Positions 1 through 64,000 of a stretch of 64,000 nt of DNA are shown here, in pieces. Under the pieces are notes generated by a model. It made no database searches. It saw only the letters and a list, made by a program, of their open reading frames with translations, and was not told where the DNA came from. The number at the start of each line of letters is the position of its first letter. Position 1 is the first letter of the stretch. Made by a program: the position numbers and the translations under genes. The DNA comes from an uncultured Hyphomicrobiales bacterium (GTDB lineage: Bacteria; Pseudomonadota; Alphaproteobacteria; Rhizobiales; Beijerinckiaceae): NCBI GenBank assembly GCA_903824185.1, contig CAIJVU010000052.1:1-64000 (forward strand). The letters run 5' to 3'.

Positions 1-56
1 AACGCAACTTTTGCTTTAAATGCAGGGCTATGGTTCCGGCGGGGACGTCTGCTCAT
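1..56 (-). CDS. IS3-family transposase OrfA, N-terminal fragment
   Basis: This is too short to be an obvious gene on length alone. The minus-strand translation from the ATG at 54-56 reads MSRRPRRNHSPAFKAKVA. That is the characteristic beginning of the small HTH-containing OrfA of many IS3-family elements: a basic N-terminus followed by an S-P-A-F-K-A-K-V-A-L-A-type motif that opens the helix-turn-helix. OrfA normally overlaps OrfB (DDE transposase) by a programmed -1 frameshift. Both would lie to the left, outside the window. An upstream AGGAGA supports the start. Whether the element is intact cannot be judged here. Confidence 0.75.
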   Translation of the reverse strand, partial: MSRRPRRNHSPAFKAKVA

Positions 57-179
57 GGGTCTCTCCTGTCTTGGACATTATGCCAAAGTCAGGCAGAAAT
101 TCCACTTATCAAACCTGTGCAGAAATCCCGAGCCAGCTCTGAGAGCGTTTCATGCCGTCATTGCGGCTGGAACCAGACC
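1..179 (-). mobile_element. 5' end of an IS3-family insertion sequence (truncated by window edge)
   Basis: Bases 1-56 on the minus strand encode the start of an IS3-family OrfA, and 57-179 look like its leader. A ribosome binding site AGGAGA lies about 7 bases before the ATG, and a CATAAT -10-like box lies further upstream. The element runs off the left edge. Its outer inverted repeat must lie between the OrfA start and the flgL stop at 180-182, but I cannot place the exact end. The element is oriented the same way as flgL and sits immediately downstream of it. Confidence 0.6.
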
Positions 180-1088
180 TTATTTCAGATAATTAAACAG
201 ACTGGTATTGGCAATTTTGGCAAAGGTCTGTTGCGACGCATTCAGGTTCAGACTTTTTTGCTGAAACTGCGTAGCGGCCACTTCAAGATTTGTATCCTGC
301 AAACTGGACAATGTTGTATTCAGCGTCAAAGCTGAATTGTCATTAACACCTTTTTGTGCATCAAGACGGGCCAATTGACTGCCTGCCAATGTCTGCACAT
401 TGGAGAAGTGATCAACCATCGCTTGCATTTCATTCACAGAACCCGATGTCGATTTTCCGGCATTGAGCAAGGCAATCGCATCTTGAATAATATCGAAAGC
501 AGAACGGGGATTGCTTTCACCCGGTGTCCGAACAGACATAAATGTATTGGTACCATCCACGCCCGCTTGCACGATTACACCATCGCCCACTTGCAATTCA
601 TGCACGCCATTATCGCCTGAATAATGCACGCGCCCATTGGCATCAGGCGTAAACACGGGAGCCTTGGCACGGAAGCCTCCAAAAATGGCCTCGCCGTTTT
701 GATCTGTTGTGTTGCCGAGATCAACGAGCTGGCCTGAGAGATTTTGCATTTCAATCGCAATTGACTGGCGGTCCGTCGCGGACATCGTGTCATTAGCACC
801 TTGCAAAACAAGTTCTTGCAAACGGGTTGCGATATTGGCGGCCTGCCCGACGGTTGAACTTTGCTGGTTCACACGCGCGGAGGCAAGCGTGATATTGCGC
901 CCATATTGATCAATATTATCGATTTGCAATTGTAGACGTGACGTCTGTGAAAAAACAATCGGATCATCCGATGGCTTGGTGAGTTGCTTGCCGGATGAAA
1001 TCTGCTGTTGAAGCTTGCTGACATCAGCCTGCAAGTCCTGCATGCTTTTGAGCTGAGTATCATAAAATTGTTTGCTGCTTACCTGCAT
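180..1088 (-). CDS. flgL: Flagellar hook-associated protein 3 (hook-filament junction) FlgL
   Basis: FlgL forms the junction layer between hook-associated protein FlgK and the flagellin filament outside the cell. The protein of about 302 aa has the normal length and organisation. A flagellin-like N-terminal helix (SSKQFYDTQLKSMQDLQADVSKLQQQISSG, split here as SSKQFYDTQL and LQQQISSGKQ) is followed by a P-S-D-D-P motif. The C-terminal helix ends with an S-L-F-N-Y-L-type terminus, so the gene is complete despite the insertion element just downstream. The start is either GTG at 1091 or the adjacent ATG at 1088; I prefer the ATG. It follows flgK by about 15 bases and is the last gene of the flgG-H-I-J-K-L block. 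No terminator was seen after it. Confidence 0.93.
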   Translation of the reverse strand: MQVSSKQFYDTQLKSMQDLQADVSKLQQQISSGKQLTKPSDDPIVFSQTSRLQLQIDNIDQYGRNITLASARVNQQSSTVGQAANIATRLQELVLQGANDTMSATDRQSIAIEMQNLSGQLVDLGNTTDQNGEAIFGGFRAKAPVFTPDANGRVHYSGDNGVHELQVGDGVIVQAGVDGTNTFMSVRTPGESNPRSAFDIIQDAIALLNAGKSTSGSVNEMQAMVDHFSNVQTLAGSQLARLDAQKGVNDNSALTLNTTLSSLQDTNLEVAATQFQQKSLNLNASQQTFAKIANTSLFNYLK

Positions 1089-1105
1089 CACTCAAACCCC
1101 CGTCA

Positions 1106-4100
1106 TCACATAATCTTATAGATCGCATCAAACAGCGCCTTAGCCGTATTGATGACTTCAGCAGAGGCTTGATAGGCCTGCTGGAATCTCAGCAAATTTG
1201 CCGCCTCTGTATCCAAGCTAACACCCGTCTTGCCATCATAAGATGCCTGCAAGCTCGCAACCGCTGCCTGCGATGATGTAGACGTATCATTTGCAGCCTG
1301 CGCGGTCGAGCTTAACTGCGTGGACATAGCGGCATAAATATCCTGGAATGTGCCCGAATTGGCTCCGAAAGCATCCTTGCTTTGCAAAGCCCCAAGCAAG
1401 ACGGCATTTCGATTGTCACCCGTGCGTGTCGGGTCGGTGACAATCGAATAGCTATCCCCCACCGACGCATCGCCATTAATGGTAAATGACATCCCCAAAT
1501 ATTCAACGGGCGAACCCACTGTATAATCGCGTGTTGCAAGGCTTGCGCCTGAAGACTTATCGAATAGTTCGATCTTACCAGGGGCAATCACCTTCACACT
1601 AAAATCTGGCGTGACAGGATTGGTGCGCGCAATATCGGTGGGATAGCTGGCAATCAAGGAGCGCTTGACCGAAGAAATATCATTGGTTTGTGCGACACTG
1701 ACGGGGGGCACATCGCCCACATCCCGCCATTTTACTGTAATGACACCATTGACATTGGAAGCCCAGACCGGCCATTCAGCCGTAGGTGTGGCAGGCAAAC
1801 CCCCACTCACATTGATACCGGCCTTCAAAGCAATTTGCCTATTCAGATTGTTCACGAAATCTTGCGTGGTCGGAAGAGTCCCCACTTTTACATCAAAGCT
1901 TTGCAAGCCTGTATCATTGGGTGAAAGCTTCATGGTGACATTGAATGTGTCACCGACTGAAATCGGTAATGTGCTCTGCAATGTCTGGACTTCAGCAAGT
2001 CCAGACCCTGGCTTGACACCATCATTTTCAGAATGAACCGTCACAGCAACCGGCTGCTGGTTGCCACGGATAATGGTTGAAACAACTAAGGGCTTATAGC
2101 CGTTATCTGCAAAGGTCACGACCAATTGGTTTTTAACCGAATCATAGGAAACGGTCGGCTTCAAGGTCACACCAGAATTATTGATCTTGTTTTGCAAGAT
2201 CGAAGACAGATCAACAACCGACTGAGCACCCGTCACATAAAGCGGTCCGGTGAAATTCATACCGGGAATATTGAAACTGACCGTATCCGACATTTGCAAA
2301 TTCGTCGGTATGTCAATGGTCTGGATCGCAGGAACCGGATCGCCCGCAATCCCTTCAATGGAGGTGCTTGTTTTCACATTGCTGGACTGAACGGCAACGA
2401 TCAGATCTTCAGGAATGGGACCCGTCAGAGTCAGTGAATCGGCAACCCGCGAAATGGATTTACTGGTATCAACAACCGGCGCAATCACGCCATACGAGTC
2501 CGCAACCGTTGTTGCAAAAGTCAGGGTATCATTGACACGCGCAAGCGATACCCCCGCCGCCATAAAGCCAAGTGATTGAGCATTGCTTTGATCAGCGGCT
2601 GAATTTGCTGCCACCTGCAAATCATTGTAGGACGATTGCAGCGTAACATGCCCGAATTGATCCACAGACCAATCAATTCCGGTTGTATCGGACGGATAAA
2701 GCTTGTTGGGATCAGACGCGTCAAAACCCGCCGGATTGCCAATGGTTACCTGATGATTGGCACCATTAAAATAGACATTGATCGCCGCACTTGTTTGCGA
2801 ACCAAGATCAAGGCTGGAGGCCGCAGATCCTGTCACCCGATAGGCCAGAGACTTCGGTGACGTTGACGTATTGAACCCAAGCGCTGCGCTAGGGGCTGAC
2901 AGCGAGAAATCAGTCGTTTTGGAGGTCAGGCGCAACTTGCCATCACTGCCTGTATACCAACTCAGATCGGTACCGTTCTGGTTATCGGTGCCGGATGTGG
3001 AATTGATGGTGAGCGTATAGGGTTTACCAAGATACACGACATTCAGCGTGCTTGGAATTGTTGTGACAGCGGCGTCTGCGGCAATGGTCGGCTGTAATCC
3101 CAAAGCAGACAATTGGGTGGCTGACGCGGACTGTGTTCCCGACAGATTGAGGGTCTGCGGATTGACACCCAAAGATTGCGGCAATGTAAAATTGAGGTAA
3201 TCCTGCCCACCTTCATGCATGATGGTGACGTTGAGCGGCGGCAAACCGTCTGACGTAAACTTGGCATCATTACTGATGGTGGCACCGGGGTTCAGCCCCA
3301 AAGTGGCAGCATCTGTTCCGCTAATCGAAATATTGCTGGTGCCGCTGCCTACTTCGGGCGGCAGATCGACCGACAATTTGCCATCAGGATTAACAAAGAA
3401 CTGCATGTCCTGCGACCATGACGATGAGAGTTTCCCCCATTGGTCATTATAGGGAACAGGCTCAGCTTTGACTGACGAGGACGGATTACCATTGGCATCG
3501 ACGCCGCGTGTCAATTGGAAGGTTTGGGTCACAGCACCCAAATCCTTGTTGTTGACGGTGATATTGACGGAATAGGTGGCACTGCCCATGGTTTGGCTGG
3601 CTGTGACAACACTGTTTCTGATCATGGAAACAGTCTGATCCGAACCATTCACATTAACGGCAAATTTTAACGCACCCTCGCCGAGTGCTCCCCAATCTAT
3701 CGCCTGCCCTTTAACCGACTGGACGGACGCTTGTTGCGTGAGTTTGGCTTCCATCGCCTGCGCAATTTCAGACGCACTCTTGCCCAAAATATCTGTGCCA
3801 CTCAACCGCACCGAATTCATGCTGTCGGGCACTTTGAGATCATAAACCGCACCGGCGATTACCGAACCACTATTGTCGGTGGCTTGGGCACCATCTGTTT
3901 GCGGATAGGCTGCGACTTTTACAGAAGTGCTACGGTCTTTGTTGATGATGACCGTCATCGGAGCGCTGGTTTGCTGCAAACCGATATTGCGATAGCCTGC
4001 GGTGTCGATCGGCGGCATGTAAACCGCGTCCGGTAAAAATCCGTTGGCAACCGTCAGTAATTTCTTAGCTTGGTCAGGCGACAGCACAGGGCCTGTCAAC

Positions 4101-6457
4101 TGTCGGCCTTCCCGCGTGAAGACTTGCAAATTGGTGCCACCGAAGCCACTTTCAACCGTTGCGTCGAGTGCCAGCGTGTGGCTTGGAACAGCAGATGGGT
4201 CGACAACAAAATCCGACGCAACCGAGGCTTTGACGAGCTGGTTCGAACCCAGGGCGTTAATGGTCAACACACCATTGACCGCACTGGCTGTCAGCTGTTC
4301 GGAATAGCCTTGGAATTTGAGATCGGCATTGATGGCATCGGCAAGACCTTCAATCGATCCTGAATTCACACCATCAAACACATGCAAATCTTTGCTGGAA
4401 CCGGTAAACGGTACAAGACCGGTCACACCCGCATTGGCCGTAAGTGTCAAGGCAGAGCCTGTCGCCGCCCCCAGCGACCAGTCGGTCACCTGACCACCAA
4501 AGACTCCGATAGCCGGGCCTGTCGGATTGGTGGGATCAACATAATCGCCCAAAGCACCGGCATTGAAACCCGCAAAGGCTGTTGCAACATCATGAGCCTT
4601 CATATCCTGCAAAGCTGTGAAGGTGACACCCGCAACCGTGACCGATTGGCCAGCCTGCAAATCCGTCAATGTCACAGTATTGGTCGGCGGTGTAGCCCCA
4701 TCGGTTGTGGGGGGCGACAAAACAGGCGCAGGCACTGTCGATTCTGGATAAGTCGAGGACGAGGCCGTGCCCAAATATTTTTGTAAATCCGTATTGAAAT
4801 TAAGCGCAATGGATTTCAGGCTGGTGCCGTCATTGATCGCAAGATTAACGGTCGGATTATAACCCTGCTTCATCGCCAGCATCAGCTTGGCCGGATCAAG
4901 CGATTTGCCAAACATGTCCTTGCCAAAACTTGCGGAAGGCAAGGTCCGCAAGGACGACAAGGTCACATTGGTCGCACCCGACGGAATGAGCGAGACAACC
5001 CCATCCGCTTTCACACCGATCGCCCCGCCGGGGGTTTGCGACTGGCTGAACACATTCTGGATTTGCAACAAGGGCGGCGCTGCAACAGTCTGCTGGGATT
5101 TATTGATCGCAATGGAGGCTGTGCCGGCATTGCTGGCATTGGTGTCCGCATAAAGCGGCATCGACATCGCCCATTGCGTCGGATCGGTGATCAACAACCG
5201 CATACCGGCCGCTGCATCCTGCAACGGGCTGATTGTGAAATTGTCACCCGACTTGGCCGTGCCTTCGAAATGGAATTTCAAGCCGTCCAATGTCAGGTCA
5301 CCCGAACCACTGACGGATTTTTTCGAGGTCTGCGCTGTGATCGTCCATTTTTGCGAGGGGCCGTCATAAGTTGCAACATAGGTGTCAGACGATGTAGTCC
5401 CCATGCTTGAGGGGTCAATGGTCAACTTGGAAGAACCCTGATTGGATTGCGAGGGGGTTCCACTCAAGGTGTCTGTTGAGAAAAGCGCGAGACCCTGATT
5501 ACCCGCAAGATCCACCCCTTGCACATGCTGGGTGTTCATGTTGTTGGCAAAGGCCAGCGCCAACCGATTGAAACTGTCGCGCGTATAAAGACATTGGCTG
5601 CGATAAAGCTGTAAACCCGCCAAGGTACCGGACGTCACCTGATTGGTGACGGCATTCGTGCCACCGGGATCAAATACAAAATCAAGGCGCTGGCCAGTAA
5701 TCTGCGACCCCAATTTATGGGCGGTAATCCCGTCCACCAATTTCGCACCACCGGTCGAGTCACCCAAATAAACCGTAATCTTGCCCGATGGCTCTTCGGC
5801 CACTTTGATCGACACCAGTTGTGACAATTGATTGACCAATTTATCGCGCTGGTCGAGTAGATCATTGGGCTGTTGTGCACTGCCGGTCGAGGCCGCAATG
5901 CTTGCATTCAGTTTGGCGAGTTGATCGATATAGCCATTGGCAGAAGACAACACCGTATTGATATTGGTTTCCGCAAAACTCGCTTCCTGATTGATCGAGC
6001 TGATCTGTGTATGAAATTGATCAACGATTTGCTGAGCGCCTGTCAGCGCGGCAGTACGGGCCGACATCGAAGACGGGCTATTGGCCACATCTTGCAAATT
6101 GGAAAAGAATTTTTGCATGGCCGTGCTGACAGTGGACGTCGGCATCAAAACACGCCGTTCCAATTGTCCCATGCTGGTGGCGAGTGCCTGCGCTTGGGCA
6201 CTTGCGGCATTGGCCGACCAAACAGCATCACGCAAAAACGTATCGGAGGCGCGCTTGATAACATCGACGGAAACGCCTGTACCGCTTTGGGTCGTCAACG
6301 TCAAAGGCGAGCTCGGACCCACGCCTGCTGTTGAGAGCGTCGCATCCCGATGCACATAGCCGTCCGTATTCGCATTGGCGATGTTATTGCCCGTGACTTC
6401 AAGAGATTTCCGGTAAGCTGAAATCCCCGAAGCGCCAATGCTTAAAATGTCACTCAT
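1106..6457 (-). CDS. flgK: Giant flagellar hook-associated protein 1 FlgK (1783 aa)
   Basis: FlgK caps the hook and forms the first hook-filament junction ring. The N-terminus (IGASGISAYRKSLEVTGNNIANANTDGY, i.e. the GNNIANANTDGY signature near residue 23) and the C-terminal 60 residues (NLLRFQQAYQASAEVI near the end) are canonical. The family is usually about 500-700 aa. Here more than 1000 extra residues are inserted in the exposed middle. The insert is rich in Ser, Thr, Gly, Asp and Val, as in beta-rich surface domains. At least one internal repeat is visible: a G-x-D-W/LSW...G-x-L/V-x-L-x-S motif near residues 1150-1200 recurs near 1240-1290. The ATG at 6457 is clear. It lies between flgJ and flgL in one operon. 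Confidence 0.93.
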   Translation of the reverse strand: MSDILSIGASGISAYRKSLEVTGNNIANANTDGYVHRDATLSTAGVGPSSPLTLTTQSGTGVSVDVIKRASDTFLRDAVWSANAASAQAQALATSMGQLERRVLMPTSTVSTAMQKFFSNLQDVANSPSSMSARTAALTGAQQIVDQFHTQISSINQEASFAETNINTVLSSANGYIDQLAKLNASIAASTGSAQQPNDLLDQRDKLVNQLSQLVSIKVAEEPSGKITVYLGDSTGGAKLVDGITAHKLGSQITGQRLDFVFDPGGTNAVTNQVTSGTLAGLQLYRSQCLYTRDSFNRLALAFANNMNTQHVQGVDLAGNQGLALFSTDTLSGTPSQSNQGSSKLTIDPSSMGTTSSDTYVATYDGPSQKWTITAQTSKKSVSGSGDLTLDGLKFHFEGTAKSGDNFTISPLQDAAAGMRLLITDPTQWAMSMPLYADTNASNAGTASIAINKSQQTVAAPPLLQIQNVFSQSQTPGGAIGVKADGVVSLIPSGATNVTLSSLRTLPSASFGKDMFGKSLDPAKLMLAMKQGYNPTVNLAINDGTSLKSIALNFNTDLQKYLGTASSSTYPESTVPAPVLSPPTTDGATPPTNTVTLTDLQAGQSVTVAGVTFTALQDMKAHDVATAFAGFNAGALGDYVDPTNPTGPAIGVFGGQVTDWSLGAATGSALTLTANAGVTGLVPFTGSSKDLHVFDGVNSGSIEGLADAINADLKFQGYSEQLTASAVNGVLTINALGSNQLVKASVASDFVVDPSAVPSHTLALDATVESGFGGTNLQVFTREGRQLTGPVLSPDQAKKLLTVANGFLPDAVYMPPIDTAGYRNIGLQQTSAPMTVIINKDRSTSVKVAAYPQTDGAQATDNSGSVIAGAVYDLKVPDSMNSVRLSGTDILGKSASEIAQAMEAKLTQQASVQSVKGQAIDWGALGEGALKFAVNVNGSDQTVSMIRNSVVTASQTMGSATYSVNITVNNKDLGAVTQTFQLTRGVDANGNPSSSVKAEPVPYNDQWGKLSSSWSQDMQFFVNPDGKLSVDLPPEVGSGTSNISISGTDAATLGLNPGATISNDAKFTSDGLPPLNVTIMHEGGQDYLNFTLPQSLGVNPQTLNLSGTQSASATQLSALGLQPTIAADAAVTTIPSTLNVVYLGKPYTLTINSTSGTDNQNGTDLSWYTGSDGKLRLTSKTTDFSLSAPSAALGFNTSTSPKSLAYRVTGSAASSLDLGSQTSAAINVYFNGANHQVTIGNPAGFDASDPNKLYPSDTTGIDWSVDQFGHVTLQSSYNDLQVAANSAADQSNAQSLGFMAAGVSLARVNDTLTFATTVADSYGVIAPVVDTSKSISRVADSLTLTGPIPEDLIVAVQSSNVKTSTSIEGIAGDPVPAIQTIDIPTNLQMSDTVSFNIPGMNFTGPLYVTGAQSVVDLSSILQNKINNSGVTLKPTVSYDSVKNQLVVTFADNGYKPLVVSTIIRGNQQPVAVTVHSENDGVKPGSGLAEVQTLQSTLPISVGDTFNVTMKLSPNDTGLQSFDVKVGTLPTTQDFVNNLNRQIALKAGINVSGGLPATPTAEWPVWASNVNGVITVKWRDVGDVPPVSVAQTNDISSVKRSLIASYPTDIARTNPVTPDFSVKVIAPGKIELFDKSSGASLATRDYTVGSPVEYLGMSFTINGDASVGDSYSIVTDPTRTGDNRNAVLLGALQSKDAFGANSGTFQDIYAAMSTQLSSTAQAANDTSTSSQAAVASLQASYDGKTGVSLDTEAANLLRFQQAYQASAEVINTAKALFDAIYKIM

Positions 6458-6482
6458 CGTGTGTCCTTATGCCTCTGATGAG

Positions 6483-6875
6483 TTATTTTACTGTCGAAAG
6501 CTTTACGCTTGCAGCAGTCACAACATTCTGCTCGCCAGCCAAACGGTTTTGATACGCTTCAGCAGCCTGCCCATAAGAACGTTTGATAGCATCCCGCAAA
6601 CCCGTATTCATCGAATTGGTCACCAATTGCGAATAGGCATGATCAAGCATGCCCTCAAAAGGTTGCTGGCCTTCATTATCAAACAAGCCGTTTTCCAACT
6701 TGGTCGAGCGCATGGTTTGCAAAACCGTTTGCACAAACAGCGATTCAAAATTCTTGGCCGTGTCATCCATAGATGGACGCACACCTGCAGCCTTGGCCTG
6801 CTCAAGCGTCACACCATTGGGCAATGATGAGGACTTATGCGGGGTTAGAATTTTGTCGAGCGGCGAGATTGTCAT
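6483..6875 (-). CDS. flgJ: Rod-binding protein, FlgJ N-terminal type (no muramidase)
   Basis: This 130-residue protein corresponds to the rod-binding domain of FlgJ, the periplasmic rod-capping scaffold. Recognisable elements are A-K-N-F-E-S-L-F-V-Q-T-V-L-Q-T-M-R in the middle and a following F-E-G-M-L-D-H-A-Y helix. The C-terminal glucosaminidase domain found in enteric FlgJ is absent, as is common in alphaproteobacteria. Another lytic enzyme elsewhere would therefore have to open the cell wall for the rod. A strong GAGAGGG ribosome binding site precedes the ATG at 6875. It sits 14 bases after flgI. Confidence 0.88.
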   Translation of the reverse strand: MTISPLDKILTPHKSSSLPNGVTLEQAKAAGVRPSMDDTAKNFESLFVQTVLQTMRSTKLENGLFDNEGQQPFEGMLDHAYSQLVTNSMNTGLRDAIKRSYGQAAEAYQNRLAGEQNVVTAASVKLSTVK

Positions 6876-6889
6876 GATCCACCCTCTCT

Positions 6890-8119
6890 TTAAATGACGA
6901 TCAGTTCGGCGTGCAGAGAACCGGCCTGTTTCAACGCTTCCAAGATCGCGACAAGATCGGCCGGCGATGCACCAACCGCATTCATTGCATCAACAATGCT
7001 CGACAATTCAGCACCTGGCGCAAACAAGAATGTATGGGCTGGCTGCTGATCCACTGTGATCTGTGAATCCTGGGTCGTAACCGGCTGACCACCGGGTGCA
7101 ACAACGCCCCCTTGCGCGATGATCGCACCATTGGGCTGTGTCACTTTCTGCATTTCCTTGATATTGACCGTCAAGCTGCCATGCGAGACCGCAGCCGGTG
7201 TTACATGCACACCTTCACCAATCACAATGGTGCCGGTGCGTGAATTGACAATCACACGGGCCGGAGGTGGCGCTTGCGAGACTTTGATGTCTTCAATGGC
7301 TGACATAAAGGCAACGCGCTGATCCGTATTACTTGGTGCCATCACGCGGACAGTCGCCGCATCCATCGCCGAGGCTGTGCCCTCGCCCATCACCTTATTA
7401 ATTGCCTGTGTCAGACGAGTGGCGGTCGAAAAATCAGCGGTGTTGAGATTGATCATCATGGCGGGCATGGTATCAAACGGATTGGCAACAATGCGCTCAA
7501 CCGAAGCCCCACCAGGGATACGACCAACGGTCGGAATATTCACAGAGACTTTGGAACCGTCTTTGGCTTCGACACCGAGACCGCCCACCGACAGGTTGCC
7601 TTGCGCCATGGCATAGGTTTCATTATCGGCCCCAACAAGCTGCGTCATCAGCAAGACGCCGCCTTTCAGGCTTGTTGCCTTGCCAAGCGCCGAAACCGTG
7701 ACATCAATCCGCTGGCCGGGTTTAGAGAAAGCGGGCAAATCGGCCGTCACCATCACAGCTGCGGAATTGGCCGCATTCAAACTGTTGATGTCGGTTATGG
7801 TCTGACCAAAACGCTGCACCATGCTTTGCAGGCTTTGCAAAGTGGCAGCGACGTTCCCGTCACCGGTCTTATTGAGACCCACAACAATGCCGTAACCCAC
7901 CAACTGGTTAGAGCGCACACCCGCGAATGTCGCCAGATCCTTCACGCGATCCAACCGTTCGGGAGCGCGTGGTGCGGATGACGGCACTGCCGCGCTCGCA
8001 AGAACTTGCGGCGCAGAGGATGCATTTGCAGGGACTGCTGGAGGTTGCACTTGAGCCATCGCAGACTGCGAGATCAGGGCAACAGTCACCAGAAGGGAAC
8101 GCAGCGAAATCATACGCAT
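6890..8119 (-). CDS. flgI: Flagellar P-ring protein FlgI
   Basis: FlgI builds the periplasmic P-ring bushing around the rod in the peptidoglycan layer. The 409-aa protein opens with a Sec signal peptide ending around A-Q-A/M-A-Q (residues 1-23). An unusually Ala/Pro/Ser-rich stretch of about 30 residues follows. Then come the conserved R-V-K-D-L-A-T-F-A-G-V-R-x-N-Q-L-V-G-Y-G-I-V-V-G-L (in pieces RVKDLATFAGVR and LVGYGIVVGLNKTGDG) and the C-terminal A-I-L-E-A-L-K-x-A-G-x-L-x-A-E-L-x-V-I. Length is near the usual 365-400. It lies between flgH and flgJ, all on the minus strand. Confidence 0.95.
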   Translation of the reverse strand: MRMISLRSLLVTVALISQSAMAQVQPPAVPANASSAPQVLASAAVPSSAPRAPERLDRVKDLATFAGVRSNQLVGYGIVVGLNKTGDGNVAATLQSLQSMVQRFGQTITDINSLNAANSAAVMVTADLPAFSKPGQRIDVTVSALGKATSLKGGVLLMTQLVGADNETYAMAQGNLSVGGLGVEAKDGSKVSVNIPTVGRIPGGASVERIVANPFDTMPAMMINLNTADFSTATRLTQAINKVMGEGTASAMDAATVRVMAPSNTDQRVAFMSAIEDIKVSQAPPPARVIVNSRTGTIVIGEGVHVTPAAVSHGSLTVNIKEMQKVTQPNGAIIAQGGVVAPGGQPVTTQDSQITVDQQPAHTFLFAPGAELSSIVDAMNAVGASPADLVAILEALKQAGSLHAELIVI

Positions 8120-8136
8120 ATTCCAACCCTTTTCAA

Positions 8137-8835
8137 TTACAGAGGTGACAACACATCCAAGGCTTGGCCGTACCAGCCTTGCTTGGTTGCATTGGCTATA
8201 TCGCCTGCGCCGGTATAGGTAACATTGGCTTGAGCAATACGATTTGAATTTACAGAATTGCCGGGGCCGATATCGTCGGGACGCACAAGACCCGAGACCC
8301 GCACATATTCTTCACCTTGGCTCACACTCAACAACTTCTGGCCTTCAATCCACATATTGCCATTGGCATAGACGCGGGTCACCATGACAGTCATCGTCCC
8401 CGTGATTGTGTTGGATTGGTTGGCCGCACCTGAGCCCGCATAAGATTGGTCAACCGTTGCACCTAAAGCCGTTGAGCCGCCCTTAGACCCGCCAAAAATA
8501 CCACTGACAACACCAACAGGCCCGAACAAGGCACTTGGTAAACCGATGCTGGCCGAGCCTTTTCGGGTCACTGTGCCATCATTGGATTTGGTCGCCGAAA
8601 TCGTTTCCGTGATATTGACGGTCAAGACATCACCGACATTCCGCGCTCGACGGTCGCCAGAGAAAAAGCCGGTTTGGGCGGCAGAATAAATCGCTCCATC
8701 CGCAGCCTTTTCCTTCACAGCCACAACATTGTCGTAGCTAGCCTGAAATGACTCGGACACACGCGCTTCCTGCATTGTGTTGCAACCAGAAAGGGCGAGA
8801 GCCGTCAAAGTCGCGAGAACGTGAAGCTTACGCAT
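8137..8835 (-). CDS. flgH: Flagellar L-ring lipoprotein FlgH
   Basis: FlgH forms the outer-membrane L-ring. The 232-aa product has a lipoprotein signal peptide with the lipobox L-S-G-C (cysteine at about residue 18). It then carries the family hallmarks G-D-V-L-T-V-N-I-T-E and V-x-G-x-V-R-P-x-D-I, with N-x-V-x-S-x-x-I-A-x-A near the C-terminus. Its length is typical. It follows flgG by 11 bases and precedes flgI, which makes translational coupling likely within this operon. Confidence 0.95.
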   Translation of the reverse strand: MRKLHVLATLTALALSGCNTMQEARVSESFQASYDNVVAVKEKAADGAIYSAAQTGFFSGDRRARNVGDVLTVNITETISATKSNDGTVTRKGSASIGLPSALFGPVGVVSGIFGGSKGGSTALGATVDQSYAGSGAANQSNTITGTMTVMVTRVYANGNMWIEGQKLLSVSQGEEYVRVSGLVRPDDIGPGNSVNSNRIAQANVTYTGAGDIANATKQGWYGQALDVLSPL

Positions 8836-8846
8836 CAGAGCCTCCC

Positions 8847-9632
8847 TTAAACATTCTGCGTGAGATATTTCAGCATGCCGTCAACCGACGAGATCGCTTT
8901 CGAATTCACTTCATAAGCACGCTGTGTTTCGATCATGCTGACAAGCTCTTCCACAACATTGACGTTGGACGCTTCAAGCGCACCCTGCAAAATCGTGCCG
9001 CGTGGCGGCGAACCGGGCGCACCCACATTCGGCGCACCGGACGATTGCGTTTCAAGCGCCAAAGTACCGCCCAATTGCTTCAGGCCGGCATTGTTCGGGA
9101 AGGTTGCGATTTCGACGGTGCCCACTTGCTGCAATTTGGTCTGGCCAGCCAGCGCAACCGAAACGATGCCATCCGAAGAGACGGTGATGGAGGTGGCTTC
9201 GGGGGGAATGGTAATCGCAGGCTCAAGCGGATAACCGTTTGAGTTCACAACGCGGCCCTGTGAATCCTTGGTGAAGTTACCGGAACGGGTATAGGCGATC
9301 TGGCCGGTGGGCATCAGGATCTGGAAGAAGCCAGCCCCTTCCACTGTCATATCCAGTGAATTATCGGTGCTGATGATGTTGCCCTGACTGTAGAGCTTTT
9401 CAGAAGCCGCCACACGCACACCGGTACCAATGGCAAGACCTGTTGGGGACTGTGTGTTCTGGGAGGTCTGCGAGCCGACTTCACGCTCAGTTTGGTAAAG
9501 CAGCGATTCAAAGCTTGCACGATCGCGCTTGAAGCCAACGGTATTAACGTTCGCCAGATTGTTCGAGATCACGCTCATGCGTGTCTGTTGGGCATTAAGA
9601 CCCGTTTTGGCGATATGAAGAGCATCAGACAT
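8847..9632 (-). CDS. flgG: Flagellar distal rod protein FlgG
   Basis: FlgG makes the distal rod that spans the periplasm. The 261-aa length is standard. The N-terminal rod/hook motif (NNLANVNTVGFKRDRA, residues 25-40) is followed by the TDNSLDMTVEGAGFF region. The C-terminal motif L-E-A-S-N-V-N-V-V-E-E-L-V-S-M-I-E-T-Q-R-A-Y-E and the S-S-V-D-G-M-L ending are diagnostic for FlgG. It is the first gene of flgG-H-I-J-K-L. An AGGAAAGG ribosome binding site sits before the ATG, and a sigma-54 promoter lies about 35 bases upstream. Confidence 0.96.
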   Translation of the reverse strand: MSDALHIAKTGLNAQQTRMSVISNNLANVNTVGFKRDRASFESLLYQTEREVGSQTSQNTQSPTGLAIGTGVRVAASEKLYSQGNIISTDNSLDMTVEGAGFFQILMPTGQIAYTRSGNFTKDSQGRVVNSNGYPLEPAITIPPEATSITVSSDGIVSVALAGQTKLQQVGTVEIATFPNNAGLKQLGGTLALETQSSGAPNVGAPGSPPRGTILQGALEASNVNVVEELVSMIETQRAYEVNSKAISSVDGMLKYLTQNV

Positions 9633-9664
9633 GGGCAGACCTTTCCTGTGTCACGCCCAATAAA

Positions 9665-9684
9665 TAGCAACTTTCATGCCAGTT
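9665..9684 (-). promoter_or_regulatory. Sigma-54 promoter of flgG operon
   Basis: Read on the minus strand: TGGCATGAAAGTTGCTA. GG (bases 9679-9680) and GC (9667-9668) are separated by exactly 10 bases, as required for the -24/-12 elements. The predicted start of transcription is near 9655, about 23 bases before the flgG ATG. The -24 element lies inside a perfect inverted repeat (9675-9694). Confidence 0.8.
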
Positions 9685-9694
9685 GACTGGCATG
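9675..9694. repeat. Perfect 9-2-9 palindrome over the flgG promoter -24 element
   Basis: CATGCCAGT-TG-ACTGGCATG is a perfect inverted repeat covering the -24 half of the flgG promoter. The other arm has no GC at the correct spacing, so it is not a second sigma-54 promoter. It may be an operator, or a chance extension of the -24 box. Confidence 0.55.
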
Positions 9695-9775
9695 GTCACA
9701 AAAGCCTGAAAAAACTAGGAAAACCCTCAGAAAATAGAGGAAAACCGTGCCTATTTCCGTTGAAAAAACCCTGCT

Positions 9776-10525
9776 TTAGCGGTCATTACGCATCAACCGC
9801 GCAGTTTCCGTATCAATTTCTTTGGCCGTCGAAATCAGTTTAACCTTCATGTCATAAGAGCGGGAATGTTCAACCAAATTGACCAAAGTCTCGACCGAAT
9901 TGACGTTACTCGCCTCCAAAACTTTGGAATTGAGCTTCATATTGGGATCCAAAGCCGGAATTTGTCCGTTTTTGGGTCGTAAAAAGCTATCAAAGCCACG
10001 GGTCAGGTTTTGCGCGGGTGTCGACACCAGCGAAATCCGGCCAATAGGCGTCATATTGGGATTATCATCCCCTGCCGGTTGGATCGAAATTGTACCGTCA
10101 GCCGCCACTTCAATGCGTTTATAAGGGGGAACCGCAATTGGACCACCCGCACCGATGATCAGATTGCCGTCGCCATTGCGCAAAAACGTGTCGGTTCCAA
10201 CCTTCATATCGCCACGGCGGGTCAGAACCTGATCCCCTTTCGGCGTTTGGGCGACAATATAGCCATCCCCATCAACGGCCACATCCAGCGTGCTGTCGGT
10301 TGGCATCATATTACCGCGCGCGGTACTGATGCCGTTTTCGCCACGGGTGCCGAACACACGATCTTCAACGCTGTTATCGGATTTCAGATAAACCGAGCCA
10401 AGATTGTCCGACAAATCGGCCTGAAAACCGATTGAATTCGACTGTGCCAGATTTGACGTGGTTATCTTCTGGTTTTCAGCCATCAACCGCATCGAATTCA
10501 ATGCGACCTGTGTCAAACGATCCAT
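9776..10525 (-). CDS. flgF: Flagellar proximal rod protein FlgF
   Basis: FlgF is a proximal rod subunit. The 249-aa product lacks the strong N-N-I-A-N signature and has T-T-S-N-L-A-Q-S-N-S-I-G-F-Q instead, typical of divergent FlgF proteins. It keeps the central T-D-S-T-L-D-V-A-V-D-G-D-G-Y motif (near residue 80). The C-terminal V-L-E-A-S-N-V-N-S-V-E-T-L-V-N-L-V-E-H-S-R-S-Y motif is also present. It follows flgE by about 48 bases. The gap of about 140 bases after it carries the separate flgG promoter. Confidence 0.92.
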   Translation of the reverse strand: MDRLTQVALNSMRLMAENQKITTSNLAQSNSIGFQADLSDNLGSVYLKSDNSVEDRVFGTRGENGISTARGNMMPTDSTLDVAVDGDGYIVAQTPKGDQVLTRRGDMKVGTDTFLRNGDGNLIIGAGGPIAVPPYKRIEVAADGTISIQPAGDDNPNMTPIGRISLVSTPAQNLTRGFDSFLRPKNGQIPALDPNMKLNSKVLEASNVNSVETLVNLVEHSRSYDMKVKLISTAKEIDTETARLMRNDR

Positions 10526-10573
10526 CGGATTACCCTACTCTCTTCTCACTGCGCTCAGCGATCACCGGACCCG

Positions 10574-13500
10574 TTATGCGCGGATCTGAATGATGGTTTG
10601 CGTCAAACTTGTTTCCGTTTCGATCGCTTTGGAGTTCGCTTGGAAGTTCCGTTGCGCTGTAATCAGTTTAACAAGTTCTTCGGTAATGTCGACGTTCGAT
10701 TGTTCAAGCGCGCCCGCCTGAATGGAGCCCAAGCCGTCAGATCCCGCCTGACCCAAAGTGGCCTGACCGGAGACCGATGTCGCGACATAGTCGGCGTTAC
10801 CAATCTGCTTCAACCCGTTGGGGTTGGCGAAGTTGGCGATAATCACCTTGCCCAGCGCATTGGTCTGGCCGTTGGTGTAGTTGGCGATTACCGTCCCCGA
10901 ACTATCAATCGTCAAACCGTTAAGCGAACCGGAGGGATAACCATCCTGCGTCAAGGATTGCACCGAGAATGGCTGGGTATACTGGGTCGAGAACTTGCCG
11001 TAATCGATGGTCAGGTTCAATGGATTGGAACCGTTGCCGGGATCGAAGGGCGAGTAAACCACACCCTGCTTTGGCGAGATCAATTTACCGGCGGTATCGA
11101 AGGTCAATTCACCGGGGGTCAGATAAAGCGGTGACCAGCTCTGCAGCTTTGTGGACGGGGCAACGGTCGAAATATTACCGCTGCCATCGACGTAAAGCTT
11201 GTTGCCGTTGGTGTCTGTTGCCTGCACCAGATTGGTGATGGACGGCACACTACCGGCCGTCTGCGACACGGAATTCAAACCGAAGTTAGCCGACCCCACC
11301 ACGTTGATCTGAGATGTTGAACCCGTGGTCCCAGATGTGAAGACCAGACGGTTGTTATTGGCATCAAATTTAACAGACACACCCGAGACCACACGGCCTG
11401 TGACAGGATCCTGGATCTGGTTGACGCGTTGCTGAATAGCGGAGGCGAAAGTATCCCCCGTATAAGCACGGATCGGCAAAATGATGGTGCCGGTGATACC
11501 ATCGACGGTGAAGGTGAGTTTGTTTTCACCGAGGCTTTCATTGAGTAGGAAGGTCTGGCTCATCGGCGTAATAGCAGAGGAACCGTAAGCCGTTGCAGCG
11601 GTCGAGGCAAGACCCGTGCCTGCCACGGTTTGTTGGGCTTTCACCGCACCAATACCAAGCAAGTCATTGTTGCCGGCATAAATGGTCGCCGAATTGCTGG
11701 TGGTGGCCAATGACTGACCAATTTGCACGCCCGATTGGGATTTTGATCCCGTTGCACCTACCGCTTCGACAGGCGACACGACACCGCCGGTTTGCACATT
11801 AAGATGATAGGGTTCACCATTCGGATTGCCCTGCACCGTCATGCGATGATTGCCATCAAGCGCGATCGAGAACGGGCCGATGCTGTCAGGGCGAACCTTC
11901 GTGACCGCAGGTGTTGCAATGTCTGTTGACCAGACCTGGTCTTGGGAGATTGACACCTTGCCGGAAACGACAGCGGGTTGGTTGAATGTAAATTCGATCG
12001 TGTTTTTGTTGGTGTCTTTGCTGTTAAGCGAAAACGCCCCGATATTAGAACTAATCGTTGCATCCGCATTGATGGACGTGACCAGATCGGCCGATGTCAA
12101 TGCGTCCCCCGCAGTCGCACCGTCTTTATGTATGGTAATTTTCTTTGTTAGGACAGATCCATCCGCTTTCGGAACATTGACCACAAAAACATCGCCTTCA
12201 TGGATCGCGTAATCCGTGCCATTGGTCGGCTTCAACACAAAGGACTGGATTTCCTTGGTCTTGGCGTTACCGGCTTGGGTCACAACCGTTGGTGAGGTAT
12301 AGACGGTCTGATTGGTAAAATTCAGATCCGTCAAAGCCTCATTGCCATCCGTGCCACGCACGGTCTGTGCCATAGTCAAAAGCGTAGGCACAATCCCCGA
12401 GCTTTGATAATCAAACATCAACTGGTTGGTTTGCCCAGGAACCAATTTGCACAACAGGCTTGTGGATGGGCTATAAGTGCCGCCAATGGCTGTGCTTACA
12501 GCTGTATTGATGGATGAAATCAACGCATTCACACGATCCGATGATGTTGCAGGAGCAACAAAATTCGCATTTTGGGTCGTGGTCGCATCAAACACCAAAG
12601 GTCCCACAGACACAGGTGTCGGCTGTTTGTCGCCGGGCTTCAAGATTACATTCAGATTGTAGGTATCACCAGCCATCAGATTGCCAAAGACCGGCAACAT
12701 TTGCTGCTCGGCCTGCGATGTCGCGGTACCAGCCTGCACCTGCATTGCCGCATTGAAAGTTACCGGCATGGCCTGCTGCAATTTGGCAACCAAAGCATCG
12801 GCCGTTGCAGGCGTCACCGCCGCATCCGTAAAATAGGTGAAGCTCTTACCATCCGATTCAAGGGTGATCGGCGCGTTGATTGGCAAAGCAAGCGAGCTGA
12901 AATCATAGCTGTTGATTTGTGGCTTGACATCCTGAGCTTGCGCAAGCGTTGCACGCCCCACTTTAATGGTCGAGGTTTCACCCGTTGTCCCGGAGGAAAA
13001 CACGAATTGACGTGAATCCTTGTTATAGGAAATGGTGATGCCGGTGCGCTGATCACCCACAGCTGTCAAGGGTGGACCCGATGGCAACACGGCACTGCCC
13101 GACCAATAGGTATTAGTTCCAATCACACCAGCCTGACTTGCCGTAACAGATGGGATACCCAAATCATTGGTAACAGAATTGGGATTGAAAACCTGAAGGG
13201 TTTGGTAACGGTTTTGCGGCAAAGCGGCATCGGTGCCGAGCTGCAAGGGATCCGCTTTGAAGGTCAAGGCGCGGGTGGCCACATCAAATCCGACAATGAC
13301 TGGAGGATTGTTTGTATCAGGCCAATCAGAATTTTTACCAAATTCCGCATGACGAGAATTGAGAGCCTCGTTCACCTTTTTCTGAGCCAAAGCGATCAAA
13401 TCGTCGCGGGTCAAATCGAGATAGTTAAGCTGCTGGACGCTACCGACTCCCGATCCATCGACAACGGCCGGCGTACCATCCGCACCGGCTGTGCCGAGCA

Positions 13501-14821
13501 AATCAATTTCAAGCGGGGGATTAAGAGTTGTGGTTGAACCATCACTTTCAGTGCGTGAGAGACTGACGTTAAACACATCATTGCCGGAAATCACGCTATT
13601 GCTGGTATCGCGATAAGTATCGTTGATACGGAAATAATTGGCATTGCTGAATTTGGCATTCACTGCGCGGGTCATCTCGGCAGCCAATTGGCTCCCGGTG
13701 TAAGAACCCGCATTGATCGAGATGGATTGCGGTGCCGAACCGTCCACACTGATGGTGAACATATCCGTGCCCCAGAACGGCGAGGTCAGCGAGGAGACTT
13801 TGCCCGATTCACGGGTTGTATCATATTTTGACGGATCGTCGACAATTGTGACCTTATTGGCATCCGTATCACCAAAATCAAAACCAACTAAATTCTGGAT
13901 CGACCCAACAACCTGTGCCGGTGTGGACTGACTCTTTTTGATCTGGTCATCTTGATAATAAAGCGGCGATGGCTGATTGGCGACAAAGCTCGAGTCAAAG
14001 CTTGTCGGATCGGTGGTCGTCTGCCCGTATTTATTGATGTAAATGGTCTTGCTCTGGTCATCCTTGGAGGTGATCAGCGATGGATCGACTTCCTTGTCAC
14101 CCACAAACACATGCGTCTGCCAACGGTTGTTGGGGATCGCACTGGTGGCGTTCAAGGTCTTGACATAATAAATGGTCGCAATCGTCGGATTGCCCAATGA
14201 GTCATAGATGGTGATCGATGTTGACTGGTTGTAGGTGGCCGAGTTTGTTCGATCAAATTTGTAAGGATTGCTGTCGGTATAAACCGCATTGCTCGGAATG
14301 ATTGTCGCATCAGCTGGCAAGTTCAGACCCAACTGAATGGACGATGTGGCATTCGGCAAGCCGGAGGTTGAAGGCAGCTGCAAATTCTTGGCGGATTGAA
14401 TACCCGTCGCGATCACCGATCCGTCCGAGTTGACCGGGAACACTTGCAGATACTGACCCTGTGAATCCACAACATACCGGTTGTTATTGACGCTGAACGA
14501 TCCGTTGCGGGTATAGACCGTTTGGGTAGAAGTCAGACTTGGTTTCAATGCAAAAAAGCCCTGACCAGAAATCGCCATGTCGAGTGAATTCTGGGAGGCC
14601 GAAATATTGCCTTGCGTGAACTGCTGCTGAACCGTTTTCAAAATGGTACCAGACCCGATCGCCCCGCTCGCATTTTGCAACGGTGAGGTTGCGAAAATGT
14701 CACCAAACTGCGCGCGCGATAATTTGAACCCCGTCGTGCCAACGTTGGCGACGTTGTTCGAAATCGCCGCAATGTCAGCCTGAGAGCCGTTAAGGCCGGT
14801 AAGTGAGGTGTAAAATGACAT
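10574..14821 (-). CDS. flgE: Giant flagellar hook protein FlgE (1415 aa)
   Basis: FlgE polymerises into the hook, the universal joint. Terminal segments are canonical. The N-terminus has S-L-T-G-L-N-G-S-Q-A-D-I-A-A-I-S-N-N-V-A-N-V-G-T-T-G-F-K, then SQNSLDMAISGQGFF near residue 80. The C-terminus has G-A-L-E-Q-S-N-V-D-I-T-E-E-L-V-K-L-I-T-A-Q-R-N-F-Q-A-N-S-K. Usual length is 400-600, so about 900 residues are inserted in the surface-exposed middle. The inserted part contains repeated flagellin-IN-like units. The motif F-S/T-S-G-T-T-G-x-T-S-x-I-x-V appears near residue 605 and again near 1165. It sits between flgD and flgF with no frameshift visible. Confidence 0.93.
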   Translation of the reverse strand: MSFYTSLTGLNGSQADIAAISNNVANVGTTGFKLSRAQFGDIFATSPLQNASGAIGSGTILKTVQQQFTQGNISASQNSLDMAISGQGFFALKPSLTSTQTVYTRNGSFSVNNNRYVVDSQGQYLQVFPVNSDGSVIATGIQSAKNLQLPSTSGLPNATSSIQLGLNLPADATIIPSNAVYTDSNPYKFDRTNSATYNQSTSITIYDSLGNPTIATIYYVKTLNATSAIPNNRWQTHVFVGDKEVDPSLITSKDDQSKTIYINKYGQTTTDPTSFDSSFVANQPSPLYYQDDQIKKSQSTPAQVVGSIQNLVGFDFGDTDANKVTIVDDPSKYDTTRESGKVSSLTSPFWGTDMFTISVDGSAPQSISINAGSYTGSQLAAEMTRAVNAKFSNANYFRINDTYRDTSNSVISGNDVFNVSLSRTESDGSTTTLNPPLEIDLLGTAGADGTPAVVDGSGVGSVQQLNYLDLTRDDLIALAQKKVNEALNSRHAEFGKNSDWPDTNNPPVIVGFDVATRALTFKADPLQLGTDAALPQNRYQTLQVFNPNSVTNDLGIPSVTASQAGVIGTNTYWSGSAVLPSGPPLTAVGDQRTGITISYNKDSRQFVFSSGTTGETSTIKVGRATLAQAQDVKPQINSYDFSSLALPINAPITLESDGKSFTYFTDAAVTPATADALVAKLQQAMPVTFNAAMQVQAGTATSQAEQQMLPVFGNLMAGDTYNLNVILKPGDKQPTPVSVGPLVFDATTTQNANFVAPATSSDRVNALISSINTAVSTAIGGTYSPSTSLLCKLVPGQTNQLMFDYQSSGIVPTLLTMAQTVRGTDGNEALTDLNFTNQTVYTSPTVVTQAGNAKTKEIQSFVLKPTNGTDYAIHEGDVFVVNVPKADGSVLTKKITIHKDGATAGDALTSADLVTSINADATISSNIGAFSLNSKDTNKNTIEFTFNQPAVVSGKVSISQDQVWSTDIATPAVTKVRPDSIGPFSIALDGNHRMTVQGNPNGEPYHLNVQTGGVVSPVEAVGATGSKSQSGVQIGQSLATTSNSATIYAGNNDLLGIGAVKAQQTVAGTGLASTAATAYGSSAITPMSQTFLLNESLGENKLTFTVDGITGTIILPIRAYTGDTFASAIQQRVNQIQDPVTGRVVSGVSVKFDANNNRLVFTSGTTGSTSQINVVGSANFGLNSVSQTAGSVPSITNLVQATDTNGNKLYVDGSGNISTVAPSTKLQSWSPLYLTPGELTFDTAGKLISPKQGVVYSPFDPGNGSNPLNLTIDYGKFSTQYTQPFSVQSLTQDGYPSGSLNGLTIDSSGTVIANYTNGQTNALGKVIIANFANPNGLKQIGNADYVATSVSGQATLGQAGSDGLGSIQAGALEQSNVDITEELVKLITAQRNFQANSKAIETETSLTQTIIQIRA

Positions 14822-14874
14822 GGTCTTTACTCTCTAATTCTGCTTAGGGGTATGCAAATAATTCAGGCTTAATT

Positions 14875-15609
14875 TCAGTATTTAATGCTCTTGATATCGG
14901 ACATTTTCACTGTCCCGACACCACCAACCACAAAGTTCTGGGTCTGGCCTGCCGCCGGGATCGGCACTTCCGTAATCGGTGCATAAACGTCGGTGTTTTG
15001 CGCTGTAGACTTTCCGCCCGCCATCGCTGTTGCTGAGACGTTATAAGAGGAATTGCCGACTGGATTACCACTGGCATCTTTGCCATCCCACGAGAAGCCG
15101 ACAAGGCCAGCCGGATTGGCACCAAGGCTGAGGCTTTTCACAACCGTTCCGCTCTGGTCGGTAATCTGCACATTCAAGGAGGTCACAGAATTAGGCAGGT
15201 CTATCGCGCCGCTGATCGCACCCGTTGAGTCTGCCAAAGCCGTTGTGCCAGGCACCAGAACCGTCTTACCGGCGAAGCTCGCAACGGTTGCAATCTGGTT
15301 ATCGGAAATCTGAGTGGCCATGGTGCTCATTGTGGTATTGAGCTGCTGGATACCGGTCACCGTCGAGAACTGCGCCATCTGCGCAATCATCTGCGTATTA
15401 TCTTGCGGCTGGAAGGGATCCTGATTGGCCATCTGCGTCGTCATCAGCTTCAAGAAGTCGGTTTGATCAAGCGACGTCTTATTTGGCGTAGCCGTCGAGG
15501 TCGCACCAGACGCGGTTGTCGTGCCAGACTTCGTGACTCCGAGCTTGTTAAGAAGCTGGTCAAGCGTCTGTTGTGCTGATGTCGAGCCGGTTGAGCTTGT
15601 GGTCGTCAT
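14875..15609 (-). CDS. flgD: Hook assembly scaffold protein FlgD
   Basis: FlgD caps the growing hook and is lost when FlgK arrives. The 244-aa protein has a Ser/Thr-rich N-terminus. The diagnostic D-F-L-K-L-M-T-T-Q-M-A-N-Q-D-P-F-Q-P-Q-D-N (around residues 51-71) follows, and then the Q-M-A-Q-F-S-T-V-x-G-I motif. The C-terminal half has a FlgD Ig-like fold signature (FSWDGKDASGNPV, near residue 170). It lies 30 bases after flgC and 53 bases before flgE in the same operon. Confidence 0.95.
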   Translation of the reverse strand: MTTTSSTGSTSAQQTLDQLLNKLGVTKSGTTTASGATSTATPNKTSLDQTDFLKLMTTQMANQDPFQPQDNTQMIAQMAQFSTVTGIQQLNTTMSTMATQISDNQIATVASFAGKTVLVPGTTALADSTGAISGAIDLPNSVTSLNVQITDQSGTVVKSLSLGANPAGLVGFSWDGKDASGNPVGNSSYNVSATAMAGGKSTAQNTDVYAPITEVPIPAAGQTQNFVVGGVGTVKMSDIKSIKY

Positions 15610-15639
15610 CTCTTCTATCCTTGCTTAATTGACGCGGGA

Positions 15640-16056
15640 TTACTTGCCGACGTTGAGTGTCTTGAGAATGAGGGATTTCGCGGTCGATAAGACCTCGATG
15701 TTATTTTGGTACTGACGGGACGCTTCGAGCATATCGATCATTTCTTCCTGCGGATCGACGGCAGCCGAATAGATATAGCCCTGCTCATCCGCCTTGGGAT
15801 GCTGTGGGGAATACTTCTTTTCAGGCGGAAGCGTAGACCGATAAATGCCATCGGTATCAACGGTTGCAACGCCCTGCCCCATCTGCTGGGAGGGAAAATT
15901 AGCCTTGAAGATCGGGCGCATGGACTTGTAGGCCTCCTCGGGAGTGCCTGCCACAGTCTGGGCGTTGGCCAAGTTGCTGGCAACCGCGTTCAAGCGCACT
16001 TGCTGCGCCGACATGGCCCGTCCGGAAATGTCAAAGATTGTAAGGGCTTTCATCAC
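15640..16056 (-). CDS. flgC: Flagellar proximal rod protein FlgC
   Basis: FlgC is a proximal rod subunit. Its 138 aa are standard. The N-terminus reads S-A-Q-Q-V-R-L-N-A-V-A-S-N-L-A-N-A-Q-T. The C-terminus has E-E-M-I-D-M-L-E-A-S-R-Q-Y-Q-N-N-I-E-V, which is the FlgC signature. The first bases overlap the end of flgB by 4, so the two genes are translationally coupled. Confidence 0.95.
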   Translation of the reverse strand: MMKALTIFDISGRAMSAQQVRLNAVASNLANAQTVAGTPEEAYKSMRPIFKANFPSQQMGQGVATVDTDGIYRSTLPPEKKYSPQHPKADEQGYIYSAAVDPQEEMIDMLEASRQYQNNIEVLSTAKSLILKTLNVGK

Positions 16057-16439
16057 TCACCCCGCAATGCGCTGCGCAGATTACGAATCCGCTCACTTAA
16101 AAACTGAAGATCGGCTTCATAAGCCGTCGTATTTTGAGCAAATTGCAGCTGTTCGACATGCAATTCGACCGTATTGCCGTCAAGTGAAGGCGAAATGGGC
16201 ACGCGATACCGCGCTTGCCCGGGAGGAGAGGTCTGCAGCATAGAAATATGCTGCACATTGGTGGTTGAAAGCTCACCTTGGCCAACTGCACTCTTGAATT
16301 CAGACGCAAAATCAAGATCGCGCGCCTTGTAATTCGGCGTGCCGGCATTGGCGATGTTCGAGCCCAATATTTCCATCCGCTTGTTGCGCAAGGACAAAGC
16401 CTCGGCTTGCGGTTTCAGGTACTGGTCCAAAGCATTCAT
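16053..16439 (-). CDS. flgB: Flagellar proximal rod protein FlgB
   Basis: FlgB is the first proximal rod subunit. I place the start at the ATG at 16439 (MNALDQYL) because a GAGG sits just upstream. The longer TTG start at 16451 would lie within that ribosome binding site. Family features are E-I-L-G-S-N-I-A-N-A-G-T-P-N-Y-K-A-R-D-L-D-F near residue 27 and a C-terminal helix with F-L-S-E-R-I-R-N-L-R. It is the first gene of flgB-C-D-E-F and has its own sigma-54 promoter about 50 bases upstream. Confidence 0.94.
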   Translation of the reverse strand: MNALDQYLKPQAEALSLRNKRMEILGSNIANAGTPNYKARDLDFASEFKSAVGQGELSTTNVQHISMLQTSPPGQARYRVPISPSLDGNTVELHVEQLQFAQNTTAYEADLQFLSERIRNLRSALRGE

Positions 16440-16485
16440 AATGGGCCTCAATCAAAACGGGTGAAACAATCATCCGTCAGATATA

Positions 16486-16505
16486 TAGCAATTGTCATGC
16501 CAGTT
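16486..16505 (-). promoter_or_regulatory. Sigma-54 promoter of flgB-C-D-E-F
   Basis: Minus-strand TGGCATGACAATTGCTA has GG (16500-16501) and GC (16488-16489) exactly 10 bases apart. Its core is nearly the same as that of the flgG promoter. Transcription should begin near 16476, about 37 bases before the flgB ATG. Confidence 0.8.
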
Positions 16506-16574
16506 TTATGATGAGGTTTTTATATTAGAAATCAATACTATAGACCGTAACGTTGCCCTGAGGAGGCAGACAGG

Positions 16575-17126
16575 TCAGTTCGCGATATAGCGGGTCAGCA
16601 GTACTTCATCGACGATGATATTGACGGGAAGCTGGGCACGGAATTTTTCGTTCAAATGCGCTTTGATCCGCAAAGACAGCTCATCCTTGAAGGTACCTTT
16701 GCTGGCGGCCGCAAAATTATATTCCGAGATAATCGCCATAATATCGGTGCGGATCGACATGGTATTGGTCTTGATCAGCTCTTCGGCGCGTGCACCAAAA
16801 CGGGTACCAATTGTGACTTCAACCAGCACAAAATGGGTGCTGCGCCCCAAATTGATGGTCATTTCCTCGCCAAGAGGAATATAGGCCATCTTCAAGGGAT
16901 CGTTTTCAATATTGGGTTTAAAAAGCTGTTTTTGCGGGCCGGATTTCGCTGCAAGCGCCTTGGCCTCTTCTTCGGCCTTTTTAGCAAGCTCTTGTTTTTC
17001 AATCCTTTTTTGATCCATGATCTTGTAGCCGATCATCCCGCCGACCACACCGATGCCCACCAGCATAACAAGGCCTAAGGCAATCGTGAAAGGATTGGTC
17101 AGAACAGCCCGGACGACTGGAGGCAT
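16575..17126 (-). CDS. fliL: FliL-family flagellar basal-body-associated protein (copy 1)
   Basis: FliL proteins are single-pass inner-membrane proteins that surround the stators and raise torque. One transmembrane helix (about residues 10-32) is followed by a charged Lys/Glu/Ala segment. The periplasmic stomatin-like domain ends with the usual L-P-V-N-I-I-V-D-E-V-L-L-T-R-Y. The ATG at 17126 overlaps the TGA of the upstream gene (TGATG), so I prefer it to a GTG four codons earlier. A second FliL is encoded at 34551-35222 inside the fli operon. This one belongs to the separate transcription unit behind the 18860 promoter. Confidence 0.85.
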   Translation of the reverse strand: MPPVVRAVLTNPFTIALGLVMLVGIGVVGGMIGYKIMDQKRIEKQELAKKAEEEAKALAAKSGPQKQLFKPNIENDPLKMAYIPLGEEMTINLGRSTHFVLVEVTIGTRFGARAEELIKTNTMSIRTDIMAIISEYNFAAASKGTFKDELSLRIKAHLNEKFRAQLPVNIIVDEVLLTRYIAN

Positions 17127-17365
17127 CAGACGACCCACCCGCCGCCGCGTGGCTTCTTACCGGTGGGGTCCATCACGCCACGAAAAGCCGACGCAAACGC
17201 AGCGCCACGGGCTTCAGCATCGGCTTTATCAGCTACGCGTCGCAACAAAACATCACCACCAGGCTTGGGCTGAGTTACAGAAAAATGCGGATAATATCGC
17301 GCAATCAGGTCTTCGAGCGCGGCGACAAATTCCATATCGTTTTTTAGAATGGGTTCCTTTTTCAT
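17126..17365 (-). CDS. Small unknown protein between hook-like gene and fliL
   Basis: A 79-aa soluble, mildly basic protein with no family I recognise. The N-terminal half could form a helix (M-E-F-V-A-A-L-E-D-L-I-A-R-Y-Y-P-H-F), and the C-terminus ends Gly-Gly-Gly-Trp-Val-Val. Stop-start overlap with fliL (TGATG) and a position within a flagellar operon argue that it is translated and motility-related. Nothing more can be said from the sequence. Confidence 0.6.
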   Translation of the reverse strand: MKKEPILKNDMEFVAALEDLIARYYPHFSVTQPKPGGDVLLRRVADKADAEARGAAFASAFRGVMDPTGKKPRGGGWVV

Positions 17366-17405
17366 GTCCGAACCTTCATCAATAAAAACATATCAGAGAG
17401 CCGGT

Positions 17406-17870
17406 TCAGGCCATGATATCGATTTGTTGACGCCGCTCCGCAAGGGTAACCGGCATTTTTGAAACAAACGCATAAAGCGTCATAGAAAATTGGTGCACAT
17501 AAAACGGCTCGAAGGAAACCCGCGCATCAAACCACTGGGTTGTCAGCAGCGGAGCCGACGGCGCACCCTTTGGGTTATAAAGCTTTGTAACAGCAGGGAA
17601 AAGCGGCTGGCCGCGATCACTGACACCGTCCAAGCCAATCTGGCCCGCCTGACCATAGCGACGGCGCATTTCCGCACCAGACCGCTCGACATAATTGGGC
17701 TCGAAAGGCAGAACGACAGACGTTGGCTCCTCCGTCGCTTCAATCGGCGGCACCGGACGCTGGATGTCGGAAGTCCCTGTGGGCAATGGGAAGCTTGAAA
17801 CCAAAGGAAAGCGATCCGGAAACGGTTCCAGAAACGGCTGCCTCATCATGCCAACTGCAGAAATGGCCAT
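17406..17870 (-). CDS. Unknown flagellar-operon protein (154 aa)
   Basis: I do not recognise this protein. It has no signal peptide and a Pro-rich N-terminal third with F-L-E-P-F-P-D-R-F-P-L-V and similar segments. A more folded C-terminal half contains W-F-D-A-R-V-S-F-E-P-F-Y-V-H-Q-F. It ends E-R-R-Q-Q-I-D-I-M-A. It lies between a hook-like protein and the small protein upstream of fliL, all on the minus strand, and is therefore probably co-transcribed from the sigma-54 promoter near 18860. Confidence 0.65.
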   Translation of the reverse strand: MAISAVGMMRQPFLEPFPDRFPLVSSFPLPTGTSDIQRPVPPIEATEEPTSVVLPFEPNYVERSGAEMRRRYGQAGQIGLDGVSDRGQPLFPAVTKLYNPKGAPSAPLLTTQWFDARVSFEPFYVHQFSMTLYAFVSKMPVTLAERRQQIDIMA

Positions 17871-17954
17871 AAGCTTAAGATGTCCTTTTGCGTATCATAA
17901 AAGAGTGTAACAAAAACCAGCCTTTATTCAATGGCTGAACGGGCAGTTCAAGGC

Positions 17955-18776
17955 TTATTTAATCAGAGTTTCTGCGGCCGAGCGCAACATTTCCGACTCC
18001 GTCTGCAACGCACGGGAATTGCCGTTATAGGCCTGCTGCGCACTGATCATGTGCAGCAATTCCTGTGTGATATCAACATTGGAGGCTTCGAGAACCCCCT
18101 GATTGATGGAGCCGTATCCGGCCTTGCCGGGCCCGCCATAAGTCGGGGCACCCGAAACGGAGGTCTCTTTCAAGATGACGCCTGACTGCTCTTTCAAGCC
18201 GCCTTCATTGGGAAAACGGGCCAGAGCCAGCGTACCGGCAGTTGCAATCGTGCCATCGGTTTTGGCAACGGTCACAGTGCCGCTGCCGTCAATGCTGACC
18301 GATTTGATGTTGCGCAGATTACCGCCAGCGGCAGCCATCAGATCAAGTTTGGTGGGTGCTGCCGTGGTTGCCCCCAAAGGGGCCGTCTTGTAGCCCATGA
18401 CCGGAAGACCATCGGCGCTGGTCAAAATGCCGTCATTGCTGATGGTAAAATTACCGGCGCGGGAATAGTTGAAGGTCTGGTCGCCATTGGCGGTGCCTGC
18501 CCCGAGGGTAAAATAGCCCCCACCGGCAATGGCCACATCAAGACCCGAATTGGTCGCCTCAAACGTGCCCTGTTGCAATTGACGCTGCACATCCAATGTC
18601 ATCACACCCTGACCGATTTCAATGGCCGGACGGGTTCCCTGATCCGCACTCCGCAGATCACCAAACTGGGCCACGGAGCGTTTGAAAGCGGTCGTTTGGC
18701 CGTTGGCGAGGTTGTTCGAGGTCACATTCAAATCTTTGGAAGCGGCCTGCAAACCACTCAGCGAGGTTCTCATCAT
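17955..18776 (-). CDS. Short FlgE/FlgG-type hook-like protein
   Basis: A rod/hook-superfamily protein of 273 aa. The N-terminus is S-L-S-G-L-Q-A-A-S-K-D-L-N-V-T-S-N-N-L-A-N-G-Q-T-T-A-F-K. A mid motif T-N-S-G-L-D-V-A-I-A-G-G-G-Y-F follows. The C-terminus is L-E-A-S-N-V-D-I-T-Q-E-L-L-H-M-I-S-A-Q-Q-A-Y-N-G-N-S-R-A. The length is rod-like, but the termini (V-D-I-T-Q-E-L, Y-N-G-N-S-R-A-L-Q-T) resemble the hook-like protein at 46981 more than FlgG. It is extra to flgF, flgG and the giant flgE already present. It heads its own operon with a near-consensus sigma-54 promoter. It could be a minor hook or rod component, or a hook for a second flagellar type. Confidence 0.85.
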   Translation of the reverse strand: MMRTSLSGLQAASKDLNVTSNNLANGQTTAFKRSVAQFGDLRSADQGTRPAIEIGQGVMTLDVQRQLQQGTFEATNSGLDVAIAGGGYFTLGAGTANGDQTFNYSRAGNFTISNDGILTSADGLPVMGYKTAPLGATTAAPTKLDLMAAAGGNLRNIKSVSIDGSGTVTVAKTDGTIATAGTLALARFPNEGGLKEQSGVILKETSVSGAPTYGGPGKAGYGSINQGVLEASNVDITQELLHMISAQQAYNGNSRALQTESEMLRSAAETLIK

Positions 18777-18859
18777 GACTATTTTTACTCCTCAAACCAA
18801 ATTTTGGCGGTAGAACCCCCAGCAAATATGAGGGTACCACACACATTCTGTGAATTTAC

Positions 18860-18876
18860 TGCAAGGCATGTGCCAG
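18860..18876 (-). promoter_or_regulatory. Sigma-54 promoter of the hook-like/fliL operon
   Basis: Minus-strand TGGCACATGCCTTGCA is close to the TGGCAC-N5-TTGCA consensus, with GG at 18873-18874 and GC at 18861-18862. The predicted start is near 18849, about 75 bases ahead of the hook-like gene. Confidence 0.85.
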
Positions 18877-18998
18877 ATAGAGTGCGGACCAAGAATAAGC
18901 ACGCCCCTGCCCGTTTTCCCGATGTGCTCCCTTGACGGGATCGCTGCGTGATAAACCATTATGCAAAATAGAGCTTATCAGCGGGTTGGGTTCATGCT

Positions 18999-19466
18999 AT
19001 GCGCCTAGTCCGTTGTTCGCACGTCCTTTTCTGGTCCCTTTTGCCCATGCTTAGTTCCAAACTTCTTTCGCAGCTCAATGCCAAAGGCCGACAGGTGGCC
19101 CCTGTTCCGCGCCCGATTATTGAAATTCGCCAACAGCTGATTGGCTTGATCGACGAATATTGGCGCTATTACTGCAATCCGACCGAATATTCCTTCAAAG
19201 AAAAAATGATCAATCCTGAAACGGGAAAGATCGAAGAAATCTTCAATGTGGGCCGTTGGCGGGACCACCATCACATTGTCCAGCACGAAGAAGGACAAAC
19301 CATCATTTCGGTGATGTGGAACGGGCGCTTGCTGCCTTTGACCAAAAAGGGCGATCAGGAGCTGGTCATCGGTGTGGCGACCCGCGCCATGGTTGAAGAA
19401 TTGCTGGCCGAAATCAAACATGCGGTGAAAACCGGCGCGATGGACCCCTATATCATCGAGTCGTAA
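18999..19466 (+). CDS. Unknown conserved-looking protein (up to 155 aa)
   Basis: This is a plus-strand gene between two minus-strand flagellar operons. The protein looks soluble. Features are an R-Q-Q-L-I-G-L-I-D-E-Y-W-R-Y-Y-C-N helix, a Trp/His-rich W-R-D-H-H-H-I-V-Q-H segment, and a final helix V-E-E-L-L-A-E-I-K-H-A-V-K. No known domain is recognised. The true start may be the ATG at 19047 (MLSSKLLSQL), since the first 16 residues look less like protein; neither start has a strong ribosome binding site. It converges with fliA, leaving about 44 bases between the genes. Confidence 0.6.
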   Translation: MRLVRCSHVLFWSLLPMLSSKLLSQLNAKGRQVAPVPRPIIEIRQQLIGLIDEYWRYYCNPTEYSFKEKMINPETGKIEEIFNVGRWRDHHHIVQHEEGQTIISVMWNGRLLPLTKKGDQELVIGVATRAMVEELLAEIKHAVKTGAMDPYIIES

Positions 19467-19510
19467 ACCGGACTTTTGTGGGATTTGATCAATCACCGTG
19501 CAGACCTGCA

Positions 19511-20227
19511 TCAGGCTGATTCAATCATATTTTTGCGCAAATGACTCAAAGCGGATTTTTTGATCTGCGAAACACGGCCTACTGTCACCGACATGACTTC
19601 GCCGATCTCTTCCAGATTAAGCTCTTCGACATAATAGAGCTGCAAGACAAGCGCTTCACGCTCATTGAGCTTTTTTAAATTCTCGACCAATTTCTGGCGT
19701 GTCTCATCATCGATCAGAGCAGATTCGGGCGTCGGGCCATCATCGGCAAACCACACCGAATGATCATCATAAATTTCATCCAGCGAGCGCCCCGTTACCG
19801 GAACAATCTGATCCCGCCAAGCCCGATATTCAACGAGACTGATCCCGAGCTCTTTCATCATGATATTGACGTCGGTGGGATCTTCGCCGCGCTGGCGGAC
19901 CGCAAGCTCCGCACTTTCAATACGGTTGCGGCGTTGCACAGCCGTGCGGGTCATCGCCAAATGACTGCGCAAATGATCAACCAAGGCGCCGCGCACACGC
20001 ACCGACGCATAGGTGCCGAAACTGGCTTCACCGGTGTCTTGAAACCGTTGGGCTGCCTCAACCAAAGTGGTCATGCCGATTTGAATGAGATCTTCGATTT
20101 CAAACAGATCGCGGACACGACCATGCATTTGCCATGCGATTTTGCGCGCAAGCGGCATGTGCAAGCGCACGCGCTCGGCAATATCATGCTCGCTAATCTT
20201 GTCCTGTCTATAGGTCAGACGTGTCAC
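19511..20227 (-). CDS. fliA: RNA polymerase sigma factor for flagellar late genes, FliA (sigma-28)
   Basis: FliA directs RNA polymerase to late flagellar promoters. The 238-aa protein has region 2 with H-M-P-L-A-R-K-I-A-W and D-L-I-Q-I-G-M-T-T-L-V-E-A-A. The FliA-type F-G-T-Y-A-S-V-R-V-R-G-A-L-V-D-H-L-R follows. A region-4 HTH (N-L-E-E-I-G-E-V-M-S-V-T-V-G-R-V-S-Q-I) is also present. The start is a GTG. It is the last gene of flhA-flhF-flhG-fliA. Its anti-sigma factor FlgM is encoded at 27272. At least two TAAAG-N14-CCGTTAT promoters in the window fit its recognition sequence. Confidence 0.95.
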   Translation of the reverse strand: MTRLTYRQDKISEHDIAERVRLHMPLARKIAWQMHGRVRDLFEIEDLIQIGMTTLVEAAQRFQDTGEASFGTYASVRVRGALVDHLRSHLAMTRTAVQRRNRIESAELAVRQRGEDPTDVNIMMKELGISLVEYRAWRDQIVPVTGRSLDEIYDDHSVWFADDGPTPESALIDDETRQKLVENLKKLNEREALVLQLYYVEELNLEEIGEVMSVTVGRVSQIKKSALSHLRKNMIESA

Positions 20228-20262
20228 GCGATTATCGCACGGCCTCCCTGATCATACGGGAT

Positions 20263-21042
20263 TTAAAAAAAGCCACGATGAACCCCCGTTGGCTCGGGTG
20301 GTTGTGAGGTCATGATGGCGGAGGCAATGCGCTCAATCGCTTTCGCTGCGGGTGCATCGGGAAAACATTTGACAATCGGCTGGCAGCGACTGACCGCCTG
20401 CAACAAAAATTCATCATGCGGCACAGTGCCGATATGGTTTAATTTGACATCAAGAAATTCGGACGAGATGGATTTGAAGCGGTTGAAAATTTCGCGGCCA
20501 TGCGCCTCGTCGCGTGCCATATTGACCACAACGTCAAATTCGTCACGACCCGATTCCTGGCTGAGAATTTTAATCGAGGCATAGGCATCGACAAAGGCTG
20601 CGGGTTCACCCACCACAACCACAATGATGCGGTCCGCAGCCTCCACAAAGTCGAGAACATTTTCTTCAATGCCGGCCGCCGTATCGACAATCAAAAAATC
20701 GAAATAAGGCGACAGATCCGAAAACATCGAAACAATATGGCGGCGCAAATCAGGCGACAGGCCCAATAATTCCGAAAGGCCAGATCCGCCTGCAATCAAT
20801 TTCATACCGTCCGGACCTTCGGTCAAAACGTCACGCATCGACATATGATCGGACAAGGCATCGAGAATGGTGTGATGCACCTGCGAGCCCAGAAAGATAT
20901 GCGCATTGGCCAAAGCCAAATCACTATCAAACAACAAGACGCGTTGGTTCAATCGCTGAATCGCCACAGCGAGGTTAATCGACAAATAGGTTTTGCCGAC
21001 TCCGCCTTTACCGCTGGTGATTGCGATTGACTGTGGTTGCAT
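20263..21042 (-). CDS. flhG: Flagellar number regulator, MinD-like ATPase FlhG (FleN)
   Basis: FlhG is a membrane-associated ATPase that limits flagellar number and works with FlhF. The deviant Walker A K-G-G-V-G-K-T is at residues 12-18. L-L-F-D-S-D-L-A-L-A-N follows, and then F-L-I-V-D-T-A-A-G-I-E-E, all of the MinD/ParA class. The 259 aa fit the family. Its ATG overlaps the flhF stop (TGATG), so the two are translationally coupled. Confidence 0.93.
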   Translation of the reverse strand: MQPQSIAITSGKGGVGKTYLSINLAVAIQRLNQRVLLFDSDLALANAHIFLGSQVHHTILDALSDHMSMRDVLTEGPDGMKLIAGGSGLSELLGLSPDLRRHIVSMFSDLSPYFDFLIVDTAAGIEENVLDFVEAADRIIVVVVGEPAAFVDAYASIKILSQESGRDEFDVVVNMARDEAHGREIFNRFKSISSEFLDVKLNHIGTVPHDEFLLQAVSRCQPIVKCFPDAPAAKAIERIASAIMTSQPPEPTGVHRGFF

Positions 21043-22421
21043 CAGGCAGCCCTACCACCAAAACCCATCATATTGGCTTCGGTTGCAGGCAGACTGCCTG
21101 AAATCAACTTTTCCAACATATCGATATCGGGCTCATGCAATCCACGCACTAAATTCGCATTGGTTGACATGAAGGCAACACCGGGACCATGCATGCTCAG
21201 ATCACACAAGACTGGCAAGGTCACACGGGCCTCATCCAATTTTGTCAATGCGATGGCATCCAATTTGGGGAAGCGTTCGCGCATGCTTTCAAGGCTTTCC
21301 AGCGACAGGTTTGAAGACACGACACCGCAACGGAACAAGGGTGCCAGTTCATGGGTGTTTTCGAGAACACGCAACAATTCAGCGCATTCTGCCGGATAAG
21401 ACGGCATATCGACAAACATCGACAAACGGCGACCGGCACTTTCGGCAAGGCTTGCAAGCTCGGCTGTGCGCTCGATATCAATGACCGGCACATCGAGAAT
21501 ACGGCCATGTGCGCGCAATTGTTCGGATGCGCCCAAACGGCTGGTATCGGCATTCACGAAGGTGATTTTCTCGTCAGGCATCGCCATGCGCATACGGGCC
21601 GCGATTTGCGACAACAAGGTGGTTTTGCCCGAACCCGATGGGCCCAATGTCACAACCACACGCGGACCTTCAGCAAAATTAGGTGCCTCTTTATGCATCA
21701 AGCGCTTTGCCAGAAAACGGGAGAACCGCTTATCGGCATGCTGCTCGTCGATCGCACCGGCTTGAGCCAGATAGACAGAGATCAAAGCAGGCGATGCACC
21801 CGCGGCTTTCAGGCCACCCATCATCATCTGCGAATGCAACAAGGATTTAATTTCATTCACCGACTCTTCCAGAGACTTCAGACGGTTGGCATCCGCATCC
21901 GACAAATGCGCGACGCTGCTGGCTGGTGCTGCAGGAGCTTGGCGTGATTGCGGGGTGGTTGACAATGTGGGTGGGCGAGCGCCACCGGCCACACGACGAT
22001 CGAATTGACGTGCGGTTTCATTCAACAAGCGATCAAATTCAGCCGCCTTTTGTGACTTTTCAGCCGGAAACTGGAAGGTCGGCTCGACCGGTGTTTTGTA
22101 AGATGGTTTTGCAGGCTTGGCCGCAACCATAGGCTCATCGCCGATTTCGAGATCAACTGAGGGTTTTTCTGCCTTGACCCGTGCTTCGACAAAAGCTTGA
22201 GCCTGCGCCTTGGCCTGAGCAAAAGCACGCATTTTGGAGTCCATCGGAAACTCTTGTGGATCGCGGCTATTTTCACGCTTGGGGTGCGCCACAACGATCT
22301 CAATGCCACCATGCACTTTCTTGGTCGACAAGATCACGGCATCGTCACCGATCTCGCGGCTGATCTTATTCATCGCCTCGCGACTGTCTTCGGCAAACAC
22401 TTTTGTGCGCATCATGGTCAT
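21042..22421 (-). CDS. flhF: SRP-family GTPase FlhF, flagellar placement
   Basis: FlhF recruits the first basal-body parts to the cell pole. Its 459 aa comprise three regions. The N-terminal region begins T-K-V-F-A-E-D-S-R-E-A-M-N-K-I and includes G-D-D-A-V-I-L-S-T-K-K. A variable linker follows. The NG domain carries the P-loop G-P-S-G-S-G-K-T-T-L-L (near residue 257) and the later A-L-T-K-L-D-E-A motif. A GGAG ribosome binding site precedes the ATG at 22421. It lies 18 bases after flhA. Confidence 0.94.
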   Translation of the reverse strand: MTMMRTKVFAEDSREAMNKISREIGDDAVILSTKKVHGGIEIVVAHPKRENSRDPQEFPMDSKMRAFAQAKAQAQAFVEARVKAEKPSVDLEIGDEPMVAAKPAKPSYKTPVEPTFQFPAEKSQKAAEFDRLLNETARQFDRRVAGGARPPTLSTTPQSRQAPAAPASSVAHLSDADANRLKSLEESVNEIKSLLHSQMMMGGLKAAGASPALISVYLAQAGAIDEQHADKRFSRFLAKRLMHKEAPNFAEGPRVVVTLGPSGSGKTTLLSQIAARMRMAMPDEKITFVNADTSRLGASEQLRAHGRILDVPVIDIERTAELASLAESAGRRLSMFVDMPSYPAECAELLRVLENTHELAPLFRCGVVSSNLSLESLESMRERFPKLDAIALTKLDEARVTLPVLCDLSMHGPGVAFMSTNANLVRGLHEPDIDMLEKLISGSLPATEANMMGFGGRAA

Positions 22422-22438
22422 GGGTCTGCACTCCTTAC

Positions 22439-24562
22439 TTATTCAGTTCCACCGATCACAGCGATCACATTGATGCGCTTTGTCTCGGGAATTTCTTTAT
22501 AGGATAGGACCAAGGCATCGGGGATGGCTTGGCGGATGATGGAAGACAATTCGCGGCGCAAAATCGGTGCTGTCACCAGAACCAAGGCTTTGCCGGATTG
22601 GCTGAGAATACGATATTGCTCTTGCAAGGATTCAACGAGTTTACGGGCAAGGCCGGGCTCGATCAGGCTTGCATCACGACCCGGCTGACGGGCGCTTTGC
22701 ACGATGAGTTGCTCAAGACCCGGATCCAGCGTGATCACGGACAAAGCTTCTTTCGGACCGCTGGCGCGTTGCACGATGATCGGTGCCAAGGCGATACGAG
22801 CTGTTTCAAGCAAATCATCGGGCTCGCGCGATTTGGCACCTGCGAGTGCTTCGAGAATGCGGCGCATATCGCTGATGGAAATTTGCTCGACAACCAGACC
22901 TTTGAGAACTTGCGTAAGCTGGGCAAGCGTAATGATTTTCGGCACCAAACCGGACACAAGACTTGGCGCGGATTTTGACACATGGTCAAGCAAGGTCTGG
23001 ACATCATCTTGTCCGAGCAGATCCGCCGCACGCTGCATCAAGATCTGATGCAAATGCGTCGCAACCACTGTGGAAGGTTCAATCACCGTATAGCCCGCCG
23101 CAATCGCGCGTTGCTTATCCATCGGATCAATCCAAACCGCGTCAAAGCCGAAGGTTGGATCTTTCACTTGTTCGCCCGGAAGCGTGACATTGCCGCTACC
23201 GCCCTCAATCGCCAGCAAGCGTCCGGGATAGACAGCATCTTCAGCCACAATCGCACCACCGATGGTGATGCGATAAGCCGAAGGCGTCAGTGTCAAATTA
23301 TCGCGGATCCGCACCGCAGGGAACACAAAGCCCAGATCACGCGAAACGTGTTTGCGGATACCGGTAATACGCGCCACCAAAGCGCTCTTATCAACATCCT
23401 CAATCAGCGGGATCAAGCCATAGCCCACCTCAAGCAGCAAAGCGGATGACACGGATACGTCTTCAATGGTGAGCTGTTCTTCTTTGTTATCACTGCCCGC
23501 CGCACTGCCTGCAGGGCCAGAAATGGCACCCCCACCGGATGCGGCTTCGGCTGCGGTTGTTGCCTCCTCGCCGTCAGACAAGATATCGGTCGAGAAGTAG
23601 GCCACCGCCGCTGCACCCGCTGCAGCCAGCAAGAAAATGGTGTTGGGCATACCGGGCACAAGACCCAACAAAGCCAACATGCCCGAGACCGGCCACCAAG
23701 CGCGACGCATACCCACTTGCTGGCGCAACTGATCCGAAAGATCCTGACCGCCGGAACTGCGGGTCACGATCACAGCGGTTGCGATGGACAGCAACAGCGA
23801 AGGAACCTGCGCGACAAGACCGTCACCGATTGTCAGGGTGATATAGGTCTGGGCAGCAACATCGAAGCTCAAACCATGTTGAGCCATGCCGATAATCAAG
23901 CCGCCGAAAATATTGATGGCCAAAATCAAAAGGCCCGCAATCGCGTCGCCTTTCACGAATTTGGTCGCACCGTCCATGGATCCGTAGAAATCCGCTTCTT
24001 GGCCGACTTCCGCGCGGCGCTTGCGCGCTTGTTCGGGGGTCAAGAGACCCGCATTCAAATCCGCGTCGATGGCCATCTGCTTGCCGGGCATCGCGTCCAA
24101 GGTAAAGCGAGCCGTCACTTCCGAAACGCGGCCCGTACCTTTGGTGATCACGACCAAGTTGATGACGATCAAAATGCCGAACACCAACAGGCCCACCACG
24201 TAATTGCCGCCGATGACGAATTCACCGAAGGCCTGAATGACCTTACCGGCTGAATCGGTGCCGTGATGTCCATTCACCAAAACCACACGCGTGGAGGCGA
24301 CGTTCAGAGACAGACGCAAAATCGTGGCAAACAGCAAAACGGTGGGGAATGAGGAGAATTCAAGCGGGCGGAATGTATTGACGCTCACCATCAAGATCGA
24401 CAATGACAGCAGAATGTTGGCCGTGAAAAACACATCGAGCAGAACGGCGGGGATCGGAACCACCATCATCAAGATGAAGGCGATCAGAGCCATTGGCAGC
24501 ATGGACGTCTGGGCAAGCCGCCCAAGGCCCATCTGTTGATTTTCTGACACTGCTTCCGACAC
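22439..24562 (-). CDS. flhA: Flagellar type III export gate protein FlhA
   Basis: FlhA is the large export-gate membrane protein that docks substrate-chaperone complexes. The 707 aa have the family length. About eight transmembrane helices occupy the first 330 residues. The FHIPEP-region signature includes V-V-I-T-K-G-T-G-R-V-S-E-V-T-A-R-F-T-L-D-A-M-P-G-K-Q-M-A-I-D. The C-terminal cytoplasmic domain ends with R-I-N-V-I-A-V-I-G. It is the first gene of flhA-flhF-flhG-fliA. A consensus-quality sigma-54 promoter lies about 100 bases upstream. Confidence 0.96.
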   Translation of the reverse strand: MSEAVSENQQMGLGRLAQTSMLPMALIAFILMMVVPIPAVLLDVFFTANILLSLSILMVSVNTFRPLEFSSFPTVLLFATILRLSLNVASTRVVLVNGHHGTDSAGKVIQAFGEFVIGGNYVVGLLVFGILIVINLVVITKGTGRVSEVTARFTLDAMPGKQMAIDADLNAGLLTPEQARKRRAEVGQEADFYGSMDGATKFVKGDAIAGLLILAINIFGGLIIGMAQHGLSFDVAAQTYITLTIGDGLVAQVPSLLLSIATAVIVTRSSGGQDLSDQLRQQVGMRRAWWPVSGMLALLGLVPGMPNTIFLLAAAGAAAVAYFSTDILSDGEEATTAAEAASGGGAISGPAGSAAGSDNKEEQLTIEDVSVSSALLLEVGYGLIPLIEDVDKSALVARITGIRKHVSRDLGFVFPAVRIRDNLTLTPSAYRITIGGAIVAEDAVYPGRLLAIEGGSGNVTLPGEQVKDPTFGFDAVWIDPMDKQRAIAAGYTVIEPSTVVATHLHQILMQRAADLLGQDDVQTLLDHVSKSAPSLVSGLVPKIITLAQLTQVLKGLVVEQISISDMRRILEALAGAKSREPDDLLETARIALAPIIVQRASGPKEALSVITLDPGLEQLIVQSARQPGRDASLIEPGLARKLVESLQEQYRILSQSGKALVLVTAPILRRELSSIIRQAIPDALVLSYKEIPETKRINVIAVIGGTE

Positions 24563-24659
24563 TCACTCTACTCCAACCGTCAGGATTCCGTCACAGTTGT
24601 GGCGGAAAACCGACAAATTTCACGTCAAACACGCGCTAAAACATGCTTGTCACTCCCAA

Positions 24660-24676
24660 AGCAAAGGACGTGCCAG
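24660..24676 (-). promoter_or_regulatory. Sigma-54 promoter of flhA operon
   Basis: Minus-strand TGGCACGTCCTTTGCTT fits the -24/-12 consensus almost perfectly, with GG at 24673-24674 and GC at 24661-24662. It points towards flhA, 99 bases to the expected start region. It is divergent from, and only about 30 bases away from, the flgP promoter. Confidence 0.88.
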
Positions 24677-24700
24677 CGGCTTTTGCCGGTTTTTCAACTG

Positions 24701-24718
24701 TCGGCACGGTATTTGCTT
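24701..24718 (+). promoter_or_regulatory. Sigma-54 promoter of flgP-flgT-flgA
   Basis: Plus-strand CGGCACGGTATTTGCTT has GG at 24703-24704 and GC at 24715-24716 with 10 bases between. The expected start is near 24728, 30 bases before the GTG of the lipoprotein gene. Activator sites shared with the divergent flhA promoter are likely. Confidence 0.85.
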
Positions 24719-24757
24719 CCCCGATTGCAAGTGAAGTTTTGTTGAAGGTTTTGTTCC

Positions 24758-25189
24758 GTGAAAAAAGCGTGCGCAATCGTTTTGGCGTCTTTGTTGCTCT
24801 CGGGTTGTGCAGCAACAATGGACTCAGCTGGTCTCTCTTCGTCCTCGTCAGCGCCGGTCCGCGGGATTGGCTACGCCACGGTCTCTAATCAACCGGGCAG
24901 AACGCCCGCCCAGAAACAGCTGATGGCTATTCGCGCCTCGCGCCTCATGGCCATGCGGGATCTGGCCGAAAAAATCCATGGCATGAATATCGATGCCTAT
25001 TCCTCTTTAGCTGAAACAACCATGCTCGCCGACAGCACCCGTGCCACCGTGCAGGGTCTTGTGCGCGGTGCCCGAGTGGTCAGCATTACCCCCACCCGCT
25101 CCAATGTCTATGAAACTGTGCTGGAAGTGGACCCCTCCGAAGTCTCCTCCATGCGCAGCAGCTTTGGTCGTTCGCAACCCTACCGCTAA
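24758..25189 (+). CDS. flgP: FlgP-like outer-membrane lipoprotein (LPP20 family)
   Basis: A 143-aa lipoprotein with signal peptide and lipobox L-S-G-C (Cys about residue 17). It then has the LPP20/FlgP pattern. R-G-I-G-Y-A is followed by Q-K-Q-L-M-A-I-R-A-S-R-L-M-A-M-R-D-L-A-E-K-I-H-G. A beta segment follows with V-Q-G-L-V-R-G-A-R-V. FlgP proteins form or stabilise outer-membrane rings around the motor (basal disk or H-ring region) in Campylobacter and Vibrio. The start is GTG with a GAAGG site 9 bases upstream. Its position before flgT-like and flgA genes supports the call. Confidence 0.78.
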   Translation: MKKACAIVLASLLLSGCAATMDSAGLSSSSSAPVRGIGYATVSNQPGRTPAQKQLMAIRASRLMAMRDLAEKIHGMNIDAYSSLAETTMLADSTRATVQGLVRGARVVSITPTRSNVYETVLEVDPSEVSSMRSSFGRSQPYR

Positions 25190-25201
25190 GGTCTTCATAT
25201 A

Positions 25202-26308
25202 ATGCGGTCTCGTCTTTACCTGCTTTCATCGCTGCTACCGGCCTGTTTAGGCTGCTTGCTTCCCATGCAAGACAGCGAGGCTGCGACGCGGATTGTGCAT
25301 GCCCGTGGTGCAGCGGCGATTGTCGGCAATGACATTGCCTCGGCGCGCAAAGCCGCCCTTGCCGAAGCGCTGTATGATGCGGCGGGTCAGGGACAATCCT
25401 CGGTGCGGGGCGCCAGCCATATGTCGACCTTGGGCGTTGCCAATGAGGAAAGCTCGATTTTGGTGCAAGGCCGTATCCGCGATTATCAGGTGGTCGAGGA
25501 AAAGCGCGAAGGGGGACGCTATGTCGTCACCATCGATGCTTTGGCTGACAACAAAGATGATTTGTGCAAGACGGGGCGCAAATTCGACCTCGAATTGCGC
25601 TCCATGTCGGTGAATGTGGCACCGGGCCTGTCCGGCCATGTGCAAAAACAAGCCGAAGACAGTGTCGAGCGCGCACTTTATAAAATGGTTGATAGCGAAG
25701 GCTTCCGCGTCGAAGACCGGCGCAATCTCTACCAGTCCTCCCGCCAATCCAGCCCCAATCAATATCAAAGCATTATCACTGGACAGGTGCCGATCAATAT
25801 GGTGGGCGGCTATTCGGTCAACGGGACTATGGTTGTCGAGCGCACCCGCCGCGACACGCTGGCCTTGAATATCACCGCCCTGAAAGCAACGGTGACCCTG
25901 CGGCTGACCGATACGCTGACCGGCCAAATGGCACCAACAGTGCAAAAAACCATGGAAATGCCTATTAAAAACAGGGTTTGGGGCAGCAATTACGACACAC
26001 TCCTGATCGAAGCCGCCGATTTTGAAGGCTTGTGGGACAAAGTCGCGGATGGTTTGCAGGACATGCTGGAATGCCAGCCCTTGCGGGCCCGTGTGATTGA
26101 GGTGTCGGGATCCAATGCCCGCTTGTCCGTTGGAAATCGCAACGGAATCAAGGCTGGCGACTATTTCCTTGTCGAATTCCCCGGTCAAAAGGGTCAGGGA
26201 TGGCAGTTGATGGTCATTGAAAGCACCGGACCGACCACCTCTGTGGCGCGGATGATGAAGCCAACCCCTGTTGTGACACGCAACGCAACCGCGGTTTTGA
26301 TGCAATGA
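25202..26308 (+). CDS. flgT: FlgT-like periplasmic H-ring protein
   Basis: A 368-aa secreted protein with a Sec signal peptide ending near residue 27. Its N-terminal domain (A-R-G-A-A-A-I-V-G-N-D-I-A-S-A-R-K-A-A-L-A-E-A-L-Y-D-A-A) matches the FlgT-N pattern. A middle domain and a C-terminal SH3-like portion follow (V-G-N-R-N-G-I-K-A-G-D-Y-F, near residue 316). In Vibrio, FlgT builds the H-ring that stabilises the basal body in the outer membrane and helps assemble stators. Its last 4 bases overlap flgA. The family call rests on architecture and context rather than on high identity. Confidence 0.72.
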   Translation: MRSRLYLLSSLLPACLGCLLPMQDSEAATRIVHARGAAAIVGNDIASARKAALAEALYDAAGQGQSSVRGASHMSTLGVANEESSILVQGRIRDYQVVEEKREGGRYVVTIDALADNKDDLCKTGRKFDLELRSMSVNVAPGLSGHVQKQAEDSVERALYKMVDSEGFRVEDRRNLYQSSRQSSPNQYQSIITGQVPINMVGGYSVNGTMVVERTRRDTLALNITALKATVTLRLTDTLTGQMAPTVQKTMEMPIKNRVWGSNYDTLLIEAADFEGLWDKVADGLQDMLECQPLRARVIEVSGSNARLSVGNRNGIKAGDYFLVEFPGQKGQGWQLMVIESTGPTTSVARMMKPTPVVTRNATAVLMQ

Positions 26309-27168
26309 TCCAAAAGCGCCAGTCTTTTCATCCCCTCTTGGTGCCTGTTTTTGCAGGGATGATGGCGCTTGTTCACCCTTACGGCCATGCCGCTGAGGCC
26401 AATGACAAGCCAATCGGGGCTGAAGACATTCGTGTTTTGGTGCGCGAATTCATGGCCAATCGGGGTCTGGCCTCCCCCCAAGATCGGGATATCTGGCCGC
26501 TGGATGACCGGATCAGCCTGTCCCCGTGCGAGCACAAACCGGAAATTCTGGCCCGCAGCGCCCGTTCAAACAGCTATATTATTCATTGCAACGGTCCGGT
26601 GGCGTGGGATTATACCATCCGGATCGAACATAGCGGCTTGGCCAATGCGCCGGTGGCACAACCGAATGCAGCCCAGCCCGCCAAACTGGCATCGGGCAGC
26701 GATCGCGCTGGTTTGGCCAATGCTGCAGACTTGAAACTGGCGGCGGTTGCCGCAGAGCCGGAAAAAATCGAAAAAGCCAATTTGCCTCAACAGTTTAACG
26801 TTGTTGTGCCCCGCGTGGATCTCTCTGCGGGAACCATTTTGACAGCCGATATGCTGGAAGTCAGGCCCATGCCGCAATCGGCAGGCATGACCGCCTTCCG
26901 CACTGTCAAAGAAGCGGTTGGCTTGCGCCTGACAGCCAATGTCGGCCCCTCCTCTATCCTCAATACCCGCAATGTCGCCAAAGCCCCTCAGGTTTTGAAG
27001 GGCGAAAATGTTACGATTATTGCCGGCGGATCGGGTTTTGAGATCATCGCGCCCGGAAAAGCGGAAACAGACGGCTATGAGGGAGACCTCATAACTGTGA
27101 AAAACGCAAAAACGGGCGTTAAATTAACAGGAAAGCTTGGACCTGGAGCTATTGTTCTGGTAAAGTGA
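26305..27168 (+). CDS. flgA: P-ring assembly chaperone FlgA
   Basis: FlgA is a periplasmic chaperone for FlgI polymerisation. The 287-aa product has a cleavable signal peptide (to about residue 31) and a longer than usual Ala-rich middle. The C-terminal SAF/FlgA domain follows: V-P-R-V-D-L-S-A-G-T-I-L-T-A-D-M-L-E, L-N-T-R-N-V, K-G-E-N-V-T-I-I, and G-D-L-I-T-V-K-N. The ATG overlaps the flgT-like stop region, indicating co-translation. Confidence 0.9.
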   Translation: MIQKRQSFHPLLVPVFAGMMALVHPYGHAAEANDKPIGAEDIRVLVREFMANRGLASPQDRDIWPLDDRISLSPCEHKPEILARSARSNSYIIHCNGPVAWDYTIRIEHSGLANAPVAQPNAAQPAKLASGSDRAGLANAADLKLAAVAAEPEKIEKANLPQQFNVVVPRVDLSAGTILTADMLEVRPMPQSAGMTAFRTVKEAVGLRLTANVGPSSILNTRNVAKAPQVLKGENVTIIAGGSGFEIIAPGKAETDGYEGDLITVKNAKTGVKLTGKLGPGAIVLVK

Positions 27169-27221
27169 AAATTGAGGGAACTAGGGGTTTGATTCGGCTG
27201 AAATTTATGCAAAGAATTTGC

Positions 27222-27248
27222 TAAAGTTTTGTCCGCAATGACCGTTAT
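27222..27248 (+). promoter_or_regulatory. Sigma-28 (FliA) promoter of flgM
   Basis: TAAAGTTT, then 11 bases, then ACCGTTAT. This fits the FliA pattern TAAAGTTT-N11-GCCGATAA with 6 of 8 matches in the -10 box. The predicted start near 27255 is about 17 bases ahead of the flgM ATG. It would let FliA control the level of its own inhibitor. Confidence 0.7.
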
Positions 27249-27271
27249 CACTTCGTAAGTGAGGTTTTATC

Positions 27272-27568
27272 ATGATTGACGGTCTTCGCGCCAAATTGAC
27301 ACAGGTTGACGTTGCTTCGCAAAAAACCGCGAAAGCAGCAGCAGCTGGGACGTCTGCCGCATCCACCGGCCCGCTGGAACAGCTTTTTGCTGAATCAGCC
27401 ACGGTTGAGGTGTCGTCTGCACGTTACAGCGGCCAAAAAGCCGACGCTCCGATTGACCGTTCCAAGGTTGACCGGATCCGTGAAGCGATCCGCAACAACT
27501 CTTATCCGATTGATTTCCAGAAATTGGCTGATCGGATGATTGAAGTGGATTTTGCCTCCGCTCATTAA
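27272..27568 (+). CDS. flgM: Anti-sigma-28 factor FlgM
   Basis: FlgM binds FliA until the hook is complete and is then exported. The 98-aa protein has a disordered Ala/Thr/Ser-rich N-terminal half. The C-terminal sigma-binding helices carry the family pattern D-R-S-K-V-D-R-I-R-E-A-I-R-N-N-S-Y-P-I-D-F-Q-K-L-A-D-R-M-I. It has its own FliA-type promoter and a strong terminator directly after the gene. It is downstream of flgA, the common arrangement. Confidence 0.92.
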   Translation: MIDGLRAKLTQVDVASQKTAKAAAAGTSAASTGPLEQLFAESATVEVSSARYSGQKADAPIDRSKVDRIREAIRNNSYPIDFQKLADRMIEVDFASAH

Positions 27569-27600
27569 GTCCATCAAGCTTTTGTTTGATGACAGAAGTA

Positions 27601-27622
27601 AGCGCCTTACGGCGCTTTTTTT
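27601..27622 (+). terminator. Rho-independent terminator after flgM
   Basis: AGCGCC-TTAC-GGCGCT hairpin (27601-27616) followed directly by a run of seven T. Confidence 0.9.
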
Positions 27623-27782
27623 GTGCCGTTAACCATTATTTCATAATCATGAACAGAACGAGCAGCTGCCTTCCCCCTGTTGTGTGAGGCAGGATATCGG
27701 TCTGACATGACCCGAATGATCAGGTTTTTATTAACCACGCTTCTGAATTTTTGCGGATTTGCCCTTAGGGATGGTAATCATT

Positions 27783-27811
27783 TTGCCCGCTTGTGATTAC
27801 ACGGCTATGAT
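27783..27811 (+). promoter_or_regulatory. Candidate sigma-70 promoter for the DUF2802-like gene
   Basis: TTGCCC (27783-27788), 17 bases, TATGAT (27806-27811). The gene start is 40 bases further on with an AGGAG site. TTAACCAT at 27629 and TTAACCAC at 27731 resemble CtrA half-sites. Confidence 0.45.
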
Positions 27812-27850
27812 AGACAAGCGCCCAAGTTTGACGACAGGAGACCTTTAACG

Positions 27851-28255
27851 ATGTCACTCGAGATCATTTTCCCGACGTTGATTGTCATGATCGCATTGGC
27901 GGCCCTGTTGTTTACCACATGGCGCGTGATCCAGATTGGCCGGGCGATCAATACGGTTGATGCCAATTTGAAAACCCTGACCGACAAATTTATCGATCTT
28001 GACCGGAAATTTTTGCATGCCCGCGTCGCCCAAGAGGCCTCAATGGCCGATACATTGCGGATGATGCAAGCCGAGGTCAAATCGCTGGAAATGCAATTGC
28101 GTGACCATGGCCTGACCAATCGTGAAAATCCGGAAACGGTCGAGGCGGCCATTCGTCTGGTTCACAAGGGACTGCCGGCTGATCAGATCGTCAATCGCAC
28201 GGGGTTGCCGCTTGAGGTTGTGGAATCCATCATCTTGTTCCACGGAAACCGTTAA
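27851..28255 (+). CDS. Membrane-anchored coiled-coil protein, DUF2802/DUF6115-like
   Basis: The 134-aa protein has one N-terminal transmembrane helix (residues 5-25) and a coiled-coil region (about 30-95). The C-terminal motif A-A-I-R-L-V-H-K-G-L-P-A-D-Q-I-V-N-R-T-G-L-P-L-E-V-V-E-S-I resembles the small helical end domain of DUF2802/DUF6115 proteins, which are often found in flagellar clusters. Function is not established. An AGGAG ribosome binding site precedes the ATG. It stands alone between flgM and the convergent end of the large fli operon. Confidence 0.7.
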   Translation: MSLEIIFPTLIVMIALAALLFTTWRVIQIGRAINTVDANLKTLTDKFIDLDRKFLHARVAQEASMADTLRMMQAEVKSLEMQLRDHGLTNRENPETVEAAIRLVHKGLPADQIVNRTGLPLEVVESIILFHGNR

Positions 28256-28267
28256 AAACAACGGTTT
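28246..28267. terminator. Hairpin between convergent genes
   Basis: AAACCGTT-aaaaac-AACGGTTT (28246-28267) overlaps the stop of the plus-strand gene and faces the end of the minus-strand unit. A weaker CCGGC/GCCGG pair follows at 28270-28293. It probably acts in both directions. Confidence 0.6.
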
Positions 28268-28297
28268 TACCGGCATTTGAAGGCAAAAGCCGGACCT

Positions 28298-28981
28298 TTA
28301 CATCATTTCGGCTTCAAGATTGCTTTGTTCTTTCATTGCATCGGAATAGCGTGTGGCCATCAATTCGATGCGATCCACATCGGCATCATTGAGCACACCT
28401 ATTTTGCCGAAATAGATATAGCCTTGTTTGTAGGCCGCATCCCGCAACAAGGCGATCCCACCAAACGCGCAAAGAATAACCGTGGTCAAATAGGTGAGCG
28501 CGAGCACAAACGGCCCCAGAACAAAGCCCAATATATAGAGCATGATCACGGCCACGAATAAATTCCACAGTCGGTAGCGGGCAAATAACAGCAAGGGCAT
28601 CAAGGCCCAAGCCGGATTGACAAGATGCGGCAGGATAAAAATGCCGCAATTGGCATCGAGATTATATTCGTATTGGATCCAGGCATTTTCATCCGGCAAG
28701 ACTTTGATATCCTCGGGAACACTGGCGGGCACGCAATGGCACCCTTCCATATTGCCGCCGGTGATGAGCTTCATCAAAATTCCGCGTCTATAGACCAGAA
28801 GCCAATCCTCGCGGCCCACTTCGCGCAACAGATAAGGCATAGAGAGGATCTCTCCGGCCGAATATTTACCGAATTGGAAAATCAAATCGCCCGGAATCAA
28901 ACCGATTTTGCCAGCCGGCGTGAACCGGTCTGTGCTTTCAACCCGCGCCGCTGGTCCTTTTTCCGGATCAAAGATCGCCAT
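28298..28981 (-). CDS. Unknown membrane protein with hydrophobic C-terminal half
   Basis: I do not recognise the family. The start is taken at the ATG at 28981, with AGGA about 10 bases upstream, rather than an upstream TTG. The N-terminal half is soluble and contains G-L-I-P-G-D-L-I-F-Q-F-G, which resembles a PDZ-like peptide-binding loop, and a C-H-C motif. The C-terminal half has three or four transmembrane helices (about residues 125-190) and then an acidic helix. It is the last gene after flhB and the coiled-coil membrane protein, with a 98-base gap. Confidence 0.6.
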   Translation of the reverse strand: MAIFDPEKGPAARVESTDRFTPAGKIGLIPGDLIFQFGKYSAGEILSMPYLLREVGREDWLLVYRRGILMKLITGGNMEGCHCVPASVPEDIKVLPDENAWIQYEYNLDANCGIFILPHLVNPAWALMPLLLFARYRLWNLFVAVIMLYILGFVLGPFVLALTYLTTVILCAFGGIALLRDAAYKQGYIYFGKIGVLNDADVDRIELMATRYSDAMKEQSNLEAEMM

Positions 28982-29079
28982 CGCTTGATGTCCTGTCTCA
29001 ATCCTGCCTTCGCCGCATCTCAAACAGGGTCCGAGTTACGGGGCGAGGCCCTCACTGTCACTTTTGCAATCATCCCGTC

Positions 29080-29826
29080 TTATGGATAACGGATCGCATT
29101 ATCCATTTCACGGTTTTTGGAGCGGGCCCTTGCCGAGGCTGCGGCCTGCGCATCAGGCTTGGGCACTTTGGCATTGATGAGCTTTTGCTGCTCGATCATA
29201 GCATCGACCTTTTTGGCCAATTCGCCATTGCTTAAGCCGTTGATTTGGGTTTTCACGCCTTCGATCAACTGATTATTGGCATTGAGAGAGGCTTTTGCCC
29301 CCTCATCAAGCGCCTGTTTGACCTGAGACGGGATTTTTTCATTGGACATGGTCAGGCCATCAATCTTGGTAGTCAGGGTTACTTGCGCATCACTGACAAT
29401 TTTGATGGTCTTTTTGAGCTCTTCCTCACGTCCGGCAACAGCAATCAGGGTCTGGCCGGTCGCAGCGGTGGCCTCTTCCAGATTATGCGCCACTTCACCC
29501 ATGAGCTTGATTTGGGCGGCAATGGCCTGCAAAGCCTCACGATTGACGTTGGTGATCGTTTCAAAGCGGGCCAGCGAGCGCTGATAAAACAAGATGGATC
29601 CGACCAGAATAATGCCCGCGATCACCAGAACAATGATCCCGCTATAGAGCAGAACCATGCCGGACCGCTTGGACCCTTCGATCAGGGTGGTGACTTGCAA
29701 GCGCAAGCGTTGCAGTTCTTGGGCAGCGTCCGTTGCGGTGCCTGCAGCCGAAAGCGCGATCTGAATCGACTCATCCACTGCGGCAAGGGTCTTTTCCGCA
29801 TCCTTAGCCGGATCGTTCGTGCTCAT
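29080..29826 (-). CDS. Unknown membrane protein with long coiled coil
   Basis: The 248-aa protein has an N-terminal helical segment and a single transmembrane helix near residues 57-80 (V-L-L-Y-S-G-I-I-V-L-V-I-A-G-I-I-L-V). A long coiled-coil periplasmic or cytoplasmic part follows, with L-E-E-A-T-A-A-T-G-Q-T-L-I-A-V-A-like heptads vaguely reminiscent of chemoreceptor helices. There is no recognisable signalling tip. Its ATG overlaps the stop of the 68-aa cysteine protein (ATGA), so it belongs to the flhB end of the fli operon. Confidence 0.65.
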   Translation of the reverse strand: MSTNDPAKDAEKTLAAVDESIQIALSAAGTATDAAQELQRLRLQVTTLIEGSKRSGMVLLYSGIIVLVIAGIILVGSILFYQRSLARFETITNVNREALQAIAAQIKLMGEVAHNLEEATAATGQTLIAVAGREEELKKTIKIVSDAQVTLTTKIDGLTMSNEKIPSQVKQALDEGAKASLNANNQLIEGVKTQINGLSNGELAKKVDAMIEQQKLINAKVPKPDAQAAASARARSKNREMDNAIRYP

Positions 29827-30029
29827 CGTGTCCCTCCTGGCGCGTCCTGCCTCCGAAGTGGCTGGGCTTCACGGCGATTACAGGCTTGCCCTGAACTCGC
29901 CGAGACTTCGAGCGCCGGTAATCTACGTGATCGAAAACCGAACGCCTGACAAGTATATGGATGTCTCATATCATGATTAATAACAAAATAGCGACACCCA
30001 AAACAAGAAACTGGACGCTGATTAGACAT
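29823..30029 (-). CDS. Small cysteine-motif protein at the end of the flhB gene
   Basis: A 68-aa protein starting at the ATG at 30027-30029, preceded by a very strong GGAGGG site, and overlapping the end of flhB by 8 bases. Its stop overlaps the next start (ATGA). It has a pattern I recognise from short conserved bacterial proteins. C-F-G-C-R-Y-F comes first, then H-x-x-x-P-Y-x-C-x-A-F-G-F-x-S-R-x-L-P-A-L-E-V, then S-S-G-x-x-C. Four cysteines and a His suggest metal binding. Similar small proteins are sometimes labelled uracil-DNA glycosylase, which this length does not support. Function unknown. Confidence 0.78.
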   Translation of the reverse strand: MSNQRPVSCFGCRYFVINHDMRHPYTCQAFGFRSRRLPALEVSASSGQACNRREAQPLRRQDAPGGTR

Positions 30030-31161
30030 TGCGTCCCTCCAACTTCCGTCCAGATGTATCGAATTGCATGGATTCGGGCACTTCAATTTCTGGTTGTGGG
30101 GCCTCTGTGCCCGCCTGAAACACATAACTGAGGACTGTCGCGACCGCGCGATACAGTTCGGTGTGGATTTCCTGCCCGATGGCACTGGTAAAATAGATGG
30201 CACGCGCCAAGAGCGGATAGGACAAAACCGGCAAATCAAGCTCTCGGGCTTTCTCGCGGATTTGTTCCGCGACCATATCTGAGCCCTTGGCGACCACTTT
30301 GGGGGCGGTTCCGTCCTCGAAATCATAGCGCAAGGCCACGGCAAAATGGGTTGGGTTTGTTACCACCACCTGGGCGTCAGACAAATTGACCACCGAACCG
30401 CGCTCCGCCGATTCGCGTTGCATCTGGCGGATCTTGGCACGCACTTCGGGCGAACCTTCGGCTTGCTTGTATTCGTCCTTGGCCTCTTGCCGCGTCATCA
30501 TCATTTTATCGCGGAACGTCCGCCATTGATAAAACGCATCCACAAAGGCCACCACAGCCGCACCGGCAACCAAAACCATGAAGGTTTTGACAATCAAGGC
30601 ACCCGTGGCAATCAGCGATTTTTCAAACGAAATCACGTTCATTTGAACGATTATGGGGATTTGATCAACCACATACCAAACACCCGCCGCGCCGATCAAG
30701 CCAATCTTCAAGAGCGATTTCAAGGCCTCCATGACGGAGTTCATGCCGAAAATGCGGCCCAAACCGCTCATAGGGTCGAGCTTTTCGAATTTCGGTGCCG
30801 CATTGCCGATGACAAAATGCAAGCCGCCAAAGAAATATTGCGTGGCAATCAGCATGATTGAAATCGGGACGGCAAACATCAAGAAAGGAATCATGACGCC
30901 ACTAAACGCATTGCTCAAAGCGGTTTGCAGAGGCAGATCCCGCATAATGGGCTCTGAAAAGAGCAAATCCTGTCGAAAGACGCCGACCAATTCATCAAAA
31001 TAATATTTGCCATTCATCATGAGCTGAATGCCGCCTGTCGCCAAAACGACCAGCACCATCAAATCACGTGAGGTGAGAACCTGACCTTGCTCAATCGCCT
31101 CTTCCTGACGTTTGGCACTCGGTTCTTGGGTCTTTTCTTCGCCTTCGTCATCATCGGCCAT
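30022..31161 (-). CDS. flhB: Flagellar export switch protein FlhB
   Basis: FlhB switches export specificity from hook to filament. The 379 aa show four transmembrane helices in the first 215 residues. The autocleavage site N-P-T-H is near residue 270, and a conserved A-x-x-I-R-E-K-A-R-E-L-D-L-P-V follows. The C-terminal tail ends with a basic segment. It follows fliR by 2 bases and closes the classical fli export block. Confidence 0.96.
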   Translation of the reverse strand: MADDDEGEEKTQEPSAKRQEEAIEQGQVLTSRDLMVLVVLATGGIQLMMNGKYYFDELVGVFRQDLLFSEPIMRDLPLQTALSNAFSGVMIPFLMFAVPISIMLIATQYFFGGLHFVIGNAAPKFEKLDPMSGLGRIFGMNSVMEALKSLLKIGLIGAAGVWYVVDQIPIIVQMNVISFEKSLIATGALIVKTFMVLVAGAAVVAFVDAFYQWRTFRDKMMMTRQEAKDEYKQAEGSPEVRAKIRQMQRESAERGSVVNLSDAQVVVTNPTHFAVALRYDFEDGTAPKVVAKGSDMVAEQIREKARELDLPVLSYPLLARAIYFTSAIGQEIHTELYRAVATVLSYVFQAGTEAPQPEIEVPESMQFDTSGRKLEGRNV

Positions 31162-31163
31162 GC

Positions 31164-31949
31164 TCAGCCCTCCTGTGATAAGAGGATCAGGTCATGCATA
31201 CGCAGGCCAATCTGATTAATAAAATCGGACATCAAATGCCCAATGGTCGGCATCATGACCATCATCAGAGCGAGGCCCGACAAAATCGTGATGGGAAACC
31301 CAACCGAAAAAATATTCATTTGCGGCGCGACACGCGTCATGACGCCGGTGACGATATTGACGAGCATCATGGCAACCACAACGGGCAACGAGATCAGCAA
31401 TGCCATGCCAAACATCAAAGAGCCTGCTTCAAATGTCCGCAAAAACATTTTGGCGGTCATTTTGAATTCACCCATCGGGATCAATTTATAACTAGAGCCC
31501 ACTTCGCGGATCAGCAAATGGTGGCCATTCATGGTCAGAAAAATCAAAATCAAAATCACCGACAGAAATTGGGCAACCACAGGCGAGGAAGCACCTGTTT
31601 GCGGATCAACCATCGCCGCATAGCTCAGGCCCATCGCCGACGACATCTGCTCGCCGGAAAAGGTAACGGCCGCAAAGGCAAATTGCATGAAAAAGCCGAT
31701 CGTCGCACCGACCATGATTTCTTGTGCCACCACCACGAGGCCCTGAACCGAAATAAAATCGATTTTGGGAACATCAATGGTTCCATAAAGGGCAATCGTC
31801 ACACCCAAAGTGAGCGCGATGCGTTGCGGCAATGTAATCACGGCCGCAGAAAACAACGGTCCTGCAAGAAACATGGAGCCCAGACGGATCGAGATCAGCA
31901 AAAAGGCGATCAAACCATCAAACAGGGTCGGAGCGTCAAGCACGATCAT
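31164..31949 (-). CDS. fliR: Flagellar export membrane protein FliR
   Basis: FliR is part of the FliPQR export gate. The 261-aa multi-pass protein has P-L-F-S-A-A-V-I-T-L-P-Q-R near the N-terminus. The E-I-M-V-G-A-T-I-G-F motif and the central hydrophobic helices are typical of the family. It overlaps fliQ by 4 bases. Confidence 0.95.
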   Translation of the reverse strand: MIVLDAPTLFDGLIAFLLISIRLGSMFLAGPLFSAAVITLPQRIALTLGVTIALYGTIDVPKIDFISVQGLVVVAQEIMVGATIGFFMQFAFAAVTFSGEQMSSAMGLSYAAMVDPQTGASSPVVAQFLSVILILIFLTMNGHHLLIREVGSSYKLIPMGEFKMTAKMFLRTFEAGSLMFGMALLISLPVVVAMMLVNIVTGVMTRVAPQMNIFSVGFPITILSGLALMMVMMPTIGHLMSDFINQIGLRMHDLILLSQEG

Positions 31950-32215
31950 CGCCCGACCCTCCCGATTTCAGTGAAAATGGTTTGGAAAAAGCCGGTGACC
32001 GTTGAAAACATAAAAGGGCCGGCCAGCATGAAAATACCGATCACCACCAGCAATTTAGGCACGAAAGCCAAAGTCTGTTCGTTGATGGATGTGGCGGCCT
32101 GAATAATGCCCATAAAGACACCGACTGCCAGCGCTGCGACCAATAAGGGGCCAATAGTCAAAACAACGACATAGATAGTTTCACGGCCAACAATAATAAA
32201 TTGGTCAAGACCCAT
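31946..32215 (-). CDS. fliQ: Flagellar export membrane protein FliQ
   Basis: FliQ is the small two-helix subunit of the export gate. The 89 residues include G-I-I-Q-A-A-T-S-I-N-E-Q-T-L-A-F-V-P-K, the diagnostic loop between the helices. It sits between fliP and fliR with minimal spacing. Confidence 0.95.
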   Translation of the reverse strand: MGLDQFIIVGRETIYVVVLTIGPLLVAALAVGVFMGIIQAATSINEQTLAFVPKLLVVIGIFMLAGPFMFSTVTGFFQTIFTEIGRVGR

Positions 32216-32216
32216 G

Positions 32217-32990
32217 TCACGGTACCCTTGCGAAGCTCTCGACCAAAGATGTAACCGTGAGCGCCCAGCCGTTCACCAACACAAACAGCATGAGTTTGAA
32301 AGGCAAGGAAATCAGCATCGGCGACAGCATCATCATCCCCAAGGCCATCAAGACGCTGGAGACCACGATATCAATGACCAGAAAGGGCAGAAACAACAAA
32401 AAGCCGATGGTGAAAGCAGTCCGCAATTCCGAAATGATAAAGGCCGGCACAGCCACAACAAAGGGCACATTGTCCATGCCGTCATAGGCCCGATCGCCCC
32501 GCAATTCCGCAATGGCCAAAATATCCGTTTGACGGGTCTGGCGCAGCATGAATGTTTTCAGCTGACCGGCCGAGCGGATACCCGCCTCCTGAATGGAAAT
32601 TTGTCCCTGCGTATAGGGAATAAAAGCCACATCATTGATTTGATTGAACGTCGGCGTCATGATGAAAAAAGTCAGAAACAAAGCAAGACCAACCAGCACC
32701 TGGTTCGGCGGTGTTTGCTGCGTTCCCAAAGCCTGACGCAAAATCGACAAGGTGATGATAATCCTCGTAAAGCTGGTTGTGACGAGCAACAAAGACGGCA
32801 AAACCGTCAGCAAGGTCATCAGCACCAAAGCTTGCAGCGTCAGAGACATGTTCTGACCGCCACCACCGGGGATGTTTTCAAGCTTGAGGATGGGCATGTC
32901 AAAAGCGGATGACTGGGCAAGCGCGCTGGTCACAGATCCAAACAAGACCAAGGAGACTAAAGATAATAAAAAGAAATGATGGCGCTTCAT
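32217..32990 (-). CDS. fliP: Flagellar export membrane protein FliP
   Basis: FliP is the pentameric core of the export gate. The 257-aa precursor has a signal peptide (to S-A-L-A-Q, about residue 25). It then carries L-P-S-L-L-L-V-T-T-S-F-T-R-I-I-I, Q-T-P-P-N-Q-V-L-V-G-L-A-L-F-L-T-F-F, and M-M-M-L-S-P-M-L-I-S-L-P-F-K-L-M-L-F. The start overlaps the fliO stop. Confidence 0.97.
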   Translation of the reverse strand: MKRHHFFLLSLVSLVLFGSVTSALAQSSAFDMPILKLENIPGGGGQNMSLTLQALVLMTLLTVLPSLLLVTTSFTRIIITLSILRQALGTQQTPPNQVLVGLALFLTFFIMTPTFNQINDVAFIPYTQGQISIQEAGIRSAGQLKTFMLRQTRQTDILAIAELRGDRAYDGMDNVPFVVAVPAFIISELRTAFTIGFLLFLPFLVIDIVVSSVLMALGMMMLSPMLISLPFKLMLFVLVNGWALTVTSLVESFARVP

Positions 32991-33265
32991 GATTGCGCCT
33001 CATGCGCCTGTGGGACAAAGCCGTGCACAGGCATGAGCTGCATCGCGATATGACCGGTGCGGCTCACAGCACACAGAACGGTGATATCGCCGACATCAAC
33101 GACACATAATTTCGCACCATCCACCAAATGGCAGATAGAGCGAACGGCCATATTGCCCTGATCGAACTTCTTCAAAAGCCGATCACGATGACGCATCATC
33201 ACAACCGTCAGCGGCACCACAATGGCGACCACCAACAAGGCGACTGCTGCGTCAAAAATATTCAT
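32987..33265 (-). CDS. fliO: FliO-like export accessory protein
   Basis: A 92-aa protein with an N-terminal membrane helix (about residues 5-23) and a short basic and hydrophobic domain after it. Size, topology and position between fliN and fliP match FliO, a poorly conserved factor assisting FliP assembly. The assignment rests mainly on context. It overlaps fliP by 4 bases. Confidence 0.75.
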   Translation of the reverse strand: MNIFDAAVALLVVAIVVPLTVVMMRHRDRLLKKFDQGNMAVRSICHLVDGAKLCVVDVGDITVLCAVSRTGHIAMQLMPVHGFVPQAHEAQS

Positions 33266-33268
33266 TCT

Positions 33269-33571
33269 TTAGAGGTTCCTCAAACGCTGCTCGGGCGAAA
33301 TGATTTCGCTGACACGGATGCCCAAACGTTCGCCCACCAGCACGATTTCCCCACGCGCCACGAGCGTGCCATTGACTGAAATGTCCAGAAGTTCGCCCGC
33401 CAGTCGCTCAAGTTCGACCACAGACCCTTCTGTTAATTTCAAAAGGTCACGAATAGAAATTTTGGTACCGCCAACCTCGACGATCAGCTTGACCTCGACG
33501 CTTTCCAAAAGCTTGAGATTTTGGGCTGATGCGAAAGGAGCATCACCACCATCAACATTTTGATCATTCAT
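33269..33571 (-). CDS. fliN: Flagellar motor switch protein FliN
   Basis: FliN forms the bottom of the C-ring. The 100-aa protein is one SpoA/FliN domain: L-E-S-V-E-V-K-L-I-V-E-V-G-G-T-K-I-S-I-R-D-L-L-K-L, G-S-V-V-E-L-x-x-L-A-G-E, then L-V-A-R-G-E-I-V-L-V and G-I-R-V-S-E-I. It lies between fliM and fliO with 3-9 base gaps. Confidence 0.95.
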   Translation of the reverse strand: MNDQNVDGGDAPFASAQNLKLLESVEVKLIVEVGGTKISIRDLLKLTEGSVVELERLAGELLDISVNGTLVARGEIVLVGERLGIRVSEIISPEQRLRNL

Positions 33572-33580
33572 CGGTTAACC

Positions 33581-34543
33581 TCACATTGCGGTTTTTTTAA
33601 TGCGAACAGCCATTTTATTATCTTGTTCGCCGATTATGCCTGTAAACAATTCCCGTCCTTCAACATAGCAATCGACTTCCTCGAAAGCGGGGATCTCGAT
33701 CACCATGCCCACATGCAAACGCAGCAATTCGGGCAGGCTCACGGTCGGTTCAGCCAAACGCGGCACAAAGCTGATCGGAACGGCCATCAAAGCGGCGCGC
33801 AGACGGCGCTCCCATTCCACATCGGTGCCTTCGCCGGTGCGCTGGATCTTGGAGCGCAGCAGAGGCGCAATTTGCTTGAAGCTTTGCAGAGGATAGACCA
33901 CTTCAATGGAGACAGGCTTGGAAAATGGCAGTTGCAAAACGAAACTGCACACCACCACCAGATCATGCGTTTCCACGAAGGAGGCAAAGGCCGGATTGGT
34001 TTCGTTATTGATCAGTTCGAATTCGCAGGGAAAAATTTCTTTCCATGAGTCTTCAAGCGCCCGCAAAATACCATCCGTGATAATCTGGATGATCCGCTCT
34101 TCTGTGGGTGTGAATTCATTCTGGCGGGTGGCCTGCGCATCGCCTTTGCCGCCAAAATAGCTTTGCACCAAAATGCTGATCAACCGCGAAGGCATGGTGA
34201 TCAAAATCGTGGCTTTCAAGGCATCGACACGCGCGGTCGACAGGCTCAAGAAAGGATCAAGTTTCTTGAAATAAGTTTCATAGGTGATGGTCTCTGGCGG
34301 CATTGCATTGATACGAGGCTCAAAGCGGAGCATCGGCATCAAGACATTGCGCATTTGCCGACCCAAGCGCGCATTGATCAGGCGCAGAGTCGACAAATCA
34401 CCCAGCAGTTCGAGATTGCTCCCCCCAAATTGGTAGGGCTCATATTTGACCTCAGAAGCCTTGCCAACATCGATCGCCCCGCTTTGCAGGCCTTCGAGAA
34501 GGGCTTTGACTTCTTCATTGCTGAGTTTGCGTGTATTAGCCAT
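33581..34543 (-). CDS. fliM: Flagellar motor switch protein FliM
   Basis: FliM receives CheY-P in the C-ring. The 320 residues begin with a short N-terminal helix (L-S-N-E-E-V-K-A-L-L-E-G-L), which serves the CheY-binding and export region but lacks a classic L-S-Q-x-E-I-D-A-L-L. The CheC-like middle domain and a C-terminal SpoA domain follow. It is followed by fliN and preceded by fliL. Confidence 0.94.
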   Translation of the reverse strand: MANTRKLSNEEVKALLEGLQSGAIDVGKASEVKYEPYQFGGSNLELLGDLSTLRLINARLGRQMRNVLMPMLRFEPRINAMPPETITYETYFKKLDPFLSLSTARVDALKATILITMPSRLISILVQSYFGGKGDAQATRQNEFTPTEERIIQIITDGILRALEDSWKEIFPCEFELINNETNPAFASFVETHDLVVVCSFVLQLPFSKPVSIEVVYPLQSFKQIAPLLRSKIQRTGEGTDVEWERRLRAALMAVPISFVPRLAEPTVSLPELLRLHVGMVIEIPAFEEVDCYVEGRELFTGIIGEQDNKMAVRIKKTAM

Positions 34544-34550
34544 TGTCAGA

Positions 34551-35222
34551 TTACTGCATCACAAGTGCGGTGATAAAGACGCTTTCAATACCGCCAAACC
34601 CTGCCCGTTCCGTCAGCACCTTATTGATGGTGTCTTTAAACATTTCTTGCAGCTTGCGACGGTTGGCAATCCCGACCATGTCCGCTTCTGACTGATCGGC
34701 CAGCAAAGCAAGCACTTCACCCCGGATCGCCACTTCATGCTTTTGGGCATTTTCAATGACTTGCTTGTCATATTGCGTGGACAGACCAAGGCTCAACTGC
34801 ACAAAGCGCTTTGAGCCGCGCAGATTGGTTGTGAAGTTGCCCGGAAATTCAAAGTAAGTGGTGGCGAATTGTTCGGTTGAAGGCACCGCTTTGCCCGCCG
34901 GGCCCGCATCTTTCTTGTCACCGCCGCCATGCGCGTCACCGCCGCCATGCGCGTCACCGCCGCCATGCGCGTCTTTTTTCTCTTCGCCCTTCTTCTCACC
35001 GCCACCATGCGCATCCGCAGCAGCTGCTGCCGAAGCGCCCTTGTCGATGACAATGGCCAAAGGATTTTCTTCAACCGGCGGAGCGGTCATTTTAACATAG
35101 AAAAACCCAGCGCCCGCACCGAGACCGACAAGCGCAAGACCACCGACGACAAAGAGTATAATCTTGACGACCGAGGTTTTTTTCTTTGGTTCTTCTTCAG
35201 CTGCTGCTTCCTGACCTGCCAT
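34551..35222 (-). CDS. fliL: FliL-family basal-body protein (copy 2), His/Gly/Asp repeat linker
   Basis: The 223-aa protein has an N-terminal Glu/Lys-rich stretch and a transmembrane helix (about residues 20-42). A linker with tandem D-A-H-G-G-G repeats follows (about residues 70-105; at DNA level GCGTCACCGCCGCCATGC units around 34920-35010). The conserved FliL periplasmic domain completes it. It is in the canonical position before fliM. The His-rich linker is absent from the other FliL at 16575 and might bind metal, or be a slippage-prone tract. Confidence 0.87.
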   Translation of the reverse strand: MAGQEAAAEEEPKKKTSVVKIILFVVGGLALVGLGAGAGFFYVKMTAPPVEENPLAIVIDKGASAAAAADAHGGGEKKGEEKKDAHGGGDAHGGGDAHGGGDKKDAGPAGKAVPSTEQFATTYFEFPGNFTTNLRGSKRFVQLSLGLSTQYDKQVIENAQKHEVAIRGEVLALLADQSEADMVGIANRRKLQEMFKDTINKVLTERAGFGGIESVFITALVMQ

Positions 35223-35234
35223 ATTATCCTCGCA

Positions 35235-37730
35235 TCACGCTATGAGGTCGAATGAAAATGGATCATCGCTTTTCTGCTCAGGTCCGTTGGACTGATCAGT
35301 TTCAGACCGTTGCGACTTACGCCGCTCGTCCTGATGCGATACATCAAATTTGTCGAGTTGATAACCATTTGCAGCCAGTGAAGTACGAAGTCCCTCTTCA
35401 CCCGCCGACAAGGCATCATCTGACAACTGACTTTCTGTCCGAGCACTGATGGAAAGTTTCTGCCCCTCGACCTGAAGCTTCAACACCACATTGCCCAATT
35501 GTGCAGGATTGAGCCGCAACTCAATTTCCTGACTATTCTGCTTCAAAGCAGCCATCACTTGCTGCCCCAAAGACATGAAACGCATTTCAGCGGCAAGCGC
35601 TGATCCAGATCCGTTTGATGAACGGCCCGTCATTGCATAGGTCACGGCCATCAAGCTCTCACGGGCGCCCAATGTTGCACCCGCAGGCGCCACACCTGAT
35701 GCAGCCGATGCCATGGAGGCCGTTGAAAATGAGGAGGCCTCACTGCCGGTCCCGTCCGATAAAACAGCGGTTTGATGCGCCTCAGAGCCTGACAGCAAAT
35801 CATCTGCTTGAGCCGCAGTGTGTAACACAGGGGCCCTATCATCGGTTGCTGGCGCATTGGCGTTCAACCGCGCATCAGCGCCTTGCAAGGCCGATTGTTG
35901 ATTGGCTGATTGACCATCTTGGCGCGCATGGTTCTGGCCGCCTGCTTGGTCTTGTCCACCCGCTGCCGCATCCCGCAACAAAAGACTTCCGCCGATATCG
36001 GCTGAGGACGCATGCGCGTTGGGCTGAGCCTGGCCCTCTTGCGCAGAGGGAGCCCAAAAGGCCATGGCCGCATGATCAGCCGACACAATCCCTGCATGTT
36101 CTTCAAGCGCATGGGCCGAGGTTGTGAGGGTCAGACCTTCTTCAGAGACGAGCTCGAGAATCTGTTTGCTGTTAAAGAGTTGCGACGCCAAGCTACCGGT
36201 GGGCTGTGGTGTTTTCAATGCGCCCAGCGACTTCAGCAAACCCGAGCGGATACTGTCGCCTTCACCGTCACTGACCGGCATTGCAAATGGTGAGGGTTCA
36301 GACTCACCAAATGTCGGCACGGCAAAAAGATGTGCATCGGTCGCTAAGGGATTGAGGCCCAAAGCGGCAAAATCTTGAGCTGAAAAACCATTACTAGATG
36401 TAGAGCCCGATGGCGCATCGCCCGTCACACTTGGGGTGATCGAGGGCGCGTCGATGCCATGCTTGGCAAAGATGGATGAGAATAATGAGGCCGTTGATGA
36501 GGCCAGATTTGGTGCCGATCCGACACCGCTTGATTCAGTCAATTCTGGAAGAGCGGCATTGATGCCAGCTGCCACAGGTTCTGACACACCAGTCCCCGTT
36601 TGCGTCAATGCGGCAATTTTGGATGCAAGTGTTTCACCCAATGACACATCAGCCGTAGCTGTCATACCACTGAGGAGTGAGGAGGCCGACGTCTTTTCAA
36701 GACCGGCCAAACCAGCCAGCACCGATTGAACAGAGCCCTCATCCGCCGTCAGAGCAGAAGCGGGCAAATCAAGACTATCTGCTTGATCAACAATCACAGG
36801 CCCCAACAAAGAGCCAGCGGAACCAAGCCCTGCCTTATCGGAATTGGGCATGATAAACCGGACAAAGCGCTGATCCGGCATCACGGGTGTTTGATACTGC
36901 CCCCAAGGTCCGGAGGTAATTTCAGGAGGCAGAACCGCTTGATCCGCCTCGACATGATTCAATAAGCCAGCCTCATTGCCGGTCGGTACCACAGGAGGCT
37001 GAACAGGCGTCACTTGTGGCGCAAGCATTGCCTGCAAAGCCATGATCTGCTGGGCGGCCAATGCTGCAGGATTGGTTTGTGTGGGCGCGGCAGCAACGGC
37101 CTCTGGGCCATCGGGGGCGTGATCAGCCTGAGCGGCCGCAACATCACCCTGCCCTGCAATGGTTGGCGCATCGGTCGGCGCAGCAGAGGCAATAAAGCCC
37201 GTAAGCTGTTGCAGATCCTGACCCGCAACGCTCATTTGATTGGAATTGATCAAGCCGGACGCCTGCATGGCTGCTGCAATGGTTTGCGGATCATGGATCA
37301 GCGACAAAACCATTTCTTTTTCAGCCGAGGCTGGCATCAAGGACACGGCATGTTGAAGATCAGCCGCCGTGATCATCGGCAAATCGCGGATCGTATCAAC
37401 GGTTGCACCGTCCGGCGTGGGGAACAGATGGATTTTAACACCATTATCGCCAGCAACAGCATCGGCGAAGGGGGAGGTTTTCAACCCTTTTTCGGCAAGC
37501 TGGCCGATATTCATCAGCGCCGCGAGGGGATCAAGGGGCTTTGATGCGTCCTGCCCCGCAACAGCTGAGGCATCCGCAGATGCAGTGGCCGATTGCGCGG
37601 CAGATGCGGCCTGCACGAACCCGATCAGGTCAAAGGTTGACTCTGTCCGAGCAACTGTCTGGTCAGGACTTGCGACATCCGCGACCTTAGCTGACGCTTG
37701 TACCGTTACGCTCTGCAAGACTGCCCCCAA
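35235..37730 (-). CDS. fliK: Long FliK-type hook-length control protein (about 830 aa)
   Basis: FliK is the exported ruler that times the hook-to-filament switch. The C-terminal Flg_hook domain is clear: L-R-L-N-P-A-Q-L-G-N-V-V-L-K-L-Q-V-E-G-Q-K-L and L-R-T-S-L-A-A-N-G-Y-Q-L, in the last 110 residues. The preceding 700 residues are low-complexity Ala/Ser/Gln/Asp. Common FliK proteins are 300-600 aa. The greater length may accompany the giant FlgE. No ATG lies near the start. TTG at 37730 or TTG at 37718 (preceded by GGGGGC) are the choices. It follows fliJ by 55 bases. Confidence 0.87.
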   Translation of the reverse strand: MGAVLQSVTVQASAKVADVASPDQTVARTESTFDLIGFVQAASAAQSATASADASAVAGQDASKPLDPLAALMNIGQLAEKGLKTSPFADAVAGDNGVKIHLFPTPDGATVDTIRDLPMITAADLQHAVSLMPASAEKEMVLSLIHDPQTIAAAMQASGLINSNQMSVAGQDLQQLTGFIASAAPTDAPTIAGQGDVAAAQADHAPDGPEAVAAAPTQTNPAALAAQQIMALQAMLAPQVTPVQPPVVPTGNEAGLLNHVEADQAVLPPEITSGPWGQYQTPVMPDQRFVRFIMPNSDKAGLGSAGSLLGPVIVDQADSLDLPASALTADEGSVQSVLAGLAGLEKTSASSLLSGMTATADVSLGETLASKIAALTQTGTGVSEPVAAGINAALPELTESSGVGSAPNLASSTASLFSSIFAKHGIDAPSITPSVTGDAPSGSTSSNGFSAQDFAALGLNPLATDAHLFAVPTFGESEPSPFAMPVSDGEGDSIRSGLLKSLGALKTPQPTGSLASQLFNSKQILELVSEEGLTLTTSAHALEEHAGIVSADHAAMAFWAPSAQEGQAQPNAHASSADIGGSLLLRDAAAGGQDQAGGQNHARQDGQSANQQSALQGADARLNANAPATDDRAPVLHTAAQADDLLSGSEAHQTAVLSDGTGSEASSFSTASMASAASGVAPAGATLGARESLMAVTYAMTGRSSNGSGSALAAEMRFMSLGQQVMAALKQNSQEIELRLNPAQLGNVVLKLQVEGQKLSISARTESQLSDDALSAGEEGLRTSLAANGYQLDKFDVSHQDERRKSQRSETDQSNGPEQKSDDPFSFDLIA

Positions 37731-37785
37731 AACACGACAAAATAACGAAAATCAATGTAATTCAGCAATTTTCATGCCACTCCCG

Positions 37786-38202
37786 TCAATGCCCCCGCGG
37801 ACGCGGTGCGGGCATCGATTTCATGGCCTTTTCCTCCTTTTCTTCGATTTCCTGAATGCGTAAAACCTTGACTTTGTCATCGAGTTTCTCGATTTCGCGC
37901 TTTTTTTGCACCATAATCCCCGTCAAACGGGCCCGTTCTGCGTCTAAAACCTCGAAACGGGATTCATCGAAGCGGCGGCGTTCCGACAAGCGATGATAGA
38001 TGTCGAGAATGGTCATATATTCCGTTCCCGTCATTTCCGGCATCGCCATTTGCTGGTGATAACCATCAAGCAATTGGCGCACCTGCTCGATGCGTTGGGA
38101 CAGGCGATCCAATTCGGTCCGCAGCTGCAAAGCTTCCCTTTGATACCCCATCAATTCGATATTTTTCTTGGTGGCGTAGAGTTTGACGCGCCGTGATTGC
38201 AT
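37786..38202 (-). CDS. fliJ: Flagellar export chaperone-escort FliJ
   Basis: FliJ is the coiled-coil stalk of the export ATPase. The 138-aa all-helical charged protein is rich in Arg, Glu, Gln and Leu, with heptads across residues 15-120. It lies directly after fliI by 13 bases. Length and composition match FliJ, though sequence conservation in this family is low. Confidence 0.85.
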   Translation of the reverse strand: MQSRRVKLYATKKNIELMGYQREALQLRTELDRLSQRIEQVRQLLDGYHQQMAMPEMTGTEYMTILDIYHRLSERRRFDESRFEVLDAERARLTGIMVQKKREIEKLDDKVKVLRIQEIEEKEEKAMKSMPAPRPRGH

Positions 38203-38215
38203 GGTCAGACCTCAA

Positions 38216-39544
38216 TCATGACGGAAAAAGCGATTGCAAACGGGCTTCGCTTTCCACCAATCCGCTCGATTCATGCATCGACTGTGTAATAAAACTCAAC
38301 AGCTGCGGATAAATCGAAAAGGCGTGATCCAGTTCTTCATCCTGCCCGCTTTGATAGCCGCCCAGCAAAACAAGGTCTCTGTTTTGTTCCCATAAGCTCA
38401 GATAACGGCGGAATTTGCGCGCACGCGACATATGGCCGGGCGTCACACAATCCGTCATCGTCCGGCTGATCGACGCGCCCAGATCAATCGCGGGATAAAT
38501 GCCCTGCTCGGCCTGTTTACGCGCCAAAACACTATGGCCATCCAAAATAGCGCGGGAGGTATCGACCACGGGATCATTGGTTGTATCGTCACCATCGGCC
38601 AACACGGTATAGATGGCAGTGATGCTTCCACCGGTATCGCCATCAAGCCCCGCGCGTTCCAGCAAAGAGCCGATCAGCGAGATAACAGAAGGCGGATAAC
38701 CCTTGGCGGTCGGATGCTCGCCCAAGGCCAGACCCAATTCACGCTGGGCATGGGCAACACGCGTCAGACTGTCGATCATCAGCAATGTGCTTTTGCCGCG
38801 CGAACGGAAATATTCCGCATAGGCTGTGGCGCGATGCACGCCGCGAATACGCAAAACCGGTGACTGGTCAGCGGGAACAGCAACCAAAATCGTATGGGCG
38901 AATGAGGGTGAGGCTTGCAGCTCTTCCACAAAGCCCGACACTTCGCGGCCACGCTCGCCGATCAAACCGATGATCACCACTTCGGCGGTTGTGTAACGCG
39001 CGATGGTGGAGAGCAGCGAAGATTTGCCCACGCCGCTGCCTGCGATGATGCCGATGCGTTGCCCGATCCCAAGCGTCAACAACGCATTGATGGCCCGCAC
39101 ACCGGTATCAAGCGCCTGCTTGACCGGACGGCGGCGCAAAGGATTGACCCGCTCGCCACGCAACGGCCATTTTTCCTGCAAAATGGGTTGCGGCATGCCA
39201 TCAAGCGCATTGCCCGCGCCGTCAAAAACACGGCCCAATAATCCATCGCCGCAAGGAACAAGATCGACGCGTTTGACGGTTTCCACTTTGGCACCGGCCA
39301 CAATGGCCCCTTTGCCGCCTGTGAGAACCAGCACCGTATATTCGTCGAGAAAGCCGATGACTTCTGCTTCGGCCCAGCTGCCATCTTCAAGATAAATACG
39401 GCATTCCTGCCCCACGGACGCTGGAAAGGCACTGGCATGAATGATCTGGCCATCAAACCGTTTCACACGCCCTACGGCATGGATCGACCGCTCGGACCGT
39501 ACCGACGACAAAGATTTTTCGAGATAGGTCAGGGCTTGGGGCAT
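38216..39544 (-). CDS. fliI: Flagellar export ATPase FliI
   Basis: FliI energises export. The 442 aa contain Walker A (I-A-G-S-G-V-G-K-S-S-L-L, near residue 168), the F1-like G-L-I-G-E-R-G-R-E-V, Walker B (T-L-L-M-I-D-S-L-T-R), and G-L-A-L-G-E-H-P-T-A-K-G-Y-P-P-S. It overlaps the fliH stop (TGATG). Confidence 0.96.
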   Translation of the reverse strand: MPQALTYLEKSLSSVRSERSIHAVGRVKRFDGQIIHASAFPASVGQECRIYLEDGSWAEAEVIGFLDEYTVLVLTGGKGAIVAGAKVETVKRVDLVPCGDGLLGRVFDGAGNALDGMPQPILQEKWPLRGERVNPLRRRPVKQALDTGVRAINALLTLGIGQRIGIIAGSGVGKSSLLSTIARYTTAEVVIIGLIGERGREVSGFVEELQASPSFAHTILVAVPADQSPVLRIRGVHRATAYAEYFRSRGKSTLLMIDSLTRVAHAQRELGLALGEHPTAKGYPPSVISLIGSLLERAGLDGDTGGSITAIYTVLADGDDTTNDPVVDTSRAILDGHSVLARKQAEQGIYPAIDLGASISRTMTDCVTPGHMSRARKFRRYLSLWEQNRDLVLLGGYQSGQDEELDHAFSIYPQLLSFITQSMHESSGLVESEARLQSLFPS

Positions 39545-40338
39545 CAGGTCTGATCCTCTTCCCCACCTTCGATGACCGGCGTATCCACCACTTCAAGATC
39601 ACGGGACGACAAACGAAAGGCCCCGCGCATCAAATCATGATCCGCAGACACTTTGATATCGTTAAAAATTTCTTCGCCTTGCAAGGCCTTCGTCAAAGCA
39701 TTCAAATCATGCGGGCTGACAAAAAGCTGAAATTCACTATTGGCGCGCACGAACAATTCTGCGGAGCGGCGAATACGCTCCAGAAAAGTCTCCGGGATTT
39801 CTGCAAAAACAGTTCCGGCCAAATCTTGGGCAATGCGGCGTACATGTTGGGCCATCATGGCTGCGGCCTGCTGACGCACTTCATCGGCCTGAACAGGCAG
39901 TTCGGCCGCCATGGAACGCAGTGCCAAGACCGCTTCGCTGAGTTCCTGACGCGAGGCGGCAATGCCTTGGGCATAACCCGTGGCGCGACCTTCCTCTCTG
40001 GCTTTTTCAATGGCGTCCAGAATTTCCTGCGCGCTTGGCGGCGGATCTTCATCGACAGGCGGTGGTGGTGGCGGCGGCGGTGGGGCCTCTGGCTGAGGTT
40101 CCGGCTCAACCACAACGTCGGTTTCAGGTTCCGCTTGCGCTTCGTTATTGTCTTGCGTGGTCTCGGGCGAAGGCGGAGGCGAAACGGGCTCGTCCGGTTT
40201 TATTTCGCGAAATTTACTGCGACCCCACGCAACAAACTCGTTTTCTTTTTCGGGCCCACCATGGCTTGTCTCAACAAAAGGCCTATCCTTGGGAACAAGG
40301 CCAGGTATTTCGTCAAGACTGACACGGCGGGTCGTCAT
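39544..40338 (-). CDS. fliH: Flagellar export regulator FliH
   Basis: FliH tethers and restrains FliI. I start the gene at the ATG at 40338 (MTTRRVSLDE), one base after fliG. A longer reading would begin inside fliG. The 264-aa protein has a long Pro/Glu-rich N-terminal region with a run of eight prolines (about residues 90-97). The helical A-R-E-E-G-R-A-T-G-Y-A-Q-G region follows, then a C-terminal V-ATPase E-like domain (L-F-V-S-P-H-D-L-N-A-L). Confidence 0.88.
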   Translation of the reverse strand: MTTRRVSLDEIPGLVPKDRPFVETSHGGPEKENEFVAWGRSKFREIKPDEPVSPPPSPETTQDNNEAQAEPETDVVVEPEPQPEAPPPPPPPPPVDEDPPPSAQEILDAIEKAREEGRATGYAQGIAASRQELSEAVLALRSMAAELPVQADEVRQQAAAMMAQHVRRIAQDLAGTVFAEIPETFLERIRRSAELFVRANSEFQLFVSPHDLNALTKALQGEEIFNDIKVSADHDLMRGAFRLSSRDLEVVDTPVIEGGEEDQT

Positions 40339-40339
40339 C

Positions 40340-41383
40340 TTACACCATGTCCTCGCCGCGGCCGGCAAGGACCATCTGACCCGCATCCGACAGACGACGG
40401 GCAACGGCAATGATTTGCTTTTGTGCTTCCTGCACCTCTGTCACACGCATCGGACCCTTGGCTTCGATTTCGTCAACAATGGCTGCGGCAGCACGAGCAG
40501 ACATCGAGCCCAGAATTTTATCACGCAGACGCTCATCCGACCCCTTCAAGGCGATAGACAGGGATTCAGGTTCGACATTCCGCATCAAAATACCAAGGTT
40601 CTTATCATCGCAGGCCATCAGATTGTCGAACACAAACATGTTGTCCTGAATAGCCGTCATCAAATTCTTGTCGAGCTTTTGCAAGCCCTTCATGATGCGT
40701 TGTTCTGTCTGGCTTTGCGTGAAGTTCATGATCTTCGCCGCTGCCTTCACGCCGCCCACTTTCGAGGCCCGCAAGGATGTCGATGCTTTAAAGCGCATCT
40801 GCATCACGCGTTCAAGCTGGTTAATGGCTTCTGGCTGCACGGAATCTAGCGTTGCCACACGTTGGATCACTTCATGCTGGATCGCTTCCGGCAGCAAGAT
40901 CAAGACGTCGGCCGCAACCGCAAAATCCAAATGCGCGACAACCAAAGCAATAATCTGCGGATGTTCACCCTCGATCATTTCGGCGATGGAGCGTGCATCC
41001 ATCCAGTCGAGAATTTCAATCCCCTTGGCACCACTGGAGGGGGCGATACGCGTGATGATGCTGCCTGCTTTGTCTTCACCCAAAGCCTTGGTGAGCACGC
41101 GGCGGATATAGGCATCGGCACCCAGACCAATCGAGGTCTGCGCTTTCATGATTTCGAGAAATTCATCGAGCACAAGATTGACGGTCCGCTGATCGAGATC
41201 CGCAACCGAATACATCGCACTGCCTAATTGCTGCACTTCGCGCGGCGACAGGTTTTTGAGAATTTCAGCCGCTTCGTCTTCTCCTAGAAGAAGCATAACG
41301 ATCGCACACTTCTGCGTGCCGCTCAGCAGCTCGTAAGTATGGTCGGCTTCCAGATTGACATCGGCTACATTTGTCTCGGCCAT
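40340..41383 (-). CDS. fliG: Flagellar motor switch protein FliG
   Basis: FliG couples the C-ring to the stators. The 347 residues include Q-K-C-A-I-V-M-L-L-L-G-E-D-E-A-A-E-I-L-K near residue 25, and E-H-P-Q-I-I-A-L-V-V-A-H-L in the middle. The torque-helix region has M-F-V-F-D-N-L and L-S-I-A-L-K-G-S-D-E-R-L-R-D-K-I-L. It lies between fliF and fliH. Confidence 0.96.
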   Translation of the reverse strand: MAETNVADVNLEADHTYELLSGTQKCAIVMLLLGEDEAAEILKNLSPREVQQLGSAMYSVADLDQRTVNLVLDEFLEIMKAQTSIGLGADAYIRRVLTKALGEDKAGSIITRIAPSSGAKGIEILDWMDARSIAEMIEGEHPQIIALVVAHLDFAVAADVLILLPEAIQHEVIQRVATLDSVQPEAINQLERVMQMRFKASTSLRASKVGGVKAAAKIMNFTQSQTEQRIMKGLQKLDKNLMTAIQDNMFVFDNLMACDDKNLGILMRNVEPESLSIALKGSDERLRDKILGSMSARAAAAIVDEIEAKGPMRVTEVQEAQKQIIAVARRLSDAGQMVLAGRGEDMV

Positions 41384-41406
41384 AGATCAGCCCTCACCCA
41401 TCACAA

Positions 41407-43113
41407 TCAGTTCAAATCACGCTGGATCATCTGCTTCAGCACGGCAGTGACACGGCTGGAGTCGTCACCCACAAGGATGCGGATAACCGCAACCTTGTCA
41501 TCGTAGGAATTCGCCGTATCCAGCATTTCAGCCGTGATGGCAGTCTTCTTGGGCTTGAGACGCGCCTTGATGTCTTCAAGAGATTCGCCTTCTTGCACCT
41601 CGATGGTTTCGCCTTCACCCATGACCGTCTCGCTCTGCAGCGCGGCATAGTCAGCAGCAGACATCAAGCGGACCAAGAGCGGACGCAAGGCACCCAGAAC
41701 AACAACCACCAGCACCAGCAAGATCCCACCCTGACGGATCGCATCTTCAAGCCATGGCGCATCATACCAAGAGCGAGAAGACAAAGGCTGTTCGTCCGCA
41801 TAATTGGTGGACACAAGCGACACACGATCGCCGCGCTCGCCATCAAAACCAACAGCCTGTTGCAGCAATTGCGTGAGACGTTGTGTTTCAGCTTCCGACA
41901 TCACCTTTTCAACGGGTTTGCCGGTTTTAGGATCGGGTGTGGTCGAGGCCCGCAACAAAACAGCCACAGACAAACGCTTCACTTCACCCAAAGCCGCACG
42001 AGAGGAGCGGACCTCACGGCTGACTTCGAAATTTTGAACGCTATTGGCCGAATGGTTTTTGGGCGCCTCGTTCGCTTGCGCAGGGGCTGGGGTGGCATTC
42101 TGGGCCAGCTGCGGTGTTGTGGGAGGTTGGTTCGAGGTTGCCCCCGGGACACCACGCGCAATGCCATCGCTTGAATCTTGAACAGATTCCTGTTTGGAAC
42201 GAATGGCGCGGGACTCCGGATCATAGATTTCGCGTGTTTGTTCCAAGCGGGTGAAGTCCATTTCGACATTCACTTCGCTGGTCACATTGCCGACACCGAC
42301 AATCGGGGTCATCAAATTCACAATGCGGTCACGCAGGATTTTTTCGACGCGGGTCTTATGTTCCAATTGCTGCGCGGTCAACCCCATATCGGCATCGCGC
42401 TGCGGATTGGACAACAAATTCCCGTATTGGTCCACCAAGGTGACAGCGGACGCACTCATGTAAGGTACGCTTGAAGACACAAGATGCAAGATCGATTGCA
42501 CCTGTCCGGGGCCCAACACACGGCCAGCCGACAGTTTCACAAAAACAGACGCCGACGGTGGCTGCTGGTCACGCACAAAAGCCGAGCGCTCCGGCACGGC
42601 CAGATGCACACGGGCGGCTTCGATGTCACGAATTTCCATGATCGAGCGTGCAAGCTCGTTTTCCTGCGCTTGCTTAAGTTTGACAGCTTCGACGCTGCGG
42701 CTTGTTCCCATCGGCATTTGCGTCAACAGGTCATAACCCGTTGCGCTTGATTTCGGCAAACCTTGCGACGCCAGCGCCATTTTGGCGCGATAGAAATCAG
42801 GACGCTGAACAGTGACCTGACCCGTCATATTATCAAGCTGTGCCTTGATCCCCTGATTGGTCAGGATCTGCATCACTTGGGCTTTGTCTTCTTCGGCCAG
42901 TTTGGGAAACAGCACAACCATCGGGGGTTCACGCATCATGATGATCAGCACAATGCCGATGACCATGACAAAACCAACAAGGATCATCGGCAAAGCGCGA
43001 ATGACCGCCGGCTGCTTCATATATTCTTGCAGGGTCGATATAATCTGTAATGCGCGGCCGCCTGGCGATGACATGCCACCGGACTGCATATAATTCATAT
43101 TACCTTCGGCCAT
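41407..43113 (-). CDS. fliF: Flagellar MS-ring protein FliF
   Basis: FliF forms the MS-ring, the foundation of the basal body. The 568 aa have transmembrane helices at about residues 41-61 and 460-480. Ring-building motifs include L-F-P-K-L-A-E-E-D and A-R-V-H-L-A-V-P-E-R-S-A-F. The C-terminal FliG-binding tail is acidic. It starts with the ATG at 43113, 58 bases after fliE. Confidence 0.96.
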   Translation of the reverse strand: MAEGNMNYMQSGGMSSPGGRALQIISTLQEYMKQPAVIRALPMILVGFVMVIGIVLIIMMREPPMVVLFPKLAEEDKAQVMQILTNQGIKAQLDNMTGQVTVQRPDFYRAKMALASQGLPKSSATGYDLLTQMPMGTSRSVEAVKLKQAQENELARSIMEIRDIEAARVHLAVPERSAFVRDQQPPSASVFVKLSAGRVLGPGQVQSILHLVSSSVPYMSASAVTLVDQYGNLLSNPQRDADMGLTAQQLEHKTRVEKILRDRIVNLMTPIVGVGNVTSEVNVEMDFTRLEQTREIYDPESRAIRSKQESVQDSSDGIARGVPGATSNQPPTTPQLAQNATPAPAQANEAPKNHSANSVQNFEVSREVRSSRAALGEVKRLSVAVLLRASTTPDPKTGKPVEKVMSEAETQRLTQLLQQAVGFDGERGDRVSLVSTNYADEQPLSSRSWYDAPWLEDAIRQGGILLVLVVVVLGALRPLLVRLMSAADYAALQSETVMGEGETIEVQEGESLEDIKARLKPKKTAITAEMLDTANSYDDKVAVIRILVGDDSSRVTAVLKQMIQRDLN

Positions 43114-43170
43114 TATGGCTCACCCTTGAATAGAAGACGTCGTCAATTTCAACAAACAAAAACCAAAGCC

Positions 43171-43470
43171 TTAGACAGGCATGGAAATGATATCTTTGTA
43201 AGCGCTGAGCAATTTGTTGCGGACCTGCAAAGTGGCTTCAAAAGACAGAGACGCCTTTTCACGAGCCAGCATGACTTTGGTGACATCCACTTCATCGCCA
43301 GCTTCGAAAGCCTTGGCAATGTCTGCTGCCTTGTTTTGTGCATCGGAAACCTGCGACAATGCTTTGTTCAGGTAATTTCCAAAATCAGCACCGTTTCCGT
43401 TGGGCTGTAATTTTGTAGTGGCATTTTTTAGAATTTCGGCACTTAAACCAACGGATTGAACGACAGGCAT
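43171..43470 (-). CDS. fliE: Hook-basal body protein FliE
   Basis: FliE joins the MS-ring to the rod. I choose the ATG at 43470 (MPVVQSVG) because GGGGG lies 5-10 bases upstream. A GTG at 43485 would lack a site. The 99-aa protein ends with the typical V-M-L-A-R-E-K-A-S-L-S-F-E-A-T-L-Q-V-R-N-K-L-L-S-A-Y-K-D-I pattern. It sits between the sigma-54 activator and fliF, away from flgB-C. Confidence 0.93.
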   Translation of the reverse strand: MPVVQSVGLSAEILKNATTKLQPNGNGADFGNYLNKALSQVSDAQNKAADIAKAFEAGDEVDVTKVMLAREKASLSFEATLQVRNKLLSAYKDIISMPV

Positions 43471-43506
43471 TGATACCCCCAACACTACGCAACAGAGAAC
43501 GACGAT

Positions 43507-44676
43507 TTAAGCGCCTACGGCTTGCAATCGCGGATTATGATCGACTTCGCCCTGAACAAACACATCGTTGGGATCAATCATCAGATGATCTGTTTCGATC
43601 TGTCCGTCACCGGCCAAAACCAAAGCGCGCTGAACAACGTTTTCGAGTTCGCGCACATTGCCCGGCCAATCATGCTGCTCGAGCTTTTCGATCGCAGCAT
43701 TGGTCATGGACGGGATTTTGGCAAAGCCACCGCAATGCTTGGCAAGCAAGGCAATCGTGATGGGCAAAATATCACCCGTGCGGCCCGCAAGTGACTGCGT
43801 CGCAAGGGGAAACACGTTCAGACGATAATAAAGATCTTCGCGGAAACGACCGACTTTCACTTCATCCAGCATGTGCCTGTTGGAGGTCGCGATCACGCGT
43901 ATATCAACCGGAACAGGCTTGGAACCACCCAACGGGGTGACTTCTTTTTCTTGCAAAACGCGCAAAAATTTGGCCTGCAGATGCAAAGCCATTTCGGACA
44001 CTTCGTCGAGCAACAAAGTTCCGCCATCCGCTGCGCGGAAAATCCCTTTATTGGGGTGGTGTGCCCCTGTAAAGGCACCGCGCTCGTAACCGAACAACAC
44101 AGCTTCGAGCATGGTATCCGGCACCGCAGCGCAATTGACGGCAATGAAAGGCTCTTTGCTGCGTTTGGATGAATTATGCAAGAAACGCGACAGCACTTCC
44201 TTGCCGGTTCCGGTCGGGCCTACCAACATCACAGTGACATCAGACAAGGCAACACGACGTGCAAGACGCAACAGATTGAATGTTTGCGGATCGCCCGCTG
44301 CAACACTCTGCTCGTCATCAACGAAACGCGAAACGGTTTCAGCGGCAAAGCGCCAGCCGTCTTCGGTTGGTTTGATTTTCAAAACCGCACCGTTGAATTC
44401 GCCTTTGACGGAGAATTTATTACCCGGAGGATCGATCATCACGATGCGATCGGCTTTTAATTGCCGGCATTTGGATGCAAACTGCGCATTGTCTGCAGCA
44501 AACTGCTTCACACTGGCACTGGCCATCACCAATGCACAGCGCGGCCACTGATCCCCTTTTGTGGACAAAAGTGTTTTCAAATCCACGGCCTGGGCATCAT
44601 GCCCACGCATATAGAGATGAGTAACCCATGCCTCACTATCGGGAAGCCCGTCCGTCAAACATAACACAACGCTCAT
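43507..44676 (-). CDS. flbD: FlbD-type sigma-54 activator without a C-terminal HTH
   Basis: An AAA+ bacterial enhancer-binding protein of 389 aa. The N-terminal 110 residues are a degenerate receiver-like region without an obvious acidic pocket. The AAA+ domain has Walker A G-P-T-G-T-G-K-E (about 153-160), the sigma-54-contacting loop G-A-F-T-G-A (200-205), and Walker B G-G-T-L-L-L-D-E-V (218-226). The sensor II W-P-G-N-V-R-E-L-E-N motif is near residue 343. The protein then ends after about 40 residues without a Fis-type HTH, so it should not bind DNA alone. It heads the fliE-to-flhB operon and has its own sigma-54 promoter, suggesting feedback control. Confidence 0.87.
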   Translation of the reverse strand: MSVVLCLTDGLPDSEAWVTHLYMRGHDAQAVDLKTLLSTKGDQWPRCALVMASASVKQFAADNAQFASKCRQLKADRIVMIDPPGNKFSVKGEFNGAVLKIKPTEDGWRFAAETVSRFVDDEQSVAAGDPQTFNLLRLARRVALSDVTVMLVGPTGTGKEVLSRFLHNSSKRSKEPFIAVNCAAVPDTMLEAVLFGYERGAFTGAHHPNKGIFRAADGGTLLLDEVSEMALHLQAKFLRVLQEKEVTPLGGSKPVPVDIRVIATSNRHMLDEVKVGRFREDLYYRLNVFPLATQSLAGRTGDILPITIALLAKHCGGFAKIPSMTNAAIEKLEQHDWPGNVRELENVVQRALVLAGDGQIETDHLMIDPNDVFVQGEVDHNPRLQAVGA

Positions 44677-44717
44677 TTAAACAACTCCAACGCCCTTTAC
44701 TGGCCGCGCTAGGTTGA

Positions 44718-44735
44718 AAGCAAAGACCTTGCCAA
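44718..44735 (-). promoter_or_regulatory. Sigma-54 promoter of flbD-fliE-flhB operon
   Basis: Minus-strand TGGCAAGGTCTTTGCTT has GG at 44732-44733 and GC at 44720-44721, 10 bases apart. The predicted start near 44708 is about 32 bases before the activator ATG. Confidence 0.8.
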
Positions 44736-44981
44736 CAAGGTGTCAAAAAACCTGCAGAAAAGCCGGAGATTTGGTTAACCCGTTAAAAAATATGGTGAAA
44801 AAAGTGTAAAAAAAGAAAAGAGCCTGTGATTATCAACATGAGGAAGAGGTCGCGGCTAATGAATTATTGACACTCGGACCCGGGAGCGTCAAAAGCTGGT
44901 GCAGGGAGTGTCAAAGTTTTGACATAGCCTGCGCGTCCTGGGCCCCGCCCAATGTCCTTATAGTAATGTGGTAAGAGTCAC
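44736..44981. promoter_or_regulatory. Divergent regulatory region between the two sigma-54 activators
   Basis: This gap separates flbD-like and fleQ-like genes. It contains GGTTAACCCGTTAA near 44773-44786, two TTAA boxes only 4 bases apart. It also has three GTGTCAA or CGTCAA-type half-sites at about 44872, 44887 and 44909. A perfect 7-2-7 palindrome, TGTCAAA-GT-TTTGACA, lies at 44909-44924. A TATAGT box at 44959-44964 lies about 20 bases ahead of the GTG of the plus-strand gene, but no matching -35 was found. The master activator is therefore probably controlled by a DNA-binding protein here. Confidence 0.55.
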
Positions 44982-46169
44982 GTGAGCTGGCAACGTAGCC
45001 AAGTTGAGGTCTATCTCGACCTACCGAGCGCTCCCATGCGTCAGGTATTGGATTTGGTGCGTCGCGTTGCGCCCATGGATACATCTGTCAGTATTTTCGG
45101 ACCATCCGGCAGCGGCAAAGAATTTGTTGCCCGGGCCTTGCATACCCTGTCCGGCCGTAATCATGGCCCCTTTATTCCGGTCAATTGTGGTGCCATTCCC
45201 CGCGATCTGCTCGAAAGCGAGCTTTTCGGCAGCGAACGCGGCGCCTATACCGGCTCGGTCAAAATGCGCCAAGGCTATATGGAAGCGGCGAATGGCGGCA
45301 CGCTGTTTCTGGATGAAATTGGCGAAATGCCCCTCGAAATGCAGGTTAAGCTGCTGCGTGTTCTGGAAGAACGCAGTTTTACCCGCATCGGCAGCAATGA
45401 TCCGATCAAAACCGATGTCCGTTTTATCTGTGCAACCCACCGAAATATAGAACAATTGGTTGCAAGCGGGCAATTCCGCGAGGATTTGTATTACCGGTTG
45501 AATGTTTTCCCCATCACCGTCGCCTCCTTGGAAGAGCGGGTCGAGGATATTCCCAAACTCATCGATCTCACCTTGGAACGGTTTCAGGAACAGGGCTTTC
45601 CGCATCTGCCGCAACTCACCGATTGTGCCATTGTGTGTTTGCAGGGCATGCGGTTTCCCGGCAATATCAGGCAATTGAGAAATATTCTCGAGCGTTTGGC
45701 GATCTTATATCCCAGCCGCATGATCGACGAGGGCATGGTGCGGTCCATCTTTCGCCCGATCGGCAAAGTTAGTCCCGTTCATGAGACGGAAAGTCTGAGG
45801 CAATCGGTCAACGCGCTGGCCCAGATCAATCTGGAAGCCCATCACCGCAATCAAGCGCCTTATCGGCTGCCCGCCAACAAGAATAGTATACCCTCGGCGA
45901 TGGAAAGCGCACTCGCCTCCATCAGCGAGAGCATCGGCGAAACGGCCATACGCTATGCCGAAACGCCGCGCGGTATTGATCCTAAAGCGGTCATTTCCAA
46001 GGCCGATGCCTTTGATTTACGGGAATATTTACAAGAAGTGGAAGGCGTGTTTATCCGCCATGCTCTTGAGGATGCGCAAGGGTCCGTCAGCAAAGCCGCC
46101 CGGACATTGGGCCTGCACCGCACAACTTTGATCGAAAAAATGAAGAAACTTTCTCTGGAAGAGCAATAA
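44982..46169 (+). CDS. fleQ: FleQ-like sigma-54 activator, no receiver domain, GAYTGS loop, HTH present
   Basis: The 395-aa AAA+ regulator begins almost directly with the ATPase domain. Walker A G-P-S-G-S-G-K-E is at 40-47, and the sigma-54 loop is written G-A-Y-T-G-S (87-92) instead of GAFTGA. Walker B G-G-T-L-F-L-D-E-I is at about 105-113. A linker of about 110 residues leads to a C-terminal Fis-type HTH (G-S-V-S-K-A-A-R-T-L-G-L-H-R-T-T-L-I). The start is a GTG. It is divergent from the flbD-like gene, and their features are complementary. A FleQ/FleT-style mixed hexamer is plausible. The symbol reflects class rather than orthology. Confidence 0.8.
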   Translation: MSWQRSQVEVYLDLPSAPMRQVLDLVRRVAPMDTSVSIFGPSGSGKEFVARALHTLSGRNHGPFIPVNCGAIPRDLLESELFGSERGAYTGSVKMRQGYMEAANGGTLFLDEIGEMPLEMQVKLLRVLEERSFTRIGSNDPIKTDVRFICATHRNIEQLVASGQFREDLYYRLNVFPITVASLEERVEDIPKLIDLTLERFQEQGFPHLPQLTDCAIVCLQGMRFPGNIRQLRNILERLAILYPSRMIDEGMVRSIFRPIGKVSPVHETESLRQSVNALAQINLEAHHRNQAPYRLPANKNSIPSAMESALASISESIGETAIRYAETPRGIDPKAVISKADAFDLREYLQEVEGVFIRHALEDAQGSVSKAARTLGLHRTTLIEKMKKLSLEEQ

Positions 46170-46204
46170 GCCGTCTATCTCGGGTCTTTTTCGTGAAAAT
46201 AGAC

Positions 46205-46233
46205 AAAAAAATAGGGGCCAAGGCCCCTTTTTT
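46205..46233. terminator. Bidirectional terminator between fleQ-like and fliS
   Basis: GGGGCC-AA-GGCCCC (46214-46227) followed by six T on the plus strand and preceded by seven A, which gives a T-run for the minus strand. It serves both convergent genes. Confidence 0.9.
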
Positions 46234-46258
46234 CTTGTTTGTTTGGAGATTATCCAGA

Positions 46259-46648
46259 TTAAGCGGCTTTTTTGCCAATCTGGTCCCACGCATCGGCAAT
46301 ATCAGCAATTGCATTGCGGATGCTACGTGACCGCTCAACCGAATTATCTTGGGTCAGAGCGAGCAATTGGGAACGAACCCATGCATAAAAGGCAGAAAGT
46401 GACTGCGCCACTTCACCACCACGCTCGAAATCAAGGCTGGTTGCAAGCACGTAGACAATCGTCAAAGCCTTAGACGATGCTGCCGATTTAGCAGCAAGAT
46501 CATTGACTTCCAACGCATGAGTGGTGCGATCCATCGAAGCCAGAAGCTCGGTGAAAAGGATCTGAACCAAACGATGCGGGTCCGACCCATCAACGAGAAA
46601 TTCCTGTTCGGCTTGTTGATAAGCCCGCACAGCATTCATATTCAGCAT
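46259..46648 (-). CDS. fliS: Flagellin export chaperone FliS
   Basis: FliS binds flagellin and prevents premature polymerisation. The 129-aa helical protein has A-V-R-A-Y-Q-Q-A-E at the start and D-P-H-R-L-V-Q-I-L-F-T-E-L-L-A-S-M (the P-x-x-L-x-x-x-L-Y region of the family). The F-E-R-G-G-E-V-A-Q-S-L-S-A-F-Y-A-W motif follows. A GGAGGACGG site precedes the ATG at 46648. It is monocistronic, with a FliA-type promoter upstream and a terminator after it. Confidence 0.9.
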   Translation of the reverse strand: MLNMNAVRAYQQAEQEFLVDGSDPHRLVQILFTELLASMDRTTHALEVNDLAAKSAASSKALTIVYVLATSLDFERGGEVAQSLSAFYAWVRSQLLALTQDNSVERSRSIRNAIADIADAWDQIGKKAA

Positions 46649-46678
46649 GTCCGTCCTCCATGCGCTACTACAGTCTAG

Positions 46679-46705
46679 ATAACGGCCGGATAAGGTTAAT
46701 CTTTA
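46679..46705 (-). promoter_or_regulatory. Sigma-28 (FliA) promoter of fliS
   Basis: Minus strand: TAAAGATT (46698-46705), 11 bases, GCCGTTAT (46679-46686). It nearly matches the flgM promoter and the FliA consensus. The start is expected near 46672, 24 bases before fliS. Confidence 0.78.
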
Positions 46706-46922
46706 GGGGGGATGCGGCTTTTTTTTGGATGGCCTTGAAAATGGCTGGGATAGGCGGAAAAACCTTGCCTCAAGAGGCCCTATCCGCGTAAACTCGGCCT
46801 GTCTTGAAAAGAACGCGCAAAACTGACGCTGAAAAGGCGTTTTTCGGCTTCTATCCGGCCTGAATGAGCGTTTTTCTCGCCCGAAGCACGGCTTTTTCCG
46901 CCCAATTCCCCTCTTGTCCGAG
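46706..46922. other. Intergenic spacer between fliS and hook-like promoters
   Basis: About 217 bases without a credible gene. Several short G-A-T-A-G-G/C-C-T-A-T-C inverted pairs are visible (for example near 46752 and 46780). They may be activator sites for the downstream sigma-54 promoter, but no clear consensus can be read from one example. Confidence 0.4.
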
Positions 46923-46940
46923 TTGGCACACAACTTGCTG
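46923..46940 (+). promoter_or_regulatory. Sigma-54 promoter of second hook-like gene
   Basis: TTGGCACACAACTTGCTG has GG at 46925-46926 and GC at 46937-46938, exactly 10 bases apart, near consensus. Transcription should start about 46950, 31 bases before the ATG at 46981. Confidence 0.87.
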
Positions 46941-46980
46941 AGTACTGGACAATCAGTTCTCTCGAGCAATGGGGTAAGCC

Positions 46981-48111
46981 ATGTCTCTCTCAGTTACTAT
47001 GTCCGGTATGAAGGTCGCTCAAAAGTCTCTCGACGTTTTGGGCAACAACATCGCCAACTCCGGCACCGACGGCTTCAAGCGTTCAGTCGCCTCCTTCGCC
47101 GACGTCTTCCCGAATGACCCCTCTGCCAGCCCGAAAACAGCCGTTGGTCAGGGTGCTGTTGTCGCCAATATCGTGCGCGACACCTCACAGGGCTCCATGC
47201 AGAACACCGGTAAAGTGACCGATCTGGCCATTTCCGGCTCCGGTTTCTTTACTTTGTCAGCAGGCGGCAACCAGATTTACACCCGCGCCGGCAATTTCCA
47301 GGTCGACAAAAACGGCATGCTCGCTGACTCCAGCGGCAATATGGTGCAGATGACCGCCAGCAACAATTCCATTAAATGGGATGGCGTGAGCACCTGGAAA
47401 TATACAATACCCAACCAGATTGCCTCCACCGACCTGAAAAACGTGTCGATCCCCTTCGGCATCAATTACGGTCCGGCTCAGACCCCGATCTCCTTGTATT
47501 CCGGTCCTTACGTCGCCGCATCGGGTGCAACCCCCGAAAGCTTCGGCACCGCCGCCAGCGATGCCAATGGCAATGCAATGACCCTGACCAATATTCCGAT
47601 CAATGTCCCCAATCCCCCGACAACCAATCCGGGCACGGTGGTGATCGACTCCAAAACCTATTATTATGACGTCGTTGCCAATGCGACCCAGATCAATGCC
47701 GCGATTGCCAATGGCCCTGTCGCTGCGACCAATCCACCCGATTCAGCCACCGACGGTCTGTTGCAGTCTTTGTCGATTGACTCGAACGGCCTGATCCAAG
47801 GCTCCTATTCCGGCCTGCAGATCCCCTTCCCGATCGGCTATCTGGCCATTGCGAACTTCCCCAATCCCGGCGCCTTGCAGCCCATCGGTAACACCGACTT
47901 TGCAGCCTCGGGCGGTTCAGGGAACGTGACGCTGTCGGCTGGCGGTTCGCCCGGCACAGGCACCGTGATGTCGGGCTCGCTCGAAGCCTCCAACGTCGAC
48001 ATGACCAACGAGCTCGTGCAGATGATCAAAGCCCAGCAGCTCTATAACGGCAATGCGCGCGCGCTTCAGACCCAGGTCGAAGTCGCCTCGCGCGTCACCG
48101 ACAAGCTCTAA
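46981..48111 (+). CDS. Hook protein FlgE-type (376 aa), second full-length hook homologue
   Basis: N-terminus M-S-G-M-K-V-A-Q-K-S-L-D-V-L-G-N-N-I-A-N-S-G-T-D-G-F-K-R is strongly FlgE-like. The middle has the hook A-I-S-G-S-G-F-F-T-L and N-Q-I-Y-T-R-A-G-N-F-Q-V-D-K-N-G motifs. The C-terminus is S-L-E-A-S-N-V-D-M-T-N-E-L-V-Q-M-I-K-A-Q-Q-L-Y-N-G-N-A-R-A-L. Length is that of an ordinary hook protein, in contrast to the giant FlgE at 10574. It is a single gene with its own sigma-54 promoter and terminator. It may be the hook of an alternative flagellum or a segment of the same hook. Confidence 0.88.
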   Translation: MSLSVTMSGMKVAQKSLDVLGNNIANSGTDGFKRSVASFADVFPNDPSASPKTAVGQGAVVANIVRDTSQGSMQNTGKVTDLAISGSGFFTLSAGGNQIYTRAGNFQVDKNGMLADSSGNMVQMTASNNSIKWDGVSTWKYTIPNQIASTDLKNVSIPFGINYGPAQTPISLYSGPYVAASGATPESFGTAASDANGNAMTLTNIPINVPNPPTTNPGTVVIDSKTYYYDVVANATQINAAIANGPVAATNPPDSATDGLLQSLSIDSNGLIQGSYSGLQIPFPIGYLAIANFPNPGALQPIGNTDFAASGGSGNVTLSAGGSPGTGTVMSGSLEASNVDMTNELVQMIKAQQLYNGNARALQTQVEVASRVTDKL

Positions 48112-48159
48112 GGCGGAGGCTAAAGCCTCCCGCCCCACCTGAGTGGGGGGCTTTATTTT
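48112..48159 (+). terminator. Terminator after the second hook-like gene
   Basis: CCCCAC-CTGA-GTGGGG (48133-48148) is followed by a T-rich stretch to 48159. A second hairpin, GGAGGC-TAAA-GCCTCC (48115-48130), overlaps just upstream. Confidence 0.85.
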
Positions 48160-48173
48160 GCGATTGCGTGCCG

Positions 48174-48203
48174 CGCCTTTGTCACTTCTTTGCGACAAAG
48201 GCG
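48174..48203. repeat. 10-bp inverted repeat upstream of motA
   Basis: CGCCTTTGTC and GACAAAGGCG form a perfect 10-bp stem with a 10-base loop. It overlaps the -35 of the predicted motA promoter and may be an operator or a terminator stem for the other strand. Confidence 0.6.
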
Positions 48204-48218
48204 TTTACTCTATAGAAT
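48190..48218 (+). promoter_or_regulatory. Candidate sigma-70 promoter of motA-motB
   Basis: TTGCGA, 17 bases, TAGAAT. No sigma-54 or sigma-28 pattern was found ahead of motA, so the stator genes may be expressed independently of the flagellar hierarchy. Confidence 0.5.
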
Positions 48219-48284
48219 AGGTGTTTGATTTTTGCTTATGGGACTGTGATCGGCAAACGATCAGGAAAGCAAAAGAGGGTTTAA

Positions 48285-49145
48285 ATGAGTGCCGTTGGTC
48301 TTATTGTTGTGTTCGGTTGCGTGTTCGGCGTGTTCGTCGCCCATGGCGGCGATTTGGCGCCGGTGATCCATGCTGCTCCTTCAGAATTGGCCACCATCGG
48401 CGGCGCGGCGATCGGCGCTATGTTGGTTGGTAACGGCATGGATACCATCAAAGGTGTCGGTGGCGGGATGGGCAAAGTGTTTTCCGGCCCGACCTATCAC
48501 AAACAAGACTTTCTTGATGTGATCTTCCTTGTTTCACGCCTGCTCAAAATCCTGCGTGTGGATGGGCCGGTTGCCTTGGAATCGCATGTGGAAGATCCCA
48601 ACTCATCCGCGATCTTCGCCGAATATCCCAAGCTCATGAAAGATCACACGCTGATCCACATGATCACCGACACCATCCGCTTGATGGTTGTGTCCTCGGG
48701 TGGTCTCAACGCCTATGCGGTGGATGACGTGCTCGATATTGCCATCAAACATCACCATCACGAAGCCATGCGCCCCGTGGAAGCCTTGGCGGCCACCGCC
48801 GGTGCGTGTCCTGCGCTCGGGATCGTTGCCTGCGTGTTGGGTGTGGTGAAAACAATGGGCGCGATCGACCAGCCGCCGCCGGTTCTCGGTGCGTTGATTG
48901 GTTCGGCGCTTGTGGGAACGTTCATGGGCGTGTTGTTGGCTTACGGTGTGATCGAACCGATGGGTGGTCGTCTGAAACAAATTCTGGACGATGACGCCGA
49001 AATCTATCAGGTCGTGCGTCAGTTGATCGTCGCCACCTTGCATGGCCATCCGCAGCCGCTCGTCATTGAAGCCGCACGCGCCGGGATTGGCCACCATAAC
49101 AAGCCGTCTTTCGGCGAAGTGTTTGACGGTCTCAGAGGCAAGTAA
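48285..49145 (+). CDS. motA: Flagellar stator protein MotA
   Basis: MotA is the membrane ring of the stator. The 286 residues have four transmembrane helices (about 4-20, 35-50, 170-190 and 200-220). A large cytoplasmic loop and the family motifs P-V-E-A-L-A-A-T-A-G-A-C-P-A-L-G-I-V-A and L-G-A-L-I-G-S-A-L-V-G-T-F are also seen. It is followed at once by motB. The sequence resembles proton-type MotA, but ion choice is not certain. Confidence 0.95.
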   Translation: MSAVGLIVVFGCVFGVFVAHGGDLAPVIHAAPSELATIGGAAIGAMLVGNGMDTIKGVGGGMGKVFSGPTYHKQDFLDVIFLVSRLLKILRVDGPVALESHVEDPNSSAIFAEYPKLMKDHTLIHMITDTIRLMVVSSGGLNAYAVDDVLDIAIKHHHHEAMRPVEALAATAGACPALGIVACVLGVVKTMGAIDQPPPVLGALIGSALVGTFMGVLLAYGVIEPMGGRLKQILDDDAEIYQVVRQLIVATLHGHPQPLVIEAARAGIGHHNKPSFGEVFDGLRGK

Positions 49146-49147
49146 TC

Positions 49148-50461
49148 ATGGCTGAACCCAAAAAGCCAGAAAAAGGAGGCGATGCCGCCCCCGCCGCCAG
49201 TATCATCATCAAAAAGGTCCAAGGGGGCCATGGTGGTGGTCACGGTGGCGCATGGAAGATCGCGCTCGCCGACATGATGACGGCGATGATGGCGTTCTTT
49301 CTGCTCATGTGGCTGTTGGGCGCGACCTCGGAAGCGCAGCGCAAAAGTATTGCCGATTATTTCAAGCCGACACCCAAAAGCCGGATCCAGATGGGTCAGC
49401 TTGCTGGTTCCAACGGCATCTTAGGGGGTCGCTCGATCCTTGATCCGGAGGGCATGCCCTCCTCGGCCTTCCAAAACTCTTTGCTGGATGTGGCCTCGCC
49501 GCAAGACACCGAAGGGGGCAAGGACCGCGACAAAGGGCCGGAAACCGACGCTTCCAAGCAATCGGAAAAACAAGGCGAGTCCAAAGGCGGCACCGGTGAA
49601 GGTGACAAGGCCGGCGGCAGTGCCGAAGGCGACAAGTCCGGCGGCCAAAACGCTCAAAACCAGCAGGCCAGCGGACAAAGCGGCCAAGGTCAGGGCGCAG
49701 CCGCAGGCAAAGGCGGCGCAGGACAAGGCGCTCAGGGACAATCGGGCCAAGGACAAGCCGGCGCAGGCCAAGGCGGCAATGCGCAAGCGGGTGCCAATAA
49801 AGGTCAGGGCTCGCAGGCCTCCAACCAGACAGCCGGTCAGAATGGTTCGCAAGGGCAGAATGCACAAGCCCAAGGCGCACAGGGCCAAGGCGGCACAGGT
49901 CAGGGTGGCGGTGCACAGGGTCAGGGTCAAGGCGGCACCGGCCAAGGTGGCTCAGGTCAGGGCGGCTCGGGTAAATCCGACAGCCAGACCTTCAGTGACG
50001 TGCAGCAGGAACTCATGATCCGTCTTTCGGAAGACAAAAATCTGGCTGCCTTGAAAGAGCAGGTCAAATTCGTGCAGGACAAAGACGGCTTACGGATCGA
50101 GATTGTCGACAAAGCCGATTTTGCCATGTTCTCGCTCGGCACCAATAAATTGCAGCCGCGTGCGCAAGCCTTGCTGGAAGCCGTGGCCAAAACTGTCGCT
50201 GATTTGCCCAACAAGGTCTATGTGCGTGGCCATACCGACGGCTTCGGATATGCGAGCAATGATCCGAAAAACAATAATTGGGCTCTGTCCGCAGAACGGG
50301 CGGATTCAACCCGCCAATTGCTTGAAAAAATGGGCGTGCCGTCTGACCGGATTACCCGTATTGAAGGGGTTGCCGACAAACAGCCTTTCAATAGCAGTGA
50401 TCCCTATGATGCCCGCAATCGCCGCATTTCGATCACCTTGCAATATAAAGAAGGCGGCTGA
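49148..50461 (+). CDS. motB: Flagellar stator protein MotB with very long Gly/Gln/Ala linker
   Basis: MotB anchors the stator to peptidoglycan. The 437 aa carry the transmembrane segment with the ion-binding Asp (W-K-I-A-L-A-D-M-M-T-A-M-M-A-F-F, about residues 36-51). A low-complexity region of about 160 residues follows (roughly 115-280), made of Gly, Gln, Ala, Ser and Asn in G-Q-G-x-like repeats. The C-terminal OmpA-like domain carries Y-V-R-G-H-T-D-G and N-R-R-I-S-I-T-L. Typical MotB is 250-350 aa, so the linker is about 100 residues longer than usual. Confidence 0.94.
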   Translation: MAEPKKPEKGGDAAPAASIIIKKVQGGHGGGHGGAWKIALADMMTAMMAFFLLMWLLGATSEAQRKSIADYFKPTPKSRIQMGQLAGSNGILGGRSILDPEGMPSSAFQNSLLDVASPQDTEGGKDRDKGPETDASKQSEKQGESKGGTGEGDKAGGSAEGDKSGGQNAQNQQASGQSGQGQGAAAGKGGAGQGAQGQSGQGQAGAGQGGNAQAGANKGQGSQASNQTAGQNGSQGQNAQAQGAQGQGGTGQGGGAQGQGQGGTGQGGSGQGGSGKSDSQTFSDVQQELMIRLSEDKNLAALKEQVKFVQDKDGLRIEIVDKADFAMFSLGTNKLQPRAQALLEAVAKTVADLPNKVYVRGHTDGFGYASNDPKNNNWALSAERADSTRQLLEKMGVPSDRITRIEGVADKQPFNSSDPYDARNRRISITLQYKEGG

Positions 50462-50502
50462 GGTTTAGACCAGCCGCGTTTGCATCGCCTTGCTTTTTCA
50501 GT

Positions 50503-50954
50503 CATGGACTGCCGCGGCGCTTCGCGCCTCGCAGTGACGCGGTATAAATTTGTCTTTTCTCCGCGTCATTGCGACCGCAAGCAAAGCGCCGCGGGAAGCA
50601 GTGTAAGCCTTCCCCATTCCAGCGTCATTGCGACCGCAAGCAAAGCGCAGCGGGAAGCAATCCAGTCTTTTAAGCCACTCTGACGCTTGATTGATCCCAT
50701 GGACTGCCGCGGCGCTTCGCGCCTCGCAGTGACGCGGTGTTGGGTTACTGGGCTGAGAGTAATGAATTGACGTGGTGTAAGCCTTCCCCATTCCAGCGTC
50801 ATTGCGACCGCGAGCGGAGCGATGCGGGAAGCAATCCAGTCTTTACAGCCACTCTGACGCTTGATTGATCCCATGGACTGCCGCGGCGCTTCGCGCCTCG
50901 CAGTGACGCAGTGTTGGGGCTTTAAAGAAATAAGCGCCTCGCAGTGACGCGGTG
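50503..50954. repeat. Cluster of palindromic interspersed repeats (BIME-like)
   Basis: A short element occurs in both orientations, with a core like CGTCATTGCGA...GCGAAGCGCCGCGG..AATCCAG. Forward copies are at 50564-50600, 50623-50667 and 50797-50841. Reverse copies are at 50503-50542, 50698-50737 and 50872-50910, with a partial copy at 50934-50954. Opposite copies can fold into long hairpins. A unit of about 144 bases is duplicated (50601-50744 and 50775-50918). No gene lies here. Reading frames across it are translations of the repeat. Confidence 0.88.
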
Positions 50955-50973
50955 TGGGATTGGCTTGAAGGGC

Positions 50974-51414
50974 TTATTTGCCCGCCATCATGATGAGCTG
51001 CAAATAGCAAATGCGGCGCTTGAATGTGCGCTCCTGATTGCATTCGTAAACAACCAGCCGCGGACGGTCGCGATGGGGCCGCTCGACCCGCAAATCAAAC
51101 TCGTCCGGCAGTAAAATCCCGATATGGCGAAGGGCGCGATGAGGTGCTTTATCAAGCTCCTCCATCAGATTGGGATCAATCCAGCAACGGGCCAAAACAG
51201 CACCGAGATAGTCCACTATCCGCTCACGCACATTTTGCGGATCAATGACAAAGGAGATCGGCGGTTCCGCCTCGAATGCGTCAGATTGTGACTGTGAACC
51301 CTGCGATTGGGCCGCCGCCTGCTCACGGGGCGCAGGCTGACCGACGAGAGCCGGAAGCCCCCCGCGCGTGCCTGCCACAACAGGCAGTTGAGCCCTATAG
51401 TCACTTTGAGACAT
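50974..51414 (-). CDS. Unknown protein with nitrile-hydratase-leader-like (NHLP-like) domain
   Basis: The 146-aa protein has a disordered Gln/Ala/Ser-rich first 50 residues. A segment R-E-R-I-V-D-Y-L-G-A-V-L-A-R-C-W-I-D-P-N-L-M-E-E-L follows, then A-L-R-H-I-G-I-L-L-P-D-E-F-D-L-R-V. This pattern (helix, R-x-W-x-D-P, ... G-I-x-L-P-x-x-x-x-x-R-V) resembles nitrile hydratase alpha subunits and the related RiPP leader peptides. The last 23 residues include C-N-Q-E-R and R-I-C-Y. No modification enzyme is nearby, so a RiPP role is not shown; a leader-derived protein of other function is equally possible. It is separated from motB by the repeats. Confidence 0.6.
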   Translation of the reverse strand: MSQSDYRAQLPVVAGTRGGLPALVGQPAPREQAAAQSQGSQSQSDAFEAEPPISFVIDPQNVRERIVDYLGAVLARCWIDPNLMEELDKAPHRALRHIGILLPDEFDLRVERPHRDRPRLVVYECNQERTFKRRICYLQLIMMAGK

Positions 51415-51487
51415 AACGCCTATTCCGATTTAGACTGGTCTTGTAAGAGCCGGAGGGGCTTTGAAACCCATCCGGGTATTGTGATGT

Positions 51488-53077
51488 TTAATGTTCAGGC
51501 TCGTTCTTTTTCACAAATTGCGAGGCCACATGCTGCACGAAGCTTGCATCTTTTGAGAGACTGGCAGCCAGAATACCCAACAATTGTGTTTTTTCTTCGA
51601 AGGTGAAGCCCTCAATGGGTGCCAAAAGCGGAAACAAGGCGGGCTTGATCCCTTCAGCATCGGCAACCCCCAATTGCGTGAGATAGGCATGGCGCTTTAA
51701 AGCATCCTGCTCGATCTCCTGCTCGATATGGCCGGCAATCCCCATCCGGTGAGCCACCCGCTCCAATTGCTTGTGTTCTTGGGGCGTAATAACACCATCT
51801 TCAGCGGCCTTATCGGCCATTTTGTGCAGTTCTTCCTTCTGGCGACGGATCTTGTCCGAGAAGCCCGAAGCCAACATACCCGTTGGCAAAGCCACAAGCA
51901 CCACGCCGATGATGGCGGCACAGGAAGCAAAGAACTGACCGAGCGGCGTCACGGGGTAATAATCCCCGTAGCCCACACTGGTGAGGGTAATGATGGCCCA
52001 ATACATAGCCTCAGGAATGGAGTTGAACTTATCGGGCTGGGCTTCATGCTCCAGAATGTAGATGGCGCTGGAGGCAAACAAAGACACCAGCAATGAGATG
52101 AACAGCGCCGCTTGCAAGACGGGCATTTCATCCATGACCACTTCGATCAAGGTCTGCATCGCGGTGGAATGGCGGGTGAGTTTGAGAATCCGCAGCAACC
52201 GCATGACGCGCAAGAAGCGCAAATCCATCGTGAAAAAGAAGGTCAGATAGAAGGGCAGAATGGCCGCAAGATCGATGACCGCATTGATGGTGGTGGCGTA
52301 GCGGAAACGGCCCGATAGTCGCTCTTTATATTCCGGATTTTCGGTAATGGAATAAATGCGCAAGACATATTCCGTACTGAAAATACCGACCGAGATCATA
52401 TCGAAAATATGGAATTCGAAGGCGAGCATTTCATGAATGGGCTGCACGCTTTCCAGCACCACCGCGGTCACGCTCAAGGCAATGACAAACACCAAAACCG
52501 TGTCGACCAGATGATGCAATTCGCCGGAATAATCATCCTCGTTCAGGATGCTGTAGATTTTCTGCTTCATCGTCCGACCATGATTGATCTCGATGAAGTG
52601 ATGCACGACAGGAACGATAAAGCGGACGAGTTTGAAAATCCGCAACAGACGCAGCAAACGCAGGAAGCGCAGATCGATTTCGATCAGGAAGGTCAAATAA
52701 AACGGAACGATCACACAAAAGTCGATCAGCGCCATCGGGGTGACGGCATATTTCAAACGTTTGAATTTGAATTTCTGGAACTCTTCCGACTCCGGAATGC
52801 AATAGAGACGGAGGATATATTCAAGGGTGAAGAAATAAACGGAAAAACGATCAAAGGCCGCCAATTCCATGTGATATTTTTCGTGCAGCGCATCCACATG
52901 TTCAACACCGATGGCGCAGACGCTCAGGATAATCAGCGAGACGATAATCCGGTCAATCACCTTTTCGGCGGGCGGCGAATCCGGGGCTTCGAAAAGCAGA
53001 CGATAAACCTTGCGACGGAACGAAACAGGGGCCGCCGGATCGGCATGAACGGCCAATTCGTGATGCTCAACGCTCAT
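51488..53077 (-). CDS. Potassium channel with two consecutive voltage-sensor domains and one pore
   Basis: The 529-aa channel has two four-helix voltage sensors. The first is at residues 41-154, with S4 D-L-R-F-L-R-L-L-R-L-L-R-I-F-K-L. The second is at 190-303, with S4 D-L-R-F-L-R-V-M-R-L-L-R-I-L-K-L. A single pore module follows: S5 about 319-343, filter T-S-V-G-Y-G-D at 366-372, S6 to about 407. The two sensors align at a constant offset of 150 residues, including a pre-S1 helix (Y-R-L-L-F-E and Y-S-I-L-N-E). A cytoplasmic helical tail contains D-G-V-I-T-P-Q-E. GGAGGGG precedes the ATG. Selectivity should be potassium. Confidence 0.85.
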   Translation of the reverse strand: MSVEHHELAVHADPAAPVSFRRKVYRLLFEAPDSPPAEKVIDRIIVSLIILSVCAIGVEHVDALHEKYHMELAAFDRFSVYFFTLEYILRLYCIPESEEFQKFKFKRLKYAVTPMALIDFCVIVPFYLTFLIEIDLRFLRLLRLLRIFKLVRFIVPVVHHFIEINHGRTMKQKIYSILNEDDYSGELHHLVDTVLVFVIALSVTAVVLESVQPIHEMLAFEFHIFDMISVGIFSTEYVLRIYSITENPEYKERLSGRFRYATTINAVIDLAAILPFYLTFFFTMDLRFLRVMRLLRILKLTRHSTAMQTLIEVVMDEMPVLQAALFISLLVSLFASSAIYILEHEAQPDKFNSIPEAMYWAIITLTSVGYGDYYPVTPLGQFFASCAAIIGVVLVALPTGMLASGFSDKIRRQKEELHKMADKAAEDGVITPQEHKQLERVAHRMGIAGHIEQEIEQDALKRHAYLTQLGVADAEGIKPALFPLLAPIEGFTFEEKTQLLGILAASLSKDASFVQHVASQFVKKNEPEH

Positions 53078-53201
53078 AATGCCCCTCCGAGACGAACCAA
53101 AAACAAAAAACCGCGATTATTTTCTCAAAAATAATGGACAGCACAGCCTGAAAATGCCTCATTTTTTTCAAAAAGAGACAGATGCACAGACGACATCTTA
53201 A

Positions 53202-53229
53202 ATAACGGTTACCAGAAACACTTTCTTTA
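53202..53229 (-). promoter_or_regulatory. Possible sigma-28-like promoter of the tandem-sensor channel
   Basis: Minus strand: TAAAGAAA (53222-53229) and ACCGTTAT (53202-53209) match the flgM and fliS boxes, but the gap is 12 bases rather than 11. The predicted leader of about 115 bases runs to the channel ATG at 53077. Suggestive only. Confidence 0.4.
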
Positions 53230-53290
53230 GCCGCGCGGACACTGTATTTTGATTTCCGTTCAATATATTTGCCGCGTCGGGAAGCCCTGC

Positions 53291-55174
53291 ATGAAATTTG
53301 CGTTCAAATTCAAGCTGCCAAAATGGGAAAAACCAAAACCCGAAGTGCCGTATGTCTCCAATCCCATGATTGACGAGCTTGAAAAACTCGATTTTGTGGC
53401 TCTGACGGCAGAGCGGCGTCACGATATCTTGCTGAGAATCAAACATTCGGCCGCCGCTGTGGCAGAAGACCGGCGCAGAAATCCCGCGATCATGACCGAC
53501 CGCATCCGGTTGCAACGCTTATGGGTCGACTACTTCAAAATCGACCAGACCACGCCCCCCGGTCAGGATGAAGGGGACAGCCTGTCATTCGCCTTATCCG
53601 ACCACTCACTGCATCAGACCCCGCAGCAACGCGCCCCCGGCGCGCTGATGAGCACCCAAGAGGAGCTGGTCGCCCAAGCCAATTTCAAAATTGATATGGG
53701 CGATATGGTCATGGACGACATGAACGACTTTGATACGCCGCCGCCAAAGCTGCCGCCGCGTCCGACAATCGCTGCCCATGATTTCAATGACAAGAGTAAA
53801 CCGGTGGTGGAGGTCAAGCATCCCGAAACAGGCGACAGCCTTAAAATTGCGGGATTGCAGGATCTCGTGATTGACCCGCCCGATGCGTCCGTGGCTGCCA
53901 TGACGGCCCATGCGCCTCCGCCCCCGCCTGCCCCCGTTGAAACCGCCGCAGCGCCGACCTCAGAAAATACCGGCGGGCTGCAAGTGATCGTGCATTCCGA
54001 TGAGGAGCCCAAGCTCAGTACGGATGAGCAGGCCGCGATTGTGGCCCGCATGCGGGCTTTGGCGCAGACAGAAGCCACCGCCGCGGGCGCTCAGACCGAA
54101 AACCCCATTGCCGAGAACCCGATGGTGGCGCGGATGCGCGCCCTTGCCGCAGCAAAAGCCTCCGAACCCCAAGCGGACGCCCCGACATCCGATGCCGAAG
54201 CCCCTGTTGTGATCGCGATGACGGCTGATCCCGCAGATGAAGACGACATGCTGCCCGATAGCTTTGATCTGGTCATGCCAGAGGAAGACACAACCGCAAA
54301 AGCGGACAGTGACAGTTCGGCGACCAGCGCCACCCCCTTGCCGGATGAAGAGCCCCGCCTCAGTGCGGAAGACCAAATCCGGATCACCGAGGATATGCGC
54401 GCCCGCATCAAGGCGGAAACGCTGCCCGATGCCGCTGTGCCGGAAGATCCGATGGTTGCACGGATGCGCAAACTTGCACGCCGCTCGCAGGAAGAAGCCC
54501 AGCAAGAAAAGCCTGCCCAGCCGCAAGCCCTGACAATCAGCATTCCGGACGATCCGACGGACGCACCGGCGGAGGTGCCCGCTGTCCAAGAAGAAACATT
54601 CGAGCAGATCAAATCAAAAATTGTGGCTGATACGCTGCAACAAGCGCAAAGCGCGCAATTAGATGTGCAAAAAGCAACACCCGCGGCCTCTGCTGCCAAG
54701 CCCAGTGCCCCGATGACGGCGACTGAAGAACCCGCTTTGGAAGCAGGCATGCTCGACAGATTGCGACGCCTCGCCGGACTGTCGGCTGCGACTAAACAAG
54801 CCCCAGAGCCCGCGCCCGAACCCGAAGCTGCGAACCCCCCGCAGGCTGAACCCGTCGCCGTGGTCGAGCCCCCCCCAGTCGTGACGGATCCCGAGCCGGT
54901 GGCCGAAGCCCCTCTGCCCGCCGAACCGGAAGCGGTCATTCCCGAGCCCAAACAAGAAGAGCCAAAACCGGCGCCCTTGCGTGAGCGCGAAGCCAGTGCA
55001 ACCCCCAGCACGCGGGATTGGGTCAATGTCAAATTGTTGCGCCCCACCGTCATTCGTGGCCTGCCCTTGCCTGATCAGGTGATTACGATTGTTCCTTATC
55101 CCGATGCCAAACGGTTGGAGGAAAATGGCAGCGTGCAAATCCTAACCAAACCCCGCGCACCGCGTAATTCATAA
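53291..55174 (+). CDS. Unknown Pro/Ala/Glu-rich protein with repeated ARMR-type motifs
   Basis: I start at the ATG at 53291 (MKFAFKFKLPKW). The 627-aa soluble, acidic protein has a small folded N-terminal domain (I-D-E-L-E-K-L-D-F-V-A-L-T-A-E-R-R-H-D-I-L-L). Long disordered Pro/Ala/Glu linkers follow. Short helical repeats are embedded in them: V-A-R-M-R-A-L-A near residues 250 and 280, I-T-E-D-M-R-A-R-I near 363, V-A-R-M-R-K-L-A near 390, and M-L-D-R-L-R-R-L-A near 487. The C-terminus carries V-K-L-L-R-P-T-V-I-R-G-L-P-L-P. No known family. It lies divergent from the tandem-sensor channel and convergent with the second channel. Confidence 0.72.
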   Translation: MKFAFKFKLPKWEKPKPEVPYVSNPMIDELEKLDFVALTAERRHDILLRIKHSAAAVAEDRRRNPAIMTDRIRLQRLWVDYFKIDQTTPPGQDEGDSLSFALSDHSLHQTPQQRAPGALMSTQEELVAQANFKIDMGDMVMDDMNDFDTPPPKLPPRPTIAAHDFNDKSKPVVEVKHPETGDSLKIAGLQDLVIDPPDASVAAMTAHAPPPPPAPVETAAAPTSENTGGLQVIVHSDEEPKLSTDEQAAIVARMRALAQTEATAAGAQTENPIAENPMVARMRALAAAKASEPQADAPTSDAEAPVVIAMTADPADEDDMLPDSFDLVMPEEDTTAKADSDSSATSATPLPDEEPRLSAEDQIRITEDMRARIKAETLPDAAVPEDPMVARMRKLARRSQEEAQQEKPAQPQALTISIPDDPTDAPAEVPAVQEETFEQIKSKIVADTLQQAQSAQLDVQKATPAASAAKPSAPMTATEEPALEAGMLDRLRRLAGLSAATKQAPEPAPEPEAANPPQAEPVAVVEPPPVVTDPEPVAEAPLPAEPEAVIPEPKQEEPKPAPLREREASATPSTRDWVNVKLLRPTVIRGLPLPDQVITIVPYPDAKRLEENGSVQILTKPRAPRNS

Positions 55175-55240
55175 TAAGACACTATCGGCCTGTTTTGCCT
55201 GTTTCAGCAGCGGGTGTTTTCATCCCCTTTTTGCCCAATA

Positions 55241-55267
55241 AAAAAGCCCCTGTGACGGGGCTTTTTT
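55241..55267. terminator. Bidirectional terminator between the repeat protein and the second channel
   Basis: AAAAAGCCCC-TGTGAC-GGGGCTTTTTT: a perfect stem with A-run and T-run on either side. Confidence 0.92.
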
Positions 55268-55292
55268 GTTTTGAATGGCAAGGCTGACGAAA

Positions 55293-56387
55293 TCAGACCG
55301 GCACTTGATCGGGCTTGAGCGCCTCCGGCTTTTTGGCGGCAGGCACGGGCGGTGCGGCAATGGAGTCAAGCGCATCGCGCAAAGCTTTGACAGGCAGAGC
55401 CTGCAAACGATGGGCTTGTTCCGGACTGATCATGCCGCCTTCGGTCAAAAGCATGAAAGCGGCTGCGGCACGGTCGTTTTCCGGTTTTTTATGCTCGTGT
55501 TCGACGGACTCGCCAAACAGCATCACCATCAAGGTCTTGCCCACAATATTCATCAAAACACCGAACAAGACCAAGCCCATCAACATGGTCACACCGGCAA
55601 TAACACGGCCTCCGACGGTTACCGGATAAAGGTCGCCATAGCCCGTTGTCGTCAATGTGGTGATGCACCACCACATGGCAGCGGGAATGGATGTAAAGAA
55701 GCGCTTGTCTTCCGGAATGGGGTTGCCGGAAATAGGGTCGATGGGCATGAATTTTTCAGTAGGAACCGGTTGGCCTTCCTTGGCCGCATGCGCTTCCATC
55801 GCTGCCTGACCGTGAACCATGGCTTCATTGGTATAAAGCCCACCTTCCACATAAAACATCAAGGTGCTGGAAATCATCATCACCGAGAACAAAGCAATCA
55901 GATAAATCCGCAAATTGACGATGATGGGATTGGATTTTTTACTGGAAATATCCCCCACCGACGACATGGCCGCACGCGCCAATTTGAGAACGCGCAAAAC
56001 CCGCACCACACGCAACAAACGAAAGACCTTCGTGCCTTGCAAAAATGTTAAATTTAGCATCATCAAATAGCTGGGTGCAATCGAGAGAATATCCACAATT
56101 CCCCAAAAGCTCGTCACATAACCCATGCGGTTTTCTGCAACATAAAGCGCACCCAAAAAGTCGATGGTGAAAAAGGCCAGCGAAACATTTTCGATGATTT
56201 CAAACGTGGTCTGATGTTGCTCGGCAAAGGTATCAACCGACTCGCCCGCCAAAGCGAGACAGGAAATGAAAATGAACAAATTGACCAATTGATGCCAAAT
56301 CACATAACGGCGACAGGTCGGATCGGCAAAGGTCCGGTAAATAAAATGGGACACCGGATTGGTTGAAAAACGATCAGCATGCGTCAC
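55293..56387 (-). CDS. Voltage-gated-type potassium channel with extended turret
   Basis: The 364-aa protein has a single voltage sensor with S4 F-R-L-L-R-V-V-R-V-L-R-V-L-K-L (about residues 115-129). S5 follows, then an unusually long extracellular turret of about 55 residues. The pore filter is T-T-T-G-Y-G-D, and S6 follows. The C-terminal tail has G-G-M-I-S-P-E-Q, echoing D-G-V-I-T-P-Q-E in the other channel. The start is a GTG with a GGAG site. It is monocistronic and ends at a shared terminator. Confidence 0.87.
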   Translation of the reverse strand: MTHADRFSTNPVSHFIYRTFADPTCRRYVIWHQLVNLFIFISCLALAGESVDTFAEQHQTTFEIIENVSLAFFTIDFLGALYVAENRMGYVTSFWGIVDILSIAPSYLMMLNLTFLQGTKVFRLLRVVRVLRVLKLARAAMSSVGDISSKKSNPIIVNLRIYLIALFSVMMISSTLMFYVEGGLYTNEAMVHGQAAMEAHAAKEGQPVPTEKFMPIDPISGNPIPEDKRFFTSIPAAMWWCITTLTTTGYGDLYPVTVGGRVIAGVTMLMGLVLFGVLMNIVGKTLMVMLFGESVEHEHKKPENDRAAAAFMLLTEGGMISPEQAHRLQALPVKALRDALDSIAAPPVPAAKKPEALKPDQVPV

Positions 56388-56582
56388 TACAAAAACTCCA
56401 CATTGACAAAAAAAGAGAAGACACCAAACAGGAACAAGCCGGTTAAACGGGTCGATCTGGCACGTCTCCTAATGGCTAAAAAAGGGGGTTACAAGACGTC
56501 TTTCGGCCAAAACCAACAAATTTTATCATCCGAATGGCGCGCGGCCCTTGCACGATGAGGGCCCCAATGGCAGGAAAACACG

Positions 56583-57374
56583 ATGATCCTAGAAGCTTTG
56601 GAATGGACCATCACTCCTGCCTCTTTGCTGGCACGCCGCTCTGGTCTTTTGGCAGGTCAAATTGCCATTCGCCATCGCGCCCAGCGGTGCCGCGCCCTAT
56701 GGCACAGCCATCTGACAGCATCGCGTCAGGCCATCCAAAGCCATATTCAGGGGTTAAAGCGCCCTTTAAACCGTGTCATGGTGATGGGCAGCGGACATTT
56801 GCATGATTGCGATCTTCATTCGTTGCTGACACAGGCCAAGCATGTGGTGCTGGTTGATATTGTGCACCCTTTGGAACTGTATTGGCACCGCGCCCGCTCT
56901 CATGGGCGGCTGACCCTGATCGACCGTGATTTGAGTTTCAGCTTGAGCCGGGCCTTGCGGGGACAAACCACTGTCGATGAACCCGATGCCGATTTTGTGG
57001 CGGAGCTTCAGTCCTGTGACTTGGTGATTTCACTCAATTTATTATCGCAATTACCGATTGGGGCGCATGATCTCTGGACCCGTCAGGGACAGGATGAAAG
57101 CCATATCGAGCATTGGGCCGGCCTCATTGTGTCCAATCATGTCACGCTTTTGCAGCAAGCGCGTCAGGCGCTTTTGATCACCGACAGCGTTGTGCGCCTG
57201 CGCGGACAAGAAAAGGGACAACCCCTGATCGGCGCCTGGCAGGATCTGCTTTACGGCGTCACACTGCCCGAGCCCGATACCGATTGGTTATGGACCATCG
57301 CCTCCCCGCAAGAGCGCGGTGACGACTATTGGGAAGAACGCCGCGTCGGGGCACGGATCATCGACCCCGCCTAA
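56583..57374 (+). CDS. Methyltransferase-like protein of unknown substrate
   Basis: The 263-aa protein has a basic helical first 60 residues. A class-I methyltransferase-like pattern follows: R-V-M-V-M-G-S-G-H-L-H-D-C-D-L (motif I-like), H-V-V-L-V-D-I-V-H-P (acidic end of strand 2), and C-D-L-V-I-S-L-N-L-L-S-Q-L-P (motif IV-like). The glycine loop is atypical, so activity is uncertain. An AGGAAAA site precedes the ATG. Neighbours give no pathway. Confidence 0.62.
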   Translation: MILEALEWTITPASLLARRSGLLAGQIAIRHRAQRCRALWHSHLTASRQAIQSHIQGLKRPLNRVMVMGSGHLHDCDLHSLLTQAKHVVLVDIVHPLELYWHRARSHGRLTLIDRDLSFSLSRALRGQTTVDEPDADFVAELQSCDLVISLNLLSQLPIGAHDLWTRQGQDESHIEHWAGLIVSNHVTLLQQARQALLITDSVVRLRGQEKGQPLIGAWQDLLYGVTLPEPDTDWLWTIASPQERGDDYWEERRVGARIIDPA

Positions 57375-57407
57375 GCACCCTGCCCAAAATTGCTCCCAAG
57401 GCGCAGA

Positions 57408-57842
57408 TTAACGGCAATTATCGATGCGGATTTTGGTCATAAAACGGTCTTTACGGTCATAATAGCTATAGACCCATGCCGTATCATTGGCGATCAATTT
57501 GGCGGTTTCGCCCATACAGAAGTTCTTTTTCATCTCGACGCGGCGTTCCTCGAAGGACGGATCAGGCAGCTCATTGCTCAAAATGGTCATCCGGACCTTG
57601 ATCTCGAAAACCCGCCCGTTCAATCGCGCTGCGGTGATCACCGATCCGTCTGAGAGGGGATAACCGATGCTGTCCTTGATCCCGCCAAGGATGGTCTGGA
57701 GTTGCTTGTCGATCATTTTGACGGCCGGATCTTTGTCATCGAGACGGGCAGCCCGCGAATCGCTTGCAGCCGAAACCAGCAAAAAAACCGCTGCCAAAAA
57801 GCCAAAGCGCTGAAAAAAGAGCCCGCCATACCACCGAAACAT
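57408..57842 (-). CDS. Unknown small secreted protein with two cysteines
   Basis: The start is taken at the ATG at 57842 (MFRWYGGLFF) with GGGAG upstream. An earlier TTG reading lacks a site. The 144 aa have a signal peptide or membrane anchor to about S-R-A-A. A mixed domain follows, with A-V-K-M-I-D-K-Q-L-Q-T-I-L-G-G-I-K-D, F-C-M-G-E-T-A-K-L-I and a C-terminal I-D-N-C-R. The two cysteines could form one disulfide in the periplasm. No family is recognised. Confidence 0.65.
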   Translation of the reverse strand: MFRWYGGLFFQRFGFLAAVFLLVSAASDSRAARLDDKDPAVKMIDKQLQTILGGIKDSIGYPLSDGSVITAARLNGRVFEIKVRMTILSNELPDPSFEERRVEMKKNFCMGETAKLIANDTAWVYSYYDRKDRFMTKIRIDNCR

Positions 57843-57998
57843 CCAAAAACACTCCCAAAACCGCCACAAAACAACAATTTAACCTTGTCACAATCCTATA
57901 AGGGTGGGCAAGGTCGGTATAATCTTTATTTTTAAGTCATTTAAGCTATAAGATGATAAATGATATTGGTTCTTTTTCCCTACTAAACGGAGTGGTCT

Positions 57999-59468
57999 AT
58001 GGCGGGTCTCATTAACTGGCTCGATTTCCGCAAATCTGTGCGGCTACCGGAGACCGGCAATCCGCGGGATCAAGTGATCCTGCCTGACTCTGTCGTGGAA
58101 CAGCAATCGCGCGAAGCGTCCGAGCTTGGCAATTCGCACCAAAATATCCTGAATCAATTCCAGCGCCTTGATGATGTTTTGGCGCAATTCGAAAATGTCC
58201 GGGAATTTGTGGTCAAAGCCCGCGGATCCCTCGATGATATTTTTGCCGATCACCGGACCCATCGGGCCGAAAATCTGGCTTTGCGTTCGATTATCGAGCA
58301 AACGTCCCAGTCGCTGAGCCAATCGCGCGAGCAGGAAACCCAGCTGCGTATCCGCATTTCTGCCCTTGAAATCGACGTGTCTGGTCTGGCTGAAGAGCTG
58401 TCAAACCGTGAAGTGATCATCCGCGGCAATCAGGAAGAAATTTCGCTCCTGAAATCCCATACGATGAAGCAATCCGCGCGTTTGAACGAAATCGAGCAAC
58501 AACTCGAAGAGAAAAACGACGAGATCGAAATTCTGCAAACCGAAAACGTGTCGATCCGCGACCGTGAAATGTTTGCCGAACAGCAGATCAACCAGCTCTC
58601 GGCTGACAACCGCCTGCTCAATGAAAAGAATTCCAGTCTGCGCGAAGAACTGGCCAATCTTGAGCAGATGTTCACGAATAATTCGATTGAACTCAATAAT
58701 TACAGCCAGCGCCTCGCCCATTCGGAAACCGAACTCATCAACCGGATGAATCAGGTCACGAGCCTGAAGCAGACTTTGGCCGAAGCCGAAAACGAGCGCA
58801 CCCGTTTGCTGGCCCAGCTCGACGAGATTTCTACCACCTCTGCCTCGGAAAAACGCACCTATGAAGGCCGCGTCGAAGCCCTGATCAAGCGCAATGAAAT
58901 GCTTGAAAAACTGCTGGCCGATGCCCGCAACGAGGTCAATGCCCGTTCCGAAGCCTTCCGCGCTGCAGAACGTGGTCAGGTCGAACTCAAAGGCACCATC
59001 CGTCGTCTGGAAAAGACAACGGAGAAGATGACACTGGATCAGGAAAACCTGCAAAACGAGATCCGCAATCTCGAACAGGCGCGTGCGGCCCTCAAAGACC
59101 GCACCAATATGCTAGAAAAAGCCAACAAGGCCAAAGATACCGTCATCTCGCAAAGCGAAGACAAGATGGCGCAGCTTTCCGAGCAACTCAGCCGGTCTGA
59201 GCATAAAAACCGCTTGTCGATGGAAGCCCAATCCAAGCGGATTGCCGAACTCATTACCGAGCTTGAGCGCGAAAAATCCGAACGCGGTCTGGCCGAAGGG
59301 CGGCTGGAATCGGTGCGCAAAGAGCGCACCCGCCTGCAGCTGGAATTGTCGACCTTGCGGGCCCGCTATATGGATGACGGCAACTTCAATTCATCCGACG
59401 AGGATGATGGCGACGGCCTGCCGCGCAACAGCGGCAATATCAAATCCTTCCGGCCTGATCCGGTTTGA
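57999..59468 (+). CDS. Crescentin-like long coiled-coil protein
   Basis: The 489-aa protein is almost wholly alpha-helical coiled coil from about residue 35 to 460. It is rich in Glu, Leu, Arg, Gln and Asn heptads. There is a short non-coiled head (residues 1-30) and a short Asp/Asn/Gly tail. It has no membrane segment or ATPase motif, which excludes SMC-type proteins. This head-rod-tail plan and the size match crescentin, the intermediate-filament-like protein behind cell curvature. Coiled coils look alike, so other cytoskeletal scaffolds are possible. GGAG precedes the ATG, and a TATAAT box lies near 57917. Confidence 0.65.
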   Translation: MAGLINWLDFRKSVRLPETGNPRDQVILPDSVVEQQSREASELGNSHQNILNQFQRLDDVLAQFENVREFVVKARGSLDDIFADHRTHRAENLALRSIIEQTSQSLSQSREQETQLRIRISALEIDVSGLAEELSNREVIIRGNQEEISLLKSHTMKQSARLNEIEQQLEEKNDEIEILQTENVSIRDREMFAEQQINQLSADNRLLNEKNSSLREELANLEQMFTNNSIELNNYSQRLAHSETELINRMNQVTSLKQTLAEAENERTRLLAQLDEISTTSASEKRTYEGRVEALIKRNEMLEKLLADARNEVNARSEAFRAAERGQVELKGTIRRLEKTTEKMTLDQENLQNEIRNLEQARAALKDRTNMLEKANKAKDTVISQSEDKMAQLSEQLSRSEHKNRLSMEAQSKRIAELITELEREKSERGLAEGRLESVRKERTRLQLELSTLRARYMDDGNFNSSDEDDGDGLPRNSGNIKSFRPDPV

Positions 59469-59556
59469 GCAAGATTTGACGGTCAATGCTTGAAGGGCGG
59501 GGGCACCCTCGCCCGTTGACGCGGGAAGCCGCAAAAGCGCTTCATCGTCTGAAAAG

Positions 59557-60021
59557 TTAGAATGGCTGGCGCGGTGACTCGCAGAGATTCATGCGGGAAC
59601 AGCGCGTAATAGAATTGACGCATTCACCCGCATAGGTCGGGCAAATCTTGCGGATTTTGCCATAGCTGCAGAAATCAGCGTCTTCACGCCCTTCCTTTTC
59701 AGCCGCCGCCGCACTGGAACTGGTATAGCGCATGCGGAAATCATTATTGCGGATAAATCGTTGATAGCGCTTTTTCAGCTCGTCACTGTCTGAGCAATAT
59801 TGTTTCCAGTGCTCGCGCACTTCGCCTTCTTGGAAACGCTCGAGATTGGAGCAGACATTGGTTTGTTCCAATTTGCGGTCAATGGTGCCGATGCAATAGG
59901 CCGCCTCCATCAAATCTTTGAAAAGAGCGGTCACGCGGAATTGATCCTGCTGATTTTGCGCATTGCCCTGCCCCGGCACCAAAGCCAGAACCATCGCCAG
60001 ACAGATCCAAAAATAACGCAT
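59557..60021 (-). CDS. Unknown cysteine-rich secreted protein
   Basis: The start is taken at the ATG at 60021 (MRYFWICLAM), with AAGG 8 bases upstream. The 154-aa precursor has a signal peptide ending near G-N-A-Q. Eight cysteines follow in the mature part, several in short pairs (Y-C, V-C, Y-C, F-C, I-C, E-C, R-C, L-C), suggesting four disulfides. No family is recognised. It is monocistronic. Confidence 0.68.
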   Translation of the reverse strand: MRYFWICLAMVLALVPGQGNAQNQQDQFRVTALFKDLMEAAYCIGTIDRKLEQTNVCSNLERFQEGEVREHWKQYCSDSDELKKRYQRFIRNNDFRMRYTSSSAAAAEKEGREDADFCSYGKIRKICPTYAGECVNSITRCSRMNLCESPRQPF

Positions 60022-60214
60022 CGACGAACCTTGCTTCACTGAACGCACAAATCATGAGAAACGCCGCCTTCAAGCAGCCTCGTCCTGATTTCCTATCATG
60101 AAGACCACAAGGAATGAAGGGCGGATTGAAAAGACGCGGCAAGAGGATTAGGAGTAAAAAGAAGGCCTGAACGGCACAAAGCGATAATCAAAACGAAAAA
60201 TTCGGGAGATATTC

Positions 60215-60697
60215 ATGCAAGACCTCATTTTACGCACCCTTGTGATGGGTGGGCTCGCAACGCTCAGCATGGATATTTTGGGGCAAATCCTCAAATTTGG
60301 CTTCAAAATCCCGCCCGCCAACTGGACCTTGATCGGCCGTTGGTTCGCCTCCCTGCCACAAGGCCGGTTTTTCCATGACGATATCGCCCAATCCCCGAGC
60401 CTGCCCTTTGAAACGGCCATCGGCTGGATCGCCCATTACGCGATTGGCATCCTCTATGCCGCGGTTTTGATTGCTTTTATGGGGACAGATTGGCTGCAAG
60501 CCCCCACTTTATGGCCCACATTGGTGATTGGCTGGGTCACGGTGGGCGCAGGCTGGTTTATTCTGCAACCCGGCATGGGCGCCGGATGGGCCGCCTCCAA
60601 ACGTGCCAATAAATGGCAAATCCGCGGATTGAATATTCTGGGACACACCATTTTTGCCTTTGGTCTTTATGCAGGGGCCCTACTGCCGCTCTCCTAA
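60215..60697 (+). CDS. DUF2938-family membrane protein
   Basis: The 160-aa protein has four transmembrane helices. Family landmarks are A-T-L-S-M-D-I-L-G near the start, then I-G-R-W-F-A-S-L-P-Q-G-R-F-F-H-D-D-I, then G-W-I-A-H-Y-A-I-G-I-L-Y-A. Conserved Asp, Arg and His residues in the membrane suggest an ion or small-molecule role, but the family has no known function. Confidence 0.82.
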   Translation: MQDLILRTLVMGGLATLSMDILGQILKFGFKIPPANWTLIGRWFASLPQGRFFHDDIAQSPSLPFETAIGWIAHYAIGILYAAVLIAFMGTDWLQAPTLWPTLVIGWVTVGAGWFILQPGMGAGWAASKRANKWQIRGLNILGHTIFAFGLYAGALLPLS

Positions 60698-60771
60698 TCC
60701 ACCAGACCTGTTTCCCCAATCGCTGCAGCGCACAAGCACAGAGAAAGTGGGAAATGCGCATCAGTCTAACA

Positions 60772-60785
60772 TGTCAGTGTTGACA
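60772..60785. promoter_or_regulatory. Possible GntR-type operator ahead of the aldolase gene
   Basis: TGTCA-GTGT-TGACA is a perfect inverted repeat. Its right half forms a TTGACA -35-like box (60780-60785). The GntR/FCD regulator encoded downstream may bind here. The -10 is not clear. Confidence 0.45.
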
Positions 60786-60834
60786 GATGCGTCGGTCTGC
60801 GTTCCATTAAAAATACTGTATCGGAGGAAAATCT

Positions 60835-61725
60835 GTGATGACGAATAAAACCCGCATGGGGCTCAGCTGTGCCCTCTCTACGCCTTTCAACAAAGACGGC
60901 ACGATTGATTTGCATGCCTTCTCAGAGCATGCCGCCTGGACCCTGACCCATGGGTGTGACGGGGTGACCGTGTTCGGTACCACCGGCGAAGGGGCATCCA
61001 TTTCAACCCGCGAACGCGCCAATACGCTGAGCTATATGCAAGGTGCGGGCTTTGACCTCGGCACGCAGGTGACCCTTGGAATTGCGGCTGCAACCATCGA
61101 GGAAACGGTTGAGCAGATGCATATCGGCTATCAGGCCGGATGCCGTGCTATTTTGCTGGCCCCGCCCTTCTATTTCCCCAATGCCAGTGAAGACGGACTG
61201 TTCTACTGGTATGCGAGCGTGATTGAATCACTGGGTGGTGAAGCGCGTGATATTCTTCTCTATCACATCCCGTCCATGACGCGGGTCGGTGTTTATCCCT
61301 CGCTCGTCTATCGTTTGAAGAAAGCCTTCCCGAAAGTGATTTTGGGTGTGAAGGACTCAAGCGGCAACGGCGAGAACACCGCGCAATTGCTGGCCGAAAA
61401 CAAAGACCTGCAAATTCTGGTCGGCGATGAACGTCAATTGGCCAAAGCGGTGCGCAATGGCGCTGCTGGTTCGATCTGCGGTATTGCCAATCTGTGCCCC
61501 GCCGAAATGCGCACCATTGCCCATAAGGGACGTGACAATAAGCTGATCCATCATGCGGTTGATGCGGTGCTGGTCTATGACTTCATGCCAGCCATCAAAG
61601 CGCTTCTGGCCCATCGTACCGGCTATCAGGGCTGGATGCGGATGCGTCCGCCTTTGTCAGACATGGCCACACGCGATGCCAGAAAACTGGTCAATGCCTT
61701 TGAAGCGATTTTTGCTTCGGAATAA
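60835..61725 (+). CDS. Dihydrodipicolinate synthase/N-acetylneuraminate lyase family aldolase
   Basis: The class-I aldolase of 296 aa has the pyruvate-binding G-T-T-G-E (near residue 48) and the catalytic Tyr in L-Y-H-I-P-S (near 144). The Schiff-base Lys is in G-V-K-D-S-S-G (near 173). Because it is next to a GntR regulator and not in a lysine operon, it may act on a sugar acid or hydroxyproline-type intermediate rather than make lysine. The start is GTG at 60835 or ATG at 60838, with GGAGG upstream. The gene of the regulator follows within about 45 bases. Confidence 0.87.
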   Translation: MMTNKTRMGLSCALSTPFNKDGTIDLHAFSEHAAWTLTHGCDGVTVFGTTGEGASISTRERANTLSYMQGAGFDLGTQVTLGIAAATIEETVEQMHIGYQAGCRAILLAPPFYFPNASEDGLFYWYASVIESLGGEARDILLYHIPSMTRVGVYPSLVYRLKKAFPKVILGVKDSSGNGENTAQLLAENKDLQILVGDERQLAKAVRNGAAGSICGIANLCPAEMRTIAHKGRDNKLIHHAVDAVLVYDFMPAIKALLAHRTGYQGWMRMRPPLSDMATRDARKLVNAFEAIFASE

Positions 61726-61769
61726 CCGGAGTTCATTCGCACAAACACCTTTAGCCGGGCTCCTTCCTC

Positions 61770-62450
61770 ATGGCACCAACACGCGCTCCAGCAAAATTGC
61801 GGGATCAGGCTTATGCCAGTTTCACGCAGCATTTGCGCGATCGTGAATTGGAGCCCGGCCAATTTATCTCCCAGCGTGAATTGGTGGTTCTGACAGGGCA
61901 TCCCTTGGGCGCAATCCGCGAATTGATCCCAAGGCTCGAAGCTGAGGGACTGATCCGCACGGTTCCCCAACGCGGCATGCAAATCGCCACTGTCGATCTG
62001 ACCCTTGTGCGGGACGCTTTCCAATTTAGGCTGATTTTAGAGCGCGAAGCCGCCCTTCATTATGCCCGCACTGCCGCAGACAACGATATCGAAGACTGGC
62101 GCACACAGCATCAGGCCATTCTGGATGCGGTCAATCTCGGCCCTGTGGACGACCAGTTGATCGATAGAGCCCAAGCCTTGGATGACGGCTTTCATGATGC
62201 CCTGATCGATGCCTTGGGGAATGCCATCATCTCCCATGCCTATCGGGTCAATTCCATCAAGATCAGGCTGATCCGCCACGCCAAAACACGGCTGCACACA
62301 CTTCTGGTCGAACCGGTGATGCGCGAACATCTCGAACTGATCAATGCCCTAGCCAGCCGCGATGAGGCCGAGGTTGCACGGACTTTCACGCATCATATCA
62401 ATAATGCCCGCAACCGCGCCCTGACGCTGGACCAAAGCCCCGCAGCTTAA
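61770..62450 (+). CDS. GntR-family regulator, FCD subfamily
   Basis: The 226-aa regulator has an N-terminal winged helix (L-E-P-G-Q-F-I-S-Q-R-E-L-V...A-I-R-E-L-I-P-R-L-E-A-E-G-L-I, residues 28-62). The FCD effector domain has R-L-I-L-E-R-E-A-A, D-D-G-F-H-D-A-L, and R-E-H-L-E-L-I-N-A-L. FCD regulators sense small organic acids, often through a metal held by Asp/His. It is likely to control the adjacent aldolase gene. Confidence 0.88.
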   Translation: MAPTRAPAKLRDQAYASFTQHLRDRELEPGQFISQRELVVLTGHPLGAIRELIPRLEAEGLIRTVPQRGMQIATVDLTLVRDAFQFRLILEREAALHYARTAADNDIEDWRTQHQAILDAVNLGPVDDQLIDRAQALDDGFHDALIDALGNAIISHAYRVNSIKIRLIRHAKTRLHTLLVEPVMREHLELINALASRDEAEVARTFTHHINNARNRALTLDQSPAA

Positions 62451-62454
62451 GGTC

Positions 62455-62781
62455 TCAACGGCCGTCTGGTTTCAATCCGTCGATAAAGGCCAGCAGGGAA
62501 ATATCGGCCGCATGCAGTCCCGTGCGCTGATCCGAGCGACGACGCTGCTCCTGAAGCTTTCTGGCATCGACCGGATAGCTTTGGATCATCAAAGCATCAT
62601 GCAAGGCATGAATGGCATCACTAGAATAAGACATCGGCTCGCTGTTGGGTGCCGCAATTTCAGAGGGATGATAAGCGAGATCCAGACTAAAAGCCGGACG
62701 ATGCGACTTCGTTTCGATAGGCTGTGGCCTGTGATACGGAGAATCCGTGGTGGCCTGTATTGCTCGAATGGCTTCAAACAT
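62455..62781 (-). CDS. Unknown small protein (108 aa)
   Basis: The start is at the ATG at 62781 (MFEAIRAIQA) with GGGAG upstream. No signal peptide or domain is recognised. The protein is mostly polar, with a central S-S-D-A-I-H-A-L-H-D-A-L-M-I-Q-S-Y segment and a C-terminal S-L-L-A-F-I-D-G-L. It is convergent with the GntR regulator gene and 4 bases from its end. Confidence 0.55.
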   Translation of the reverse strand: MFEAIRAIQATTDSPYHRPQPIETKSHRPAFSLDLAYHPSEIAAPNSEPMSYSSDAIHALHDALMIQSYPVDARKLQEQRRRSDQRTGLHAADISLLAFIDGLKPDGR

Positions 62782-62924
62782 GATCGGCACTCCCATAACG
62801 CCTTACATGGTTGAAAGACGGACAGGAGCGCTAAAACTTGAGTCTTGAATAAAAAAGTCTTTAAAATCTTGAACAATTAGCGGAAAACGTCCATGTTGGA
62901 CGGGGTTGGCAAGGGTTGGACGCG

Positions 62925-63533
62925 ATGAAGATGCGGCTCAAAATCAGGCGGTTTTTCAATGGCCTGTGGAATCAGCATTACATCGCAAGCCGCCATATCC
63001 GCGATGCAACCCCTGTGCGCGTGCAATCATTCAACACACGCTCACATAACAAAATCCATGCGCGTGCCTTTGAGCCGGTTTGGCTCAATGACATTGATAA
63101 ACTGATCGCCACCGACCGCACCAAAACCAGCGACTACCATTTTCTCGATGTGGGCTGTGGCAAGGGCATCTCCACGATTTATGTGAAGGAGCGATATTTT
63201 TTCAAATCCGTCACTGGATTTGATTTTGAGCCTGATTTTATTGAAGCCGCCGAACGAAATTTGAAATATTCAACCGTTAAAGGGCCTATCGATTTTTATA
63301 TAGGGGACGCCGGAGACTGGTTGCTTGATGACCAACGCTGGTTTTTGTTTTTATATAATCCGTTTTCGGATCATGTCCTGGAGCAATTCTTACGCAACAA
63401 TATTGATGTCTTAAGGAAAACCCAATCTGTACTCGCCTATGCCAATGCCCAAGAGCTTGAAACTGTGCTCGATTTTCCGCATGAAATGGTCTATCGACTG
63501 CCCCATATTCGAAGTGCCCTGATTTTATTTTAA
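62925..63533 (+). CDS. Class-I SAM-dependent methyltransferase
   Basis: The ATG at 62925 (MKMRLKIRRF) is preferred to an upstream TTG. The 202-aa protein has F-L-D-V-G-C-G-K-G-I-S (motif I, the SAM glycine loop, near residue 75). G-F-D-F-E-P-D-F-I-E-A-A (acidic motif after strand 2) and F-L-F-L-Y-N-P-F (motif IV, N-P-F variant) follow. N-P-F/Y variants are seen in N-directed methyltransferases, but the substrate is unknown. Confidence 0.8.
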   Translation: MKMRLKIRRFFNGLWNQHYIASRHIRDATPVRVQSFNTRSHNKIHARAFEPVWLNDIDKLIATDRTKTSDYHFLDVGCGKGISTIYVKERYFFKSVTGFDFEPDFIEAAERNLKYSTVKGPIDFYIGDAGDWLLDDQRWFLFLYNPFSDHVLEQFLRNNIDVLRKTQSVLAYANAQELETVLDFPHEMVYRLPHIRSALILF

Positions 63534-63584
63534 GAATTGGGCTAAAAGATTTTCCTTCCCAACCGTCTAAACGTTCAGGTATGG

Positions 63585-63599
63585 TTAACAAGTCGTTAA
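63585..63599. promoter_or_regulatory. CtrA-type site
   Basis: TTAA-CAAGTCG-TTAA fits the CtrA consensus TTAA-N7-TTAA exactly. It lies between the methyltransferase and the last small gene, about 115 bases before the ATG at 63712. Confidence 0.6.
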
Positions 63600-63711
63600 C
63601 ATGCTGTCTTGGTGTTGATTTGCTTCAAGCCAACAACGCGTTTTCGAGTGCGTGGTTGAGTTGATGCCGAGTGGTCCTAACATTGTGTTAAGGGATATTG
63701 GTGCAACGACC

Positions 63712-63918
63712 ATGACAAAGACCCCGAAAGAACAACTTTCAGGCCTCGTTAAACGCCGGACACTGGTTAAAAAGCGGATCTCTGATTCCGCTAAAACCAT
63801 CAAACGTGGCGGCTCTTTGAAAGACGAGGCGTGGTATCTCCGCGCTCAGCAGCGATTTGCCATTGCAGCCTCAGCCAAAGTTGAGACCCAGCCGCCTCAA
63901 GACCAGATCGACGGCTAA
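63712..63918 (+). CDS. Unknown small basic protein
   Basis: From the ATG at 63712 the product is 68 aa (MTKTPKEQLS); longer starts at 63652 or 63664 are possible. It is highly basic in the first half (K-R-R-T-L-V-K-K-R-I-S-D-S-A-K-T-I-K-R), followed by a helix D-E-A-W-Y-L-R-A-Q-Q-R-F. No ribosome binding site is obvious. A CtrA-type site lies upstream, which could make it cell-cycle controlled. Nothing further is seen in the last 80 bases of the window. Confidence 0.5.
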   Translation: MTKTPKEQLSGLVKRRTLVKKRISDSAKTIKRGGSLKDEAWYLRAQQRFAIAASAKVETQPPQDQIDG

Positions 63919-64000
63919 TCGATTTTATCCATTTTAAAGACAACACAGAGGCTCGTATCCCAGATCAAGATGATCAGGAACAAGGCCAAGCAATGCGCAA

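Follow-up and report, generated by a model that had tools for sequence, protein, structure and literature searches.

A giant FlgK encoded with a giant FlgE in an alphaproteobacterial flagellar operon, and its possible place in a thickened hook

The flgK gene and its operon

The window, meaning here the whole analysed stretch of 64,000 nucleotides, carries flgK on the reverse strand at 1106..6457. The gene encodes a giant hook-associated protein 1 (HAP1) and is identified by its open reading frame, Pfam, TIGR02492 and a tree. The frame starts with ATG, contains no internal stops and extends over 1783 residues. FlgK consists of three parts, all on the reverse strand: an ordinary N-terminal part with D0/D1 and a D2-like domain (aa 1-440; 5138..6457), aligned with Salmonella FlgK 9-441; an added exposed region (aa 441-1600; 1658..5137), which has no counterpart in Salmonella FlgK; and a conserved C-terminal part (aa 1601-1783; 1106..1657), whose occupancy among giant FlgKs is 0.99-1.00. 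The N part is nearly gapless across the giants.

Within the N part, Pfam places Flg_bb_rod at aa 6-34 (29.5 bits) and FlgK_D1 at aa 97-326 (183.8 bits, E 4.9e-54, profile positions 2-233 of 233), followed by the D2-like flgK_1st_1 domain at aa 339-411. At the opposite end, Flg_bbr_C spans aa 1744-1779 (27.6 bits, cut-off 23), and the NCBIfam FlgK model TIGR02492 scores 269.5 bits against a cut-off of 170.75. The N and C domains of flagellin were not found in this protein by Pfam. With Flg_bb_rod, FlgK_D1 and Flg_bbr_C all matched and the TIGR02492 cut-off passed, the normal termini described in the original prediction are borne out, and by its domains and tree position the protein is a true FlgK.

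The profile built from 19 giant FlgKs aligns with residues 9-441 and then 451-552 of Salmonella FlgK (553 aa); aa 1601-1783 also align with Burkholderia FlgK 487-669. Because the Salmonella alignment breaks only at 441-451, the additions are placed in a single gap within the exposed region. Approximately 1,160 residues are added between aa ~440 and ~1600, in agreement with the more than 1000 extra residues first proposed. Relative to 553 aa the excess reaches ~1,230 residues, which is above the figure given then.

In the window and in the operons of relatives, flgK lies directly before flgL in the order flgE-F-G-H-I-K-L. The flgL gene (180..1091, reverse strand; 303 aa; Flagellin_N 85 bits, TIGR02550 232.7 bits) is of ordinary size, as are flgI, flgH, flgG and flgF (409, 232, 261 and 249 aa; 6890..10525, reverse strand); FlgG and FlgF are supported by Flg_bbr_C matches, and FlgI and FlgH are named by reading. 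Further upstream in the same operon lies a second giant gene, absent from the original prediction: flgE, encoding a hook protein of 1415 aa with FlgE_D2, LlgE_F_G_D1 and Flg_bbr_C matches (10574..14821, reverse strand). The gene of the hook cap, flgD, is again ordinary (14875..15609, reverse strand; 244 aa; Pfam FlgD and FlgD_ig).

The rod, rings and FlgL of the giant operons keep their ordinary size. In the relatives' operons flgE encodes 996-1695 aa and flgK 984-1783, next to flgF of about 250, flgG of 261 and flgL of about 300 aa. Complete ORFs in giant operons give 248-292 aa for FlgF, 261 for FlgG (273-274 in some congeners' ORF calls) and 300-318 for FlgL, with one ORF call of 403. Fourteen giant FlgEs, from the window and relatives, were aligned.

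The hook-length control gene fliK (35235..37730, reverse strand) encodes 831 aa (open frame 838) with Pfam Flg_hook at 723-803, and FliK open frames of the relatives' presumed matching system measure 632-985. A long FliK was considered as a sign of a longer hook; this argument was dropped because FliK of ordinary systems reaches 754.

Several further genes lie elsewhere in the window. An extra FlgF/FlgG-like rod protein of 273 aa is encoded near a sigma factor gene, away from flgF-flgG (17955-18776, reverse strand). A third FlgE/F/G-like protein (376 aa; 46981-48111, forward strand) is located beside motA and motB, and similar extra copies possibly occur in G002, G008 and G016 (open frames of 323-338 aa). 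Some 8 kb past the motA/motB genes lies a crescentin-type Rod_CreS protein (57999-59468, forward strand; 131.8 bits, cut-off 100).

Relatives, origin and size matching with FlgE

In the phylum-wide sample, FlgK_D1 is matched in 204 of 259 genomes. Among the best 150 of the 204 matches, one open frame exceeds 1000 aa, the window's own, and the next measures 985. The family sample (185 of 248 genomes with a match) holds at least 21 FlgK open frames of 959-1786 aa, all of them in five genera (g1, g5, g13, g29, g30); the 959-aa frame is cut by a contig end. Other family FlgKs among the matches listed measure 252-790 aa, contig-end fragments included. The closest named relatives, in the best 80 of 552 aligned, are MAGs labelled Hyphomicrobiales or Beijerinckiaceae; the G002 contig is CANFLM010000076.1. 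A single-protein scan of the whole window FlgK against named genomes confirmed no relatives. Judging from isolate names, the organisms are probably freshwater alphaproteobacteria.

A quick FlgK tree was built from the first 330 and last 80 residues of 119 sequences, with a midpoint root for drawing only. Duplicates or near-duplicates (L053, L054, L152-L154), contig-cut ORFs and ORFs below 430 aa were left out, along with seven family/order FlgKs lost at the BLAST step (L009, L013-L015, L017, L019, L020). In this tree, 17 family giants from five genera, the window's included, form one group (SH-aLRT 100), and all 17 are giant, at 1188-1783 aa. A 91-row side, composed of 72 named outside rows (2 Sphingosinicella among them) and 19 giants, is split from 28 normal FlgKs of the family and order with SH-aLRT 100. 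The giants sit on the gamma- and betaproteobacterial FlgK side, apart from the ordinary FlgKs of their family and order. Normal-length orthologues in close relatives, which the original prediction had named as evidence against itself, were sought, and none turned up: all complete FlgKs of the orthologous clade are giant; by their position elsewhere in the tree, the normal-length family FlgKs belong to a second flagellar system. L061 (984 aa) and L071 (988 aa, labelled beta proteobacterium) pair in the tree and share parts of the insert (profile of aa 700-830, E 4e-13 and 8.9e-13), which suggests that the insert grew stepwise.

Several genomes with the giant set, G095, G205 and G218 among them, carry an additional ordinary FlgK/FlgE pair; in the three genomes with both systems that were read, FlgK of 603-608 aa is paired with FlgE of 439-451 aa. 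Given these pairs and the tree placement, the giant set is a distinct, probably horizontally acquired flagellar system of gamma/beta type (polar-like). Polar-type accessory domains are present in the window: an SRP54-type GTPase, a ParA-like ATPase, a sigma-70 factor, two sigma-54 activators and FlgT_N. From their domains, we take the accessory genes to encode FlhF, an FlhG/FleN-like protein and a FliA-like sigma factor. These three, sigma-54 activators and FlgT are linked to polar systems. The FlgT_N protein is encoded adjoining flgA (25202-26308, forward strand), and FlgT beside flgA is a feature of Vibrio-type polar flagella.

FlgK and FlgE are enlarged together. With a giant cut-off of 900 aa for both, and loci cut by contig ends left out, 87 loci contain one FlgK and one FlgE, each complete and the only one of its kind; both are giant in 13, neither in 74 and one only in none. 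The 13 giant loci represent 12 genomes, because one contig appears as both L054 and L143. Lengths of FlgK and FlgE within the giants correlate with a Spearman coefficient of 0.85 (n=13). Independent phylogenetic contrasts yield r 0.51 (sign-flip p 0.03), or r 0.47 (p 0.048) without L071, and the correlation left after phylogenetic correction is modest, suggestive rather than strong. The giant state may have arisen only once, and the co-occurrence therefore does not stand for many independent events. FlgK had been presented as an isolated giant; FlgE is in fact giant as well, and the sizes are matched in every locus tested.

Flagellin size is uncoupled from FlgK size: flagellin open frames measure 284-313 aa in many of the genomes with a giant FlgK and 324-615 in others. 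In the window genome (G000), a Flagellin_N search matched only FlgL, a Flagellin_C search gave a non-significant match inside a coiled-coil protein (SMC-like by reading), and the giant flagellin of G004 used as a query found only FlgL. That flagellin, from the same genus, is encoded away from the flagellar cluster (L049:7010-11563; ORF of 1517 codons, or ~1430 aa from a likelier internal start) and contains five copies of module X, described below, besides Flagellin_N and Flagellin_C.

Composition and selection of the added region

The internal repeats of the original prediction exist as divergent repeats in the protein; at the DNA level the claim fails, as repeat scans returned trivial matches only and no tandem repeats of note in flgK. 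A divergent first copy occupies aa 1124-1192 (2882..3088, reverse strand), and a second copy, found in most giants, occupies aa 1200-1309 (2531..2860, reverse strand). The profile of aa 1200-1350 reaches the first copy with 22.3 bits (E 5.5e-9, one-sequence search), and a second profile scan relates the two at E 2.4e-6. By hhalign, aa 831-980 or 921-1070 match windows within aa 1011-1250 at 80-85%. One profile match, between aa 556-655 and aa 341-429, was left unused, its three-row window being judged poorly aligned. Reversed decoys scored at the coiled-coil aa 121-240 (down to 1.5e-4) and at aa 1006-1105 (2.5e-4), and no claim uses either segment.

The insert contains no cysteine in 1160 residues, and its occupancy among the 19 giants ranges from 0.1 to 0.95. 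A base insert (aa 701-950, 1201-1350 and 1601 onward) is widespread; aa 501-700, 951-1200 and 1351-1600 are mostly lineage-specific (0.1-0.45). For flgK of G002 and G003, dN/dS is 0.077 in the N part, 0.127 in the middle and 0.111 in the last 180 codons; the remaining pairs are saturated or less informative (0.163 vs 0.323 for G000/G003; 0.350, 0.411 and 0.320 for G073/G008). By these ratios, the insert is under purifying selection. Were the middle a drifting, nearly neutral bulk tolerated by export, its size without function, the lineage-specific parts and a dN/dS above that of the N part would be accounted for. However, the middle dN/dS of 0.127 lies far below 1, the giant clade contains no complete FlgK of normal size, and the cost would be large for FlgE at the roughly 120 copies per hook given in PMC5069557, which makes neutral bulk improbable.

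The same ratio bears on the concern that the giant FlgK is an artefact of assembly or annotation, a concern raised by a genome in 82 contigs and the position of flgK near a contig start. The reading frame is intact, relatives carry the selection signature and the architecture recurs in assemblies from five genera; the homologues in these genera, together with the middle dN/dS of 0.127 (G002/G003), rule out chance or misassembly, and we give the idea practically no credence.

Large exported proteins can be processed, and proteolysis before or after export could in principle remove the insert and leave an ordinary junction. Flagellar axial proteins, however, leave the cell unfolded, and each assembles by both ends of its single chain, so that an internal excision would need to hold two pieces together; among the window genes scanned, no protease domain was found. 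Such a removal appears very unlikely.

Two modules connect the insert with other proteins. Module X, of ~82 aa, lies at FlgK aa 592-674 (4436..4684, reverse strand; E 5.1e-27). An iterated HMM started from aa 575-700 gives 21 domain matches and none in reversed sequences: they occur in the FlgKs of the window's genome and G122, twice in the FlgE of G217, five times in the G004 flagellin and three times in each of four large congener proteins. A genome search finds module X in 8 of 199 family genomes, including one further protein, of 634 aa in G109. Its gene neighbours an ABC transporter and an HlyD-like ORF (HlyD by reading), which makes the protein a likely type I secretion cargo. A repeat protein of ~1185 aa in G002 (L179:2235-5792) contains several module X copies, with similar ORFs in G001, G003 and G004. 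By reading, the G002 protein lacks a flagellin or rod domain, and these repeat proteins are possibly surface proteins.

Module Y links FlgK to the hook protein itself. FlgK aa 1461-1610 (1628..2077, reverse strand; 96 aligned columns) and FlgE aa 641-790 (12452..12901, reverse strand) align by hhalign at 95.8%, against 15% for the best of 132 reversed controls, and single profiles reach E 2.6e-4. On this profile evidence, the module is common to FlgK and FlgE of this organism.

The presence of module X in the G109 protein and the ~1185-aa congener proteins, and the faster evolution of the insert relative to the N part, would suit a device mainly for surface interaction, an adhesin-like ring with related adhesive modules in FlgE. 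Against this, a Pfam scan of the insert places no domain, adhesin, ligand-binding or other, above its cut-off (Invasin_D4 matches at E 0.49, far below its own), and the size coupling with FlgE and the conserved base insert agree at least equally well with a structural role. An adhesin-like function is thus unlikely, less so than neutral bulk.

A putative thick hook with a FlgK collar

Eleven FlgK subunits make up the layer that sits immediately on the hook and touches FlgE; in Salmonella this layer is about 19 nm wide, and FlgK has been proposed as a stress buffer (PMC12221982). Owing to this position, a giant FlgK is expected to produce a much bulkier hook-filament ring. To this extent the large decorated ring of the original prediction is supported. 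FlgE is giant too, and with the two sizes matched in every locus tested, the ring more plausibly caps a thick hook than forms a decoration of its own. Adhesion, a sheath or protection of the filament base, as first suggested, would each be conceivable uses of such a ring.

We propose a thickened hook with FlgK as its distal collar, the exposed region of FlgK being enlarged together with that of FlgE. The added regions would project outward, and the hook with the FlgK layer above it would form one thick sleeve, ~34 nm across, which the collar would contact and close at the filament start. The likeliest benefit would be that a universal joint and buffer of greater thickness withstands more torque or viscous load.

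Among solved structures, hook diameter rises with FlgE size, from 18 nm in Salmonella to 24.5 nm in Caulobacter and 25.9 nm in C. jejuni (PMC5069557). Crude scaling with the square root of chain length predicts about 33.7 nm for the hook and 34.1 nm for the FlgK layer. For C. jejuni the scaling returns 26.4 nm against an observed 25.9; for Caulobacter, with a FlgE length of 591 aa, it returns 21.8 nm, an underestimate of the observed 24.5. C. jejuni combines a large FlgE with an ordinary FlgK, so a thick hook alone needs no giant FlgK. The near-equality of the two widths is attractive but crude, and together with the C. jejuni case it leads us to hold the collar as somewhat favoured, with considerable doubt.

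AlphaFold models are poor (mean pLDDT 54.8 for FlgK aa 410-1600 and 49.2 for the whole giant FlgE of G073), and outward projection is therefore assumed from position in the chain. On these models, the best Foldseek E is 0.37 and the best VIA-align Z is 7.1; phage tail proteins score Z 5-7, and chains of flagellin and FliD 5.3-6.1. A Z below 8 may mean only a common arrangement, and no fold is claimed.

Growth of the inserts would involve modules of roughly 80-120 residues that are gained, duplicated and exchanged; flagellin and further proteins, probably at the surface, would draw on the same pool. A wider and tentative extension is a modular armoured flagellum, in which interchangeable outer modules would be distributed across FlgE, FlgK, flagellin and other probably surface-exposed proteins and cover the hook, the junction and, in at least one species, the filament. 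If true, a continuous thick outer sleeve would run from the cell surface past the joint. Hook width and stiffness and the design of the junction are usually studied in a few models whose FlgE measures 400-870 aa and whose FlgK measures 550-700 aa. In this clade both proteins are two- to threefold longer, their neighbours are unchanged, and some of the genomes also carry an ordinary system. Such a clade offers a natural experiment on whether hook and junction need matching girth, on how a functioning universal joint acquires outer domains and on the exchange of modules between flagellar axial proteins.

The FlgKs of Salmonella (PDB 9go6), Burkholderia (4ut1) and Campylobacter (9gsx, 5xbj) have the same N- and C-terminal domains as the window FlgK, in chains of 553, 673 and 608 aa compared with 1783 here (5xbj is a 511-aa fragment). 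The window flgK likewise precedes flgL, and an 11-subunit junction layer is expected as in the known FlgKs; divergence of the junction is discussed in PMC5691160. Giant flagellins (PMC6248924) and FlgE enlarged to 865 aa are already known. The open-access literature searched contained no report of a giant FlgK, a giant FlgE or their paired enlargement.

In C. jejuni, FlgE (865 aa, D3/D4) is also enlarged by extra domains in a wider, functional hook, and a Salmonella FlgE that carries these domains supports full motility (PMC5069557). That protein is among the longest hook proteins according to the same source, whereas FlgE measures 996-1695 aa here; FlgK of C. jejuni stays ordinary (608-aa chain), while in this clade it is enlarged too. 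In Bermanella and Oleibacter, flagellins exceed 1000 aa through outer domains, some of them repeated, and thick filaments are documented (PMC6248924). That work concerns flagellin, with no occurrence of FlgK in its main text; here the hook and junction proteins are giant, and most giant-FlgK relatives, unlike Bermanella and Oleibacter, have ordinary or short flagellins. The Fla1 system of Rhodobacter sphaeroides is a foreign flagellar system beside or instead of a native one (PMC7277832), and the set described here, probably acquired as well, differs from it in its enlarged FlgE and FlgK.
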